A stretch of 64,000 nucleotides of DNA, from NCBI GenBank assembly GCA_027491295.1, contig JAIXWK010000003.1, positions 372,001 through 436,000 of the forward strand, read 5' to 3'. A program made the translations under genes and the position numbers. The notes below the pieces were generated by a model that had not been told where the DNA came from, made no database searches, and saw only the letters and a program-made list of their open reading frames with translations. Below are positions 1 to 64,000 of the stretch, in pieces. Source of the DNA: Microbacteriaceae bacterium (lineage in GTDB: Bacteria; Actinomycetota; Actinomycetes; Actinomycetales; Microbacteriaceae). The stretch's first letter is position 1; each line of letters begins with the position of its first letter.

Positions 1-513
1 AGCACCGAGTGGGAAAAGCGAGTGCTTGAGCTGCTCGGAAGTCAGAACTCCCAAAACATAGGACTGATCTTTAGCCATTTCCAAAGAGCGGTGAAGTTCT
101 AGGTTTCCCAAATCATCTTCGAAAATCGATGCGTAGTGACCGGTGCAGACCGCATCAAAGCCAAGCGCTAAGCCCTTTTCCAAAAGTGCTGCAAATTTGA
201 TGCGCTCATTGCATCGCATGCAGGGGTTTGGGGTTCTGCCGGCTTGATACTCGGCAACAAAATCGTCCACCACATCGAGCTTGAACCGCTCTGAGAAATC
301 CCAGACGTAAAAATCAATCCCAAGTTTTTTAGCTGCGCGCTGTGCATCCATGGAATCTTCGATGGTGCAGCAGCCTCTGGAGCCGGTTCTAAGCGTGCCC
401 GGCATACGCGAGAGCGCTAGGTGAACACCAACAACTTCGTGCCCTAATTCGACAGCGCGGGCAGCGGCTACGGCGGAGTCAACCCCGCCACTCATTGCCG
501 CTAAAACTCGCAT
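1..513 (-). CDS. mnmA: tRNA-specific 2-thiouridylase MnmA (partial, C-terminus beyond window edge)
   Basis: Reverse-strand translation from ATG at 513: [78 protein letters not shown]...; SGGVDS PP-loop motif and MnmA-type GCC / NPCMRCN motifs. Confidence 0.93.
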
Positions 514-539
514 TAGACAAGTCTAAATTGTCAAAGCCG

Positions 540-1703
540 CTAGCGGTTGAGTCCAGCCTTAAGTGCTGTGGCATAAACCTCGGCAACTAGGGATGTGAAT
601 TGGTCGATATCTGAAGGTTTCGTGCTGTGGCCAAGGGTTATTCGAACAACGGAAGAAGACTCTGCCTCTGAATATCCCATTGCCAAAAGCACATGCGATG
701 CCCCTAGCACGCCTGCCTGGCAAGCACTACCCGCTGAAACACTAATTCCGTGTTGATCAAAAAGAAACAGCATCGAATCGCTTTGCACCCCGGGGAGCAC
801 AAAGCTTGAGGTGTGGCCAATGCGTGGACCGGAGATTGTCTTTTGCGCCTGCGGAATGGCCGCAAGCAGGCTCGCCTCAAGCGAGTCCCTAAGTTCTTCT
901 AGCCTGGCCTCTCGCTCAGCCATATCTGCAACGGCTAGTCCTGCAGCAACCGCCAAGCTGAGTGCGTGGGGATAATTCATGGTTCCAGAGCGCAATCCAC
1001 GCTCCTGACCGCCACCGTGAATGATGGAGATCGGCTTCTGGTCTCTTGCAACCAACAATGCTCCGACTCCGATTGGTGCACCAAGTTTGTGCCCAGAGAT
1101 AGACATGGCAGCAAGGCCAGAGTCCCGGAAAGAAATTTCGGTGTGCCCAAAAGCCGCAACCGCATCGGAGTGAACAGGCACACCCTGGGCCTTGGCAAGT
1201 TCTGCAATAGCTGGGATGTCCCAAATGGCACCGGTTTCGTTATTCACCCACATCAGTGATACCAGAGCGATCTCGTCTCCGTATTTTGCTAGCCACTCTC
1301 TATAGACAGACATGTCCGGCTGACCATCCTTGGCAACAGGTAGCCACAGCGGCAGGGCACCCTCGTGCTTCTCTAGCCACTCGATCGGATCAATAACTGC
1401 GTGGTGCTCGGTAAGAGCCGAGATTATGTATTTGCGAGGCCGATCTAGCTGTCGCTGCCAGTAGATGCCCTTGATCGCGTGGTTATTTGATTCAGTGCCA
1501 CCGGAGGTGAAAATCACCTCGGACTTATCGCAGAGGGCTGCCTTTGCCAATAGCTCACGAGCCTGCTCCAAAAGCTCCCTGGTTTCCCGACCGTGAGCGT
1601 GAACCGAAGAGGGGTTTCCCAGGTGCGCTAAAGCCTCAAGATAAGCTTCCAGCGCCTTTGGCCGCACCGGTGTGGTGGAGGCGTGGTCGAGAAAGACCGA
1701 CAT
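540..1703 (-). CDS. Cysteine desulfurase (NifS/IscS family)
   Basis: 387 aa; VFLDHASTTPVRP start, SGGTESNNHAIKG, SISGHKLGAPIGVGALL PLP-lysine motif, SAGSACQAG active-site Cys region; directly upstream of mnmA. Confidence 0.93.
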   Translation of the reverse strand: MSVFLDHASTTPVRPKALEAYLEALAHLGNPSSVHAHGRETRELLEQARELLAKAALCDKSEVIFTSGGTESNNHAIKGIYWQRQLDRPRKYIISALTEHHAVIDPIEWLEKHEGALPLWLPVAKDGQPDMSVYREWLAKYGDEIALVSLMWVNNETGAIWDIPAIAELAKAQGVPVHSDAVAAFGHTEISFRDSGLAAMSISGHKLGAPIGVGALLVARDQKPISIIHGGGQERGLRSGTMNYPHALSLAVAAGLAVADMAEREARLEELRDSLEASLLAAIPQAQKTISGPRIGHTSSFVLPGVQSDSMLFLFDQHGISVSAGSACQAGVLGASHVLLAMGYSEAESSSVVRITLGHSTKPSDIDQFTSLVAEVYATALKAGLNR

Positions 1704-1763
1704 GGCTCAAGCCTAATTGCCCAAGGGGAGAATCTTTCGGTTGCTAGTGTGGAACTGATTGAG

Positions 1764-3818
1764 ATGATGGATTCGCAAACCGAGAAATTGACCGAACCGC
1801 TTGGCATGTCCCTGTTGGATGGCGGCGGGGTTTTCTCAACCTGGTCAGAGACTGCAACCAACATCGAGCTGCACATTTTGGAGCACGAAGATGCTTCCGT
1901 CTCCCAACATGTATTGCCGCTTGAGCAAAGCGATGGCGGAATCTGGTCGGTCGGCGATGATCGCCTGCAAAACGGCATCAAATACGTGCTTCGGGCAAAT
2001 GGCCCGGAGGGGCCAAGGCATGCATTTCAACCTGATCGCAATTTGCTTGACCCGTATGCCAAAGGCGTGGTTCGCGAATCCCCCAAGGACTACCACTGTG
2101 TTGCGGTTGATCGCGGATTTGACTGGGAGTCGGTTGCAAAGCCAGGCACTGCGATTTCAGAGTCTGTGATTTACGAGGCCCATGTTCGAGGAATGACCAG
2201 AATCAATCCGGCAATTCCGGAGGAGATTCGAGGTTCTTACGCAGCCCTTGGGCATCCCGCCACCATCGAGCACCTAACCAATCTGGGCATCACCGCCATT
2301 GAGCTACTGCCAATCCAAAGCTTTATCTCAGAACCAAGGCTGGTAAACCTGGGTCTTACCAATTACTGGGGCTACAACACCATCAACTACTTCTCCCCTC
2401 ACCTCAGATACGGCTCGGAGGCAGCTCGTGCCCAGGGTCCAGAAAGCACTCTGCGGGAACTAAAGACTGCTATTCGAGAGCTGCATCGAGCAGGCATTGA
2501 AGTGATTATGGATGTGGTTTACAACCACACCGCAGAGGGCGGTTTCAAGGGCCTTACCTATTCTTACCGCGGCCTAGACAACTCGAGCTACTACCGCCAG
2601 GACGACGAAGGCAACTATCACGACACCACCGGCTGCGGTAACAGCTTGAACTTTGCAAACCCGATGGTGCAAAAACTCACCTTGGATTCGCTGCGCTACT
2701 GGACCGAAGAGCTTCAGATTGATGGCTATCGCTTTGACCTAGCTGCGACCCTGGCACGTGATGAGCACAACCACTTCGACAAAGAGCATCCACTTTTGAA
2801 GGCGATGAAGTCAGATCCGGTCATCTCCCAGGCCAAGTTGATTGTTGAGCCGTGGGATGTTGGCATGGGTGGCTGGCAAACCGGTAACTTCCCACCGGGA
2901 TTTCCAGAGTGGAATGACAGATTCCGCGACTCGGTTCGAAGGTTCTGGCTGGCCGATGTCTCGCAGGCTCGCGATAGCGGCAATCACTCAAATGGAGTCC
3001 AGGAGCTGGCTGCTCGTATTGCCGGTTCCCAAGATTTGATGAACGAACGCGAAGGTCCCACTGCCGGCGTGAACTTCATCACCGCTCACGATGGCTTTAC
3101 GCTTTGGGATTTGGTTTCCTATGGCGTCAAGCACAACTCCGCCAATGGCGAGGGTAGTCGCGACGGTGCAAACAACAACATCTCTTTCAACCACGGTTAC
3201 GAGGGTGAAACCGCAAACCCATCAATTAGCTATGCCCGCCGCAAGGCCGCGAGAAACCTGATTGGAACGCTTCTGCTATCAGCTGGCGTTCCGATGATTA
3301 CCGCTGGAGATGAGCGACTAAAGACTCAGGGCGGTAACAACAACTCTTACTGCCAAGACAATGCAATCACCTGGCAACACTGGGATCCAACTAGCCACCA
3401 GTTGGATTTTGAACAGACCGTTTCACACCTGATTTCGCTTAGAAAGCAGTATCCGGCGCTTAGGCCCAGGAATTTCACCAAGATAGATCAGCCGACAGCT
3501 GAGCATGATCAAATGCTTTGGTTCTCGGTGCGAGGCGATGAGATGACCATCGATGATTGGCACAACTCGGAACGCAGAACCTTGCAGCGCCTTGCCTACC
3601 ACCTCATGGATGACGGCTCAAAGCAGGGTATTCACCTGGTCATAAATGGCACTGAAGCGGTCAAGAATGTGACCTTGCCCAAGGCCAAAGACATTGGGGA
3701 ATACGAACTTTTATGGGACAGCGCTCAAGAACTCCCGCCCAAGGGCAGCCTCATTTTGCAGCCCGGGGCAATGCTTCGAATGGTGGAAACCAGCATGCAG
3801 CTTTTTATCGTTCGCTAA
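1764..3818 (+). CDS. glgX: Glycogen debranching enzyme GlgX (isoamylase-type GH13)
   Basis: TIM-barrel motifs VIMDVVYNHTAEG, DGYRFDLAATLARD, IVEPWDVG, ITAHDGFTLWDLVSY. The ORF track opens at 1683, overlapping the divergent cysteine desulfurase; ATG at 1764 is a more plausible start. Confidence 0.92.
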   Translation: MMDSQTEKLTEPLGMSLLDGGGVFSTWSETATNIELHILEHEDASVSQHVLPLEQSDGGIWSVGDDRLQNGIKYVLRANGPEGPRHAFQPDRNLLDPYAKGVVRESPKDYHCVAVDRGFDWESVAKPGTAISESVIYEAHVRGMTRINPAIPEEIRGSYAALGHPATIEHLTNLGITAIELLPIQSFISEPRLVNLGLTNYWGYNTINYFSPHLRYGSEAARAQGPESTLRELKTAIRELHRAGIEVIMDVVYNHTAEGGFKGLTYSYRGLDNSSYYRQDDEGNYHDTTGCGNSLNFANPMVQKLTLDSLRYWTEELQIDGYRFDLAATLARDEHNHFDKEHPLLKAMKSDPVISQAKLIVEPWDVGMGGWQTGNFPPGFPEWNDRFRDSVRRFWLADVSQARDSGNHSNGVQELAARIAGSQDLMNEREGPTAGVNFITAHDGFTLWDLVSYGVKHNSANGEGSRDGANNNISFNHGYEGETANPSISYARRKAARNLIGTLLLSAGVPMITAGDERLKTQGGNNNSYCQDNAITWQHWDPTSHQLDFEQTVSHLISLRKQYPALRPRNFTKIDQPTAEHDQMLWFSVRGDEMTIDDWHNSERRTLQRLAYHLMDDGSKQGIHLVINGTEAVKNVTLPKAKDIGEYELLWDSAQELPPKGSLILQPGAMLRMVETSMQLFIVR

Positions 3819-3870
3819 CCAATTGCGTGGTTTACAACCCACTTGGACACAAAATCACTAAATTGACAAC

Positions 3871-5853
3871 GTGGGTAAAGAAAATAAAGTCATTGGACGC
3901 ATTCCAATCAGCAAGGTTTGGCCTGAGGTTGATGGCGGAGACTTTCCCGCCAAGGCCTTCGATGGTGAGGTAATCACCTTTGGAGCAACCTCATTCCGTG
4001 AGGGTCACGACCTGATCGCTGTTGAACTACTACTCACCTCTCCAAAGGGCGAAAGCCAAAGAATTCGTCTGCAAGAAGGTCGTTTGGGCCTTGATGAATG
4101 GACCACCCAGATTCTGCTCGACCAAATCGGCACCTGGAGCTTCCAGATCAGCGCGTGGGACGATGAGTACCACACCTGGCTGCACAACGCCGAGGTAAAG
4201 CTCGCGGCCTCGATCGACGAAGAGCTAATGATGCTGGAGGGGCAGAAGCTCCTAAATAGGCTGGCCGAGAGCGCTAAGGGCAAAGACAAAAAAGCCTTGG
4301 CAGATATTGCAACAAAACTTGTGACTTCAGGAACAACTCCGAGTGAGCGACTAAGCGCCGCTCTTGCATCTGGAATGTCAGAAATTGCCGATCGCAATCC
4401 ACTCCGTAATCTTGAGACGCTGAGCGATTCAAGGTCCGTGCTTTGCGAGCGCCGTCTTGCAGGATCTGGTGCCTGGTATGAGTTCTTCCCAAGATCTGAA
4501 GGTGCCACTAGAAACAAGGACGGTGTGGTTGTCAGCGGCAACTTCAAGTCTGCTCAGAAGAGTCTTGCCCGAGTAAGTCAAATGGGCTTCGAGGTGCTGT
4601 ATCTACCTCCTATTCACCCAATTGGCAGCTCACACCGCAAAGGTCCCAACAACACACTGACTGCCGGACCCAATGACCCTGGCTCTCCGTGGGCTATTGG
4701 TAACAGCGCAGGTGGTCACGACACCATTCACCCAGAATTGGGCACCGAGTCAGACTTCAAGTCTTTTGTGAAAGCCGCTAGCAAGCTAAACATCGAGATT
4801 GCCATGGACCTTGCCCTGCAGGCCTCTCCCGATCACCCCTGGGTCAAGACCGATCCGCAATGGTTCACCCAACGCGCCGATGGTTCGATCGCCTATGCCG
4901 AGAACCCACCAAAGAAGTACCAGGACATCTACCCGGTGAACTTTGACAATGACCCACAGGGCATCTTTGACGAGGCACTTCGGATTGTGAACAAGTGGGT
5001 GTCGTTTGGAATCAAGATCTTCCGTGTCGACAACCCTCACACCAAGCCGGTTGACTTCTGGCAACGTCTGATTGCAGAGGTGAACAGTAAAAACCCAGAG
5101 GTCATCTTCCTGGCCGAAGCATTTACGCGACCAGCGATGATGCATGCGCTTGGTAAAGCCGGTTTTCAGCAGTCCTACTGCTATTTCCCTTGGCGTAACC
5201 GCAAAGACGAATTGGTTGAGTACCTAAACGAACTTGCTCACCAAAGTGCCGATTTCTTTAGGCCTGCGCTTTGGGTAAACACCCCTGACATCCTCACCAG
5301 CTATCTGCAATTTGGTGGGAAGCCTGCATTCAAGATTCGAGCCACCATTGCCGCCACCGCAGGAGCTATCTGGGGCATGTATTCCGGCTTCGAGCTCTAT
5401 GAGTCGGTTGCCCGCCCTGGCGCGGAAGAGAACATCGACAGCGAGAAATATGAACTCAAGGTTCGCGACTGGGCAACAGCTCTGAAGTCGCAAGACACTT
5501 TGATTCCAAGAGTGAGTCTTTTGAACAAGATCCGCAAGGAGAACCCGGCCTTGCAGCAGCTTCGAAACCTGGTGACTCACTACAGCGATGACCAAGAGGT
5601 TTTGGTCTACTCAAAGCACATTGCTGCCGAGCACAATGGCGGTAAGGCCAACACTGTGCTGGTAGTTGTGAACACCGACCCGCACTCGGTTCGCGAGACC
5701 ACCGTGCACCTAAACCTTGAAGCCCTGGGTGTAAAGAGCGGACTCAAAGTTACGGACTTGATTACCGGCCAGAAGTTTGTCTGGGGCGAGCACAATTACG
5801 TGCGCCTAGACTCCTTCACAGAGCCAGCCCACATCCTGAGAGTTGAAGCATGA
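3871..5853 (+). CDS. glgE: Alpha-1,4-glucan:maltose-1-phosphate maltosyltransferase GlgE
   Basis: 660 aa; SRSVLCERRLAGSGAWYEFFPRSEGA, GFEVLYLPPIHPIG, KIFRVDNPHTKPVDFW, GMYSGFELYE; located between glgX and glgB. Confidence 0.93.
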   Translation: MGKENKVIGRIPISKVWPEVDGGDFPAKAFDGEVITFGATSFREGHDLIAVELLLTSPKGESQRIRLQEGRLGLDEWTTQILLDQIGTWSFQISAWDDEYHTWLHNAEVKLAASIDEELMMLEGQKLLNRLAESAKGKDKKALADIATKLVTSGTTPSERLSAALASGMSEIADRNPLRNLETLSDSRSVLCERRLAGSGAWYEFFPRSEGATRNKDGVVVSGNFKSAQKSLARVSQMGFEVLYLPPIHPIGSSHRKGPNNTLTAGPNDPGSPWAIGNSAGGHDTIHPELGTESDFKSFVKAASKLNIEIAMDLALQASPDHPWVKTDPQWFTQRADGSIAYAENPPKKYQDIYPVNFDNDPQGIFDEALRIVNKWVSFGIKIFRVDNPHTKPVDFWQRLIAEVNSKNPEVIFLAEAFTRPAMMHALGKAGFQQSYCYFPWRNRKDELVEYLNELAHQSADFFRPALWVNTPDILTSYLQFGGKPAFKIRATIAATAGAIWGMYSGFELYESVARPGAEENIDSEKYELKVRDWATALKSQDTLIPRVSLLNKIRKENPALQQLRNLVTHYSDDQEVLVYSKHIAAEHNGGKANTVLVVVNTDPHSVRETTVHLNLEALGVKSGLKVTDLITGQKFVWGEHNYVRLDSFTEPAHILRVEA

Positions 5854-8009
5854 ATCCAGAAGCCGAAGGGCTGCAGCTCTTAGCCGAATCTAGGCATCAC
5901 AGCCCGCATTCGATTCTGGGTCTGCACCAAGACGGCAAGGACTGGGTAATTAGAACTCTTCGTCCATTCGCAAAAAGTGTTACCGCCAAGGGCAAAAAGG
6001 ACAGCTTTGAACTAACCCATCGCTTTGGTGGGGTTTGGGAATATCAGGGCAAAGGCAAGCTCCCTGGTGACTACCGGTTGGTTGCGACTTACGCCTCTGC
6101 TCCGGATTGGGTTAGCGACGACCCTTATCGCTACCTGCCAATGATTGGTGATTTAGATCTACACCTAATTGGTGAGGGCAGACACGAGCAGCTCTGGCAA
6201 GCCCTCGGTGCACACTTTATTGAGCAGAAAGACACCCTGGGCGACACCTCGGGTGTGAGCTTTAAGGTTTGGGCTCCAAATGCTCAGGCGGTGCGCGTGG
6301 TTGGCGATTTCAACTCCTGGGATGGCACCAGCTACCCGATGCGTTCGATGGGCGGCACCGGTATTTGGGAGCTGTTTATCCCCGGGGTCAAACCAGGAGC
6401 GATGTATAAGTTTCAGATTCTCACCAAGGCTGGCAACTGGATCAGCAAGATTGACCCAATGGCTAGGCGCACCGAGGTGCCACCGGCAACCTCCTCAGTG
6501 GTAGATGTCAGTGACTACAAATGGCGCGATCAAGACTGGATGAACCAGCGCGCTCGCACCGATGCGCTGAAGTCTCCGATGACAATTTACGAACTGCACC
6601 TGGGATCTTGGCGCGGGCCGAAGAACTACCGTGATCTAGCACCAGAGCTCATTGGTCACGTGAAATACCTAGGTTTTACCCACGTTGAGTTCATGCCGTT
6701 AGCTGAACACCCATTTGGTGGCAGCTGGGGTTACCAGGTAACCGGCTATTACGCTCCAACCTCACGCTTTGGCACCCCCGATGACCTCAGGTTCCTAATC
6801 GATGAGCTTCACAACGCCGGCATCGGCGTGATTCTGGACTGGGTGCCGGCTCACTTCCCTAAGGATGAGTGGGCCCTTGCGAAGTATGACGGCGAGGCAA
6901 TTTACGAAGATGCTGACCCGCGTCGCGGTGATCACCCGGATTGGGGCACGCACGTTTTCAACTTTGGTCGCACCGAGGTTAGAAACTTCCTAGTTGCCAA
7001 CGCCAGCTACTGGCTTGAGGAATTCCACATCGACGCGCTGCGCGTCGATGCGGTGGCCTCAATGCTTTATTTGGATTACAGCCGCGAGGATGGCGAGTGG
7101 CTACCGAATATTCACGGCGGTCGCGAGAACCTTGACGCCATTAAGTTCCTGCAGGAAACCAATGCGACGGCGTATCGACGCAACCCAGGAATCATCATGA
7201 TCGCCGAGGAATCAACAGCATTCCAGGGCGTTTCCGCCCCCACCGACTTTGGCGGTTTGGGCTTTGGGTTCAAGTGGAATATGGGCTGGATGCATGACTC
7301 GCTGGAATACATCCAGCGCGACCCAGCCTGGCGAAAGTATCACCACGGTGAAATCACTTTCTCGATGCTCTATGCCTATGACGAGAAGTTTGTGCTTCCA
7401 ATCAGCCACGACGAGGTTGTCCACGGTAAGGGATCGCTTTTGGCCAAGATGCCGGGTGATCACTGGCAGAAGCTGGCAAACATGCGCGCGTATCTTGCGT
7501 TCATGTGGACTCACCCGGGCAAAAAACTGCTGTTTATGGGTCAGGAATTTGCCCAGCCAAGCGAGTGGAGCGAGTCGCGGGATTTGGATTGGTGGTTACT
7601 AGATCACCACCCACATCGGGGCATGCAGCAGCTGGTGAGCGATATGAACAAGCTCTATGTCGAAAACCCAAGTCTTTGGGAACTAGACCACGACCACGCT
7701 GGCTTCCAGTGGATAGATGGCGGCAATGCAGATCAAAACATTCTGAGCTTTTTGCGCTTTGATGCTGCCGGTAACCCAATTGCAGTGGTGGTGAACTTTG
7801 CCGGTCACCCGTATCACAACTTCAGACTCGGCCTTCCAAAGCCTGGCACCTGGAAAGAGATTATGAACACCGATGCCGAAGTTTACGGCGGCAGCGGTGT
7901 TGGTAACTTCGGTGGTGTGCAGACCCAGGAGCACCAAAGTCACGGACGACCATACTCAGCTGAGATCACCGTCCCACCACTGGGTTCGGTTTGGCTAAAG
8001 CTGTCCTAG
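5850..8009 (+). CDS. glgB: 1,4-alpha-glucan branching enzyme GlgB
   Basis: 719 aa; FKVWAPNAQAVRVVGDFNSWDG, GVILDWVPAHFPKDEWALAKYDG, DALRVDAVASMLYLDYSR, IAEESTAFQGVS, LPISHDEVVHGKGS; ATGA overlap with glgE. Confidence 0.96.
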   Translation: MNPEAEGLQLLAESRHHSPHSILGLHQDGKDWVIRTLRPFAKSVTAKGKKDSFELTHRFGGVWEYQGKGKLPGDYRLVATYASAPDWVSDDPYRYLPMIGDLDLHLIGEGRHEQLWQALGAHFIEQKDTLGDTSGVSFKVWAPNAQAVRVVGDFNSWDGTSYPMRSMGGTGIWELFIPGVKPGAMYKFQILTKAGNWISKIDPMARRTEVPPATSSVVDVSDYKWRDQDWMNQRARTDALKSPMTIYELHLGSWRGPKNYRDLAPELIGHVKYLGFTHVEFMPLAEHPFGGSWGYQVTGYYAPTSRFGTPDDLRFLIDELHNAGIGVILDWVPAHFPKDEWALAKYDGEAIYEDADPRRGDHPDWGTHVFNFGRTEVRNFLVANASYWLEEFHIDALRVDAVASMLYLDYSREDGEWLPNIHGGRENLDAIKFLQETNATAYRRNPGIIMIAEESTAFQGVSAPTDFGGLGFGFKWNMGWMHDSLEYIQRDPAWRKYHHGEITFSMLYAYDEKFVLPISHDEVVHGKGSLLAKMPGDHWQKLANMRAYLAFMWTHPGKKLLFMGQEFAQPSEWSESRDLDWWLLDHHPHRGMQQLVSDMNKLYVENPSLWELDHDHAGFQWIDGGNADQNILSFLRFDAAGNPIAVVVNFAGHPYHNFRLGLPKPGTWKEIMNTDAEVYGGSGVGNFGGVQTQEHQSHGRPYSAEITVPPLGSVWLKLS

Positions 8010-8857
8010 AACATCAGCGAGGCAAGTTTGCGTCTTGCCGCCAATACTGCATCGTGAGAATCACCGGTCACGATGAATAGGTCGAGTAAGCGCTGCCTAA
8101 TAAGATCGCGCAGCTCAAAATCGGTTGCAAAGCGGGCTAACAAAAGATCAAATGCCGCAGCAGCTTCACCGGTGATCAATACCTGGTCAGCCTCAGCGAA
8201 TAACTTGTCTAGCTCAGTCTCTGTAACTGGATTTTGGAGCCTGTGTAGCAACTGGACTTGAGCTAAGCCGGCTTTGATCTCCTGATCGCTTGGATATTCG
8301 ACCACCAACTTTTCGAACTTCGCCAGTGCGTCAACCAAATCACCGCGCTGAATGGCGTCGACGGCGGCTTGGTGGTCCGGATTGAGCTTTCTTTCGGGTG
8401 CCGCGGCGACCTCGGAGACAGTTACGGTTCCGGTGAGGTTAGATTGGGCAGCCAGCTGCAATACCTGTCCCAGCACCTGAACCAATTGCTCTTGGGTGAC
8501 AACACCCTTGAAGAGTGGCGTTGGCGCACCCGCCAGGATTGCTGCCATGGCTGGAGCCTCAGTGACACCAATGGCCTGGGCAAGTTGCGGTGAAGTCCTA
8601 AGGTCCACTTGAATACCGGCAAAGCGACCCTTGGCGGCAGCAATAATCTGCTCCACAAGACCGCTAACGGCATTTGAGGCCTCAGATCCGTCAACGATAA
8701 GCATTAGGACTGGAACGCTCTCAGAGAGCTGCAGGTAGCGTCTGAGGACTTGTTCGTCGGCAGGAATTAGCCAGCCAGACACCACATTGCCGCTGCTCTG
8801 CGCTGGATTTTGGTTTGCCAGCTTCGATAGGTCGAAAGCCCCAGAAAAATTACTCAT
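8006..8857 (-). CDS. Co-chaperone YbbN/CnoX-like thioredoxin-fold + TPR protein, cysteine-free
   Basis: 283 aa; thioredoxin-like N-terminus (PVLMLIVDGSEASNAVSGLVEQIIAA...QVDLRTSPQLAQAIGVTEAPAMAAILAG) followed by TPR-like C-terminus (QAAVDAIQRGDLVDALAKFEKLVVEYPSDQEIKAGLAQ). No Cys in the translation. Confidence 0.75.
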   Translation of the reverse strand: MSNFSGAFDLSKLANQNPAQSSGNVVSGWLIPADEQVLRRYLQLSESVPVLMLIVDGSEASNAVSGLVEQIIAAAKGRFAGIQVDLRTSPQLAQAIGVTEAPAMAAILAGAPTPLFKGVVTQEQLVQVLGQVLQLAAQSNLTGTVTVSEVAAAPERKLNPDHQAAVDAIQRGDLVDALAKFEKLVVEYPSDQEIKAGLAQVQLLHRLQNPVTETELDKLFAEADQVLITGEAAAAFDLLLARFATDFELRDLIRQRLLDLFIVTGDSHDAVLAARRKLASLMF

Positions 8858-10575
8858 CGCTCACCCAAGGAGACTGCCGTGAGCAACTGCTGGGTTGCAC
8901 CCAAAAGCCTGACTCGGGATTCCGATCCGGCGGCAGGCATATGGAATAGCAACATCGCACCGTACCTAGTTTCGATTCCGGTAGCACTTCCGCCAGCACC
9001 GAGTAGGATGGCTTCCTGGCCTGAGATGGCAACCGCATCGCCGGGCTCCTTAGGAATGATTGTGTAGGTGTCGATCATGTACATGCCTACCAAAGCTCCA
9101 CCCTCACCGGATGTCAGTAGCACCATGCCATCATTTGAGAGCTTGTGGTCGAAGGTGACATTCGCGTTGCTGAGTGTTTCTGCCAGAGTGCGCTGAACCG
9201 AAGAAACATCGTTTATGTACTGGTTCTCGCCATCCATCAGAATACTCCAGGTGGAATCGGGGCCCTCGTTCAAAAGACTTCCGACCGCATTGGCAAGATC
9301 AGTTGGTGGCATAAGCAGGAATTTGCTGTCTTCCTTTACGGTGTTCGCTCCAACCTCTTCGCCGGCGACCTCAGGGAAATCGACCTCAGGCAAAATGTCC
9401 ATGTACTGGTAGAGCTTGTACTGATCTCTGGCGCTGTCTTGACGCAGGACCAACATCGTAAGAGTCTGCTCCCCCGTTACAACCATTACCGAGCGTGGCC
9501 AGGTGTCGGTCGCGCTAGGTAAGAACAACTGAATTGGTTCCGCCAGAAGCGGTGCTGGAGGCGTCGGGGTTTCGGTTCGACGGGCAATGTTGTAGGCGGC
9601 TCTTCTTGCCACCAGTGCAGGTCCTGAAACCCTAACCTCGATGCTTTCGCGATCGAGTTCGGCATCGGCGAGCGCTACCACCTCGGTTATCTCACTCAGG
9701 ATTCGCTTGAGCTGATCTTTGGTCATTACCGGAGTCAAAATGTCTTGTGCCGGAGAGGGGCTGGGGCTCAAAACTGGATTGACGTATTCCGGGGTGCAGC
9801 CGGCTAGCGCCGCTGGAATCAAAGCCAGCGCCACGAACTTGAGCGCTCTGGCCTGTCTTCTGGAGGTGATGGGAGCTTGAGGCTCGGGCTTCTTTTTTCC
9901 AAACTTCGGCAGTTTAGATTTTGCCCTTGGCCGCTTTGGTCCGCTCCAGTTTCTGGTGATTCGTGTCTTGCGATAGCTGGTTAGGAACAACCACAAACTC
10001 CAAAGTGCGCCGATGATCATCAGAGCCAATCCGATCAACGTGATTGGGGCAATTGGAGCACCCTGGTCTTCCAGGTCCCATTCGATCATGATCTTCCTTG
10101 GGGCTAGGTCGATTCCTTTGGCAGCAATCAAAACGCCAACCTCGTTACCCTCTGGGACGGATAGCTTGCCCTCGAAATTCTCTGCAACCTCGAGCCTCCA
10201 AAGATCAGAGCCGCGTGGGTCGGCAAGTTCTCCGCTACCGCTGCGCTCGGTCTCAGAGAGCAGCACCTGCTCTTTTTCCTGATTTACCGATAGCCGAGCC
10301 TCGGTGTATTGAGCCTTACCTATCCAGCCAACAATGTCCGACTCTCTGCCGGCGGCAAGGAAGACTTCGCCATCGTTATTGGCGGTGACTGAGACCTTGC
10401 CCGGGTAGGCGGTTAGCACCTTGTTGGGAATCATCACGTAAGTGGTTGGTGTGGTGAATTCCGTCTGGGCAACAATCAAGTTCAACGGCTGATTTTCCAG
10501 CTGGTTCACCAAGCCAATTGCGGTCAGCGTCAGTCCAACCACAAAGGTGGTCATGGAAAGCCAAAAACGCAGCAA
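8854..10575 (-). CDS. Conserved actinobacterial membrane protein with internal lipobox-like segment, unknown function
   Basis: 573 aa; N-terminal TM, mid TM (TLIGLALMIIGALWSLWLFL), second hydrophobic segment ending LAGC; 4-nt overlap with the downstream gene. Confidence 0.7.
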   Translation of the reverse strand: MLRFWLSMTTFVVGLTLTAIGLVNQLENQPLNLIVAQTEFTTPTTYVMIPNKVLTAYPGKVSVTANNDGEVFLAAGRESDIVGWIGKAQYTEARLSVNQEKEQVLLSETERSGSGELADPRGSDLWRLEVAENFEGKLSVPEGNEVGVLIAAKGIDLAPRKIMIEWDLEDQGAPIAPITLIGLALMIIGALWSLWLFLTSYRKTRITRNWSGPKRPRAKSKLPKFGKKKPEPQAPITSRRQARALKFVALALIPAALAGCTPEYVNPVLSPSPSPAQDILTPVMTKDQLKRILSEITEVVALADAELDRESIEVRVSGPALVARRAAYNIARRTETPTPPAPLLAEPIQLFLPSATDTWPRSVMVVTGEQTLTMLVLRQDSARDQYKLYQYMDILPEVDFPEVAGEEVGANTVKEDSKFLLMPPTDLANAVGSLLNEGPDSTWSILMDGENQYINDVSSVQRTLAETLSNANVTFDHKLSNDGMVLLTSGEGGALVGMYMIDTYTIIPKEPGDAVAISGQEAILLGAGGSATGIETRYGAMLLFHMPAAGSESRVRLLGATQQLLTAVSLGER

Positions 10576-10749
10576 ACGAACTCCAAGGTCTGTATCAGTC
10601 GTGCAAGTTTACCGCGAGCACTGCAAACTTCTCTCAGCCACAGACCCCGCACTCGCGCATGACCAAAAACCCAATTAGGTAGTGGCAATCGGCCAGATTC
10701 GCTTGCAGGAGCGTAACTTTGTATCAAGCGCACTATCAAACGAGGGCTG

Positions 10750-11802
10750 ATGGAACAGAAAACTAGACTCACCGGCGGATTCCAAACTGGTCTAACCGCG
10801 GGTCTAGGTGTCATGACCGCCATTTTGCTTGCCACCGCGGTCTCTCAGTTGGCAACCGTGATCACCTATGTGGTCTTTGCATTACTACTTGCCCTTGGAC
10901 TTAACCCGATTGTGAAGTTGCTTCAAAAGATTAAGTTTCCAAAAATCCTGGCGATCACAGTTGTGGTGTTGGGATTCTTTGGCTCGTTGGCTTTGCTTAT
11001 CTCGCTTGCCCTTCCGGTGGCAATTGAAGAGGCTGCAATATTCATCCAGCAGGTTCCAACCCTGATTTCTAACTTCTTTGCTCTGGATTTGATCTCGCAG
11101 TGGGATGCGCGGCTAGGCGGCTCGCTTACCAATGCCGGAAACGGACTAATCGACTTTGTCACAAACTCCGCGAACTGGCCGACACTGCTGGGTGGAGTAT
11201 TTGAAGTCGGTCTTGGTGTTGTGAGTACTACATTCGGTGTGATTCTGGTTGGGATCCTCACGCTTTACTTCATGGCATCACTCGATCAAATACGTGAGTA
11301 CCTGGGGAAGCTAGTTTCCAACTCAAAGCGAGAGTCATTCCTGAGCATTTCCGACCAGATCTCAACCTCAGTTGGTCGCTGGGTAATCGGACAACTTTCG
11401 ATTGCGCTTATTCACGCAGCCGTGGTGTTCACCTTCCTGAGCATTGTGCAGGCACCGTTTGTGTTGCTACTGACCTTTATTGCTTTCCTATTTGCACTTA
11501 TTCCACTGGTGGGACCGGTAATCGCATTTGTGCTAATCACATCGTTCTCGCTTTTGGCTGGGTTTGAAACCGCAATTGCGGTGGCGATTTTCTACCTGAT
11601 CTACCTGCAGATTGATGCATACTTCATTGGCCCAAGGATCATGAAAAAGGCTGTTTCAATCCCATCGGCAGCGGTTGTTATTGCAGCCCTTGCAGGTGGA
11701 ACCCTGATGGGTGTGCTTGGAGCGTTGATTGCTATTCCAATCGCTGCCAGCGTGCTATTGATTATTCGCGAGGTTTGGATGCCGAAGCAGGAACTTACCT
11801 AG
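10750..11802 (+). CDS. AI-2E family transporter / PerM-like membrane protein
   Basis: 350 aa multi-TM; LALGLNPIVKLLQ, FIAFLFALIPLVGPVIA, YLQIDAYFIGPRIMKKAVSIPSAAVVIAALAGGTLMGVLGALIAIPIAA are family-typical. Confidence 0.9.
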   Translation: MEQKTRLTGGFQTGLTAGLGVMTAILLATAVSQLATVITYVVFALLLALGLNPIVKLLQKIKFPKILAITVVVLGFFGSLALLISLALPVAIEEAAIFIQQVPTLISNFFALDLISQWDARLGGSLTNAGNGLIDFVTNSANWPTLLGGVFEVGLGVVSTTFGVILVGILTLYFMASLDQIREYLGKLVSNSKRESFLSISDQISTSVGRWVIGQLSIALIHAAVVFTFLSIVQAPFVLLLTFIAFLFALIPLVGPVIAFVLITSFSLLAGFETAIAVAIFYLIYLQIDAYFIGPRIMKKAVSIPSAAVVIAALAGGTLMGVLGALIAIPIAASVLLIIREVWMPKQELT

Positions 11803-12506
11803 TACTGAGTTGGTAGTGGTGCAGAGCCCGGCACCACGATCTCACTAATTGCATCAAGCGCTCTTCTTGTGGCGTTCTCGCCAATCCACAGATGCTTCTC
11901 GCCCTCAAACCCAGTGACTTGAGCTTTTGGAACTATTGCGAATCTCTTGGTCGCCTCCGCAGGCTGCAGGTAATCGTCATCTCCGGGAACCAGAGCGATC
12001 AGCGGCCTATCGAACTCATTCCAGCGAGCAAGGTCCTGGTCAGTAGCACGGTGCAGCGGAGGAGAAATCAAAATCGCACCTTGTATCTGGTGATCCGGTC
12101 CGTACTTGATTGCAAGCTCGGTTCCAAAACTCCAGCCGACTAACCAGAGATTCTCAAGACCACGCTCTTGGCAAAATGCCACCGCAGCTGCAACGTCATG
12201 TTCTTCAAGCACTCCCCCGTCGAAACTCCCCGTGGAGGTTCCCCGCGGTGAAGATGTGCCGCGGGTGTTGAAACGCAAAACAGCTACATCGATGAGCGCA
12301 GGTAGGCGATTGGCTGCCTTTCGGTAAAGGTGAGAATCCATAAAGCCACCGTGCGTTGGCAGCGGGTGCAAAGTAATCAAAGTGGCTTTTGGTGTTTTAC
12401 CAAGCGGGGTTGCTAGTTCCCCAACTAAAACCTGTCCATCTTTGGTCGAGAGAGTTATCTCTTTTCTTAGGGCTGGCAATTGGGTTGTGGCGCGAATCTC
12501 TTCCAT
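11799..12506 (-). CDS. Alpha/beta hydrolase
   Basis: 235 aa; LITLHPLPTHGGFMDS, LRFNTRGTSSPRG, LVGWSFGTELAIKYG (GxSxG nucleophile elbow). Confidence 0.8.
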   Translation of the reverse strand: MEEIRATTQLPALRKEITLSTKDGQVLVGELATPLGKTPKATLITLHPLPTHGGFMDSHLYRKAANRLPALIDVAVLRFNTRGTSSPRGTSTGSFDGGVLEEHDVAAAVAFCQERGLENLWLVGWSFGTELAIKYGPDHQIQGAILISPPLHRATDQDLARWNEFDRPLIALVPGDDDYLQPAEATKRFAIVPKAQVTGFEGEKHLWIGENATRRALDAISEIVVPGSAPLPTQY

Positions 12507-12799
12507 TACGGCAATAGCCCATCGAAAATCTTGAAGCAGTGGTTATGAAAGTGACGTCTGGTTTGGACTCCGCGGTGAGTGTCCCAGGCCACAGTGTGCA
12601 TCATTCGCGGCTCGATAGAAATCACACAAACCGGGCATAGCCAGCTCTTACCCTCTTCAGCATTTGAACCACTGGTCTGCTGGACGGTGAATTCAACCCC
12701 GCGCTTTACAACGGTGTGGGGTAGAGACATCTTGAGCATTGAGAAATCAAGTTCGCGATACTGGGGCTCTGGGACTCCCCTGCGCCTTTTACCGCGCAT
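12506..12799 (-). CDS. Small conserved protein with Zn-binding-like CPxC...HxHNHC motif
   Basis: Start MRGKRRRGVPEPQ at 12799 avoids overlap with the upstream gene; WLCPVCVISIEP...RHFHNHCFKIFDG. Confidence 0.65.
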   Translation of the reverse strand: MRGKRRRGVPEPQYRELDFSMLKMSLPHTVVKRGVEFTVQQTSGSNAEEGKSWLCPVCVISIEPRMMHTVAWDTHRGVQTRRHFHNHCFKIFDGLLP

Positions 12800-12801
12800 G
12801 T

Positions 12802-13383
12802 TTAGTACCAGTTTTTGTCGTTTGAGTGAGCGAGTGCTCCACATGGGGACTGGTAGCGATTATCGATGTAACCGAGGCCCCACTTGATCTGAGTTTCCGG
12901 GTTAGTTCGCCAGTCAGGGCCAGCCGATGCCATCTTGCTGCCAGGTAGTGACTGCGGAATGCCATAGGCACCGGAAGAACTGTTCAGTGCATTCCAGCGC
13001 CAGTTGCTCTCGCGCTCCCAAAGCTTTACCAAACATGAGAACTGGTTGTAGTCCCAGCCCTTGTCAGTTACTAGCTTCAAAGCGATGCCCTTAGGGGTCC
13101 CGGGAACTGGAAACGGTGCTCCGTCAACAAAAAGCTTTGCAACACCCTCACCGGAGAGAATCTCAAATGAGCCTCGGGCATAACCCTCGCCATTAATGGC
13201 GACAAAAGTCAGCTGCTGATTTTGATCTTCAGAGGCCTCAAAAACCTGAACGGTGGCTGCAGATGCCATCGTTCCCGAGTATGGGTCTACCGCGGAAACC
13301 ATCACCAAAGAGGCGGCGAAAAAGAAGCCAAGGGTTGGCAAAGCACGCGACTTAGCGCGCTTCTTTGAACCATGTCTACCCAA
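12802..13383 (-). CDS. Secreted lytic-transglycosylase-like protein
   Basis: 193 aa; signal/TM N-terminus, C-terminal NQFSCLVKLWERESNWRWNALNSSSGAYGIPQSLPGSKMASAGPDWRTNPETQIKWGLGYIDNRYQSPCGA (ESxW/NxSSGAYGIPQ SLT-type motif). Confidence 0.82.
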   Translation of the reverse strand: MGRHGSKKRAKSRALPTLGFFFAASLVMVSAVDPYSGTMASAATVQVFEASEDQNQQLTFVAINGEGYARGSFEILSGEGVAKLFVDGAPFPVPGTPKGIALKLVTDKGWDYNQFSCLVKLWERESNWRWNALNSSSGAYGIPQSLPGSKMASAGPDWRTNPETQIKWGLGYIDNRYQSPCGALAHSNDKNWY

Positions 13384-13436
13384 GGGACTCCTTATGTGCA
13401 GTCCCTAAGCCTAAACCGCTAAGCCGAAATCGGCAA

Positions 13437-13976
13437 TTAGCCAAGAAGTTTTTGGCGGTGCAGAGCAGTCACGACAGCGCTTAGAAATTCATCAACTTGC
13501 TCGCGGTCAAACCCATTAGAAGACCTTCCAAGCGAAATGGTCCGCAGTTCAAAGGTCGATGGTGCAGTCAAGGTGCTGCGCTTGATTTCGATCCGCTTGA
13601 TCAGGGAATTCACCATTCTTACGTTGTAACCCTTGGCTGATTTTTCAAATCGTTCCTTTGGTTCAGTCTCGATGACCTGCTTCAAAGCTCTGAGCAATGC
13701 TGCCAGGTCTGAAGAAGCTTTTGCCCGACCAAATTGACGCAATTCTCGCTCTACTTCGCGCACCTCTAATGCATCGGCAGCCTTTGCTATCGCCTCATCT
13801 ACGGCTGGAATCTTGTATCCGGCTAGCACCAAATCAAATCGGGCCACTGCCACCACCGCGGCACTGAGAATCTCGCGGTCTGGGTTTTCAAGCTGAGAAT
13901 TCACCCTTGCCATGAGTGTGTCAACTTGCCTAGGGTCATAGCCCTGCAGTTTGGCGCTGGCAACTGGGAAGTTCAT
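13437..13976 (-). CDS. DivIVA-domain-like protein
   Basis: 179 aa; repeated short DivIVA N-terminal-type segments (LQGYDPRQVDTLMARV; KGYNVRMVNSLIKRI; SNGFDREQVDEFLSAVVTAL). Confidence 0.65.
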   Translation of the reverse strand: MNFPVASAKLQGYDPRQVDTLMARVNSQLENPDREILSAAVVAVARFDLVLAGYKIPAVDEAIAKAADALEVREVERELRQFGRAKASSDLAALLRALKQVIETEPKERFEKSAKGYNVRMVNSLIKRIEIKRSTLTAPSTFELRTISLGRSSNGFDREQVDEFLSAVVTALHRQKLLG

Positions 13977-13979
13977 TAG

Positions 13980-14804
13980 CTAAAACACTACGTGAGACAA
14001 AAGGTATGCCACAAAAGTTGATGGCAAAAGGGAATCTAATCGGTCCATCATGCCACCGTGCCCCGGCAAAACGTTACTCATGTCTTTAACCTCAAGATCT
14101 CGCTTGATAAGCGATTCGGATAGGTCCCCCATAACAGAACTGACCAGCAGTGCTGCTCCGAAAAGTAGACCAAACCAAAGTGACGCCCCGGTTACTAAAG
14201 CGGTAATAATTCCACCAAAAAGTCCACCCAGGATTGATGCGAAGAGGCCCTCCCAGGTCTTTTTGGGGCTAATCCTGGGTGAGAGCTTGGTTTTCCCAAA
14301 GAATCGACCAATCAAGTATCCAAAGGTATCGATTGAGGAAACTGTAATCACGAGCCCAAAGATCCACGCCGTGCCATTTGGCCGGTCGATCAGCAGTCCT
14401 CCGAAGCTAAGTAGCAGTGGGACATAGAACAGCGCCCAGTTGCCAGCGCCAAAGTCTCTCAGGGTCTGCCGAAGAGTTTGACGCTCTTTGTTGATAGCGA
14501 GGTACATAGCGCGCCAAAGCATCATCGCCGCGCTGAAAATTAGCACGGTCAACCACTGAGCAAAAGGCCCCCAAGTAAAAGCAATCCAGGGCAGCAGTAA
14601 TCCGGCGAGTCCTACCAAGTACTTGGGCACGTGCCAGCCACCGCGTTTTAGAACACTTGCGAGCTCATAGCTGGCAACTGCGGTGGAGACCGAAAGCAAA
14701 GCAACAAAAAATAGTGGGTTGAGTAGAGAAAGTAGGAATATTCCGCCTAGCCCAAATCCCACGGCCAGTCTTGGCCCCAAGGTCTTGGACTTTGCGGTTT
14801 CCAA
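13980..14804 (-). CDS. cdsA: Phosphatidate cytidylyltransferase
   Basis: Multi-TM; SPRISPKKTWEGLFASILGG and GDLSESLIKRDLEVKDMSNVLPGHGGMMDRLDSLLPSTFVAY signature. Confidence 0.94.
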   Translation of the reverse strand: METAKSKTLGPRLAVGFGLGGIFLLSLLNPLFFVALLSVSTAVASYELASVLKRGGWHVPKYLVGLAGLLLPWIAFTWGPFAQWLTVLIFSAAMMLWRAMYLAINKERQTLRQTLRDFGAGNWALFYVPLLLSFGGLLIDRPNGTAWIFGLVITVSSIDTFGYLIGRFFGKTKLSPRISPKKTWEGLFASILGGLFGGIITALVTGASLWFGLLFGAALLVSSVMGDLSESLIKRDLEVKDMSNVLPGHGGMMDRLDSLLPSTFVAYLLSHVVF

Positions 14805-15365
14805 CTAAACCTCGAGAAGCTCGGCTTCTTTGTTCTTTAGGGCTTCGTCAATCCTGTCGGTGTGGGCCTTAGTGATTGACTCGAGTTCCTTCTCGGCACG
14901 CTCGATGTCATCCTCGCCAGCGCCGCCATCCTTCTTTAGTGCTTCAAGGTCTTCCTTGGCACCGCGGCGGATGTTGCGAACCGAAACGCGGCCGTGCTCA
15001 GCCTTGTCGCGAGTTAGCTTTACGTATTCCTTACGACGCTCTTCGGTGAGCTCTGGAAGATTGATGCGAATAATTGAGCCATCATTGTTTGGCTGAGCGC
15101 CAAGGTTTGGCATCGCCATTAGCGCCTTCTCAATAGCCTGCAGCGCACTCTTGTCATAAGGGTTGATTATGATCGAGCGGGCTTCTGGGTTCTGAATTCC
15201 ACCGAGCTGACCCAGCGGGGTCATGGTGCCGTAGTAATCGACCATGATCTTCTGGAACATTGCAGGGTTGGCACGACCGGTACGCACGGAAGCGAAGTCG
15301 TCCCTGGTAGCCTCAACGGCCTTGTCCATCTTGTCTTTGGCCTCGGCCATAATTTCGCTAATCAT
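14805..15365 (-). CDS. frr: Ribosome recycling factor
   Basis: 186 aa; [80 protein letters not shown]. Confidence 0.97.
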
Positions 15366-15382
15366 TTAGCACCTTCTCTTTT

Positions 15383-16087
15383 CTAAACTTCAGCTCTGAC
15401 CGAGGTGCCAACCGGCTCACCCAAAAGGGCCTCGGAAATCTTTTCCATGCTGAATACGCGCATTGGCATTTTGTTGTCCATGCAGAGTGAGAACGCAGTC
15501 GCGTCGACAACCCTCAGACCCTTCACCAGCGCATCCTGGTAGCTGATCTCGGTCAACATCTTGGCGCCAGGGTCCTTGCGGGGATCTGCGGTGTAGACGC
15601 CATCGACGCCATTTTTGGCAACCAAAACCTCCTCGGCACCGATCTCCAAAGCACGCTGGGCGGCAACAGTGTCGGTTGAGAAATAGGGCAAACCTGCTCC
15701 GGCACCAAAGATCACGATGCGACCTTTTTCGAGGTGGCGAATTGCACGAAGTGGCAGGTAGGGCTCTGCAACCTGAGCCATGGTGATTGCGGTCTGAACT
15801 CTTACGTCAGCACCGGCCTGCTCGATAAAGTCCTGCAGTGCTAGCGCGTTCATAACGGTGCCCAACATACCCATGTAGTCGGCGCGACCGCGGTCCATGC
15901 CTCGGCTTGAAAGCTCTGCTCCACGGAAGAAGTTTCCACCACCGACGACTACGGCAATCTCTACTTTTTCGGCTGCCTTGGCAATATCTTTTGCAATCTC
16001 GGAGACCACGTCTGGATTTACACCCAGGGATCCGGCACCGAAGGCTTCACCTGAAAGCTTTAGCAATACCCTGCGCTTTTCACCCAT
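15383..16087 (-). CDS. pyrH: UMP kinase
   Basis: [28 protein letters not shown]..., [40 protein letters not shown]; internal ATG at 16087 preferred over track start 16147. Confidence 0.96.
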
Positions 16088-16154
16088 GTGTTCCACCTTT
16101 TTTGCACCTGCGAATCGGCTCCGCATCGAGTCAATACTAGAGCCCAAAAAGATA

Positions 16155-16182
16155 GAGGGCCCGGTCTTTCGACCGAGCCCTC
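16155..16182 (-). terminator. Probable intrinsic terminator/attenuator after tsf, before pyrH
   Basis: Minus-strand GAGGGCTCGGTC-GAAA-GACCGGGCCCTC (12-bp stem with one G-U, GNRA-type loop) followed by tatctttttggg. Confidence 0.78.
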
Positions 16183-16196
16183 CAAAAGGTTTTTGC

Positions 16197-17024
16197 TTAG
16201 GCGCCGACGCGGAAGCGTAGGAAGCCGGTGACCTTTAGTCCTGCGTTCTCCAAGACCTTGCCAACGGACTGCTTTGAGTCCTTAGCGAAGTCCTGATCTA
16301 GCAAGCAAGTCTCCTTGAAGAAGCCGGTTACGCGGCCTTCAACGATTTTTGGAAGTGCAGCCTCAGGCTTGCCCTCGTCGCGCGCAGTTGCCTCAGCAAT
16401 CTCGCGCTCCTTTGCAACAATGGCCGCTGGGACCTCGTCGCGGGTTAGGTAGCTTGGGCTGAATGCTGCGATGTGAACTGCAACATCGTGAGCGGTCTCT
16501 GCATCAGCGCCCTCGAAAGCAACCAAAACCCCAACCTGTGGAGGTAGGTCGCGGCTGGTGCGGTGCAGGTAAGCGTCAACGCCAGAAGCCGAAACGGTGG
16601 CAACCTTACGAAGTTCTACCTTTTCGCCCAAGATCGCTGCCTGGTCGGTGATTGCATCTGCAACGGTTGCGTTGCCGTGCTTGGCTGCAAGTGCAGACTC
16701 AACATCGGTAGCACCTGCTGCAACAACTGCATCCGCAACGGCGTCAGCCAGTGCGATGAAGTTGTCAGCCTTTGCAACAAAGTCGGTCTCGCAAGCAAGC
16801 TCAATCAAAGTTCCGGTGCCGCCAGAAACACGAGCAACGATAAGACCGTTGCTGGTGGTGCGACCCTCACGCTTGGAAACACCCTTTAGGCCCTTGAGTC
16901 TTAGCAGCTCAAATGCCTTTTCGATGTCGCCATCAGCCTCGTCTAGAGCGGACTTGCAGTCCATCATGCCTGCGCCGGACTTCTCGCGAAGTGCCTTTAC
17001 GTCTGCGGCGGTGTAGTTAGCCAT
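16197..17024 (-). CDS. tsf: Elongation factor Ts
   Basis: [45 protein letters not shown]; between rpsB and pyrH. Confidence 0.97.
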
Positions 17025-17026
17025 GT

Positions 17027-17926
17027 TTACGCGTCCTTCTCTGCTGGAGTCTCTTCAACGACTGGGGTTTCTTCTACTGCTGAAGCTTCTGCAACTACAG
17101 GGGTTTCCTCAACTGCTGGGGCTTCTTCCGCTGCTGATGCAGCCTCAGCGACAACTTCTGCGGCCTTTGCCTCGCCAGCCTCTAGAAGCTCGCGCTCCCA
17201 CTCAGCTAGTGGCTCGGCCTCTTCGCCGCCCTTATTGTGTCGTGCAATCATGCCATCGGCAGCTGCATCTGCGATTACGCGAGTAAGAAGTTCAATTGAA
17301 CGAATGGCGTCATCGTTACCAGGGATGCCGATGGTTACGTCGTCTGGGTCACAGTTGGTGTCCAAGATTGCGATAACTGGAATTCCAAGCTTCTTAGCCT
17401 CAGTGATGGCTAGGTGCTCCTTGTTGGTGTCGACCACCCAAAGTGCGCTTGGGGTCTTGGTCATGGTGCGGATACCGCCCAAAACCTTCTCCAACTTGTC
17501 CTTCTCACGGCGAAGGATCAAAAGTTCCTTCTTGGTGATGCCAGCCTTAGCGGCGTTTGTGAAGTCCATGGTCTCCAGCTCCTTTAGGCGCTGAATACGC
17601 TTGTTTACGGTGCCGAAGTTGGTCAGTAGACCACCCAACCAGCGCTCGTTGATGAATGGCTGACCAACGCGCTTGGCCTCATCGGCGACAACGCCCTGAG
17701 CCTGCTTTTTGGTGCCAACAAACATGATGGATCCACCGTTTGCGACGATGTCGCGAACGAAGTGGTATGCCTTGTCAATGTGGTCCACCGACTGCTGTAG
17801 GTCGATGATGTAGATGCCGGAACGCTCGGTAAGGATGAATCGCTTCATCTTTGGGTTCCAACGGCGGGTCTGGTGTCCGAAGTGGACACCGGCGTCAAGT
17901 AGCTGACGCATGTTGATAGTTGCCAT
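17027..17926 (-). CDS. rpsB: 30S ribosomal protein S2 with acidic Ala/Glu/Pro/Val C-terminal tail
   Basis: [31 protein letters not shown]; start ATG 17926 preceded by aaaaggag Shine-Dalgarno. Confidence 0.97.
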
Positions 17927-17940
17927 GAGGCACTCCTTTT

Positions 17941-18031
17941 GGGCACACAAGTGTGCCCCTCAGTTTCATGACTTGACCATTTGGTCAAATCCCTGGCGTT
18001 CCTTCCGACACGACCAAGCCGAAACTTGGAC
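17941..18031 (-). promoter_or_regulatory. Candidate structured rpsB (S2) 5' leader
   Basis: Three consecutive inverted repeats upstream of rpsB: ccaag-ccgaaa-cttgg (18016-18031), ttgacca-tt-tggtcaa (17973-17988), gggcacac-aa-gtgtgccc (17941-17958). The last lies directly upstream of the SD. Confidence 0.45.
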
Positions 18032-18173
18032 CGAGGTGACGGGATTTGTTGGAACACGCGAATTCGATCTGAATTGCTTCAGACCGTGGACAACCATACC
18101 AGTAAATGCATCGCTTATCCACTACTTTCTTGGCCTCAATACTGGGCAAGAAGCGTTTTCAGACAATGGATTC

Positions 18174-18653
18174 ATGAGTAGATCCGTCGGAGTGTTTTTA
18201 GTGCTGTCAAGTCTTGGAGGATTTGGGCTTCAGGCCGCAGTTTGGGAGGATCCTGCCGACATAACTAACTCGCACTGGCAGGCAGATTTTGAGGCACCAA
18301 AAAGCGAATTTGGCCCTGGGCATAGAGGCGTAGATCTCGTCCTGGAAGCCGGCTCAAAAATTTCCGCACCTGCAGCCGGAGTGCTTTATTTCAAGGGACT
18401 TGTGGTCGATCGGGAGGTTGTGACCATCCGCACCACCGATGGCTACCTAGCAAGTTTTGAACCCGCCTGCACCAACTTGGAAGTTGGGGATCGGGTCAAG
18501 CTGGGTCAGGAAATCGCTTGGCATTGCGAGCCGAGTGCGATTTACGAGTATCACTGCGACAGCTGTGTGCATTTTTCAGCCAGAACCCAATATGGCTACA
18601 TATCGCCCGATTACCTGCTGGGAAATCTCAAACCGAGTGTGCTTCAGGGCTAG
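18174..18653 (+). CDS. M23-family peptidase-like (LytM) secreted protein
   Basis: Start MSRSVGVFLVLSSLGGFGLQA at 18174; GPGHRGVDLVLEAGSKISAPAAGVLYFKG...; conserved neighbourhood between rpsB and xerC. Confidence 0.82.
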   Translation: MSRSVGVFLVLSSLGGFGLQAAVWEDPADITNSHWQADFEAPKSEFGPGHRGVDLVLEAGSKISAPAAGVLYFKGLVVDREVVTIRTTDGYLASFEPACTNLEVGDRVKLGQEIAWHCEPSAIYEYHCDSCVHFSARTQYGYISPDYLLGNLKPSVLQG

Positions 18654-19540
18654 GCCCTGGGGTGGGCCTGCTCAAATGACTTCTTGAGGCGTTCGACCGA
18701 AACGTGTGTGTAGATCTGGGTGGTGCCCAAAGAAGCGTGACCAAGGATCTCTTGGACGGCTCTGAGGTCAGCCCCGTGGTCCAGCAAATGAGTTGCTGCA
18801 GAGTGCCTCAAGGTGTGAGGGCCGGCAGCTCCTGTGGGGGTGTCTTCGAGTTGTTTTGCAACCAGAGCATAGATCTGCCTGACTCCAATTCGCTTGCCGC
18901 GAGATGTGAGCAAAAGCGCATTTGGAGAATCCGGTAGGGCGTGCACATTTCTACCTGCACGCATCCAACGAGCTACTGCTTCGGCAGCCAAATCTCCATA
19001 GGGCAGCATGCGCTGTTTGTTTCCCTTACCGGTTACCCGCACCAGCTGCCTTGAGAAATCAAAGTCGTCGACATCGAGACCTGCAAGCTCGCTAACGCGC
19101 ATCCCGGTGGCGTAAAGCAGCTCGAAGGCACACCAGTCACTTAGCGCAGAGGGCTTATCAGTGGTGGCCATATTCCTAAGGCGCTCTAAGACCTTAGATA
19201 CCGAATCCTCGGTGGCAACCTTTGGCAGGTTACGTTCTAGTTTTGGGGACCTCAGCCTGAGGCCCGGATCAACATCGATCACCTCGCGCTCCAAAAGCCA
19301 AGCGGTGAAAGCTCTAACCGAGGATGACTTTCTAGCGATGGTGGACTTGGTGGCACCGGCATCGGTGAGCACCCAAAGCCATTGCCTAAGCGAGTTGAGG
19401 TCGAGATTTGATTTGCTGTCTTCCAAGAAGGTCAGAAACTCGGCAATGTCTTTACCGTAAGCCTTTTGAGTATGGGGAGAGTTTCCGCGCGCAACTAAAG
19501 CCTTTAGAAAGGCTTCTCGCTCTAAATCAAACCGCTGCAC
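18650..19540 (-). CDS. xerC: Tyrosine recombinase XerC-like
   Basis: ELLYATGMRVSELAGLDVDD, VTGKGNKQRMLPYG, PHTLRHSAATHLLDHGADLRAVQEILGHASLGTTQIYTHVS (R..HxxR..H/Y catalytic set). Confidence 0.93.
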   Translation of the reverse strand: MQRFDLEREAFLKALVARGNSPHTQKAYGKDIAEFLTFLEDSKSNLDLNSLRQWLWVLTDAGATKSTIARKSSSVRAFTAWLLEREVIDVDPGLRLRSPKLERNLPKVATEDSVSKVLERLRNMATTDKPSALSDWCAFELLYATGMRVSELAGLDVDDFDFSRQLVRVTGKGNKQRMLPYGDLAAEAVARWMRAGRNVHALPDSPNALLLTSRGKRIGVRQIYALVAKQLEDTPTGAAGPHTLRHSAATHLLDHGADLRAVQEILGHASLGTTQIYTHVSVERLKKSFEQAHPRA

Positions 19541-19549
19541 CTAGCCAGA

Positions 19550-20620
19550 TTAGGTGCTAACTCGGTCAATTTGCTGCAGGTCCAAGCCGTCTAACTGCAA
19601 ACGAAAAAGCTCGCGTCTAACCTCTTCGAGACCCAAGCCGGATTCACTGGCAATTGCAACTTGGTCCCTCGCCCCTTCTCGAAGTGCATCTTCGACACGT
19701 TTTTGATTGGAACTTGCCTCTACATTCCGATGTTTATCGAGGTACCAGGGTTTGGCCAAACCTTCTTTGATCATCGAGTTACAGCCCTGGGACGCCTTAT
19801 CTGACCAACCTCCGGGGATGGCAAACACCTCTCGGCCGCAGGCTCTGGCATGGTTGGCGGTGTTCCTCGAGCCAGAGCGATATCCAGCTTCCACCACAAA
19901 GGTTGCCTGCGACGAAGCTGCAATCAACCGATTGCGGTTTAGGAACCGGAACCTACTTGGGGCTGTGAAAGGAACGGTTTCGCTGACAAGTGCACCCCCG
20001 CCTCGAACCATGTCGTGAAACAGCGGCCAATTCTGCGTCGGGTATGCACGATCTATCCCGCCGGCCATAAACGCCGCGGTTGGCAACTTATAGTCCAAAG
20101 CTGCCCTGTGGGCGGCAAAGTCGATGCCGGTTGCACCACCGGAAATAACCCCAACTCCGAGTTGCTTCACCAGCGCTCTGGTTCTTGCGACTCCCCCGCT
20201 GGTTGGGTTACGGGTTCCCACAATGGAATTGGCTTCCTGCGCAAAAACTTCCATCGATCCAGCCACCCACAATAGGTATGGCCGATGAAGTTCTAAGTCC
20301 GCAAACTGAGCCCAGAGCATGGGGTGTTGTTCGGGAAAAACTGGCCGAGCATTCCAGCGGATTGCTCGCTCGATAAGTGTTGGGGCATGGACCTTTGGCA
20401 ACCTCAGTGCAAATCGTTCAAATAGCAGCGGAAGGCTCGCGGCATACTCAGGGGCATGCCGATGGATCTGCTCTGGCCAGATATTTCTGGCTTTGCCACT
20501 GCGGAATTGTTCGATGGCACCTGGTCCGTTGAAACCAAAGATTAGGTAGGCCAGCGCATCTCCAGGTTCAGAGAGAGCTGAGTAGGTGATTATGCGTTCT
20601 TGGTCGAGGGTTATCTGCAT
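19550..20620 (-). CDS. dprA: DNA processing protein DprA
   Basis: SIVGTRNPTSGG, GVISGGATGIDFAAHRAAL, MAGGIDRAYPTQN, RFRFLNRNRLIAASSQATFVVEAGYRSGSRNTANHA, AIPGG. Confidence 0.93.
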   Translation of the reverse strand: MQITLDQERIITYSALSEPGDALAYLIFGFNGPGAIEQFRSGKARNIWPEQIHRHAPEYAASLPLLFERFALRLPKVHAPTLIERAIRWNARPVFPEQHPMLWAQFADLELHRPYLLWVAGSMEVFAQEANSIVGTRNPTSGGVARTRALVKQLGVGVISGGATGIDFAAHRAALDYKLPTAAFMAGGIDRAYPTQNWPLFHDMVRGGGALVSETVPFTAPSRFRFLNRNRLIAASSQATFVVEAGYRSGSRNTANHARACGREVFAIPGGWSDKASQGCNSMIKEGLAKPWYLDKHRNVEASSNQKRVEDALREGARDQVAIASESGLGLEEVRRELFRLQLDGLDLQQIDRVST

Positions 20621-20686
20621 GCCAAAAGGCTTTCAAAGCCCGGGCAGCTGAGATTTAGAGTTGTTGAATCTGTTGAAAACTGAAGG

Positions 20687-21010
20687 CTATTCGCCTACTG
20701 CGAATTCCTTCGGAATCTCAAGCTCGCGGTTGCCAATCTCCTCAACGTTTACATCCTTGAAGGTCATGACTCTAACCTGCTTCACGAAGCGGTCGGTTCG
20801 GTAGATATCCCAAACCCAAACATCCTGCATGTTCAGCTCAAAATAGAAATCAGTGGCGGTGTCGACTCGCTTGAGCTCGACGTCATTGGCCAGGTAAAAA
20901 CGGCGTTCGGTTTCAACAACAAATCGAAACATCTTCACTACGTCGCGGTACTCGCGATAGAGCGCTAGTTCAGCGTCTCTGTCGTAGTCTTCGAATTCGT
21001 TCTCATCCAT
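20687..21010 (-). CDS. DUF2469 family protein
   Basis: 107 aa; MDENEFEDYDRDAELALYREYRDVVKMFRFVVETERRFYLANDVEL; adjacent to rnhB as in other actinobacteria. Confidence 0.88.
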   Translation of the reverse strand: MDENEFEDYDRDAELALYREYRDVVKMFRFVVETERRFYLANDVELKRVDTATDFYFELNMQDVWVWDIYRTDRFVKQVRVMTFKDVNVEEIGNRELEIPKEFAVGE

Positions 21011-21029
21011 AGTGCTGTAAGTCTATGCC

Positions 21030-21665
21030 TCAAAAAAGTGAATTTGCGTCGGCCAGAATTTTCCCTAGCCAGCTCAACCTGTGGTGTCTTGTCGGACCCA
21101 GAGACTGAATAGCTTTGATGTGTGTCTCTGATGCATAGCCCTTATTGCCAGCCCAGCCATAGTCCGGAAATTCTTCGTGCAGCTCACGCATGTGCCGATC
21201 TCTATCGACCTTTGCAATTAGTGCTGCTGCCGAGACGATTGCGCAGTCTCGGTCGGCCTTGACCTGCACGTGGTAGTCGACATCGAGTCCGGAGTCGTGC
21301 AGCCAGTTGTGGCTGCCATCTAGTAAAACGATGGTCTTTCCGCTGATCAACTGCGCTATCGCGCCGGTTGCTGCATCAGACAGCGACTTTGTAATGCCGT
21401 TTTGCTCGATATCCAAGACTGCGCTGTATCCAACCGCGTGCCTAACCCAGTCTCTGGACAGCTCCGCGATTGCATCGCGCTTGGATTCGGTTATGGCTTT
21501 ACTGTCTCTAAGTTTCGCTGGGATTTCCAAAGAGGTCGTTCTAGAAAATGCTGCCGCACCAACCGCTACTGGTCCTGCTAGTGCACCACGACCAACCTCG
21601 TCAACCCCAATTACGGTGTCGTAGCGCTCCAGTAGAAGTTTTTCAACGTCAAGGCTTGGGAACAT
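21030..21665 (-). CDS. rnhB: Ribonuclease HII
   Basis: VIGVDEVGRGALAGPVAVGAAAF...LRDSKAITESKRD...VKADRDCAIVSAAALIAKVDRDR. Confidence 0.96.
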   Translation of the reverse strand: MFPSLDVEKLLLERYDTVIGVDEVGRGALAGPVAVGAAAFSRTTSLEIPAKLRDSKAITESKRDAIAELSRDWVRHAVGYSAVLDIEQNGITKSLSDAATGAIAQLISGKTIVLLDGSHNWLHDSGLDVDYHVQVKADRDCAIVSAAALIAKVDRDRHMRELHEEFPDYGWAGNKGYASETHIKAIQSLGPTRHHRLSWLGKILADANSLF

Positions 21666-22398
21666 CTTTGAAGGTCTCTGAGAAGTTCTCCAGGAAGATC
21701 CAGTTAGTTACCGGCCAGGAAACCAAGATCGCTCTGCCGACCACATAGTCCTTGTTCACAAAACCACCCGACGGTAGGTCTTGGTGGTATCTGGAATCGG
21801 TGGAGTTCTGGCGGTTATCGCCCATTACCCAATAAGAGTCGGCAGGAACGGTCACCTTGAAGGCCATCTCGGATGGTAGTGATCCTGGAGCAAGATATGG
21901 CTCGCTTAGTGCCACTCCGTTGATCCAAACTCGGTCATCACCCTCGCGGCTCTCAACCACGTCTCCCGGCAAGCCGATAACGCGCTTCACAAGGTGTTCA
22001 TCAGAATCTGGGGCAGTGATTCCAAAGGTTCCAAGCACAAAGTCCGATACCTCTTGAAGGTATGGCTTTTCTTCGGTTGGGATAGCACCCAACCAGCCAC
22101 CTGGATCGCGGAATACCACCACGTCACCGTGCTCGAGTGGCATGACCTCAGGGGCCATGACATTCACGATGATGCGGTCGTTGATCTGCAGGGTCTCAAG
22201 CATTGAGCCGGAAGGAATGTAGAAGGAGCGAATCAGGAAGGCCTTGATTACCACCGAGAGCACAAGGGCGGTGCCGACGATAACTACAAAATCAAATAGC
22301 AACGCCACGAACCAGTTCTTCCTCGACCGCTTGGTGAAGCGGCGGATGGAAGCCATGATCGTGGCGCTGCGGGGTCTTAGTTCCCCGGAATCCTGCAT
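21649..22398 (-). CDS. lepB: Signal peptidase I
   Basis: FYIPSGSMLETLQINDRIIVN, VVVFRDPGGW, LVKRVIGLPGDVVE, YWVMGDNRQNSTDSRYH. Confidence 0.95.
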   Translation of the reverse strand: MQDSGELRPRSATIMASIRRFTKRSRKNWFVALLFDFVVIVGTALVLSVVIKAFLIRSFYIPSGSMLETLQINDRIIVNVMAPEVMPLEHGDVVVFRDPGGWLGAIPTEEKPYLQEVSDFVLGTFGITAPDSDEHLVKRVIGLPGDVVESREGDDRVWINGVALSEPYLAPGSLPSEMAFKVTVPADSYWVMGDNRQNSTDSRYHQDLPSGGFVNKDYVVGRAILVSWPVTNWIFLENFSETFKDVPKP

Positions 22399-22412
22399 GA
22401 GAAAAAGTTTAC

Positions 22413-22763
22413 TTAGACGTTCTCGCGCTTTTCGCGAATCTTTGCAGCCTTACCGCGAAGATCGCGGAGGTAGTAAAGCTTCGCACGGCGAACAGCACCG
22501 CGGGAGACCAGCTCGATCTTCTCGATAACTGGGCTGTGTACTGGGAAGGTACGCTCTACGCCTACCTGGAATGAAACCTTACGAACGGTGAAGGTCTCGC
22601 GAATTCCGTGACCGGAAATTCGAATCACAACGCCCTGGAAAACCTGGACACGGCTGCGGTTACCTTCAACAATGTTTACGTGAACCTTCACGTTGTCACC
22701 AGCGCGGAAGTCTGGGATGTCGGTCTTTAGGTTGGCTGCGTCTACGACGTCAAGAATGTGCAT
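22413..22763 (-). CDS. rplS: 50S ribosomal protein L19
   Basis: [71 protein letters not shown]. Confidence 0.97.
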
Positions 22764-22891
22764 TTCTTATCTTTCCTTTTGCGCGCAGGTCAAAACGGCT
22801 AGTAGTTACTTTGTTTGAGTCCTATGCTCCCCTGCGGCAGAGACGGCCGGACACAAGTGCCAAGTCTGCCACATCAATGCGGCAATGGCAA

Positions 22892-23575
22892 CTATTCGGC
22901 TAGTAGATCGGGTCTTACAGCTTTGGTGCGCTCAACCGACTGAGCCTTTCGCCACTTGGCTATCTCCGCATGGTGACCAGAAAGCAAGATATCCGGCACC
23001 TCAAGCTCGCGCCAGACCTGTGGCTTGGTGTAGCTCGGGTACTCCAAAAGACCATCGGAGTGCGATTCTTCAACAATCGACTCGGCATTTCCCATAAAGC
23101 CCGGAATCAAGCGGGTGATCGCCTCAATCATGGCTAGAGCTGCAACCTCGCCACCGTTGAGAACGTAGTCTCCAAGTGAAACCTCAAGAACATCTGCCCG
23201 AGTCTTGGCATGCTCAACAACTCGCTGGTCGATGCCCTCGTAGCGGCCACAGGCAAAAACAATGTGCTCTTTGCTCGATAGTTCTTTGGCAAGTGCCTGG
23301 TTGAAGGGCCTGCCAGCAGGGGTGGTAAAGATCACCGTTGGTCGATTATCCGCAATCAGATCATCGAAGGCTTCGCCCCAAGGCTCTGGCTTCATGACCA
23401 TGCCTGCGCCACCGCCATAAGGAGAGTCATCTACGGTCTTGTGGATATCGTGGGTCCAGTTGCGTAGGTCATGCGCTTGAAAACTGATTAGCCCCTGCTT
23501 TTGGGCTTTACCTAGTAGGGAGAGTTCTAGAACGTTGAAATAGTCAGGGAAGATTGAAACTGCATCAATTCGCAT
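22892..23575 (-). CDS. trmD: tRNA (guanine37-N1)-methyltransferase
   Basis: [70 protein letters not shown]...[13 protein letters not shown]. Confidence 0.97.
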
Positions 23576-24134
23576 CAGCTTCCTCGATCTGTTCAAAAAG
23601 GCCACCCGGCGGGGTTATCTCAATTACACCAGCTTGAATGTCAACCTTTGGGACAAACACCTTCACAAACGGAAGCAATACTTCGGCTTCTTCGGTCTTG
23701 ATGACCAATAGGTCCTGGGCCGGCATGTGCTCAACGCGCAACAAGGTTCCAATCTCAGCACCGTCGCGCACAACCTTTAGGCCAGCAAGCTGGTGGTCAT
23801 ACCAGGCATCTGGTTCTTGCGGGGAAACATCTAGTGGCTGCTCAACCAGCAAAATCGCCTTGATAAGGCTTTCTGCCTGAGTGCGGTCGGAAACGTCTTT
23901 GAGAAACAAAACTGGAGAACTGTTGAACCATTTGAGTTCAGAGACGGTTACGGACTTACCGAACCATGGGGATTCTTCGGGAACTTGAAGTTCTAAAACC
24001 GCGCCAGGAACAAAACGTTCATTTGGGCTATCGGTGTAGAGCTCTAACTTGATTGCTCCTTTGAGTCCGTGGGCTTTTAGAAACCTGCCAACTCGGAGCT
24101 TGGTGCTACTAGAAATCTGTATCCACCACGTCAA
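23565..24134 (-). CDS. rimM: Ribosome maturation factor RimM (start uncertain)
   Basis: [32 protein letters not shown]-barrel-like C-terminus. In-frame TTG at 24134 is one start candidate; no ATG/GTG lies close to the conserved N-terminus. Confidence 0.88.
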
Positions 24135-24345
24135 CTCGGACGCGCTTGCCATCCGCAAGGGCGTTTACGACGGTTCTTAGAGCTGTTGCTGTGCGGCCGC
24201 TCTTGCCGATCACACGACCTAGGTCGTCTGGGTGCACGCGCACCTCCAGCAAATCGCCCTTGCCACCATTGCGGGAGGCTACGGTTGCGTCATCTGGGTT
24301 ATCCACGATGGCGCGAACGATGTGCTGGAGGCTTGCTTGCAACAT
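24109..24345 (-). CDS. khpA: KH-domain RNA-binding protein KhpA
   Basis: 78 aa; EVRVHPDDLGRVIGKSGRTATALRTVVNAL (GxxG loop); between rpsP and rimM. Confidence 0.93.
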   Translation of the reverse strand: MLQASLQHIVRAIVDNPDDATVASRNGGKGDLLEVRVHPDDLGRVIGKSGRTATALRTVVNALADGKRVRVDVVDTDF

Positions 24346-24350
24346 TTGAA

Positions 24351-24917
24351 CTACTCTGCCTTTGGCTCTTCTGCTTCAGCTGTAGGTGCCTCTTCGGCAA
24401 CTACCTCTTCTGCTGGTGCCTCGGCAACAACTTCTTCAGCTACTGCTTCTGCTTCGGCTGGAGCCTCTACGGTCTCAACCTCTGCTACTGCCTCAACTGC
24501 TACTTCTTCCGAAGCAGGAGCCTCAACAGCTGCCTCAGCCACAGGTGCTTCCTCAACTACTGGAGCCTTCTTCTCGACCTTTGGAAGAACAACTGACTTC
24601 TTTGCAGTGTCAATTACGAATGCTTCCTTGACCTTCTGAGGCTTCACGGTGTTCTTCTTCTCGCCCTTAGCGTTAGCTAGGTCACCGGTTAGCTTTAGTA
24701 GCACAGCAGCCTGCTCGGTTGGCTGAGCGCCAACTGATAGCCAATACTGGGCACGCTCTGAGTTGACCTCGATGATCGATGGGTCATTGGTCGGAACGTA
24801 ACGACCGATTTCTTCAATTACACGACCGTCGCGGTGTGTGCGAGAGTCGGCTACCACGATGCGGTAGTGCGGGGTGCGCGTCTTGCCAATGCGCTTAAGG
24901 CGGATCTTTACAGCCAC
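24351..24917 (-). CDS. rpsP: 30S ribosomal protein S16 with long acidic C-terminal extension
   Basis: GTG start at 24917: [69 protein letters not shown], then an E/A/V-rich tail. Confidence 0.96.
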
Positions 24918-25069
24918 AATGCTCCTGTTATAGGTGTCTTTGGCGAGATTCTGCCGTGAGCGTGGGGGCACACTCGTCAGGTCTCAAATGGTTTCGAATA
25001 AGTCTGGATAGAGGGTCGAGACTTTTCGAACTCGGTTAGTCTGCCAGAAAATCTGGCGATTAGCTAGCT

Positions 25070-26560
25070 CTAAAGCCCAAATGCACTTCCCGAGCCGGAA
25101 GATTTTTCAGATCCGAAGTCCAAACCAGCGTTTTCAGCAGCTCGCTTGGCAGGGTTTCCACTCTTGGATCCCTTTTTCTTCTGGTCAACCTTCTTTTTCC
25201 CACCCGAGAATCCGCCGCCGCCCATAAGGGCCGGGTTAGTTCCAGGAATATTTGGCATGCCGCCTTTGGCAACGGTCTTCATCATCTTGGCTGCCTGCTC
25301 AAAGCGAGTAATAAGTTGGTTCACCTCGGTGACCGATGTGCCAGAGCCTCTTGCGATGCGCATTCTGCGAGCGCCGTTTAATACCTTTGGCTGAGTGCGC
25401 TCAAGCGGAGTCATCGAATAGATGATCGCCTCGGTGCGAGTGATTTCTTTCTCGTCAAATTCCTCAAGCTGCTTCTTCATTTGACCGACACCTGGAAGCA
25501 TGCCCAAAAGGCCCTTCATGCTTCCCATCTTCTTGATCTGCTGCATCTGCTCTAAAAAGTCCTGCAGGGTGAACTGATCCTTGGCCATCTTCTCGGCCAT
25601 GCGCTTGGACTCTTCTTCATCGAAGCTCTGCTGCGCTTTTTCGATAAGGCTGACAATGTCACCCATGTCCAGAATTCGGCTTGCCATTCGGTCTGGATAG
25701 AACGGCTCGAAGGCATCTAGCCCTTCACCGGTGGAGCTAAACAGAATCGGAGCACCGGTAATGGTTGCAACCGACAAAGCTGCACCACCGCGTGAGTCAC
25801 CATCCAACTTGGTAAGCACGACACCGGATACACCAACGCCCTCGTGGAAGGCCTTGGCAACGTTTACCGCATCTTGACCGAGCATCGAGTCAACAACAAA
25901 CAAGATCTCATCAGGTTCAACCGCATTGCGGATGTCCCTGGCCTGCTGCATCATCTCTTCGTCTACACCTAAGCGACCAGCGGTGTCGACAATCACAACC
26001 GAGTACTGCGACTTCTTAGCAAAGGCAATCGCGTCCTTAGAAACCTTTACCGGGTTACCAACACCATTACCTGCCTCAGGGGCAAAGACTGGAACTCCAA
26101 CCTTCTCCCCCAGCACCTGCAGCTGGGTTACAGCGTTTGGACGCTGCAGGTCAGCTGCAACCAACAAAGGAGTGTGGTTTTGCTCTTTGAGCCACTTGGC
26201 TAATTTTCCAGCCAGGGTGGTCTTACCCGAACCCTGGAGACCTGCGAGCATGATTACCGTTGGTGGGTTTTTGGAGAAGGAAAGCTTTCGAGCTTCGCCA
26301 CCCAGGATGGCCTTTAGCTCGTCATTTACGATCTGAACAACCTGCTGAGCTGGGTTTAGGGCCTTTGATACCTCATCGCCTAAAGCGCGCTCGCGGATCT
26401 TGCCGGTGAAGTCCTTGACTACCTCTAGGGATACGTCAGCCTCAAGCAGGGCCCTGCGGATATCCCTCAGCGTGCCATCGATATCGGCAGCAGAGAGACG
26501 ACCCTTACCACGCAGGTTTTTGAAGGTGTCTGAGAGTCTGTCAGAGAGATTTCCGAACAA
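25070..26560 (-). CDS. ffh: Signal recognition particle protein Ffh
   Basis: MFGNLSDRLSDTFKNLRGKGRLSAADIDGTLRDIRRALLEADVSLEVVK, LAGLQGSGKTTLAGKLAKWL, VDTAGRLGVDEEMM, M-domain. Confidence 0.98.
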   Translation of the reverse strand: MFGNLSDRLSDTFKNLRGKGRLSAADIDGTLRDIRRALLEADVSLEVVKDFTGKIRERALGDEVSKALNPAQQVVQIVNDELKAILGGEARKLSFSKNPPTVIMLAGLQGSGKTTLAGKLAKWLKEQNHTPLLVAADLQRPNAVTQLQVLGEKVGVPVFAPEAGNGVGNPVKVSKDAIAFAKKSQYSVVIVDTAGRLGVDEEMMQQARDIRNAVEPDEILFVVDSMLGQDAVNVAKAFHEGVGVSGVVLTKLDGDSRGGAALSVATITGAPILFSSTGEGLDAFEPFYPDRMASRILDMGDIVSLIEKAQQSFDEEESKRMAEKMAKDQFTLQDFLEQMQQIKKMGSMKGLLGMLPGVGQMKKQLEEFDEKEITRTEAIIYSMTPLERTQPKVLNGARRMRIARGSGTSVTEVNQLITRFEQAAKMMKTVAKGGMPNIPGTNPALMGGGGFSGGKKKVDQKKKGSKSGNPAKRAAENAGLDFGSEKSSGSGSAFGL

Positions 26561-27646
26561 CTAGCGCTCCTGTTTGTAGGCAACTAAACCTTTAGCAAAT
26601 TCTTCTGGCGAGAAAAATGCAAAGTCATTTATACCCTCACCAACACCAACGAGCTTAACTGGTAGATCAAGCTGCTCCTGCAGTGAGTAGAGAATGCCGC
26701 CCTTTGCGGTGCCATCTAACTTGGTCATCACAATGCCGGTGACATCGGCAACCTCTGCGAAGGCTTTGGCCTGCGCCAGGGCGTTTTGCCCCATGGTTGA
26801 GTCGATAACCAGAAGCACCTCAGCGATGCTGGCCTGCTTCTCAACTGCTCTGCGAATTTTGCCGAGTTCGTCCATCAAGTCTTTTTTGTTCTGCAATCTG
26901 CCGGCGGTGTCGATGATTGCGATATCGGCATCGGTGGCAAGTGCAAGCTCAACGGTTTGGTAGGCAACCGAAGCTGGGTCCTGGCCCTCTTTCTCAGGTC
27001 TAACCAACTTGGCATCGGCACGGCTAGCCCAGGTGGCTAGCTGCTCAACTGCCGCGGCTCTGAAGGTGTCGGCAGCACCAAGCACGACATTCCAGTCGCC
27101 ATCTCTAAGCCAACGCGAGAGCTTGCCGATGGTGGTGGTTTTTCCAGCGCCATTTACGCCAACCACCAAAATCACATACGGCAACTTGCCATCTGAGAGA
27201 TTCAGCGCAGCATCTGAGCGAGTTAACTTTTTGGTGAGCAGATCCTTTAGCAAAAGCCTGAGCTCCGCATCTGATGATGCTCCGGCTCGATTTGCTTCAC
27301 GCTTTAGCTCATCGGAAATCTCAAGGGCTGCGTCAACACCAAAGTCGGCGCGAATCAAGATATCTTCCAGATCATCTAGCTCAATAGCAAAGGAGAACAA
27401 GGAGCGAACACCATCTCCCAGGCTGCGTTTTGGTAGCTCTACTTCCTGGACCGCAACGGCTGGCTTTTCGACAGGCTTAGGCTTTTCTACCTTTTGGACT
27501 TCAGGTTTCGGAGCTTCAACCTTGACTTCTTCAACTACCGGCTCAGGGGCTATCTCAACAACTGGCTCAGCAACCAAGACCTCTTCAATTACCTCAGGGG
27601 TTTCAATTGGCTTATCGCGACGGAGTCGCTTTAGAAATTTAAACAT
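26561..27646 (-). CDS. ftsY: Signal recognition particle receptor FtsY
   Basis: VVGVNGAGKTTTIGKLSRWL, GAADTFRAAAVEQL, IIDTAGRLQNKKDLMDEL, MTKLDGTAKGG; acidic N-terminal linker. Confidence 0.97.
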   Translation of the reverse strand: MFKFLKRLRRDKPIETPEVIEEVLVAEPVVEIAPEPVVEEVKVEAPKPEVQKVEKPKPVEKPAVAVQEVELPKRSLGDGVRSLFSFAIELDDLEDILIRADFGVDAALEISDELKREANRAGASSDAELRLLLKDLLTKKLTRSDAALNLSDGKLPYVILVVGVNGAGKTTTIGKLSRWLRDGDWNVVLGAADTFRAAAVEQLATWASRADAKLVRPEKEGQDPASVAYQTVELALATDADIAIIDTAGRLQNKKDLMDELGKIRRAVEKQASIAEVLLVIDSTMGQNALAQAKAFAEVADVTGIVMTKLDGTAKGGILYSLQEQLDLPVKLVGVGEGINDFAFFSPEEFAKGLVAYKQER

Positions 27647-30600
27647 CAGCGGACCTTCTCAAGCTTTTGGCCAACCACAGCACTCATGCCGTCTTGACGC
27701 ATAGAAACACCATAGAGCGCATCTGCAATCTCCATGGTGCGCTTTTGGTGGGTCACGATAATCAGCTGTGAGGACTTGCGAAGTGACTCAATAACGTCAA
27801 GCAGTCTTCCGAGGTTGGCATCATCCAGTGCGGCTTCGACCTCATCCAATACATAGAAGGGGCTAGGTCGTGCTTTAAAGATTGCGATTAGCAGCGCAAC
27901 TGCAGCAAGCGATCGCTCTCCACCGGAAAGCAGTGACATTCGCTCGATCCTCTTACCAACCGGGCGAACCGAAACCTCAATACCGGTGGCCATCAGGTCA
28001 TCCGGCTCAGTTAGCGAGATAGAGCCGGTTCCACCTGGAAATAGCAATGGGAAGACTTTTTCGAACTCGCGTCTGGTGTCTTCAAATGCGCTAGCGAAGA
28101 TGGTCTGCATCTTCTGATCCAGGTCCTTGATGATTCCCATTAGGTCAGCGCGTGCGCGAGCAAGATCCTCGAGCTGCTCGCTCATGTATTTGTGACGCTC
28201 TTCCAAAGCGGCGAACTCTTCGAGCGCTAGCGGGTTGAATGCACCAAGCTGCGAAAGCTTCTGATCCGCCTGGCGAACATCTTTCTCTAACTCCTCGCGG
28301 GTTTGAGATCCAAGTTCGGTTTCTTGAACCAGTGTCTCGACATCAATGTGAAGTTCAGTTGCTACGCGCTCAGTTAGGTTGGCAAGGTTCAGACGAAGCT
28401 CGTAGGTTTGCATTTCCACCTCGTGCACGCCCTGATTTAGTTCGTTGTAACGAGTCTCCAAGGTGGCAGCCGTTGCTCGAAACTGAGTCAAGCGTTCGGT
28501 GCGCTGGATTCGCTGAGCCTCTAGATCTCGAACCTGCGCGCGAACCTGGTTAGCCAATCGGCTGGCAGCATCAAGTGCCGCAGGAATTACGGCCAGAGCT
28601 TGTTCGGCCTTACCAAGCTGTGCAATCTTTTCCTCGGTCGCTTTTTTCTCGCGCTCTTGAGCTGCGGTAGCCTCAGAAAGCCTGCCCCTAAGAATTGCAA
28701 CCGATTTGCTGGCTGCGATTCTTCGCTCCGAGAAGGTTCCGACATTGATTCGAATATCTAGCTCTGCCGAGCGCGTTGCTTCCAAGAGCGCAACCAACTC
28801 TGTGCGCTGAGAGTCGTTACTTTCCGCAGTCTCAGCTTCCGGCATGGTTTTGAGCTTTGCATCGGCGGCAGCCGCTTCTTGCTTGGCATTGGTCTCAGCC
28901 TCTGCAAGGGTTTCTAGCTCGCGCTCAATTCGAAGCTTTTCATTCTTCGCACTATCAACCTGAGCGATGATGCGACCGACACGTTCGGCCTTTGCCGCAA
29001 GTTCAGCATCGTGCTGCTGCAGCAAACTCAAGCTCTCTCGAACCTTGGCTTCAGCGTCGGTGACGGCAGTCTTTTGACCCTCGAGATCCTTGGTCAGTTT
29101 CTCAATGCTGCTTGCGAGTTCACCTAGGCGCTTTGCAGCGGATTCTTGCTCGGCTCGAAGCTCAAGTTTCGAAGGCTGCTTGGATCCACCACCTCGAATC
29201 AAAGACCTAGAGACCCAGTCTCCATCGATAGTAATTATGTTTGCACCGGTCAGCTCTTTGGAATCCAAAGCTTTGGCGGCCTGGTCCAAATCCTGCGCGA
29301 AGTAGAAACCACTTAGAACATCGAGTACAGCCTGTGGCGCGGTAACAACTGAGTCGGCTGCGACCAGAGAGGCAACCTCGCGCTTTTTGGCCTGGATCTT
29401 GGCACCCTCGGCAACTAAGAACTCAGCGCGACCTAATCCCTCAGACTTTAGATAGCGCAGCGCTGCAATTGCCTGCTCTTTGCTGGTTGCAACGATTGCA
29501 TCAGCCAAGGTTCCAAGCGCTACCGCAACGGCAACCTCGTAACCCTTTTCAATGCTTACCGATTCTGCAAGAAGACCCTTGATACCGGCAAGCTGAGCAT
29601 TTCTAACTTCTGAAGACCCGTCCTTTTGCTCAAGCGTCATTCCAAGTGCGGCATGCTTGGCAGCCACCGCATCGCGCTCACGCTCGGCGGAGTGGAGTGC
29701 TTCACGGGCTTGGTCTAACTTTGTGCGCTGAGCACTTTCCGCAACCTGAGACTTCTCGTAGGCAACTCGAAGTTCTTCGTCCGAGGTGCTGGTGGCGGTC
29801 GGCTGGATTTGTTCCTGCTCCAAAGAAAGCTGGGCAATCTTTGCGACTGCTTCTTTGAGTGAAATCTCAAGATTTTGCATTTGGCCGGCAAAACCTTCAG
29901 CCTTGGAGTTCAAAACCGAAACTTGGTTTGCAAGCAAGGAGCGCTCGCGTTCTTGATTCTCAAGCAGGCTGCGCTGGCGAAGAGCATCGGCCTCGAAGGC
30001 GGCCAGGCTAGCGGCTGCCCTAAGTCTCTCCGCTTCCCTCTCAGCCAAGACCTCTGCGGTTTTAGCAATCTCGGCTTCTAGAGAATCAAGGTCGGCTTCC
30101 GCTTGCTTGAGCTGGCTGCCGAGATCTGCAACTTCGATCTCTCGAGAAGAGAACTCCTGGCGACCAATAAGTGCGATGCGCTGCTGCGCAAGGTTTTGCA
30201 AGTTGCGCAGCTTGGTTTCTTGAGATTCAAATCCAAATAGCTGCTGACGCAGTGCATCTAGCTCGCCGGAAACCAGTTGAGTTTCTAGTTCCTGGATTCC
30301 GGTGCGAGTGGCTGTCAACTGAGACTGTGCGTAGGAAGACTCCGCACGTCTTTCGCTCTCAGACTTCGAAGCGCTTTCGAGCTGGTTCTTTAGTGCCGTG
30401 ATCTGGAATGCCAAAAGCTTTGCCTTGGCTGCTCTTGCGATAGCGCTGATTTCCTTGGCGGCCCTGGCAACCTCTGCCTGGCGCCCAAGTGGCTTTAGGT
30501 TTCTGCGAAGTTCTGCGGTTAGGTCCGAAAGCCTTGTGAGGTTTGCTTGCATGGCCTCGAGCTTGCGCTCGGTCTTCTCTTTGCGTCTGCGGTATTTCAA

Positions 30601-31101
30601 AATACCGGCTGCCTCTTCGATGAACGCTCTGCGTTCAATCGGAGTAGCGCGCAAGACAGTGTCTAGCTGACCCTGACCCACGATTACGTGCATCTCGCGC
30701 CCCAAACCTGAGTCGCTTAGTAGTTCTTGAACATCCAAAAGCCTGCAGGTTTCGCCATTGATCGCGTATTCGCTCGCACCATTTCTAAACAGCACGCGCG
30801 AGATGGTTACTTCGGAATACTCAATTGGTAGAGCGCCATCCGCGTTGTCGATTGTGAGCTGAACTTCGGCACGACCAAGTGGACCTTTGGTTTCGGTGCC
30901 GGCAAAGATGACGTCTTCCATCTTTCCGCCGCGCAGAGTTTTAGCACCCTGCTCACCCATAACCCAGGCGAGTGCGTCAACCACATTTGACTTACCGGAA
31001 CCGTTTGGGCCAACCACACAGGTGATGCCAGGCTCAAGATTTAGCGTCGTTGGGTGGGCAAAAGACTTAAAACCCTTAAGGGTGATGCTCTTCAGATACA
31101 A
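27646..31101 (-). CDS. smc: Chromosome segregation protein SMC
   Basis: 1151 aa; MYLKSITLKGFKSFAHPTTLNLEPGITCVVGPNGSGKSNVVDALAWVMGEQGAK, hinge, MSLLSGGERSLAAVALLIAIFKARPSPFYVLDEVEAALDD; TTG start. Confidence 0.97.
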   Translation of the reverse strand: MYLKSITLKGFKSFAHPTTLNLEPGITCVVGPNGSGKSNVVDALAWVMGEQGAKTLRGGKMEDVIFAGTETKGPLGRAEVQLTIDNADGALPIEYSEVTISRVLFRNGASEYAINGETCRLLDVQELLSDSGLGREMHVIVGQGQLDTVLRATPIERRAFIEEAAGILKYRRRKEKTERKLEAMQANLTRLSDLTAELRRNLKPLGRQAEVARAAKEISAIARAAKAKLLAFQITALKNQLESASKSESERRAESSYAQSQLTATRTGIQELETQLVSGELDALRQQLFGFESQETKLRNLQNLAQQRIALIGRQEFSSREIEVADLGSQLKQAEADLDSLEAEIAKTAEVLAEREAERLRAAASLAAFEADALRQRSLLENQERERSLLANQVSVLNSKAEGFAGQMQNLEISLKEAVAKIAQLSLEQEQIQPTATSTSDEELRVAYEKSQVAESAQRTKLDQAREALHSAERERDAVAAKHAALGMTLEQKDGSSEVRNAQLAGIKGLLAESVSIEKGYEVAVAVALGTLADAIVATSKEQAIAALRYLKSEGLGRAEFLVAEGAKIQAKKREVASLVAADSVVTAPQAVLDVLSGFYFAQDLDQAAKALDSKELTGANIITIDGDWVSRSLIRGGGSKQPSKLELRAEQESAAKRLGELASSIEKLTKDLEGQKTAVTDAEAKVRESLSLLQQHDAELAAKAERVGRIIAQVDSAKNEKLRIERELETLAEAETNAKQEAAAADAKLKTMPEAETAESNDSQRTELVALLEATRSAELDIRINVGTFSERRIAASKSVAILRGRLSEATAAQEREKKATEEKIAQLGKAEQALAVIPAALDAASRLANQVRAQVRDLEAQRIQRTERLTQFRATAATLETRYNELNQGVHEVEMQTYELRLNLANLTERVATELHIDVETLVQETELGSQTREELEKDVRQADQKLSQLGAFNPLALEEFAALEERHKYMSEQLEDLARARADLMGIIKDLDQKMQTIFASAFEDTRREFEKVFPLLFPGGTGSISLTEPDDLMATGIEVSVRPVGKRIERMSLLSGGERSLAAVALLIAIFKARPSPFYVLDEVEAALDDANLGRLLDVIESLRKSSQLIIVTHQKRTMEIADALYGVSMRQDGMSAVVGQKLEKVR

Positions 31102-31219
31102 GCGTCGTCACCCCTTTCAATGAATTACAAGACTACCGAAGTCTTGAGTCGGTTAACCCGCTGTGCACCTTGGCAAAGTAAGATTGCAAAGTTGCCCTTT
31201 TGAGAGACGAATTATCCCT

Positions 31220-33124
31220 GTGAAACATAACGAAAACTTACGAAACGTTGCCATTGTGGCCCACGTAGACCACGGTAAGACCACCTTGGTCGACGCCATG
31301 CTAAAGCAGACCGGTGCGTTCTCAGCACACGCCGCGATGGATGAGCGAGTCATGGACTCGGGCGATCTTGAGCGCGAAAAGGGAATTACCATCCTCGCCA
31401 AGAACACCGCAATCACCTACGCAGGTCCAGCGGCCAAGGGTGAGCAGATTGTCATCAACGTAATTGACACCCCGGGTCACGCTGACTTCGGTGGCGAGGT
31501 TGAGCGCGGTCTATCCATGGTTGATGGCGTTGTGCTTTTGGTTGACGCATCAGAGGGTCCACTACCTCAGACCCGCTTTGTATTGCGCAAGGCACTTGAG
31601 GCTCGCCTGCCAGTTATTTTGCTTGTAAACAAAACCGACCGTCCAGATGCTCGCATCGACGAGGTTGTTGAAGAAAGCCACGACCTACTTTTGGGACTTG
31701 CTTCTGACCTACATGACACCGTGCCAGACCTAGACGTCGACGCAATCTTGGACCTACCGGTTATCTACGCATCCGGTCGAGCAGGACGTGCATCTCTAAA
31801 TAAGCCAGCGGACGGCTCAATGCCTGACACCGACAACCTAGAGCCACTATTTGAGGCAATTCTCAAGTACATCCCGGCTCCTAGCTACGACGAGAGCATC
31901 CCGCTGCAGGCTCACGTCACCAACTTGGACGCTTCGCTATTCCTTGGCCGTTTGGCACTGCTACGTATTTACAACGGTGAGATCAAAAAGGGTCAGCAGG
32001 TTGCTTGGGTTCGCCAAGATGGCACCACTCAGACCGTAAAGATCACCGAGCTATTGGGAACCAAGGCGCTTGATCGCTACCCAATCGAAAAGGCTGGCCC
32101 TGGAGACATCGTGGCTGTTGCCGGTATCGAAGAGATCACCATTGGTGAGTCGCTCTGTGACCCAAACGACATTCGTCCACTGCCGCTAATCACCGTTGAT
32201 GACCCGGCTATCTCGATGACCATCGGTATCAACACCTCCCCTATGGCAGGTCGTGTTAAGGGCGCAAAGGTCACCGCACGTTTGGTGAAGGACCGCCTAG
32301 ACCGCGAGCTAATCGGTAACGTGTCGATCAAGGTTTTGCCTACCGAGCGTCCAGACGCATGGGAAGTACAGGGTCGTGGCGAGCTTGCTCTGGCGATCTT
32401 GGTTGAGCAGATGCGTCGTGAAGGCTACGAGCTAACCGTTGGTAAGCCTCAGGTTGTTACCCGCAAGGTCGATGGCAAGGTTCACGAGCCAGTTGAAGAC
32501 CTAACCATTGACACTCCAGAGGAGTTCCTAGGCCCAGTTACTCAATTGCTAGCTGCTCGCAAGGGCCGCATGACCAACATGATCAACAATGGCACCGGTT
32601 GGGTTCGCATCGAATTCCGAGTTCCTTCCAGAGGTCTAATTGGATTTAGAACCGAATTCCTGACCACCACCAAGGGTGCAGGTATTGCTAACGCCCTATC
32701 TGCTGGTTACGAAGCCTGGGCTGGAGATATCTCGACACGTCAGAACGGTTCGATGGTTGCGGACCGTGCAGGTGTTGCAACTCCGTTCGCGATGATTGCC
32801 CTTCAGGAGCGCGGTGCGTTCTTTGTGGAGCCAACCAGCGAGGTTTACTGCGGCATGGTGGTTGGCGAGAACTCTCGCGCCGACGACATGGATGTCAACA
32901 TCACCAAGGAGAAGCAGCTCACCAACATGCGTGCTGCATCTGCCGACAACTTTGTAGGCCTTACTCCTCCAAAGAAGCTCTCCCTCGAGGAGTGCTTGGA
33001 GTTTGCCCGCGAAGACGAGTGTGTTGAGGTAACCCCAGAGGCAACTCGTATTCGCAAGCTTGAGCTTGATCCAAACGTCAGAGCTCGTAACGCATCGGCG
33101 CGCAAGCGTGCCAGCCAGTCCTAG
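31220..33124 (+). CDS. typA: GTP-binding protein TypA/BipA
   Basis: GTG start at 31220: MKHNENLRNVAIVAHVDHGKTTLVDAMLKQTGAF...DTPGHADFGGEVERGLSMVDGVVLLVDASEGPLPQTRFVLRKAL. Confidence 0.96.
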   Translation: MKHNENLRNVAIVAHVDHGKTTLVDAMLKQTGAFSAHAAMDERVMDSGDLEREKGITILAKNTAITYAGPAAKGEQIVINVIDTPGHADFGGEVERGLSMVDGVVLLVDASEGPLPQTRFVLRKALEARLPVILLVNKTDRPDARIDEVVEESHDLLLGLASDLHDTVPDLDVDAILDLPVIYASGRAGRASLNKPADGSMPDTDNLEPLFEAILKYIPAPSYDESIPLQAHVTNLDASLFLGRLALLRIYNGEIKKGQQVAWVRQDGTTQTVKITELLGTKALDRYPIEKAGPGDIVAVAGIEEITIGESLCDPNDIRPLPLITVDDPAISMTIGINTSPMAGRVKGAKVTARLVKDRLDRELIGNVSIKVLPTERPDAWEVQGRGELALAILVEQMRREGYELTVGKPQVVTRKVDGKVHEPVEDLTIDTPEEFLGPVTQLLAARKGRMTNMINNGTGWVRIEFRVPSRGLIGFRTEFLTTTKGAGIANALSAGYEAWAGDISTRQNGSMVADRAGVATPFAMIALQERGAFFVEPTSEVYCGMVVGENSRADDMDVNITKEKQLTNMRAASADNFVGLTPPKKLSLEECLEFAREDECVEVTPEATRIRKLELDPNVRARNASARKRASQS

Positions 33125-33476
33125 AAAGGCCCTCGGGCTTTTAGGGTCGGCGGTTGCCGGCGTATTCGTTGCTGTTGCTGGAACGGTTGCTCACCAAACT
33201 CAGGTGAGTGGCACTCCGGTTGGCTTAGTTGTAGCAGGCATTGTGGTGTTGGCATTTGCAATGCAATCAAGAATGATCACTGGCAAACTCGGCGCGATTG
33301 TCTTTGCTGCAGCGCTTGCCGCAACTATCTTTTGGACTGGGCTGGAATTCCACGAGGACAAGATGATCCCAGCGAATCAGCAGGGTTTGATCTGGTCCTA
33401 CGGAGCAATCGGACTGGCTGCAATTGTTGTGATTTGGCCAAAGCTCTCTAAAACACTCTGGAGCAAAAAGATCTAA
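33108..33476 (+). CDS. Small membrane protein, unknown function
   Basis: About 122 aa with 3-4 predicted TM helices; GTG at 33108 is a plausible start overlapping the typA end (track start 33060). Confidence 0.7.
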   Translation: MPASPRKALGLLGSAVAGVFVAVAGTVAHQTQVSGTPVGLVVAGIVVLAFAMQSRMITGKLGAIVFAAALAATIFWTGLEFHEDKMIPANQQGLIWSYGAIGLAAIVVIWPKLSKTLWSKKI

Positions 33477-34594
33477 AGGTTGTAAAAACCATGGGCAATC
33501 TTTGCGACATCATCGGCATCTGCCTTGGTGCGAATAACTTCTCTATTGCGATCGGAGTGAGCTTGGTTTTCGGCAAGCTTTAGCCCCTCAAGAATTGCCT
33601 TCTGAACGCCTTCTAAGGTGATCCCTGTCACTTTCACACCAGAATCGGTAAACCATTCATCACAGCACGCGGTGGCGGTTTGAACCGGGATAGCACCCAT
33701 TGCCATTGACTCCAGGAGCGAAGTGCTGATGCCATCCGATAGTGACAGCCCGACATAAACTTTAGACTCGGCAAACAACTCCAACATTTCTTCGTGCGTG
33801 AGAGCACCAATCAGGTGGGTGCTGATATCTAGCGATGTCGACTCGGCAAGGCTCGCGGCCGCCTTAGCGGTAACCGTGTTGCATGAGTAGAAAACAATCT
33901 TGTAATCCTTGAGTTCTGGCGCGATATTCCGAATTGCCTCAACTGCGGTCAGCGCCCTACCCACCCAGCCGTGGTATCCCTTTATGGCGATTACCTTTCG
34001 GTCGACGAGCAGCGGCACTGGTCGGCTCAGTAGCTCTTTGGAGAAACCTCCGGCGTTAGGGATGACCGGCATCACCTGACCTTGGAACCCAAGGCTCTTA
34101 GCAAGAGCAACATCTCTATTGCATTCGCAGGAGTAGTAGTCAGCAACAGAAAGAAGGTTCTTTAGCTTGTCGCGGTGCTTGGGGAATTGCTGGAACCAAA
34201 AGATATCGCTCCCCCAGTTTGTAGCAATCAACTTTGCAGACGACTGTGACGCCATTGCCTTCGTCGCGATGTAGCCAGCATTTTGCAATTCCATCGCGTG
34301 GACAAACTGCGGCTTGAATGACCTGATCGCACTTTTTACAAGAATGGACCTAAACCAGTTGTCGACGAACTTGTCCGCGATCCACAGTGGCAGGCCGAAG
34401 AGTTTGCTCAGCGGGAAGAGTTTGTAACTTGCCTTGCTAGAGCCCGAGACCAAGGCTTTTAGGTTCTTGTGTACTTTGCGATGCGGTGAAGATGGGAAAA
34501 GTAAGAATTCAATGTCTTGATCTTGAAACTGCGATAGCCACCTGGCGGAGTGAATGCTGTCATACATGCAGATGACAAGGATTCTCTTGCGCAT
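33473..34594 (-). CDS. Glycosyltransferase (GT-B / GT4-like)
   Basis: MRKRILVICMYDSIHSARWLSQF, ATNWGSDIFWFQ, GALTHEEMLELFAESKVYVGLSLSDGISTSLLESMAMGAIPVQT; ATG 34594 preceded by ccggggag. Confidence 0.82.
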   Translation of the reverse strand: MRKRILVICMYDSIHSARWLSQFQDQDIEFLLFPSSPHRKVHKNLKALVSGSSKASYKLFPLSKLFGLPLWIADKFVDNWFRSILVKSAIRSFKPQFVHAMELQNAGYIATKAMASQSSAKLIATNWGSDIFWFQQFPKHRDKLKNLLSVADYYSCECNRDVALAKSLGFQGQVMPVIPNAGGFSKELLSRPVPLLVDRKVIAIKGYHGWVGRALTAVEAIRNIAPELKDYKIVFYSCNTVTAKAAASLAESTSLDISTHLIGALTHEEMLELFAESKVYVGLSLSDGISTSLLESMAMGAIPVQTATACCDEWFTDSGVKVTGITLEGVQKAILEGLKLAENQAHSDRNREVIRTKADADDVAKIAHGFYNL

Positions 34595-34623
34595 TTTCTC
34601 CCCGGTCAAAGAATTCCCTTAGC

Positions 34624-35520
34624 CTAACGCTTTTGGCATTTTGGGCAGAAGTGTGAACCGCGGTTGGCCCAGGCTTCACGCTTTATCGGGGTGCCGCAGC
34701 GCTTACAAGGCAAACCGGTCATGCCATAGGCATTTAGTGACTGAGAGAAGTAGCCACTCTCACCGTTGACGTTCTTGTATTGCTCATCAAACGAGGTTCC
34801 GCCTTGAGCGACAGCCTTGCGAAGAACCTCGGCAGCAATCTCGATGAGTTCAAGGTGTTTCTTCTTCGAGATGCTGGAAGCCTGCTTGTCATAGTGAAGC
34901 TTTGCTAACCAAAGACTCTCATCGGCGTAGATGTTGCCGATTCCGCTGAGGAGATTTTGATCCAAAAGAACTCTTTTGATCCCGGAGTTCTTTTTGGCCA
35001 TCTTCTCGGCGACAGCTGCGGCGTTGAAGTGTGGGTCTAGGAGGTCTCTTGAGATGTGAGCAACGGTTGAAGGGATGACCGCACTAGCCTCTGCTTCAGG
35101 CGAGAAGCCAGCGGGTAGTTGATCCGATGTTGGCACAAGATCATCGATCATTAGGCCGCCAAAAAGGCGCTGATCGACAAAGCGAATCTCGAGAGGGTCT
35201 CCGGCCTGAGTTTTTACGTGAATGACAACCCTGGTCTGGGGATCTGGAGCAAAGTCGGGGGTCCTAACCAGAATCTGTCCACTCATGCCTAGGTGACCAA
35301 CCAGAGCTCGAGAATTTGAAATCGGCAACCAAAGAAACTTGCCGCGGCGGACAACAGATTCGAGCGTGGAGCCAGTTAGTTCTTGCACAAACCCCTGAAC
35401 ACCGGAGACATTGCGCTTGAGGGATCTGATGTCTGAGATCTCGATGCTTGAAACCGTGGCTCGCACCAGGTGCTCAGCGAGACCAGCGCGAACCGTCTCA
35501 ACTTCTGGAAGTTCCGGCAC
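34624..35520 (-). CDS. mutM: Formamidopyrimidine-DNA glycosylase
   Basis: MPELPEVETVRAGL N-terminus; C-terminal zinc finger CKRCGTPIKREAWANRGSHFCPKCQKR. Confidence 0.97.
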   Translation of the reverse strand: MPELPEVETVRAGLAEHLVRATVSSIEISDIRSLKRNVSGVQGFVQELTGSTLESVVRRGKFLWLPISNSRALVGHLGMSGQILVRTPDFAPDPQTRVVIHVKTQAGDPLEIRFVDQRLFGGLMIDDLVPTSDQLPAGFSPEAEASAVIPSTVAHISRDLLDPHFNAAAVAEKMAKKNSGIKRVLLDQNLLSGIGNIYADESLWLAKLHYDKQASSISKKKHLELIEIAAEVLRKAVAQGGTSFDEQYKNVNGESGYFSQSLNAYGMTGLPCKRCGTPIKREAWANRGSHFCPKCQKR

Positions 35521-36194
35521 TACTTCTCCGCCAATAATCTCAAAGCTGCGATAGCAGCCTGAGTCTCCGCACCGCGCTTAGTGGTGCCATCCCCTTGGCC
35601 AAGTTCCCTATCTCCAGAAAAGCAGGTTGCGGTGTAGATCATCTCGTGTTCTGGACCTGAACTTGTGACCTCATAACGTGAAGGTTCGAGCTTGAGCTTC
35701 TGGAGCTTCTCGAGCAGAGATGTTTTTGGGTCTGATGCCTCGCGGATAGCGTCTGGGTCATCGAGTAGCGGGACGATGTGCTTCTCAACTATTGCGGCAG
35801 CTGAATCGATACCAAAGGAGAGGTAGGCGGCTCCGAGGATTGCCTCAAAGGCATCTGCAAGCACGTTGACCTTGGTGCGGCCGCCGGTTTGCTCTTCACC
35901 TTTGCCGAGCAGCAAGAATTCACCAAGGCCGATGCGGTTGGCTGCGGTTGCCAGAGCTTGCGCTGAAACAACCCCGTTTTTTAGCTTGGTGAGTTCACCC
36001 TCATTTAGTGGGGCATGGTCCTTAAAAACTTGAACGGCTACCAAGTAACCGAGGATTGAATCCCCTAGAAACTCGAGCCGTTCGTTGTTTTCTCCGCCTT
36101 TTTCATAGGCGTAAGAAGAGTGGGTCAGGGCTAGTTGCAGAAGCTCGGGTGAGATGTTGCCCCCGAGCCGCGACTGCAGCTCGCTCAACGCCAT
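35520..36194 (-). CDS. rnc: Ribonuclease III
   Basis: THSSYAYEKGGENNERLEFLGDSILGYLV, DAFEAILGAAYLSFG, dsRBD C-terminus. Confidence 0.97.
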   Translation of the reverse strand: MALSELQSRLGGNISPELLQLALTHSSYAYEKGGENNERLEFLGDSILGYLVAVQVFKDHAPLNEGELTKLKNGVVSAQALATAANRIGLGEFLLLGKGEEQTGGRTKVNVLADAFEAILGAAYLSFGIDSAAAIVEKHIVPLLDDPDAIREASDPKTSLLEKLQKLKLEPSRYEVTSSGPEHEMIYTATCFSGDRELGQGDGTTKRGAETQAAIAALRLLAEK

Positions 36195-36196
36195 TA

Positions 36197-36400
36197 TTAG
36201 GCGTCTGCTACCTTGCGGCCCTTGTACTCCATGTAGAGCTCAGTGCCGACAGAGTCGGTTACGACCTTGGCGCGGTGAGGCAGGCTGTAAACGGTCTTAC
36301 CGTTTTCGATGGTCTTTACCAGGGTTACTGGCGCAGCCTTCCACATTGAACGACGTGCGTGAGTGTTAGCACGTGACTTGCGTCTCTTTGGTACTGGCAT
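36197..36400 (-). CDS. rpmF: 50S ribosomal protein L32
   Basis: [28 protein letters not shown]. Confidence 0.97.
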
Positions 36401-36402
36401 GG

Positions 36403-36909
36403 CTACTCTTCCTTGCTAAGTAAGTCTTTTAGGGCTTCGAACCTGGGATCAACCACATTCTCATGCTTGTGTTCAGGCTCTTCGCTCAACCTAAATCCAC
36501 ATTCCACACACAAGCCAAGGCAGTCCTTGTTGCATACGGGTTGGAAAGGAAGACTCAAAACTACTGAATCTATGACTACCTGCTCTAAATCAATGTGTTC
36601 ATTGGTAACAAGCAGCTCGTCATCCGAGGAGTAAGAATAGGCGAAAAGCTCCTGAAAATCCACCTCAATCTTCAGATTCATGTCTTCTAGACACCTCGAG
36701 CACATGGTTTTTGCCTCGGCGAAGATCTCACCTGTCGCCAAAATACCTTCGTGAACTGACTCAAGTCGCAATTCAAGTTCAACTTCAGCGCCTAGGGGAA
36801 TAGCTACAACCTCGGTTCCGATTGGCTCAGCCAATGCGATTTCGAGCTCTAACTCACGCATCAAACCAGGACGCATCATAAGATCGTGAACTGGAACTAG
36901 AAAACTCAC
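36403..36909 (-). CDS. DUF177 (YceD) family protein
   Basis: [38 protein letters not shown]; upstream of rpmF. Confidence 0.92.
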
Positions 36910-37388
36910 TTGCTCAACCTTTCAAAAAGCCTTTTGGCAACATCAGCACTTAGGTAACCCGAGACATCTCCTCCGAGGTTTGCAACCTCTTTGACCAGCG
37001 AAGAAGAAACATAGCCATGGCTTGGCTCAGCCGCCATAAACACCGTCTCCAAGTTTGCCAAATCCCTGTTCACCTGGGCCATTGGGAGCTCGTACTCGAT
37101 ATCTCCCGCGGTTCTGAATCCCTTGAGAATGACCTTGGCTCCCAAAGATTTTGCGTGTTGAACCAGTAAGCCCGACTCCAAAGCTGAAACTTCAACGTTT
37201 CCAAGGTGCTGAGTGCTCAGCTTGACCATTTCAAGACGCTCAGCAATTGAGAAAAGCGGTGTCTTGTTTGGGTTGTGAACAATCACCACGTGAAGTTTTG
37301 AGAATACGTCTGCGCCTCTTTCAATCACCGATTGGTGGCCAAGAGTTACCGGATCAAAAGACCCCGGGTAGATCGCAACTGAATTCAC
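36906..37388 (-). CDS. coaD: Phosphopantetheine adenylyltransferase
   Basis: GTG start at 37388: MNSVAIYPGSFDPVTLGHQSVIERGADVF...ILKGFRTAGDIEYELPMAQVNRDL. Confidence 0.96.
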   Translation of the reverse strand: MNSVAIYPGSFDPVTLGHQSVIERGADVFSKLHVVIVHNPNKTPLFSIAERLEMVKLSTQHLGNVEVSALESGLLVQHAKSLGAKVILKGFRTAGDIEYELPMAQVNRDLANLETVFMAAEPSHGYVSSSLVKEVANLGGDVSGYLSADVAKRLFERLSK

Positions 37389-37398
37389 AAGGTAAAGG

Positions 37399-39522
37399 TT
37401 AGCTGCGCTTGAGCGCTGCCGCATCTGCTAGTTCTAATGCCTTTTGAGTTTCGGCAGGCAATCCGCCATCGATCAAGTCTTGAGCCAGCCCCTTGCACTG
37501 CTGAATAAGCTCGGCGTCCTTGATGACGCGCAAGAGCTTGAGCTGCGACTTTCCGCCAGATTGCAAGTTGCCAAGCACGTCGCCTTCGCCGCGAATTTCA
37601 AGATCCAATTCACTGAGCTTGAAGCCGTCAACAGTCGATGCAACTGCATCGAGTCTTTGCATAGCCAAAGATCCTGACTCACTGGCTGAAACCATTAGAC
37701 AAACGCCCGGGTGAGCACCACGCCCCACTCGACCACGAAGCTGGTGCAGCTGAGAAATGCCAAACCGATCGGCATCCAAGATCACCATTGCTGTGGCATT
37801 AGGGACGTTCACACCAACCTCGATAACCGTGGTGGAAACCAAAACCTGCACTTCACCAGCGGTAAAGGCCTGCATCACCGCAGTTTTTTCCTCAAGCGAT
37901 TGCCTGCCGTGCATAAGCCCAATGGTTAGCCCTGCCAAAGCCGGGTTTAGCTTGAGCGCTTCAACAACCTCGACCGCAGCAGCTGGAGTTGGCCCCTGCT
38001 CGACTTCTTCTTCGGATTCAGTCGGTTCAGAACCTTCTTCAACCAACTCGCCATCGATCCTCGGGCAGACCACAAAGGCCTGGCGACCCGCCTGAACCTC
38101 TTCTGCCACTCGTTGCCAGACTCTTGCTACCAGCGCCGGCTTTGCCAGCTCAACAACGTGAGTCGAGATTGGTTGCCTGCCCTTAGGGAGCTCTGCCAAG
38201 GTCGAAATTTCTAGGTCACCAAAGACCGTTATTGCCATGGTTCTTGGGATTGGAGTGGCGGTCATAGTTAGAACGTGTGGAGCAGTCTTGCCCTTGGCTC
38301 GAAGGGCTTCTCTTTGGCCAACACCAAAGCGATGCTGCTCGTCTACGACGACAAACGAGAGGTCGAAGAACTGAACCTTCTCGCTAATCAAGGCGTGAGT
38401 TCCTATTGCCAAAAGACACTTTCCACTGGCGATATCCAGCATCGCGATCTTGCGTTCAGCAGTAGACATTTGACCGGTGAGTAGGCGCAGTCCCAGGGCT
38501 CTAGACAGTTCGTCTCCGAGCGAATTCTTAATTGCCTCAAAGTGTTGTGATGCCAATACCTCTGTTGGTGCCAGCAGGGCACTCTGCCCACCGGATTGGG
38601 CAACTGTCAGAACCGCACGTAGCGCAACTAGCGTCTTACCGGATCCAACTTCGCCCTGCAAAAGTCTGTGCATGGGGTGGCCGGAGCAAAGGTCACCCTC
38701 AATCTCCCGCCCCACTATCCGCTGACCGTCTGTGAGCTCAAATGGCAATCGTTTATCAAATAGGCCGAGCAGGTCACCCGGGGTTCTAACCGAGGCCTCA
38801 ACTTGATTTCGCTTTGACCTTGACTGCGCTAACTGGATTTGCAAGAGCATTGCCTCGTGAAAACGCAGTGAGTCCCTGGCGGCCTGCCACTCGCCATCAA
38901 CCTTTGGGACGTGGATCTGATGGATAGCTTGTGAGAGGTTGAGGTGCTTGTGTTTTTTCAACAGGCTTGCAGGAAGAACTTCATTTATTTCGCCTATTGC
39001 CGAAAGTGCGAGCTCGACAGACTTTTGGATTTTCCAGGTGCTTAGGGTTCCAGATGCCGGATAGATAGGGATCGGTAGTTCCGCCCAAGCTTTTGCGTCT
39101 GAATCGTCAATCTCCTGTGAGAACAGCTCGTAATCCGGATGAGCAAGTTGCAGCTTGTTTGAAAAGACGCCGATTCGACCGCTGAAGAGTCCGCGGACGC
39201 CCGCGTGAAGTTCTTTCTCTCGCCAGTGCTGATTGAAAAATGCCAAAGTTAGAGTCTTGGAGCCATCAGTAATGACAACTTCGAGGAGGTTCCCAGTTCT
39301 TCCCTTGAGCCGTCTAGAGGATGTGGAAACCACCTCTCCGACCACGGTCACTACCTCGCCAATTGGCAAAGTTGAAATTGGAGTGAGTTCGCCACGTTTT
39401 GAATAACGCCTTGGGTAATGCTCTAAGAGCTCAGCAATAGTCGAGATTCCAAACTGCTTGACGAAAGCCTTAGCCGTTCGATCGCCAAGGATCGAATCCA
39501 GTTTCAAGGTTTCCTTAAGCAA
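37399..39522 (-). CDS. recG: ATP-dependent DNA helicase RecG
   Basis: LLQGEVGSGKTLVALRAVL, VVDEQHRFGVGQREALRAKG, MTATPIPRTMAITVFGDLE, HQLRGRVGRGAHPGVCLMV. Confidence 0.97.
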   Translation of the reverse strand: MLKETLKLDSILGDRTAKAFVKQFGISTIAELLEHYPRRYSKRGELTPISTLPIGEVVTVVGEVVSTSSRRLKGRTGNLLEVVITDGSKTLTLAFFNQHWREKELHAGVRGLFSGRIGVFSNKLQLAHPDYELFSQEIDDSDAKAWAELPIPIYPASGTLSTWKIQKSVELALSAIGEINEVLPASLLKKHKHLNLSQAIHQIHVPKVDGEWQAARDSLRFHEAMLLQIQLAQSRSKRNQVEASVRTPGDLLGLFDKRLPFELTDGQRIVGREIEGDLCSGHPMHRLLQGEVGSGKTLVALRAVLTVAQSGGQSALLAPTEVLASQHFEAIKNSLGDELSRALGLRLLTGQMSTAERKIAMLDIASGKCLLAIGTHALISEKVQFFDLSFVVVDEQHRFGVGQREALRAKGKTAPHVLTMTATPIPRTMAITVFGDLEISTLAELPKGRQPISTHVVELAKPALVARVWQRVAEEVQAGRQAFVVCPRIDGELVEEGSEPTESEEEVEQGPTPAAAVEVVEALKLNPALAGLTIGLMHGRQSLEEKTAVMQAFTAGEVQVLVSTTVIEVGVNVPNATAMVILDADRFGISQLHQLRGRVGRGAHPGVCLMVSASESGSLAMQRLDAVASTVDGFKLSELDLEIRGEGDVLGNLQSGGKSQLKLLRVIKDAELIQQCKGLAQDLIDGGLPAETQKALELADAAALKRS

Positions 39523-39523
39523 G

Positions 39524-40375
39524 TTAGTCGGCGAATTCTGGTGAACTTGGACCTGAGGTAGAGGAAAGAGCTGGACGCAAATCCTTCAGTGCCTCAAGAA
39601 GAGTCGAGAGGCTAATCTCGAAACCCGCGTCTGGTACTTCGACTGCAATGCCTAAATTTAAGGCGCTTTCATCGACAACGTTCCTCAAAAAATCTAGGCA
39701 CCAAGCCAGAGAATTTAGGCCTAAAAGATTTATCTGAATGTGCTTGACGAACCCGGTCTCTAGAAGGTCTCTTGCTTCGGAAAACGCCTGAAGTTTATCT
39801 TCAGTGTGATGCGAGAAATGATTTCCCAAGTCTAAACAAAAACCTATTTGGCCAATCGTTCCGTTGCTTCCGTGAGCAAGCGCTAATAATGAATGAACGC
39901 TTGAAAGTCCGTGGTTGTCGAATGAGGCCGGCAAGTTTTCAATCAATAACGAAACGCCTGCATCGAACGCTTGTCGGGCAAGTTCCAAATAGCCGCTTCG
40001 AATGTCGAGTTCGGACATAGGTGAAGTGAGCACTCTCGAACTTGGTGACCCAAGAATTAGAAATTCTGCATCGAGGTTCTTTGCAATCTGAGAGGCGGCA
40101 GCAACTTGGCCTTGCGCGGTAGAAAACCCCGGCTCTGTTATTGCTACGCATGAGTCTGTTCCAAAGAAAAAACCTTGGAGGCCCTTGATGCTAATGTTGC
40201 CGCTTTTCCAGGTTTTGAAAAAACCATCTCCCTCCCCCTCAGCCAAGGGCTTGAGCTGACCATACCTCGAAGGCATCAGGTCAATAAAATCGACTAAGTC
40301 AGTTACTCCTGAATCAATAAACGCGAGATCTTGTTTAGGGCCCCAAAAAGACTGCACGGCACCTAAGTCAATCAA
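39524..40375 (-). CDS. TIM-barrel protein, sugar-phosphate isomerase/epimerase-like
   Basis: 283 aa; xylose-isomerase/AP-endonuclease-2-like features (LLIENLPASFDNHGLSS..., IGFCLDLGNHFSHH, HIQINLLGLNSL, IAVEVPDAGFE). Confidence 0.6.
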   Translation of the reverse strand: MIDLGAVQSFWGPKQDLAFIDSGVTDLVDFIDLMPSRYGQLKPLAEGEGDGFFKTWKSGNISIKGLQGFFFGTDSCVAITEPGFSTAQGQVAAASQIAKNLDAEFLILGSPSSRVLTSPMSELDIRSGYLELARQAFDAGVSLLIENLPASFDNHGLSSVHSLLALAHGSNGTIGQIGFCLDLGNHFSHHTEDKLQAFSEARDLLETGFVKHIQINLLGLNSLAWCLDFLRNVVDESALNLGIAVEVPDAGFEISLSTLLEALKDLRPALSSTSGPSSPEFAD

Positions 40376-41087
40376 GATAGTCCTCTACGGCAGACAGAGA
40401 ATCCTCAAAACTCACAGCGTATCCACGATTAAAGTACTTACTCCTAACGTCGTAATGGACACTCGGGGCTTGTGGATTCAACTCTACGTTCGCGATTGAT
40501 GCGATTTGGCTGAGAGCTAGGGGTGGCGCTGTCAGATTCACAATGGGACCAAACTTCTCAAAGTCTGGCGAGATGAATTCGTGGAGCTTCCTGAGGGGGA
40601 AGAATTGCATAGTAGTCGTCGGTGAGATTGCCTCTAACCGGTTGTGATGTTTTATGTCGTACACGGCGTTTTTCTTCAAGCCTTCTCCCACCAGCCCGCC
40701 GAGTCTGAAGATTTTCACTTGAGGAAATCTTGAAGTCAAGAATTCTTCCAGCAAACGTCTATGAAATCCATATGGTGAGCCTGAATCAGTGAGATCGGAG
40801 TCCTCGTCAGAGTTATTTGGATTTGCATAGACATCCACAGTACTCATGTGGATAACCTTCTCCAGCGTCATCGAATCCAGTCTTGAGATCAGCATCTTGA
40901 CTTGATCTAAATCAGATTTCGGATCTAAGTTCGCCTTCCATTTTTCCGCCCCTGGGGCTGCAACTACTGCGAGGTCGAAATGGGACTCATCACTTGACGA
41001 TTGGCTCGTTTGCATGACCTCAAAAGTGACCCTAGTGGCGATGGACTTGCCAACCAGTCCACCAGCTCCAATCAATACCTTTCTCAT
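40368..41087 (-). CDS. NAD-dependent epimerase/dehydratase (SDR) family
   Basis: 239 aa; MRKVLIGAGGLVGKSIATRV (GxGGxxG), VIHMSTVDVYAN, GSPYGFHRRLLEEFL (YxxxR variant). Confidence 0.7.
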   Translation of the reverse strand: MRKVLIGAGGLVGKSIATRVTFEVMQTSQSSSDESHFDLAVVAAPGAEKWKANLDPKSDLDQVKMLISRLDSMTLEKVIHMSTVDVYANPNNSDEDSDLTDSGSPYGFHRRLLEEFLTSRFPQVKIFRLGGLVGEGLKKNAVYDIKHHNRLEAISPTTTMQFFPLRKLHEFISPDFEKFGPIVNLTAPPLALSQIASIANVELNPQAPSVHYDVRSKYFNRGYAVSFEDSLSAVEDYLD

Positions 41088-42109
41088 TGGTGCTGGAACT
41101 CCTTGATAATTTTTTCAATTTCTTTTTGGGCTGAAAAAATAGCATCGATTTTGCCCGCTCTGATAGCCGCTAGGTTGCCTTCGCGATGAACAAAAACACT
41201 ACGGTCGGAACTAGATTGTGAGGTCTTGATTTTCTTGGCAATGAATCGTGGTTTTATGCTTGAGCAACTAGAAGCCAGCGAGGGGATGGTTTCGAGAACA
41301 TGTCGTGCCATCTCATCAAGCCTCGTGCGAATAAGCCTCTCATCGGGTTCCGCTAGAAAGGCGTCGATCTCTGACTCATCCTCGGATTGTGCCAAAACGC
41401 TGAATTCAACATGCGAGAGGCTCATGAGCCCGTGGGTTTCGGTCGGATAGATTGACCAAAATGGACCATCAACAAGGGTCATAGCCCCGAATCCGAGATC
41501 CTGATCTAGGGTGAATTCGGCAATTAGAGTTGCTTCAAATAATGCATCGGGCAGCTTTGTTAGGCGGGATGAGTAAGTTGCATCCACAACAAGATCGAAG
41601 TCGTTTCTTAGCAATTCGAGATCTCTCGACTCGAGCGCTTCCCCAAAATCCACTTGCCCGTCTAGAAAATCACTGAAATGTCGTCGAGCGCGAGAGGGTA
41701 GAACAAGCCTCTCCTCGCTGAGAAGAAAACCTTCCATTCCAAGTATCGGTTCAAACTCGTGATTGCCTATTTCTTGGAACGGAATTCCGCTGCCATCGAG
41801 AATTATTTTGGCAGTTTCAAAATCGATGATGGATCTCGCGCTTGGCACAGCATAGATGTTTCTTTCAATTGAGGAAGACAGCTCAGGGTACTCAGACTTA
41901 AATTTTTGAAAGCCCTGCAACGACTGCCTTCGCGTTTCAGCGCTTCGAAGGTAGTGAAAACCAAGGTGCAGCCGCAATTGATTTTTATCTCCTGCCCCTG
42001 ATAACAGGGCTTGCGATGCTTCCTTAATCCTGACGTCGTGACCGTCATTCAAGAGTGTTGAGGCTATGTGACAGCCGTACCAACCACCACCCACTACAAG
42101 TATCCTCAT
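41084..42109 (-). CDS. FAD-dependent oxidoreductase (DAO-like)
   Basis: MRILVVGGGWYGCHIASTLLNDGHDVRIKEAS (Rossmann dinucleotide motif) from ATG 42109; 4-nt overlap with 40368..41087. Confidence 0.75.
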   Translation of the reverse strand: MRILVVGGGWYGCHIASTLLNDGHDVRIKEASQALLSGAGDKNQLRLHLGFHYLRSAETRRQSLQGFQKFKSEYPELSSSIERNIYAVPSARSIIDFETAKIILDGSGIPFQEIGNHEFEPILGMEGFLLSEERLVLPSRARRHFSDFLDGQVDFGEALESRDLELLRNDFDLVVDATYSSRLTKLPDALFEATLIAEFTLDQDLGFGAMTLVDGPFWSIYPTETHGLMSLSHVEFSVLAQSEDESEIDAFLAEPDERLIRTRLDEMARHVLETIPSLASSCSSIKPRFIAKKIKTSQSSSDRSVFVHREGNLAAIRAGKIDAIFSAQKEIEKIIKEFQHQ

Positions 42110-42122
42110 GGTGAACGCTTTC

Positions 42123-42151
42123 TCAATAAAGTAACGACTTGACCCTATCAA
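42123..42151 (-). promoter_or_regulatory. Possible sigma70-like promoter of the FAD oxidoreductase cassette
   Basis: Minus strand TTGATA - 17 nt - TATTGA within the 66-bp divergent gap to rsmD. Pattern match only. Confidence 0.3.
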
Positions 42152-42175
42152 CCGACCAGGACGCCAGGAGCTCGA

Positions 42176-42742
42176 TTGTCAAGAATCATTGCCGGAACCA
42201 TAGGGTCCTTGCAGCTCAAGCCCGCTGCAAAGGCAACCCGCCCAACCTCGGACCGAGTAAAAGAGAGCTTGTTCGCCAAGCTCGATTCGATGGGCGTAAT
42301 CGAAGGTGCAAAGGTTCTAGATCTATTCGCTGGTACCGGCGCTTTAGGGCTTGAGTCGGCTTCTAGAGGCGCAGCCTCTGTCGAACTGGTTGAGCGCGAT
42401 CGCAATGCATTTGGCTTACTTGAGCAGAATGTGAAAAGCAGCCTTAGCTCCTTTGAAAAGCAGGGAATCTCGACAAAGATTCAAGCCCACAACCTAGACG
42501 CGCAGCGCTACCTAAAGTCTGCATTCGCAGGCTTTGACCTTGTCTTTATTGACCCGCCCTACGACTTTCCCAATGCAGAGCTGGAGCAGCTCCTGCCAGC
42601 GGTCGCTGGCCTTTTGAGCGATGTGGGGCTTGTGGTCGTGGAGAGATCTAGTCGTAGCGAACAGCTTGAAATTGATGTTCTGGAGCTGCAAAGTTCAAAA
42701 ACCTACGGCGACACCGCAGTTTGGATTTACGAAAAACCTTAG
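42176..42742 (+). CDS. rsmD: 16S rRNA (guanine966-N2)-methyltransferase RsmD
   Basis: MSRIIAGTIGSLQLKPAAKATRPTSDRVKESLFAKLD, VLDLFAGTGALGLESASRGA, LVFIDPPYDF; TTG start. Confidence 0.95.
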   Translation: MSRIIAGTIGSLQLKPAAKATRPTSDRVKESLFAKLDSMGVIEGAKVLDLFAGTGALGLESASRGAASVELVERDRNAFGLLEQNVKSSLSSFEKQGISTKIQAHNLDAQRYLKSAFAGFDLVFIDPPYDFPNAELEQLLPAVAGLLSDVGLVVVERSSRSEQLEIDVLELQSSKTYGDTAVWIYEKP

Positions 42743-44013
42743 ATTGAGCGCTCGGTGTGGCCGGTGTAGACCTGCTGTGGGCGACCGATTCTTGTGGTGG
42801 TATCTGCGTTCTGCTCGCGCCAGTGTGCAATCCAACCTGGCAGGCGTCCAACCGCAAACAATGGTGTGAACATCCTCGATGGGAAGCCCATCGCCTTGTA
42901 GATGACACCGGTGTAGAAGTCAACGTTTGGGTATAGCTTGCGCTCAACAAAGTAAGAATCAGCCAGAGCTGCAGCCTCAAGTTCTTTTGCGATATCCAGT
43001 AGCGGGTCAGAGACGCCTAGTTCTCGAAGAACCTCGTCAGCGTGAGACTTCACGATGGTTGCTCTTGGGTCGAAGGATTTATAGACGCGGTGACCGAAGC
43101 CCATAAGACGAATGCCGTCTTCTTTGTTCTTGACTCTCTCAACATACTTCTGAACCGAGTCACCGGATTCGTGAATAAAGGTGAGCATATCCAAAACAGC
43201 TTCGTTAGCACCACCGTGAAGCGGGCCTGACAAGGCGTTGATTCCGGAGGAGATAGAAGCAAACAAGTTTGCGTGCGAAGAGCCAACAAGTCTCACGGTT
43301 GAGGTGCTGCAGTTCTGCTCGTGATCTGCGTGCAACAACAGCAAAGTGTCTAGGGCTTTAGTCAAAACAGGGTTTGCAGACCACTCTTCGCCCTTGTGAC
43401 CAAAGGTCATACGTAGGAAGTTCTCCACCAATGACAGCGACTTGTCCGGTTCAACAAAACTCTCCCCCACCAGTGACTTATAGGTGTAGGCGGTAATCAC
43501 TGGAAGCTTGGCCAAAAGTCTTATCGTCGAAAGATCGACCTGCTCTGGGTCTCTAGCGTCAGTTGAGTCGTTGTAGAAGGTTGAAAGCACAGAAACCGCT
43601 GAGGACAGGATTGCCATCGGGTGAGCTGAATGCTCAAAAGCTTCGAAAAAGCGAACCATGTTTGGGTGAATCATCGAGCGCTCGCGCAGCTTTTCGTCGA
43701 AAGCTTCTAGCTCACTCGCAGTTGGTAGCTCGCCGTAAATCAATAGGTAGGCAACATCCAGGAAGCTCTTCTTCTCCGCAAGCTGCTCAATTGGGTAGCC
43801 GCGGTGGCGAAGAATGCCCTGGTCGCCGTCGATGAAGGTGATTGCGCTCTTGGTAGAGGAGGTGTTTACGAAACCCTGGTCATAAGAACTTAGCCCGGTT
43901 GTGGCAATGAGCTTTGAGATATCAATTCCGCCAGGACCCTCGGTCGCTTCAATTACAGAAAGTTCTGCCTCGTGGGCACCGTATCGAAGGGACACCTTCT
44001 CGTTAGAAGTCAA
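42739..44013 (-). CDS. gltA: Citrate synthase
   Basis: ITFIDGDQGILRHRGYPIEQLAEKKSFLDVAYLLIYGELP, GPLHGGANEAVLDML, MGFGHRVYKSFDPRA. Confidence 0.96.
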   Translation of the reverse strand: MTSNEKVSLRYGAHEAELSVIEATEGPGGIDISKLIATTGLSSYDQGFVNTSSTKSAITFIDGDQGILRHRGYPIEQLAEKKSFLDVAYLLIYGELPTASELEAFDEKLRERSMIHPNMVRFFEAFEHSAHPMAILSSAVSVLSTFYNDSTDARDPEQVDLSTIRLLAKLPVITAYTYKSLVGESFVEPDKSLSLVENFLRMTFGHKGEEWSANPVLTKALDTLLLLHADHEQNCSTSTVRLVGSSHANLFASISSGINALSGPLHGGANEAVLDMLTFIHESGDSVQKYVERVKNKEDGIRLMGFGHRVYKSFDPRATIVKSHADEVLRELGVSDPLLDIAKELEAAALADSYFVERKLYPNVDFYTGVIYKAMGFPSRMFTPLFAVGRLPGWIAHWREQNADTTTRIGRPQQVYTGHTERSI

Positions 44014-44046
44014 ACGCTAGCTCCTTTGTGAGGGTTGGCTTTGCCC

Positions 44047-45153
44047 CTAGCCTAGAGCATTTTTGAGGCGGTTTGCAGCCTCAAAAACCTCTTGGTCAGT
44101 CGCAGTAATCGAGAAACGAACAAAGTTTTTGCCGGCCTCTCCATAAAACTCTCCAGGCACAGCCACAATGCCCAATTGAGCAAGTTCGGCGATGGTTTCC
44201 CAGCAATCTTGGCCCTTGGTTACCCACAAGTACAATCCAGCCTCTGAATCTTGAACCTCAAAGCCGTATGCCACAAGCGCTGGCAGCAAAACATCTCTGC
44301 GCTTACGGTAGATCTCCTTTTGCACAGCAACGTGCGACTCGTCGCCCAAGGCAGCAACCATGGCCTTCTGGACCGGCATCGGGACCATCATTCCGGAGTG
44401 CATTCGAAGGTTCACTAGGCCTTTGATTAATCGCTCATCACCGGCCGCAAAGGCAGCACGGTAGCCAGCAAGGTTTGACTGCTTGCTCAGTGAGTAAATA
44501 GAAAGAACATCGGTTAGGTCGCCACCGGTGACCTCAGGATCGAGCATGCATGGGACGTATTCATCCCATGGCGCATTCCAGCCCATCTCGGCGTAACACT
44601 CGTCGTTGACTATTACCGCTCCAAGTTCTCGAGCCCTAGCCAATGCTCGCTTGAGAAACTCAACTGAGTGCACTGAACCATTTGGGTTTCCTGGGCTGTT
44701 TAGCCAAATCAGCTTGGTGTTTACAGGCCATTCGGTTGGCTCATCACTAACAAAGATTTCAGCTCCAGCGAATGCTGCCCCAACTGCATATGCGGTGTAA
44801 GCAAAGCGAGGCTGAACAACGACGTCTCCAGCACCAATGCCGAGCATGATCGGTAGCCAGGAGATGAATTCTTTCGAGCCGATTGTGAGGAGCACTTGGT
44901 CAGGGGTGAGCCCCGGTGACTTTCTGCGCCTTGCATACCATTCGCAAACAGCTGCGCGCGCTGAAACCTCACCCCAGGTTGTTGGGTATCCCGGGGAGTC
45001 AGATGCAGCATCGAGAGCAGCTTGGATTACCTGTGGTGTTGGGTCAATAGGGTTGCCGACAGAAAGATCTATGGCGCCTTGAGGATTCTTAGCCGCAATC
45101 TCTCGGTATGGCTTGAGTTTTTGCCAAGGGTACTCCGGCAAACCTTGAAACAC
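44047..45153 (-). CDS. dapC: Succinyldiaminopimelate transaminase (class I/II aminotransferase)
   Basis: LPEYPWQKLKPYREIA, LSVGNPIDPTPQVIQAAL, YSLSKQSNLAGYRAAFAAGD; next to fdxA. Confidence 0.9.
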   Translation of the reverse strand: MFQGLPEYPWQKLKPYREIAAKNPQGAIDLSVGNPIDPTPQVIQAALDAASDSPGYPTTWGEVSARAAVCEWYARRRKSPGLTPDQVLLTIGSKEFISWLPIMLGIGAGDVVVQPRFAYTAYAVGAAFAGAEIFVSDEPTEWPVNTKLIWLNSPGNPNGSVHSVEFLKRALARARELGAVIVNDECYAEMGWNAPWDEYVPCMLDPEVTGGDLTDVLSIYSLSKQSNLAGYRAAFAAGDERLIKGLVNLRMHSGMMVPMPVQKAMVAALGDESHVAVQKEIYRKRRDVLLPALVAYGFEVQDSEAGLYLWVTKGQDCWETIAELAQLGIVAVPGEFYGEAGKNFVRFSITATDQEVFEAANRLKNALG

Positions 45154-45473
45154 TATTCGCCCTGTGGTGGCAGTGCCGATATCAGCGGGTGGTCTCCAGG
45201 GACTGGTCCAACTTTGGCAGCCCCTCCTGGAGACCCAATCTCAGAGAAGAAGTCAACGTTTGCCTTGTAGTACTCGCTCCACTCACTAGGAAGATCGTCT
45301 TCGTAATAGATCGCCTCAACTGGGCAAACAGGCTCACACGCTCCGCAGTCCACACACTCATCCGGGTGGATGTAAAGCATGCGGTCACCCTCATAGATGC
45401 AGTCGACGGGACACTCATCGATGCAAGCCTTGTCTTTAACATCGACGCACGGAAGGGCAATTACATAAGTCAC
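45153..45473 (-). CDS. fdxA: Ferredoxin (4Fe-4S/7Fe type)
   Basis: MTYVIALPCVDVKDKACIDECPVDCIYEGDRMLYIHPDECVDCGACEPVCPVEAIYYEDDLP. Confidence 0.96.
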   Translation of the reverse strand: MTYVIALPCVDVKDKACIDECPVDCIYEGDRMLYIHPDECVDCGACEPVCPVEAIYYEDDLPSEWSEYYKANVDFFSEIGSPGGAAKVGPVPGDHPLISALPPQGE

Positions 45474-45496
45474 TTCTCTAGTGTAGCTTCTGCATT

Positions 45497-46666
45497 GTGA
45501 TGAAAGAATTAAGGAAATTGATTTTCATTTCCCCCGGCCTAATCGAATTAGGAGATTCTGGGCACTACTCCACTTTGCACAAATCCTTGGAAAGAGGCTG
45601 CCTTCAGAATGGATTAACCTTGGCGATTTCAGGAGATCCAAAAAAAGTTCCCGCCAAAACGATGGGCGATGAAGGTCGTTATTGCGCCACATTAGTTTAT
45701 GAAGGAAATCTGAGTCTCCTCCGTGACATTGTCGGCAGCCCACTCAATGTTCCTACCTACTTCAATTTCCTTAGGTCAAATGATTATTTGCTTATGTGGC
45801 TGTATCTCAAGATAAAGGGTTCGAGAAGCTTCGATGGAACCAGGAAGGTAATGAACGCCTTGATCCAAAAAGGTTGGGTGTTTTCCGCGGATTCAGGGAA
45901 TTTAAAAACGCGATTATTGAGCATGGGGCTTCCGGTAAAGACTGCGTTTCCATTTTCATCAGCCTTCTCGGGAAAGAGAAATTTCAGACAAAGTGAATGG
46001 CAACTAGGGATGATGGCAGAATCCAGATTTGATTGGTATGTCAACTTTGCAATGGCAAGAGTTGTCTCGTTCTTGTGGCCAAAATTGAGAATCAAATTAT
46101 TGAATACAAATAAAGATTTTTACACTTCCGGTAGGCAAAGGGCGGACTCAATGGTGATCATTACGCTTCCCGCCAAAGGTGAAGAGTATCTGGACAGGCT
46201 CTCGGCGCAATTTTGGTTTCTTCCGGGAAAATCAAGCCACCACATTTTTGGCAGCTCAGGAAGATCCCTCGACATAATGGCAAATCGTGGAATCGTTTTC
46301 ACAAGAAAATTTAATTCCCTCGGAGCAGGCTCTTTGAACGAACAGGCGGCGTGCTTCCATACTCCTTTTCCAAGACTGCAAGCAATAATTTTTGCCATCA
46401 AACGTTTGAAAGATTCAGAATATCTAGATTCGTCTCTAGACAAACCCGATCGCACCGCCCAGCAAACAATTGCTTCTATCGCCGGAGAATTGCTTGAAAG
46501 ACGGGATGGTCCCGATCCGACCGCTTTGGATTTAGAAGGGCTGAATAGGGAAATTGAAGAATTTGATTATTTCTGCTCTAAAAAGGGCACGGCTCTCCTT
46601 TTTCGCATCTTGCTTCGCCTGCCTCGACGAGCCTTATGGAAATTGACGAACAACTTGTTTGTTTAG
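45497..46666 (+). CDS. Hypothetical protein at start of glycan cluster (possible glycosyltransferase)
   Basis: 389 aa, locally AT-rich; LIFISPGLIELGDSGHYSTLHKSLERGCLQNG start resembles a GT-B N-terminus, but no diagnostic catalytic motif recognised. Confidence 0.6.
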   Translation: MMKELRKLIFISPGLIELGDSGHYSTLHKSLERGCLQNGLTLAISGDPKKVPAKTMGDEGRYCATLVYEGNLSLLRDIVGSPLNVPTYFNFLRSNDYLLMWLYLKIKGSRSFDGTRKVMNALIQKGWVFSADSGNLKTRLLSMGLPVKTAFPFSSAFSGKRNFRQSEWQLGMMAESRFDWYVNFAMARVVSFLWPKLRIKLLNTNKDFYTSGRQRADSMVIITLPAKGEEYLDRLSAQFWFLPGKSSHHIFGSSGRSLDIMANRGIVFTRKFNSLGAGSLNEQAACFHTPFPRLQAIIFAIKRLKDSEYLDSSLDKPDRTAQQTIASIAGELLERRDGPDPTALDLEGLNREIEEFDYFCSKKGTALLFRILLRLPRRALWKLTNNLFV

Positions 46667-46773
46667 GTACCTCTTCATAGGTCCAGAAATAAAAGTATGT
46701 GCCTGGGGAAGTCGGACTAGGTGCGGTGGTATCTTTTAAATTGAAGGTCCAGGGGCGACGGAAAAGGTGTGAA

Positions 46774-47721
46774 TTGTCTAAAGTTTTGGTTACAGGCGGG
46801 GCAGGCTACGTCGGCGGCTATCTGGTGGACGCTGCTTTGGCGGCTGGGCATGAAGTTAGGGTCTACGACAAGCTGGTTTATGAGGATGCCTACCTCAAGA
46901 ATATTGATTTTGTGTACGGCGACGTGAACGACATCGATTCGCTAAAGCCTCATCTTGACTGGGCAGATACCGTTGTTTGGCTTGCAGCATTCGTTGGAGA
47001 TCCGGCCTGTGCGCTCAACCCAGAACTGACTATGGAAACAAATGTCGGGTCGGTCAAGAACCTAGTTGCAAACTTCTCCGGAAGAATCATTTTCCCTTCC
47101 ACGTGCAGCGTTTACGGTGCTCAGGATGGCTTGTTAGATGAGGCAAGCCCGTTTGACCCACTTTCTCTGTACGCAGAATCAAAAATCGCGGCCGAGAAGG
47201 TGCTTCTTGCTGCCCCAAACGAGACCTTGATCTTCCGACTAGGAACGTTATTCGGTCTGAGTGACACTTACTCTCGCCTAAGAGTTGACCTCGTCCTAAA
47301 CGTTCTTACCATTCGCGCGGTTCGCGAAAAGCAGATGAGTGTATTCGGGGGGCAGCAGTTCAGGCCCTTGTTGCACGTTCGAGATGTTGCTACCGCAATG
47401 GTTCCCCACATCGACACACACGCAACTGGTGTCTACAACCTGCACACTGAAAATCTAACCATCATTGAGTTGGCAGAACGTATTCAGGAAGTCGTTCCGG
47501 GGGCGGTTCTCAAGATTACGGAGTCCTCTTTCCAGGATGCCCGAAACTACGCCGTATCTAGCGACAAGGCTAGAAATGAATTGGGCTTCGCCCCAAAGTG
47601 GACCGTACTCGATGGGATCAACGAGATCTACAACGCTATTTCTCAGAACCGCATTCCGGATGTGAGTTTGCCGAGGTTCAGCAACGTTGCAGCCCTTCAG
47701 GGGTTGCTAGGAGCTAAGTAA
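46774..47721 (+). CDS. NAD-dependent nucleotide-sugar epimerase/dehydratase
   Basis: TTG start at 46774: MSKVLVTGGAGYVGGYLVDAALAAGHEV, STCSVYGAQDG, SLYAESKIAAEK (YxxxK). Confidence 0.85.
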   Translation: MSKVLVTGGAGYVGGYLVDAALAAGHEVRVYDKLVYEDAYLKNIDFVYGDVNDIDSLKPHLDWADTVVWLAAFVGDPACALNPELTMETNVGSVKNLVANFSGRIIFPSTCSVYGAQDGLLDEASPFDPLSLYAESKIAAEKVLLAAPNETLIFRLGTLFGLSDTYSRLRVDLVLNVLTIRAVREKQMSVFGGQQFRPLLHVRDVATAMVPHIDTHATGVYNLHTENLTIIELAERIQEVVPGAVLKITESSFQDARNYAVSSDKARNELGFAPKWTVLDGINEIYNAISQNRIPDVSLPRFSNVAALQGLLGAK

Positions 47722-48164
47722 TGACCTCGAAAATTGAATTCGTTGCAGGTGGACTTGCAGTTGACGACAGAGGTTCGCTGAAGTTCATCAATGACTTTGC
47801 CTTGGCCGGCTACAAGCGTTTCTATGTGGTTGAGAATCACAAGCAAGGTTTCATTCGAGCTTGGCATGGGCACAAGCACGAGGCCAAGGCTGTGGTTTGT
47901 GTTCAAGGTTCTGCTCTCGTAGCCGGTGTGAAGGTCGACGACTGGGAAAACCCATCAAAGGACTTGCCGATTGAGAGATTTGTTCTTTCAGGCTCTAAGC
48001 CTGGGGCCTTGCTAATTCCTGCGGGCTACGCAAATGGCTTTATGTCTCTCTCTACGGATTCGATCCTGATGTTCTTCTCGAGTTCAACGCTTGCCGAGAG
48101 TGCAGCAGACGACATTAGATTCGAGTCTCGCCTTTGGGACCCATGGAAGATTGAAGAAAGATAG
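47721..48164 (+). CDS. RmlC/FdtA-like cupin (dTDP-sugar epimerase/isomerase-related)
   Basis: 147 aa; DDRGSLKFINDF, RAWHGHKHEAKAVVCVQGSALV, GALLIPAGYANGFMSLSTDSI. Confidence 0.75.
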   Translation: MTSKIEFVAGGLAVDDRGSLKFINDFALAGYKRFYVVENHKQGFIRAWHGHKHEAKAVVCVQGSALVAGVKVDDWENPSKDLPIERFVLSGSKPGALLIPAGYANGFMSLSTDSILMFFSSSTLAESAADDIRFESRLWDPWKIEER

Positions 48165-48166
48165 TT

Positions 48167-49363
48167 TTGCCAAAAATCTCTATGGTGCTCGGCATCAGAC
48201 CTGATGTAATTCGTGCAAGCCTTATTATCAAGCACCTAAAGTCAGCACTTGGTAGCAACTTCGAATTTGTTTGGTCTGGACAGCACTACAGCGACAACAT
48301 GAAGGACATCTTCTTCAGACAGTTAGAGGTTCCGCAGCCAGATGTAACCCTGCAACTCGATACGGCATCAGACCAATCCATGATTGGATCTCTAATCTCA
48401 AGCCTAGGTTCCTACCTGGACGAGGCAAAGCCCGACGCAGTTATCTTCCTTGGGGATACAAACACCGTCACTGGCTCAATTGCTGTGGCTGCCAAGAACA
48501 TACCCATCGTGCACATCGAAGGTTGCATGAGGTCTTACGACTGGCGTATGCCGGAAGAGAAGTTCAGAACCGCCATCGATCACCTGGCCGATGTTATCTA
48601 CGCGTACGTTGACGAATACAAGCAGCAGGGCGTAATCGAAGGTCTTGACCCTGACAACATAATCGTCACTGGCAATCCAATCGTCGATGTTCTAGAGCAC
48701 TACTTCCGTTCCGGAAAAGTTCGGCTTTCGGACTCTGAGCGCTCGGAATTGTTCGCCTCCTACGGTTATGAGGGTGGCGAGCTTTGGTCTATGACATGCC
48801 ACCGACGTGAGAACGTGGACAGCAAGGATTCCCTTTCACAAATTTTGAAACTTGCTTCCATGTGTCCAGGTATCGTCGTTTTTCCTGCTGGCTATCGCAC
48901 ACAGGCGCGTCTGAGAGAGTTTGGCCTAGACATTCCAGGAAACGTGAAGGTTATAGATCCGATTGGCTATGCGGAACTTATGGAGCTAATCAACTCGTCG
49001 ACCGCTGTGCTCACTGATTCTGGAACTATTGTCGAAGAAGCAGCAGTGCTCGGTGTGCCTTCAGTTCAAATGAGGACCTCTACAGAGCGCCCCCAGGTTT
49101 ATGACTGCGGAGGTTCAGTAAAGTTTGACCCTCACGCGACTCACACAGATGCAGAATTAGGGAGCATCATCGCCTCAGCAGCCGACAGGCGCGGCAACAG
49201 CTGGACCCATACTCTCGGAGACGGCAACGCCTCCCAGCGAATTGCGGAGGATCTAATTTCGCGTTTCAAGTCCGGAAATTGGTCTGGTCACGCACCAAAC
49301 CCAAAGAGTCGGCCAATCTACCGAAACTACGGTTACGGAATTGGTGAGCTTGGAAGAGCCTAG
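48167..49363 (+). CDS. wecB: UDP-N-acetylglucosamine 2-epimerase (non-hydrolysing, WecB/CapG-like)
   Basis: GIRPDVIRASLIIKHL, VFLGDTNTVTGSIAVAAKNIPIVHIEGCMRSYDWRMPEEKFRTAIDHLAD, HRRENVDSKDSL, LTDSGTIVEEAAVLGVPSVQMRTSTERP. Confidence 0.9.
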   Translation: MPKISMVLGIRPDVIRASLIIKHLKSALGSNFEFVWSGQHYSDNMKDIFFRQLEVPQPDVTLQLDTASDQSMIGSLISSLGSYLDEAKPDAVIFLGDTNTVTGSIAVAAKNIPIVHIEGCMRSYDWRMPEEKFRTAIDHLADVIYAYVDEYKQQGVIEGLDPDNIIVTGNPIVDVLEHYFRSGKVRLSDSERSELFASYGYEGGELWSMTCHRRENVDSKDSLSQILKLASMCPGIVVFPAGYRTQARLREFGLDIPGNVKVIDPIGYAELMELINSSTAVLTDSGTIVEEAAVLGVPSVQMRTSTERPQVYDCGGSVKFDPHATHTDAELGSIIASAADRRGNSWTHTLGDGNASQRIAEDLISRFKSGNWSGHAPNPKSRPIYRNYGYGIGELGRA

Positions 49364-50241
49364 ATAGGCATTTGCTCGATCATCTTCTCGACAGTAGGCG
49401 CTTCTTCGTAGCCAGCATTCTTCCAGAGTCTCGCCACAACCTCAGGGTTGACAGTGCTGAGAGTTCTATCGATAACTTTGCCAGATGCCTTTGGGGTTAC
49501 GGTAATGTCCGAGCGACCGGCACGGATGGCGATTGCTCGCACCAAGTTCTCCTTGGTCAAGGTTGAGCCTGGAATCACGTGGGTTACGCCAGAAACAAAG
49601 TCGTTGTGCTCAATGATTCCTCGACAGAGTCGACCAAAGTGATATGTGGTAACACCGTTCCAAACGTGGTCGGTGAAGCCGAAAATCTCTGCATCTTTTA
49701 CTTGGTTTCTAACCCACTCGAAGAGGGAGGTGCTCCGACCGTGCTCCGGGCCAATAATCGAAACTCTCAAGTGCATCATCGATGATGATGGAACCTCGCC
49801 AAGGCTCTTTGTTTTTCCATAAACATCGAGGGCATCGAACTCATCGGTTTCTGAGTACTTTCCCTGCAGACCTGAATAAACGCAGTCAGTGGCAATCTGA
49901 ATAACCTTTAGGCCGTGAGCGTCTGAGTAGCGTGCCAACTGATCAGGGAAAATGCCATTTACCAACATCGCTATCCTGCGCTGGTCAGCGTTGTCATCCT
50001 TGATGTGAGGCTTGATGATGCCGATGCAGTTGATAACCCAGTCACCAGCTGCAGCGATGGGATCCAACTTGCTCAAATCATCTTTGATGGCATCAAAATC
50101 AACGACTTTGATTGAGCCCAAATCGCTAGAGCTTGATCCAGCACGAGCCGTGCCTACAATCTCGTGCCCAGAGCCCTTGAACGCCTCAAGGACTCCTCTT
50201 CCCAGCATTCCGGTGACGCCAAGGATGATTACTTTAGACAT
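49360..50241 (-). CDS. RmlD-like sugar-nucleotide reductase (SDR)
   Basis: MSKVIILGVTGMLGRGVLEAF, VINCIGIIKPHI, IQIATDCVYSGLQGKYSETDEFDALDVYGKTKSLGE (YxxxK). Confidence 0.85.
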   Translation of the reverse strand: MSKVIILGVTGMLGRGVLEAFKGSGHEIVGTARAGSSSSDLGSIKVVDFDAIKDDLSKLDPIAAAGDWVINCIGIIKPHIKDDNADQRRIAMLVNGIFPDQLARYSDAHGLKVIQIATDCVYSGLQGKYSETDEFDALDVYGKTKSLGEVPSSSMMHLRVSIIGPEHGRSTSLFEWVRNQVKDAEIFGFTDHVWNGVTTYHFGRLCRGIIEHNDFVSGVTHVIPGSTLTKENLVRAIAIRAGRSDITVTPKASGKVIDRTLSTVNPEVVARLWKNAGYEEAPTVEKMIEQMPI

Positions 50242-51446
50242 TACTTTCCTTTTCTAAGGCTCAGTTGATTCAGCGAATCCTCTAGCGCTCTAGTCGTTGC
50301 TTCGATTGAGAACTTGGAATTCAAAACTTCTTTCTGAATTCTAATTTGCCGTGTCCTCTCAGGCTTGGAGGCGTGAAGTACTTCAATGGCTTTCGCGAGG
50401 ACTTGGGACGAATTTTCCGTCCAGACAAGTCCAGACTCGTCACCAAAAGCTGCGTATAGTCCCTCGAGCTTGGTGCTCACCGTTGGAATCCCTACTGCCA
50501 TGTATTGCAGGACCTTGTGAGGAAAGGCTGCTCCAGCAACGGTTGAGACCTGAAGAGGATTGATGGCCACGTTCCCAAGCGTCATGTATCTAGGGAGGTC
50601 ATGGAAAGGAACAAATCCAGTGAAAACCACCTTTTCTTGAAGTTTGTGCTTTTCCACCAATTCGCGCAACAGGGCCTCTTGCTCGCCACCTCCAATCAAT
50701 AGCAATTTGAGATCTGGAGTCGACAAAAGTTGCTCAGGCACTTTGTTTATGACGTCGTCAAGACCTGAGAAATAGAAAAAGCTTCCCATGTACATGACAA
50801 CTTTGTCGGTAGTCGCAATTCCCAGGGCGGATGCAAGACTTTCGTCTCTGGGTGTTTGCCTAAAGATTCGCTCATCAAGGGGTGGGTAGTGCATAACAAT
50901 CTTGTTCGCAAAACCACCGCCCATCAACTCAAGAACGTACTTGGACATGGCCGGATTGTTTGTTGAAACTTCGGTTGCCAATTTGAAGCAAACTTTCTCA
51001 AACAGAGCAATTAGAGGATTCCAAAGCGACTTTCGAATCTTGCTGGCTACGTCCAACGCACGTTGCAGGACTGGCACCTTGTAGAAACGTCCCAGAAGGC
51101 CCACCTGCAGTCCATAGGTCGGCACCGCATAGTTGAGAATGACGTCGAATTCGCCGTCCCTAATCAAGGTCCTGAGAGGTCGGATTGAGGAGAAAATTGC
51201 CCAAATGCGATCTAATCCAAAAATGCCAAGACGATGGGGCGTTACTAATCTAATCTTGGCCTGATTGTGAATTCGACCGCTGATAACTCGGTCTCTAGGG
51301 TCAGAAAGAGTGTCTCGAGTAGCACCCTCATCGAATTCAAAAAAGGTTACATCGTGCCCATTTAGGGCAAGTAGTTCGGGAAATTCATGAATCTCGTAAA
51401 CAACTTTTCTCAGGTAGCTCACTTCATGAACGACGAGAATTTTCAT
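50241..51446 (-). CDS. Glycosyltransferase family 4
   Basis: MKILVVHEVSYLRKVVYEIHEFPELLALNGHDVTFFEFD; LLLIGGGEQEALLRELVEKHKLQEKVVFTGFVPFHDLPRYMTLGNVAINPL...VLQYMAVGIPTVSTKLEGL. Confidence 0.88.
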   Translation of the reverse strand: MKILVVHEVSYLRKVVYEIHEFPELLALNGHDVTFFEFDEGATRDTLSDPRDRVISGRIHNQAKIRLVTPHRLGIFGLDRIWAIFSSIRPLRTLIRDGEFDVILNYAVPTYGLQVGLLGRFYKVPVLQRALDVASKIRKSLWNPLIALFEKVCFKLATEVSTNNPAMSKYVLELMGGGFANKIVMHYPPLDERIFRQTPRDESLASALGIATTDKVVMYMGSFFYFSGLDDVINKVPEQLLSTPDLKLLLIGGGEQEALLRELVEKHKLQEKVVFTGFVPFHDLPRYMTLGNVAINPLQVSTVAGAAFPHKVLQYMAVGIPTVSTKLEGLYAAFGDESGLVWTENSSQVLAKAIEVLHASKPERTRQIRIQKEVLNSKFSIEATTRALEDSLNQLSLRKGK

Positions 51447-52654
51447 GCTTTTAGTCTTGTCTCCATGTCATTCACAACGTACTCAGCGAAACTAAAGCAT
51501 GAGGTCCATCCAGGTGAAACAGCATTCAACACCTGAGTCGAATCCTCATCACCTTCGATTACAAAGTCCATTTCCAGTTTGCCCTCGGTCTTGTCAAAAA
51601 GCTGTGCACGAATTCCCGGCTTTCCGGCAACAGTGAACTTCGAAACGTCGATCTTGGAGCTAAGTTTTGCAGCCTCGCCAAGAAGATGAGTTCTCGATAA
51701 CTTTGGAAGCTCTGTCTTGACAAGAGACCAAACGTCGTGGTGCTTGGAGGCGATAAAACGAGGGTAGTTGGCCAGGATGCCGAGCATCTCGTTTAACTTG
51801 AGACCATCGAAGAGCCCATATTGCTCTCTGGACAAAACTGGAATAGCAGTTGGGCCGACCTTGACGTCTCCCGAGGCCGTTTTTGTGAAGTGCACACCCA
51901 AAAATGGATTTCTTGGATCCGGTGTTGGGTAAATATGCCTATTCAAAGTTCCCTTGAGGCTCGGTGCGTAGTAGTAGAGCCCGATGAACGGGATCATCGA
52001 ATACTTGGATCCGAAACCAAGCTCCTTCGCGACGACATCCGAATAGAGCCCGGAGGCGTTGATGAGGTGGCCATACTCAAAGACCTCGCCTCCTTTAACA
52101 TAAGCGCGTTTGTCGTGAATCTTTTCGACATGCATGTTGAAGAGAATTCGGACTCCAGATTTAATGAGCAATTCTTCAAGCTTGGTCGCAACAGACCCAG
52201 GGTCCGCAACCGCTGTGTTTGGCGACCACAGCGCCATGTCAATGGTTTCAGCTAGGGGTTCAAGCTCCGCAAGCCGGGCTGTGTCTACAAGTTCGACATC
52301 GACACCATTAGCGATGCCTCTTCTGTGAAGTTCAGTCAGAACTGGAACATCCTCTGGCTTTTGTGCGACGACAACTTTTCCATTTTGAGAGATAGGCAGG
52401 TTATTGTCTAGGCAGAAGCGTTTCATGCGCTCGTTGCCGTCCCTGGTTAGTTTTGCCTTGAGGGATTCTGGTGAATAGTAGAAACCGGCATGAATTACTC
52501 CGGAGTTTCGACCTGACGCGTGCAATGCGACACCCGACTCTTTTTCGAGAATCAAAACGCTCGCCGCTGGAAAGCGTGTGCGAATCTCCTGAGCTATAGC
52601 AAGCCCGACTATGCCACCGCCAACGATTAAGAAATCGGCCCTATTTGAGTCCAT
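51443..52654 (-). CDS. FAD-dependent oxidoreductase, L-2-hydroxyglutarate oxidase (LhgO)-like
   Basis: ADFLIVGGGIVGLAIAQEIRTRFPAASVLILEKESGVALHASGRNSGVIHAGFYYSPESLKAKLTRDGN; ...FLGVHFTKTASGDVKVGPTAIPVL. Confidence 0.85.
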   Translation of the reverse strand: MDSNRADFLIVGGGIVGLAIAQEIRTRFPAASVLILEKESGVALHASGRNSGVIHAGFYYSPESLKAKLTRDGNERMKRFCLDNNLPISQNGKVVVAQKPEDVPVLTELHRRGIANGVDVELVDTARLAELEPLAETIDMALWSPNTAVADPGSVATKLEELLIKSGVRILFNMHVEKIHDKRAYVKGGEVFEYGHLINASGLYSDVVAKELGFGSKYSMIPFIGLYYYAPSLKGTLNRHIYPTPDPRNPFLGVHFTKTASGDVKVGPTAIPVLSREQYGLFDGLKLNEMLGILANYPRFIASKHHDVWSLVKTELPKLSRTHLLGEAAKLSSKIDVSKFTVAGKPGIRAQLFDKTEGKLEMDFVIEGDEDSTQVLNAVSPGWTSCFSFAEYVVNDMETRLKA

Positions 52655-52656
52655 GA

Positions 52657-54369
52657 TTACTCGGCGATCTTATGAAGCGTGTAACCCTCACCTGGAATCG
52701 TTTCAAGCACATTACCTGCGTATGTGAGATCACCATTTACGAGTACGTATTTTGTTCCCTCTGGAACCAGAGATGCATCCAAGACCGAAGCCGCCCCAAA
52801 AAGGTCATATTTGATCTTCGCCGAGTCTGCCCAGATCGCAACGTTGGTTGCTTCAAAACGCGAAGTCGCGACAATCCAGGTGGAGTCAACCTGCTCAGGT
52901 GTGAGGTTCGCCCTCAAATACTGACCCGCTTTGTCCTGAGCATTGAGCTCACCGCGGAACCCCTGGTACTGGTCCTGGATCTGATATCCAGTTCCAACCA
53001 TGGTGACTGGCAATAGACCGATGAGAACTAGTGGCGTGTACTTCGGGAAGAATGCGAAAACAAGCAAAGAGGCAAAGCCAAACAGAGCTGCCGCATTGAA
53101 AACGTCTTGATTCACAACCAATCCAGCAAGGTTTGGAGCGTCAGCAATCTGAATAGTCAAGGTGCCAAAGAACCCAGAGAACGCAGGAGTGATAAGGACC
53201 AACATGACAACGGCAAGTGGAAGTCGAATCCAGATTTTGGTCTCAGCCATGAACTTGGACGTCAAGGCCGCAAGACCCGCCAGCGGCACCACAATAAACA
53301 AGAAGTCGTAGTAGCGCTCAAGAACACGTGTGGTGTGGTCGTCACCACCGCCTGTAATCCAACCGGTGAAGACAACTACTTCAATTACAAGACTGAACAG
53401 CCAGATGAACGCGAAAAGCGAGAGCGCTGTGACCTTTGTTAGCTCCTTGGTTCGCGCAAGCTCTATGACACCAACGGTGACACCAATAATGGCAACACCC
53501 ATAAGCGCGGCAATGGTCAGCATGTGAATGTTGAATTGCGTGCCGAACAGGCTGAGCACTCCATTCATAGGAGTTGTGGCAACTGCAGAAGCGGGCGCTA
53601 CTGAACCTGCGGGTGCGGTCACGCCAATTTGCTCAACTACTCCAGCATTTAGGTACTGACCAAAGAAGCTCAAGGCCTTCGGTCCAGCCACCAAGAATCC
53701 AATAATGACGCGACCAAGGATTGCGCCGACTGATATTGCGCCGACTGCCTTGAAAAGTGGGCCGAATCGATGCTTCGCGTTGGTCAAGCCCAAAACAACC
53801 AGGAAAATACCGATTGCAATAGCCGACAACCATGCGTGTGGCTTTACAAGTGATGTAACACCAATCAAAGCTCCAACTACCGCCCAGTCCTTCCATGCAT
53901 AGGTGTCAGCAGCCTTCAAGACGGAAGCGAAAACCAAGCTGAGGAAGAAGAAGTACATCGATTCCGGTAGGAACATCGAGGTGTAAACACTGAGCGGTGA
54001 GAGCCCAGCCAAAATTGTGAATGCGAAGGCGATCCAGTAGTTCATATATCGCTTAGCGATGATGAAAACTACCGTCAAGAACCCAATAAAAAACAGAAGG
54101 TTCAGAAGCTTGCCGCAGGTATAGAAAGCATCGCCACAAACGTTGGTCGACGAATAGACCAAGTTGAAAAGGTAGTTGGAGAAGTCACCGGCCGGAGATG
54201 GGTCCCAAGGAGAGGCCTTGCGGGCATTGATCGAGTAAAGGTACTCGTCACCCAAGATAGCTGGGTTCACCATGGCAACTCTTGAGTAAACCCAGGCAGC
54301 TACCGCCAGCATTGAGCCAGCAAATGCCAGGTTTTTCCAGTCTTTCACAGCAACAAGTAGGTTCTTCAA
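52657..54369 (-). CDS. Polytopic membrane glycosyltransferase-like protein (GT39/GT-C-like)
   Basis: 570 aa, about 12 hydrophobic segments; AILGDEYLYSINAR early acidic motif, as in lipid-carrier-dependent GT-C enzymes; flanked by GT2 and GT4. Confidence 0.65.
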   Translation of the reverse strand: MKNLLVAVKDWKNLAFAGSMLAVAAWVYSRVAMVNPAILGDEYLYSINARKASPWDPSPAGDFSNYLFNLVYSSTNVCGDAFYTCGKLLNLLFFIGFLTVVFIIAKRYMNYWIAFAFTILAGLSPLSVYTSMFLPESMYFFFLSLVFASVLKAADTYAWKDWAVVGALIGVTSLVKPHAWLSAIAIGIFLVVLGLTNAKHRFGPLFKAVGAISVGAILGRVIIGFLVAGPKALSFFGQYLNAGVVEQIGVTAPAGSVAPASAVATTPMNGVLSLFGTQFNIHMLTIAALMGVAIIGVTVGVIELARTKELTKVTALSLFAFIWLFSLVIEVVVFTGWITGGGDDHTTRVLERYYDFLFIVVPLAGLAALTSKFMAETKIWIRLPLAVVMLVLITPAFSGFFGTLTIQIADAPNLAGLVVNQDVFNAAALFGFASLLVFAFFPKYTPLVLIGLLPVTMVGTGYQIQDQYQGFRGELNAQDKAGQYLRANLTPEQVDSTWIVATSRFEATNVAIWADSAKIKYDLFGAASVLDASLVPEGTKYVLVNGDLTYAGNVLETIPGEGYTLHKIAE

Positions 54370-54381
54370 ACCAATCCTCGA

Positions 54382-55326
54382 TTATCTCTTTTGTCTTGGA
54401 ACCCTAGGTTCCGATTGAACGTCGTAAGACAAGAATGAAAGTAGCAGCTGAACCCCGAGAATCAGGGCAACCGCGGAGAGAGTCACCTGACCGGCAGTGG
54501 TAGCACGGCCAGCTTCAGACGCCTCTAGGTACCTCGCAATACCAAACCATGCACCGAAAACCGTGAAGCCAAATCCCAAAGGTAGTTCAATGCTGGCAAC
54601 CGACCACTCGCGCAGGTAGTACTTGTAAAAAACTCGCTTCCACAGGTTCACGGTGTGGCGCCAAGGGAACTCCACCAAAACCTTGCCGATCTTTAGGTTG
54701 CTCTTCTCTTCTCCGTAAACGGCCTCCATTGGCACGTCAACCACTACAGCGTTTGTAATGTTGAGCCTGAATAGCAGATCGGACTCGAAGAAGTAGGTCT
54801 TACGAAGCTTGTCCAGGTGAATCGCAGTTAGTGCTTTGCGGTGAATTGCGGTAAAGCCATTGGTTGGATCAGTGATGGACCAGTATCCCGATGAAATTTT
54901 GGACCAAAGTGAGAGAACTGCATTTCCAAATATTCGGATCTTTGGCATGGCAAAGAGATTTTCAAGGCTGTCAAAACGATTTCCCTTGGCGTAGTCAGCT
55001 TCGCCGTTTAGAACAGGCCTTGCGATGGTTTCGATAAGGCTTGGGTCCATTTGCCCATCGCCGTCGACTTTTACAATGACATCCATGCCATCGGCTAAAG
55101 CTGCTCGGTATCCAGTAACAACCGCTCCGCCGACTCCCTGGTTCGTTTCATGGCGAATAACGGAGACCCGCTTGTCTTTGCACTTTTTGCGAACCAAGTC
55201 GCCTGAATTGTCCGGGCAGGCATCGTCAATCACATAAATGCGCTCTACCTCAGGCCCGATCCCGGCAAGAACGTCGAGAATGTGTGAGGTCACTCGGTAT
55301 GACGGAACAACTACTGCAAGACGCAC
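54382..55326 (-). CDS. Glycosyltransferase family 2 (polyprenyl-phosphate mannose synthase-like)
   Basis: GTG start 55326: MRLAVVVPSYRVTSHILDVLAGIGPEVERIYVIDDACPDNSGDLV, VIVKVDGDGQMDPSLI, NRF...NGFTAIHRKAL; C-terminal TM helices. Confidence 0.88.
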   Translation of the reverse strand: MRLAVVVPSYRVTSHILDVLAGIGPEVERIYVIDDACPDNSGDLVRKKCKDKRVSVIRHETNQGVGGAVVTGYRAALADGMDVIVKVDGDGQMDPSLIETIARPVLNGEADYAKGNRFDSLENLFAMPKIRIFGNAVLSLWSKISSGYWSITDPTNGFTAIHRKALTAIHLDKLRKTYFFESDLLFRLNITNAVVVDVPMEAVYGEEKSNLKIGKVLVEFPWRHTVNLWKRVFYKYYLREWSVASIELPLGFGFTVFGAWFGIARYLEASEAGRATTAGQVTLSAVALILGVQLLLSFLSYDVQSEPRVPRQKR

Positions 55327-55434
55327 AATAATCTCCCCTACTTCGACGTTGTCTAACTCTACCGAGCCAATGAATCCAGACAAACCTCTAACAAACACTA
55401 ATGTCTGGCTTTGGTAAACCTTAGGCTTGTCCTA

Positions 55435-57243
55435 ATGAGCAAATTAAACGCGATGTCACTGCGGTCCCTGAGCGCAGTTTTGCCAAAACCGGCTGCTAGG
55501 AAGATCTATCTTTTTGCAGTGGCTAGGGTTTTGGCGAACTTGCTGGACATAATTGGACTCGCTGGAATCGCACTGCTAGCGACTTCCTTCGGGGCCTTCG
55601 CTTCAGGAAGCGGAAATGTTGCTCCCTTAAATTTGCCGGTAATCGGCACCTGGGTCATCACTGAAATGCAAGCAGTTCTTATTGCGCTTCTAATCGCAGG
55701 CACTTTTGTGCTCAAGTCAGGGTTTTCGATTTGGCTGAACTTGCGAACCTCACTTTTTGTTGCCTCGCTGGAAGCCGACCTGTCAAGGAAACTTGCGGCC
55801 GACTATTTCTTGGGCGGTAGCGAGGGTGAGAGTGGCTTCGGGGACAGTCTCAGTGAGTTTCAGAACATCGCCACGTACTCGACCGCTGCGCTATCTGCAT
55901 TTATCAATGCCCGAATCTCATTGATAGCTGAGAGCTCTTTACTAATTGCCATGGTCGCTTCGTTTTTGCTCATCAACCCAGTCGCCACGTTGGCGATGTT
56001 CGTCTATCTCTCGGCTGTGCTATTCGCGCTGAGCAGAGTGGTAACGCAACGCATCAAGCGAAATGGCCAGAATCAGCTCCAAGGTTCCGAAATCGCCCTG
56101 CAGTCAAGTCGTGACTTATTTGGAATTCGCAGAGAGGCAAGGTCTTCCGGGGTATCTGGTTTGTGGATTGACAAATTCACCAAGGGAAGATCTCAGTGGT
56201 CGTCAAGTTCTGCGGTCATTTACACGCTTTCCAGCCTCCCCAGATATGTAATCGAGACTTCTCTCATTCTTGGAATTTTTGCATTCCTAGCTGGCATTGT
56301 CGTTTTCAGCGATCTTCCTTCGCAGGCGGTCACAATTGGAGTTTTCATGGCCGGCGGCCTAAGGCTTGTTGCTTCGCTCCTTCCACTCCAGGCGGCCATC
56401 AATTCCATGATCGACGGCGCTAACCGAGGACAGCCTGCGCTTGACAGACTGAAGGTAATTGCCGGCCGTGATCAGGCAGCATTGGACAACAAGGTTGAAG
56501 TGACTCGTGGGAAGCCACTTAGCCTAAAACTCTCCGAGGTGACCTTCGGCTTTTCCAAAGACCTTCCTGTCATTGAGGACATTAGCTTCGACATAGCTCC
56601 CGGCGCGAAGGTGGCAATTGTTGGACCTTCTGGTGCCGGTAAGACGACCTGCTTTGAGATTGCAACTGGCTTTAGGTTGCCTAACTCTGGAACTGCGCTG
56701 ATCGACGGGCAAGACCCGCGACTGCTGCTTGAGTATGGACAAGGTGCCATTGGCATCGTGCCACAACGCCCACACTTGATCTCTGGCTCATTGGCAGAGA
56801 ACGTGTCTCTTGCGAGTAGCTCACAAACTGACCTTGAAAAGGCTGCTGAGTGCCTAAAACTTGCGGGACTTCACGCCTACTCAAACCCTGGTGCCTTGGA
56901 GATGAATGTTGAGCCAGATGCTGGGCAACTCTCCGGTGGTGAGATTCAGCGCTTAGGCATTGCCCGTGCTCTCTACCGCGATCCAGGCATCTTGTTCCTG
57001 GACGAGGCAACCAGCGCGCTGGATGCTGAGACCGAGGCTCAGATTTCTAAGGTGCTGGATGGCTTGCGCGGCAAGATGACAGTTGTGCTGATTGCTCACA
57101 GGCTTTCAACCGTTATGAACTCAGACAAGATTATCTACCTGGACAAGGGTCGAGTTGTTGCCGAGGGCACCTTCTCAGAGCTTCAGAACAAGGTTCCCGA
57201 CTTTGCTAAGGCAGTTGAGCTAATGGGTATTGCAAAGGGCTGA
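55435..57243 (+). CDS. ABC exporter, fused permease-ATPase (PglK/MsbA-like)
   Basis: N-terminal TM domain; VAIVGPSGAGKTTCFEIATG Walker A, LSGGEIQRLGIARALYRDPGILFLDEATSALD signature/Walker B; last gene of the glycan cluster. Confidence 0.9.
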   Translation: MSKLNAMSLRSLSAVLPKPAARKIYLFAVARVLANLLDIIGLAGIALLATSFGAFASGSGNVAPLNLPVIGTWVITEMQAVLIALLIAGTFVLKSGFSIWLNLRTSLFVASLEADLSRKLAADYFLGGSEGESGFGDSLSEFQNIATYSTAALSAFINARISLIAESSLLIAMVASFLLINPVATLAMFVYLSAVLFALSRVVTQRIKRNGQNQLQGSEIALQSSRDLFGIRREARSSGVSGLWIDKFTKGRSQWSSSSAVIYTLSSLPRYVIETSLILGIFAFLAGIVVFSDLPSQAVTIGVFMAGGLRLVASLLPLQAAINSMIDGANRGQPALDRLKVIAGRDQAALDNKVEVTRGKPLSLKLSEVTFGFSKDLPVIEDISFDIAPGAKVAIVGPSGAGKTTCFEIATGFRLPNSGTALIDGQDPRLLLEYGQGAIGIVPQRPHLISGSLAENVSLASSSQTDLEKAAECLKLAGLHAYSNPGALEMNVEPDAGQLSGGEIQRLGIARALYRDPGILFLDEATSALDAETEAQISKVLDGLRGKMTVVLIAHRLSTVMNSDKIIYLDKGRVVAEGTFSELQNKVPDFAKAVELMGIAKG

Positions 57244-57253
57244 TTAGCCCTTT
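57234..57253. terminator. Inverted repeat spanning abutting convergent stops; possible bidirectional terminator
   Basis: aaagggct-gatt-agcccttt: 8-bp perfect stem, 4-nt loop. The + stop TGA (57241-57243) and - stop TAA (57244-57246) overlap the loop. Confidence 0.5.
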
Positions 57254-58884
57254 CTTGCAAGTCTTCTTAGCTTCTGCTCTGCTGGGTCTGGCACTGGAAC
57301 GGCCGAGATTAGCTTCTTGGTGTATTCCTCTTGTGGGTTTTTGAGGATCTGGTCACGATCACCAATCTCAACTAGCTTTCCGCGCTCCATAACTGCAATG
57401 CGGTGAGCCAGCATGTCCACAACCGCAAGGTCGTGAGAGATAAACAAGCAAGCAAACTTCAACTCATCCTGGAGCTCTAGCAATAGGTCTAGGAATCGTG
57501 CCTGAACCGATACGTCTAGCGCGCTGGTTGGCTCGTCGGCGATTAGCAGGTCTGGGCGAAGCGATAGTGCTCGCGCAATACCAACACGCTGACGCTGACC
57601 ACCGGATAGTTCGTGTGGGTAGCGGTTGCGGTAGCTGCGTGGCAGCTCAACCGAGTCCAGTAGGTCCTCAACCATCTTGTTGAGATCATCGCCCTTGGCC
57701 TTGCCGGCCAAAAGAAGAGGCTCACCAATGCTCTCGCCGATTGGAAGGCGAGGGTTTAGCGAAGAACCTGGGTCCTGGAAGACAATTCCAGTGTGCTGGC
57801 GAACCTCGCGCAGCTGGCGCTGTGAGGCGTTAGAGATGTCCTTGCCAACTAGGTTGATCGAACCCTTAGAAATCGGCAACAGGCCGATTGCAGCGCGTCC
57901 CACGGTGGTCTTTCCAGAACCTGACTCACCAACAAGACCAAGGATTTCACCCGGGTAGATATCGAATGACACTCCGCTAGCTGCGGTGAACGCAGGAACA
58001 CGGCCACGCTTTGGATAGGTGATCTCGACATCGCGAAGTGAGAGCACAGCCTCAGTCCTCTGAATGGTCACCGCACGCACTGCGGTGCTGCCAAGCTTTG
58101 GCACCGAGGCCAATAGTGCCTGGGTGTAAGGGTGCTGAGGGTTGTTGAAGATCTGGTCCGAGGTGCCCTGCTCGACGGTGTACCCATCCTTCATAACCAA
58201 GATTCGGTCTGCAAGATCGGCAACCACTCCCATGTCGTGGGTGATAAGAACGACAGCTGAGTTCAGCTTGTCCTTGAGGTTACGCATAAGGTCCAAGATC
58301 TCGGCCTGAACGGTTACGTCCAAAGCGGTGGTTGGCTCATCTGCGATTAGTAGGCCTGGGTCACAAGAAAGTGACTGAGCGATCATGGCTCGCTGGCGCT
58401 GACCACCGGAGAGCTGGTGTGGGTACTTGTCAAAGCTCTTCTCAGGGCTTGGAATCTCAACCAGTGCTAGCAGCTCAATCGCTCGCTTCTTGGCTTCCTT
58501 ATTTGAAATTGTGTAGTGGTTCTTTAGCGCTTCAACGATCTGGAAACCGATCGTGTAGACCGGGTTTAGCGCGGTCATTGGCTCCTGGAAGATGTAAGCC
58601 ACTTCGCGACCACGGAACTTACGAACCTGGTTGATTGGAACGCCAACCATCTCATTGCCACGGACCTTCACGGATCCTGTGACACGAGCATTAGATGCCA
58701 ATAGCGACATCAAGCCCATCTGAGACGAGCTTTTACCAGAGCCTGACTCACCCACGATGGCGAGCACCTCACCGGCTGCCACCTCGTAGTTCATGTCGAT
58801 AGCGGCTGGATACCAGACACCATCAACCCAAAACTCAACGTTGTATCCAGATACCTTTAGAACTGGCTCGTTACCCTGCGACAT
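57244..58884 (-). CDS. Fused dipeptide/oligopeptide ABC transporter ATPase (DppD-DppF)
   Basis: 546 aa with two Walker A motifs (VGESGSGKSSSQ; VGESGSGKTTVG), two LSGGQRQR signatures, two Walker B DEPT(T/S)ALDV. Confidence 0.95.
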   Translation of the reverse strand: MSQGNEPVLKVSGYNVEFWVDGVWYPAAIDMNYEVAAGEVLAIVGESGSGKSSSQMGLMSLLASNARVTGSVKVRGNEMVGVPINQVRKFRGREVAYIFQEPMTALNPVYTIGFQIVEALKNHYTISNKEAKKRAIELLALVEIPSPEKSFDKYPHQLSGGQRQRAMIAQSLSCDPGLLIADEPTTALDVTVQAEILDLMRNLKDKLNSAVVLITHDMGVVADLADRILVMKDGYTVEQGTSDQIFNNPQHPYTQALLASVPKLGSTAVRAVTIQRTEAVLSLRDVEITYPKRGRVPAFTAASGVSFDIYPGEILGLVGESGSGKTTVGRAAIGLLPISKGSINLVGKDISNASQRQLREVRQHTGIVFQDPGSSLNPRLPIGESIGEPLLLAGKAKGDDLNKMVEDLLDSVELPRSYRNRYPHELSGGQRQRVGIARALSLRPDLLIADEPTSALDVSVQARFLDLLLELQDELKFACLFISHDLAVVDMLAHRIAVMERGKLVEIGDRDQILKNPQEEYTKKLISAVPVPDPAEQKLRRLARKG

Positions 58885-58915
58885 AGTTCGCCTCCTGACG
58901 TGAAAGAATCTGAGA

Positions 58916-59473
58916 ATGAATAAGCGACCGACTTCTAGCTACGTAATTGCCATAGCGAGCCTTATCTTGGCTTCTTTGGCCATGGTTCAGGCCATTTGGT
59001 TCGATCAGCAAAACGGATTGAGAACTGGCGCAATTGTGCTGTTCCTGTTGGGACTGATTTGGGCTTACTACGTTTTCCCCAAGGTCGACATCAAATCCGA
59101 CTCGGTTGAAATCACTAACCCATTGACCATAAGCGAAGTTGGCTTTGGCGCTATCGAAGATGTCGACACTCGATTCGCTCTGAAACTTGTTGGTGAGGGC
59201 AAAGCGGTCTCCGCCTGGGCAGCACCAGCTCCGGGTCGCCACAGACATCGTCACGCTTCGACCGATGACTTTAGATTCCTTGGCCTCAAAGAAGGACAGT
59301 CGGTTCGCCCCGGAGATCTCCCCAGCTCGGTTTCCGGATCCTTCGCGTACCAAATCAGAAAAGCCATCGAGGATGGAAATACTGGCAACTTGACCTGGAG
59401 CACCAAGCCCAACTGGCTTGGTGTCGCAGTTGTTGTTATTCCACTTATCGTTTTGATTGCTGTGCATCTTTAG
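58916..59473 (+). CDS. Small actinobacterial membrane protein with PH-like domain
   Basis: 185 aa; two N-terminal TM helices, soluble domain, C-terminal TM; inserted between the dpp ATPase and permease genes on the opposite strand. Confidence 0.7.
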   Translation: MNKRPTSSYVIAIASLILASLAMVQAIWFDQQNGLRTGAIVLFLLGLIWAYYVFPKVDIKSDSVEITNPLTISEVGFGAIEDVDTRFALKLVGEGKAVSAWAAPAPGRHRHRHASTDDFRFLGLKEGQSVRPGDLPSSVSGSFAYQIRKAIEDGNTGNLTWSTKPNWLGVAVVVIPLIVLIAVHL

Positions 59474-60531
59474 GACTGCTTCTTCAATGCTCGCGCTTCG
59501 GTGCGGTCCTTGCGGCTAATTCGACGCTTCTGACGTGGGTCAAAGGCATCACGAAGACCATCACCGATGAAGTTGATGCAAAGTGCGATTGTCACGATAA
59601 ATAGACCTGGCCACCAGAACAACCACGGGTAAACAGTAAATGCGTCCTGGTTGGCAGAGATCAATGCACCAAGAGATGTATCTGGAGCAACCACACCAAA
59701 GCCTAGGTAGGAAAGAGCGGTCTCCAGCAGAATTGCACCGGACATCAATAGCGTTACCGAAACAATCACAACACCGATGGCGTTAGGCAAGATGTGCTTG
59801 AAGATGATGCGAAGGTTTGATGCACCAGCTACTCGAGCGGCATCTACGAACTCACGCTCACGCAGGGTGAGGAACTCGCCACGAACCAAACGAGACAGAC
59901 CGGTCCAAGACACCAGACCTAGGAACAGCGCAAGGAAGAACACACCTAGGTTTCCGATCTGGATACCGATAACGGCACCGATGATCAGGGTTGGGATGGT
60001 GATGATTAGGTCAACAAATCGCATGATTAGCTGGTCGATCCACTTGCCAAAGAAACCAGAGATTGCGCCCATTACTGTTCCTAGGAATGCGGCAACCGCA
60101 CCGATGATGAACATAACCGTGATGGACTGCTGAGCTCCGCGGATAACAAGCGAGAAGTAGTCCTGACCAATGGAGTCCTGGCCAAAGGGGTGCTCACCGA
60201 TTTGCATGCCGGTGCCATCGATGAATTCTGGGATGATGTCCAAAGTTGGCTCACCCATAACACCCTGCAGCGGTGGTAGGTCAGTAAAGTCCCACTGCCA
60301 CCAACCCATGATGCGAATTGGGTTCTCAGTGTTGCCCAGTGCCAATCCACCAGCGGTGAATACGAACAGGATGATGAACACCAATACGAACAGCGAGATC
60401 ATCGCTGCGCGGTGTCTTACAAAGCGACGAAGTACGATCTGACCCTGTGACAGGCCTGCGGTTTCGCGTTGCTCTAGAGAGTCCTCAGAACCCTTGGCTT
60501 CGTTGTCTAGATTCATGTCTTTTTCGCTCAT
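59470..60531 (-). CDS. Peptide ABC transporter permease (DppC/OppC)
   Basis: HPFGQDSIGQDYFSLVIRGAQQSI, GLSRLVRGEFLTLREREFVDAARVAGASNLRIIFKHILPNAIGVV EAA loop. Confidence 0.94.
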   Translation of the reverse strand: MSEKDMNLDNEAKGSEDSLEQRETAGLSQGQIVLRRFVRHRAAMISLFVLVFIILFVFTAGGLALGNTENPIRIMGWWQWDFTDLPPLQGVMGEPTLDIIPEFIDGTGMQIGEHPFGQDSIGQDYFSLVIRGAQQSITVMFIIGAVAAFLGTVMGAISGFFGKWIDQLIMRFVDLIITIPTLIIGAVIGIQIGNLGVFFLALFLGLVSWTGLSRLVRGEFLTLREREFVDAARVAGASNLRIIFKHILPNAIGVVIVSVTLLMSGAILLETALSYLGFGVVAPDTSLGALISANQDAFTVYPWLFWWPGLFIVTIALCINFIGDGLRDAFDPRQKRRISRKDRTEARALKKQS

Positions 60532-62067
60532 TTACTTAGTCACTCGAATTCTTGGGTCTAGGGCTGAATAAACCAGGTCTGCAATTAGGTTGAAGACCAA
60601 TGCGGAGACGCTTGTAATTAGCACCACAGACATAACTAGGTTTAGGTCGAACTTTGCCAAACCGGTATTGAACAGCGTTCCCATTCCTCGCCAGGCGAAG
60701 ACCTGCTCGGTAATGATTGCGCCACCCAACAAGCCAGCAAAGTCAAACGCCATGATGGTGGTTAGTGGAATCAAAGAGTTGCGGAATGCGTGACGCATGA
60801 TCACGGTGCGCTCGGTAAGACCCTTGGCACGTGCCGTGCGGATGTAGTCCTGGTTCAAAACCTCTAGAAGCGATGCTCTCGAGTAGCGCACGTAACCTGC
60901 CACCGAAATCAACATCAGTGCCGCGGTTGGTAGCAACAGGTGAGTGAAGGCGTCGACACCGGTCATCCAGTAGTCACCTTCAATCTCAGGAATGGAGTCA
61001 CCAACAGTTGCAATCGGGCGACCGAAGATCCACTCGTTGTTGTAGTACTCGTCCCAGCTCTGCATAAAGCGGTCCAGGGCAATCAAGCCTGCACATAGGA
61101 AGGCCACGATCATTCCGGTGCGACCAGCAGCCGATCGGTCATCGCCACCGAATATGTAGCCGACGATGAAACCAACCGCAATAGTTCCAAGAGCTAGTAG
61201 CAACATCATCGAGCCATCAAATGCCTCGTTGAACATTGGCTGCAGCACAAAGTAGAACACCGGAGTTAGCGCCGCCAAGCCAAGCGAGATAAACAGCACT
61301 CGGCGGTTTGCGATACCGGTCGAAAGGTGAGTAATACCAAAAGCGATACCTAGCGCCATAACCGTGATTAGCAGCGGTCCTAGCGAAGGCGTGATTAGCC
61401 ATCCGGTAGCGGAAATGTAGTACAAGGTTGCAAAGTTCAGCGCGAACGCTGCAGCAATGGTGATCAAGAATCGCTTGCGTCCTCCACCCACAATGCCGGC
61501 AAAGATAAATGCTCCGACAAAAGCCAACCCAATCATCCAATTGGTCGAGATAACGGGGTCATAGAGGAAGTTGTTGAACTCAATTGCGGCGAATTGTTTG
61601 AGCAAAACCGCCACCCAGAAGATTGGGAGAGAGAAGAACAAGAACGCGATAAAGGTAATCGAGTAGTCAAAGCGGCTGTACTGACGAAGTGCGCTGATGA
61701 TACCGATTGAGATACCGATGACGATGGACAAAATGGTCGCGATGATTACCAATCGAATGGAGATTGGAATCGCCAGACCGATGATGTCGAGTACTTCGCT
61801 GCCCTCCACGGTTAATCCCATGGTCGGAGCAGCGCCACCAAGACCCAGGATGCCGATTAGCCAGTTGAAATAGCGAACCGGAGGGGGAACGTCAAGCTGA
61901 AGGTCTTCAATTGCCTTCTGAAGCAAGAACGCAGCGTTTGGCTCGGTGGAAATACGAAGATCTTCAAGCGGGTCACCAGAGATGGCCGTGAGGTTGTAGA
62001 TCAAGAAGGTAGAGCCCAAAAGGACTAGCAAGAGCGCACCGACACGCCTAAGGATGTATTGAATCAA
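60532..62067 (-). CDS. Peptide ABC transporter permease (DppB/OppB), unusually long
   Basis: MIQYILRRVGALLLVLLGSTFLIYNLTAISGDP; EVLNQDYIRTARAKGLTERTVIMRHAFRNSLIPLTT EAA loop; 511 aa with a central hydrophobic insertion. Confidence 0.93.
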   Translation of the reverse strand: MIQYILRRVGALLLVLLGSTFLIYNLTAISGDPLEDLRISTEPNAAFLLQKAIEDLQLDVPPPVRYFNWLIGILGLGGAAPTMGLTVEGSEVLDIIGLAIPISIRLVIIATILSIVIGISIGIISALRQYSRFDYSITFIAFLFFSLPIFWVAVLLKQFAAIEFNNFLYDPVISTNWMIGLAFVGAFIFAGIVGGGRKRFLITIAAAFALNFATLYYISATGWLITPSLGPLLITVMALGIAFGITHLSTGIANRRVLFISLGLAALTPVFYFVLQPMFNEAFDGSMMLLLALGTIAVGFIVGYIFGGDDRSAAGRTGMIVAFLCAGLIALDRFMQSWDEYYNNEWIFGRPIATVGDSIPEIEGDYWMTGVDAFTHLLLPTAALMLISVAGYVRYSRASLLEVLNQDYIRTARAKGLTERTVIMRHAFRNSLIPLTTIMAFDFAGLLGGAIITEQVFAWRGMGTLFNTGLAKFDLNLVMSVVLITSVSALVFNLIADLVYSALDPRIRVTK

Positions 62068-62129
62068 GACCGCACTGTCCTTAACTTTCCGTTAACTCAA
62101 AAGAGTATAGCCCAATCAGGTAAATGAAA

Positions 62130-62153
62130 TGGCCCCGTGCAAGCACGGGGCCA
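62130..62153 (-). terminator. Strong hairpin between binding-protein gene and permease genes (intrinsic terminator/attenuator)
   Basis: tggccccgtgc-aa-gcacggggcca: perfect 11-bp GC-rich inverted repeat followed on the minus strand by tttcattta. Confidence 0.8.
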
Positions 62154-62177
62154 TTCGGTTAAATCAGCTATTGCCGA

Positions 62178-63965
62178 TTAGTACTTCCACTCCCAGAAGT
62201 TCCAGACAACCTGAGGAGATAGGGCCGATGGCTTTACGTTCTTCAGGGTCTTGTTGGCAGCGATTAGCGATGCCCACTGGAACAGAGGTAGACCGACTGC
62301 ATCCTTGAAGTATTCCTTCTCGAAGGTCTCGTTTACCTTGAATGCAGCATCTGCCGAAAGGATCTCATCGCTGTGACGGGCAAGAGCCTTGTCAACAGTT
62401 GGGTTGATCCAGTCGATGTAGTTCTGGGCGCGTGGTTCGCTACCAGTGCTTCCGTAGATGTTGCGCATTCCGGTGTAAACGGTCGAGGTCTGAGCCCATG
62501 CGAAGAACTGAAGGTCAGACTTGTTGTTTCCAAGTTCCTGGCTCCATACTGCGGATGGCTTGCTGGTGACCTCAATGCCTGCCTTAGCAGCGGCTGCAAC
62601 GATTAGCGCAGAGGTGTTCTTGCGACGCTCGTTGGTTGGACCACCCCAGTGAAGGGTTAGCTTCAATGGGTTAGTGGTCGAGTAGCCGTGCTTTGCTAGC
62701 AGTGCCTTAGCCGCAGCTAGACGAGTTGCCTCTGCATCGGTGTAAGGCTTTACACCAGAGGTAGCAGACATCTTTGCGTGGCTTGGGGATGCGTTGAAGT
62801 AAGGGGTGATCGAGTTCAGAACCTTAGCCGCAGGGTTAATGGTCTTCACTAGCTTGTCAACGATCTCCTGACGAGGGATGGTTAGCAACAGTGCGCGACG
62901 TAGGTCGTTGGCCTTTGCTGCTGACATACCAGCCCAAGCTGGACCCTTTAGGTCAACGTCAAGGTGCTCGTAAGTTGCAGCACCGAAACCGTAAACCGTG
63001 GTGTTTGGCTGAGCTAGAAGAGAGTTGTTCAAAGCAGCAGTTGCCTGCGGAGCAATGATGTCAACCTCACCGTTTGCCAGTGCCTGACCCATAGCGGTCG
63101 AGTCTGGAATGGTGACTAGCTGGACGGTCTTGATGGTTGGCTTTGGACCAGTCTTGTATAGCGGGTTCGCTACCAAGGTCATGGACTTGCCAGGCACCGA
63201 GCTCTTGATGGTGTAAGCACCAGCAACGATCAACAGGTTAGGGTCGGTCGATTCATCAATTGGCTTGGTGTCGATGAAGTTGTAAGCAGTGTTCCATTGA
63301 GTAGCAAGAGCCTTCAGGACAGTCCAGTCCTTCTTCTTTACTGCAGTTACGAACTTAGCCTTTGCCTGACCGTCGCTCAAGGTTGGGTAAGCCAACTGAG
63401 TTAGGGCGTGAACTGGCTTGCCGATTCCGAAGAATAGCTCCCAAGCCGAGTCAAACTCGTCGAAGGTCCAGGTAACAGTAAGGCTGTCCTGAGAAATGGT
63501 TGGGAACTTGGTGATCTTCTCCATACCAGATTCTTTGGACACGTCATCCCAGTAAACACCCTTGGCCTCGTTGTCGTAGTAACCAGATGCGGTTACCCAA
63601 CCTAGTAGCAAGTCGTAGGCGTCAATTGGAGCACCGTCAGACCATACAAGTCCCTTGTTTAGCTTGGTCTCGATGGTTAGTGGCTTCTCTTTGACGATTC
63701 GGTAGGTACCGAATCCGGTCTTCTTCACTAGCTGCGACTTGTTGTCGTAGTAGTTGAAACCGTCTCCAGTTAGATAGGCAACGGTGCCGTTTTCAACCAG
63801 GTTGTGGTCGCTGTGCGACGAGTTAAGCGAGGTACGGACGTTGCTTTCCGCAATTCTCACTAGGGTGCGGTCTGCCGCACCTGCAGGAGCTACAGCTAGA
63901 CCGGAGGTGCCGAGGACACCTACAGCAGCGATAGCTACCGCGCGAATGATTCGCGAGAACTTCAT
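62178..63965 (-). CDS. Peptide ABC transporter substrate-binding protein (SBP family 5)
   Basis: 595 aa; signal peptide MKFSRIIRAVAIAAVGVLGTSGLAVAPAGAA; TIETKLNKGLVWSDGAPIDAYDLLLGW SBP_bac_5 signature. Confidence 0.93.
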   Translation of the reverse strand: MKFSRIIRAVAIAAVGVLGTSGLAVAPAGAADRTLVRIAESNVRTSLNSSHSDHNLVENGTVAYLTGDGFNYYDNKSQLVKKTGFGTYRIVKEKPLTIETKLNKGLVWSDGAPIDAYDLLLGWVTASGYYDNEAKGVYWDDVSKESGMEKITKFPTISQDSLTVTWTFDEFDSAWELFFGIGKPVHALTQLAYPTLSDGQAKAKFVTAVKKKDWTVLKALATQWNTAYNFIDTKPIDESTDPNLLIVAGAYTIKSSVPGKSMTLVANPLYKTGPKPTIKTVQLVTIPDSTAMGQALANGEVDIIAPQATAALNNSLLAQPNTTVYGFGAATYEHLDVDLKGPAWAGMSAAKANDLRRALLLTIPRQEIVDKLVKTINPAAKVLNSITPYFNASPSHAKMSATSGVKPYTDAEATRLAAAKALLAKHGYSTTNPLKLTLHWGGPTNERRKNTSALIVAAAAKAGIEVTSKPSAVWSQELGNNKSDLQFFAWAQTSTVYTGMRNIYGSTGSEPRAQNYIDWINPTVDKALARHSDEILSADAAFKVNETFEKEYFKDAVGLPLFQWASLIAANKTLKNVKPSALSPQVVWNFWEWKY

Positions 63966-64000
63966 GTTTCTCTCCTTTGAGTTAGGTACCGTTCCCCAAT

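Follow-up and report, generated by a model that had tools for sequence, protein, structure and literature searches.

Three adjoining genes in the 64,000-nt stretch of Microbacteriaceae DNA that we analysed (the window) form a horizontally acquired cassette that was recently inserted between recG and rsmD and that probably remodels sugars for the synthesis of cell-surface glycans. ORF calls on the window placed three overlapping frames on the minus strand, predicted to encode an FAD-dependent oxidoreductase, a short-chain dehydrogenase/reductase (SDR) and a TIM-barrel protein (Table 1). The FAD and SDR genes overlap by 4 nt (41084-41087) and the SDR and TIM-barrel genes by 8 nt (40368-40375), in agreement with the initial annotation, which had described a tightly overlapping minus-strand trio at this place. 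A TTG start is also possible for the FAD gene, extending it to 42151. Because the stop of the TIM-barrel gene lies 1 nt before the start of recG, the triad now stands first in the recG-coaD-DUF177-rnc-fpg row.

Table 1. Coordinates of the triad, its flanks and a possible partner gene in the window
Feature	Position	Strand	Remarks
recG	37399-39522	minus	one flank of the insert; first of the recG-coaD-DUF177-rnc-fpg row
TIM-barrel gene	39524-40375	minus	283 aa
SDR gene	40368-41087	minus	239 aa
FAD protein gene	41084-42109	minus	ATG start; 341 aa
Intergenic stretch between the divergent FAD gene and rsmD	42110-42175		66 nt; one boundary of the insert
rsmD	42176-42742	plus	other flank; also divergent in every sister genome
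Gene for a protein of no matched family	45497-46666	plus	389 aa; GC 44%; absent from sister genomes; possible partner (speculative)

Among 22 other genomes of the genus, the FAD gene was found only in G014 (99% identical). In 19 others, those in which rsmD could be located, recG and rsmD are directly adjacent and divergent without the insert; the nearest sister, G019, is one with an empty site, and its flanking genes are 89-99% identical to those of the window. The empty junction in 19 sisters and the presence of the triad only in the window genome and the near-identical G014 therefore point to a recent insertion, bearing out the earlier view of an insertion into a conserved block. The same annotation had called rsmD inverted, which did not hold: the divergent arrangement is normal in the genus and therefore ancestral, so that the triad was gained and rsmD was not rearranged. 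The GC content of the triad is 47.4% against a window mean of 52.1%, with lower values in just 0.3% of the 2.6-kb bins of the window. All three reading frames are intact in both carriers, and the synonymous and non-synonymous differences between them (1 and 3 in the FAD gene, 2 and 2 in the SDR gene, 6 and 2 in the TIM-barrel gene) are so few that selection can hardly be judged from them.

The fold of each product was assigned from profiles and models, and the folds named initially (FAD oxidoreductase, NAD-epimerase and TIM-barrel isomerase-like) proved right, with every Pfam match (DAO, 2e-3; Epimerase, 7e-4; AP_endonuc_2, 1e-5) under its curated cut-off. The FAD protein carries the FAD motif GGGWYG at residues 7-12 and the family motif NQLRLHLGFHYLR at residues 43-55, and its model (pLDDT 90) matched the D-amino-acid-oxidase, L-2-hydroxyglutarate dehydrogenase and glycerophosphate oxidase fold in a structure search; the product is thus predicted to be an FAD-dependent oxidoreductase of the D-amino-acid-oxidase/glycerophosphate-oxidase fold. 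A family profile built without the window sequence recovered it at 4e-96. FAD relatives lacking the partners also exist, namely three actinobacterial ones and those at L025, L027 and L028.

By its sequence, the second product is a predicted short-chain dehydrogenase/reductase of the extended, nucleotide-sugar type, with GAGGLVG at residues 7-13, ST at 82-83 and Y106xxxR110 replacing YxxxK. The signature YGx[HN]R in place of YxxxK is shared by all 27 triads (Y106GFHR110 in the window), and with GxxGxVG it marks the SDR of the triad family; a profile built without the window sequence recovered the window SDR at 1e-54. In an SDR-led search of the order, eight of ten SDR-positive Micrococcales genomes had the SDR family without the FAD and TIM-barrel genes. 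Since most other SDR relatives in the order stand outside triads, the SDR alone is no marker of the triad. One Micrococcales lineage (L094-L099) has a related SDR-like protein reading YARHR, and the usual GxxGxxG was absent in the four inspected.

The third product is predicted to be a xylose-isomerase-like TIM barrel resembling ketose 3-epimerases, although its model is of moderate quality (pLDDT 73). Ketose 3-epimerases and L-xylulose-5-phosphate 3-epimerase ranked first in both the profile and fold searches, and a 3-keto-glucoside 4-epimerase was among the profile matches. In the model, the putative metal ligands E146, D182, Q214 and E246 map within or at the ends of four strands. The Glu, the Asp and the last Glu are kept in all 26 other TIM barrels; the third ligand is His or Gln, being His in most relatives and Gln in the window. 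Gln is likewise found at L014, L022 and L024, triads that adjoin flagellin or FliD genes. The window protein diverges strongly from its relatives (15-23%), and the family profile built without it matched at 2e-7, with the ligands E-D-Q-E against the family E-D-H-E. The subfamily motifs LQxxxFG and G(S/A)PxxR read LQGFFFG and GSPSSR in the window.

We defined the FAD-SDR-TIM triad family in this analysis from its relatives; the window triad has the three genes adjacent, on one strand and with the FAD gene first, as in the arrangement called type A below. A scan led by the FAD protein, in which each species was represented by one genome and loci outside the window's genus were counted, yielded 21 loci, nearly all in Proteobacteria at 35-40% identity. 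The SDR and then the TIM-barrel gene directly follow the FAD gene in 18 of the 21, in the same order and on the same strand with gaps of -8 to +23 nt, a count that carries two caveats (the TIM-barrel gene is broken at L015 and runs off the contig at L009). Across 72,556 plasmid records, FAD-led and SDR-led searches gave 11 and 10 matches, respectively, nine of them common to both, and each of the eight FAD-positive records opened also had the TIM-barrel and SDR genes. All three genes are present on the Psychrobacter plasmid pA22P4, which was found through the SDR, and a Mesorhizobium plasmid has a triad interrupted by insertion sequences. Within the window's family, five of 400 genomes were FAD-positive and all five had the full triad, four of them of a second type (type B). 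Profiles built without the window sequence also recovered the distant plasmid members.

The same gene order recurs across unrelated phyla, and the grouping is not due to chance. Over 27 triads, the pairwise distances of each protein correlate with those of the other two (r = 0.72, 0.73 and 0.89; matched in 0 of 2000 permutations), a correlation in which co-evolution is not separated from shared ancestry. Searches of NCBIfam and PDB sequences with the single proteins gave no usable family. The genes are not scattered, nor did the searches assign them to a well-known pathway. Open-licence full texts held no description of the gene combination, of GtrA with the FAD protein and isomerase, of the flagellin islands or of pA22P4, which is weak evidence of novelty.

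The neighbours of the triad in other bacteria include glycosylation genes. Type A is a bare FAD-SDR-TIM row, found in the window and at most chromosomal proteobacterial loci. At L014, L022 and L024 a large protein is also encoded nearby, with methyltransferase and glycosyltransferase domains at L014; elsewhere, type A triads lie near RgpF, GT1, GT2 and nucleotide-sugar genes. Type B is divergent, occurs on plasmids and at the actinobacterial loci L064, L066, L067 and L104-L106, and adds a glycosyltransferase whose profile matches ArnC (5e-16) and GtrB (5e-12). Most type B plasmids also encode a second GT2, a multi-span protein and a transporter, which is either GtrA or SMR; GtrA is present at L067 too (1e-19). 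The 10.8-kb plasmid pA22P4 encodes, apart from replication and mobilisation functions, only the SDR, TIM-barrel, SMR and FAD proteins, a multi-span protein and a double GT2 that is a fusion. Its fusion is a single ORF (L068, 5410-7188) joining the ArnC/GtrB-like GT2 to a second GT2, of which the public gene table has the second half alone. One neighbour family of about 620 aa (c3) gave only a sub-threshold GT61 match. These results, together with the co-occurrence of the three families, support the original suggestion of a small carbohydrate-modifying pathway (oxidise, isomerise/epimerise).

The recG neighbourhood is seldom shared, recG being present at one of 33 other loci searched (L067) and near none of three further triads of the family, all of type B. 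The exception, L067 (G050, 2713-10514), belongs to another genus of the family and has its type B triad, with GtrA, immediately downstream of recG-coaD; two triad types therefore reached the recG neighbourhood independently, at a hot spot or by coincidence.

Within the window, the polysaccharide genes at 46.7-57 kb are the likely consumers of the triad product, and the gene at 45497 may perhaps be another. The latter is specific to the two triad carriers, and none of the triad loci encodes a relative of its product. Its position between ferredoxin and epimerase genes is a swap site for surface-glycan genes, occupied in the nearest sister by two glycosyltransferase-like genes (L072, 15050-16680). 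The polysaccharide cluster at 49360-55398 has its own DAO-family FAD protein (51443-52654), an RmlD-like SDR, a GT4, a PMT-like membrane protein and a GT2. This second FAD and SDR pairing, 10 kb away, is not linked to the insert because it is 97-98% conserved in G019. A glycosyltransferase-4-like gene (33473-34609) lies between fpg and typA and is 86% identical in G019; the fpg and typA neighbourhoods of G012 and G003 showed no such gene.

We consider it probable, on balance, that the triad is a horizontally acquired sugar-remodelling cassette serving cell-surface glycan synthesis. An oxidise-flip-reduce conversion that yields a rare sugar from an ordinary one is very probable because the same three enzymes recur, almost always together and usually near surface or flagellar sugar machinery. 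We infer as follows in what order the steps run, on which substrate, on what carrier (a nucleotide or polyprenyl phosphate) and to what end in this organism. A common activated sugar would have one of its hydroxyls oxidised to a ketone by the FAD enzyme, the TIM barrel, acting with a metal, would invert or shift the carbon beside the ketone, and the SDR would reduce the ketone with NAD(P)H to give a rare epimer, which a glycosyltransferase would then attach to a surface polymer. The type A loci, which have no lipid-carrier genes, favour a nucleotide-sugar substrate used by both types, whereas type B, embedded in three-component systems, speaks for a lipid-linked substrate like that of DprE1/DprE2. 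More tentatively, FAD-SDR-TIM could be a previously undescribed pathway that supplies a single kind of rare sugar to two delivery routes, a lipid-linked three-component route and soluble glycosyltransferases at flagellin or exopolysaccharide loci, and thus a surface-changing module that moves between phyla.

A polyprenyl-phosphate-linked sugar as the substrate of the triad, in a system of the GtrB-GtrA-GT-C type and in the manner of DprE1/DprE2, is rather unlikely. The partners of type B (the ArnC/GtrB-like glycosyltransferase, the GtrA or SMR transporter and the multi-span protein) and the minimal Psychrobacter plasmid, which has no nucleotide-sugar genes, are consistent with such a substrate. 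However, the type A triads, which are nearest to that of the window and in some cases lie at flagellin loci, have no such partners, and neither GtrA (PF04138) nor the type B glycosyltransferase was found in the window genome. DprE1, moreover, is a VAO-type flavoenzyme and not of the DAO fold; the listed matches of the window FAD protein were DAO-family folds, with no DprE1-type match among them.

A catabolic set that oxidises and isomerises a scavenged sugar acid or polyol in the manner of IolE/IolO, and that lies beside recG by chance, is improbable. The relatives of the TIM barrel do include the 5-keto-L-gluconate epimerase IolO (4.6e-12, below the NCBIfam cut-off) besides the ketose 3-epimerases, but no sugar-uptake transporter, kinase or regulator accompanied the triad at the annotated loci, where its neighbours are glycosyltransferase, flagellin and nucleotide-sugar genes. 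The Pfam name AP_endonuc_2, the position before recG, the presence of endonuclease IV among the fold matches and the L067 locus could suggest a DNA-repair addition to recG; this is very improbable, as a repair function would have no use for FAD and SDR partners and recG is near so few other triads, and we dropped an endonuclease IV identity for the TIM barrel since sugar epimerases outrank it in both profile and fold searches. A phage-defence cassette between housekeeping genes, to which the recent gain, accessory nature and tight packing might point, is scarcely credible and was dropped: PADLOC returned nothing beyond a weak FAD-domain match, phage records gave no match and the relatives lie in glycan loci.

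The sugar-remodelling cassette we favour can be compared with several known systems. In dTDP-L-rhamnose synthesis, RmlB, RmlC and RmlD make a keto-sugar, epimerise a neighbouring carbon and reduce the product with an SDR. The logic proposed for the triad is the same, with the difference that three other enzyme families are used and that the keto group would arise by flavin oxidation and not by dehydration. The ketose 3-epimerases, UlaE and IolO are the best profile and fold matches of the triad TIM barrel and share its putative Glu-Asp-(His/Gln)-Glu ligand set, whereas the triad proteins form a subfamily of their own, with distinct motifs and scores below the NCBIfam cut-offs. The partners of type B resemble the Gtr system of three-component periplasmic glycosylation (GtrA, GtrB and GT-C), to which the triad would add three sugar-remodelling enzymes; a GtrA-like flippase and a GtrB-like glycosyltransferase accompany the triad in type B relatives, and the system is absent from the window locus. 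If true, a new sugar-making route would be part of how unrelated bacteria alter their surface through a few swapped genes, and the near-minimal set on the 10.8-kb plasmid brings the pathway within reach of direct tests in a laboratory strain. The mycobacterial DprE1/DprE2, which convert decaprenyl-phosphoryl ribose to arabinose and have been described with three-component logic (PMC11127046), are similar in that one enzyme oxidises and a second reduces to give an epimer, and their genes are associated with a GtrA/SMR-type exporter (Rv3789), as in type B triads (PMC11127046); they differ in lacking a TIM-barrel epimerase, and an exporter is missing from the window. The authors of that work noted that, to their knowledge, no further epimerases were involved in O-antigen side-chain glycosylation systems (PMC11127046), and the type B triads are candidates for such enzymes.
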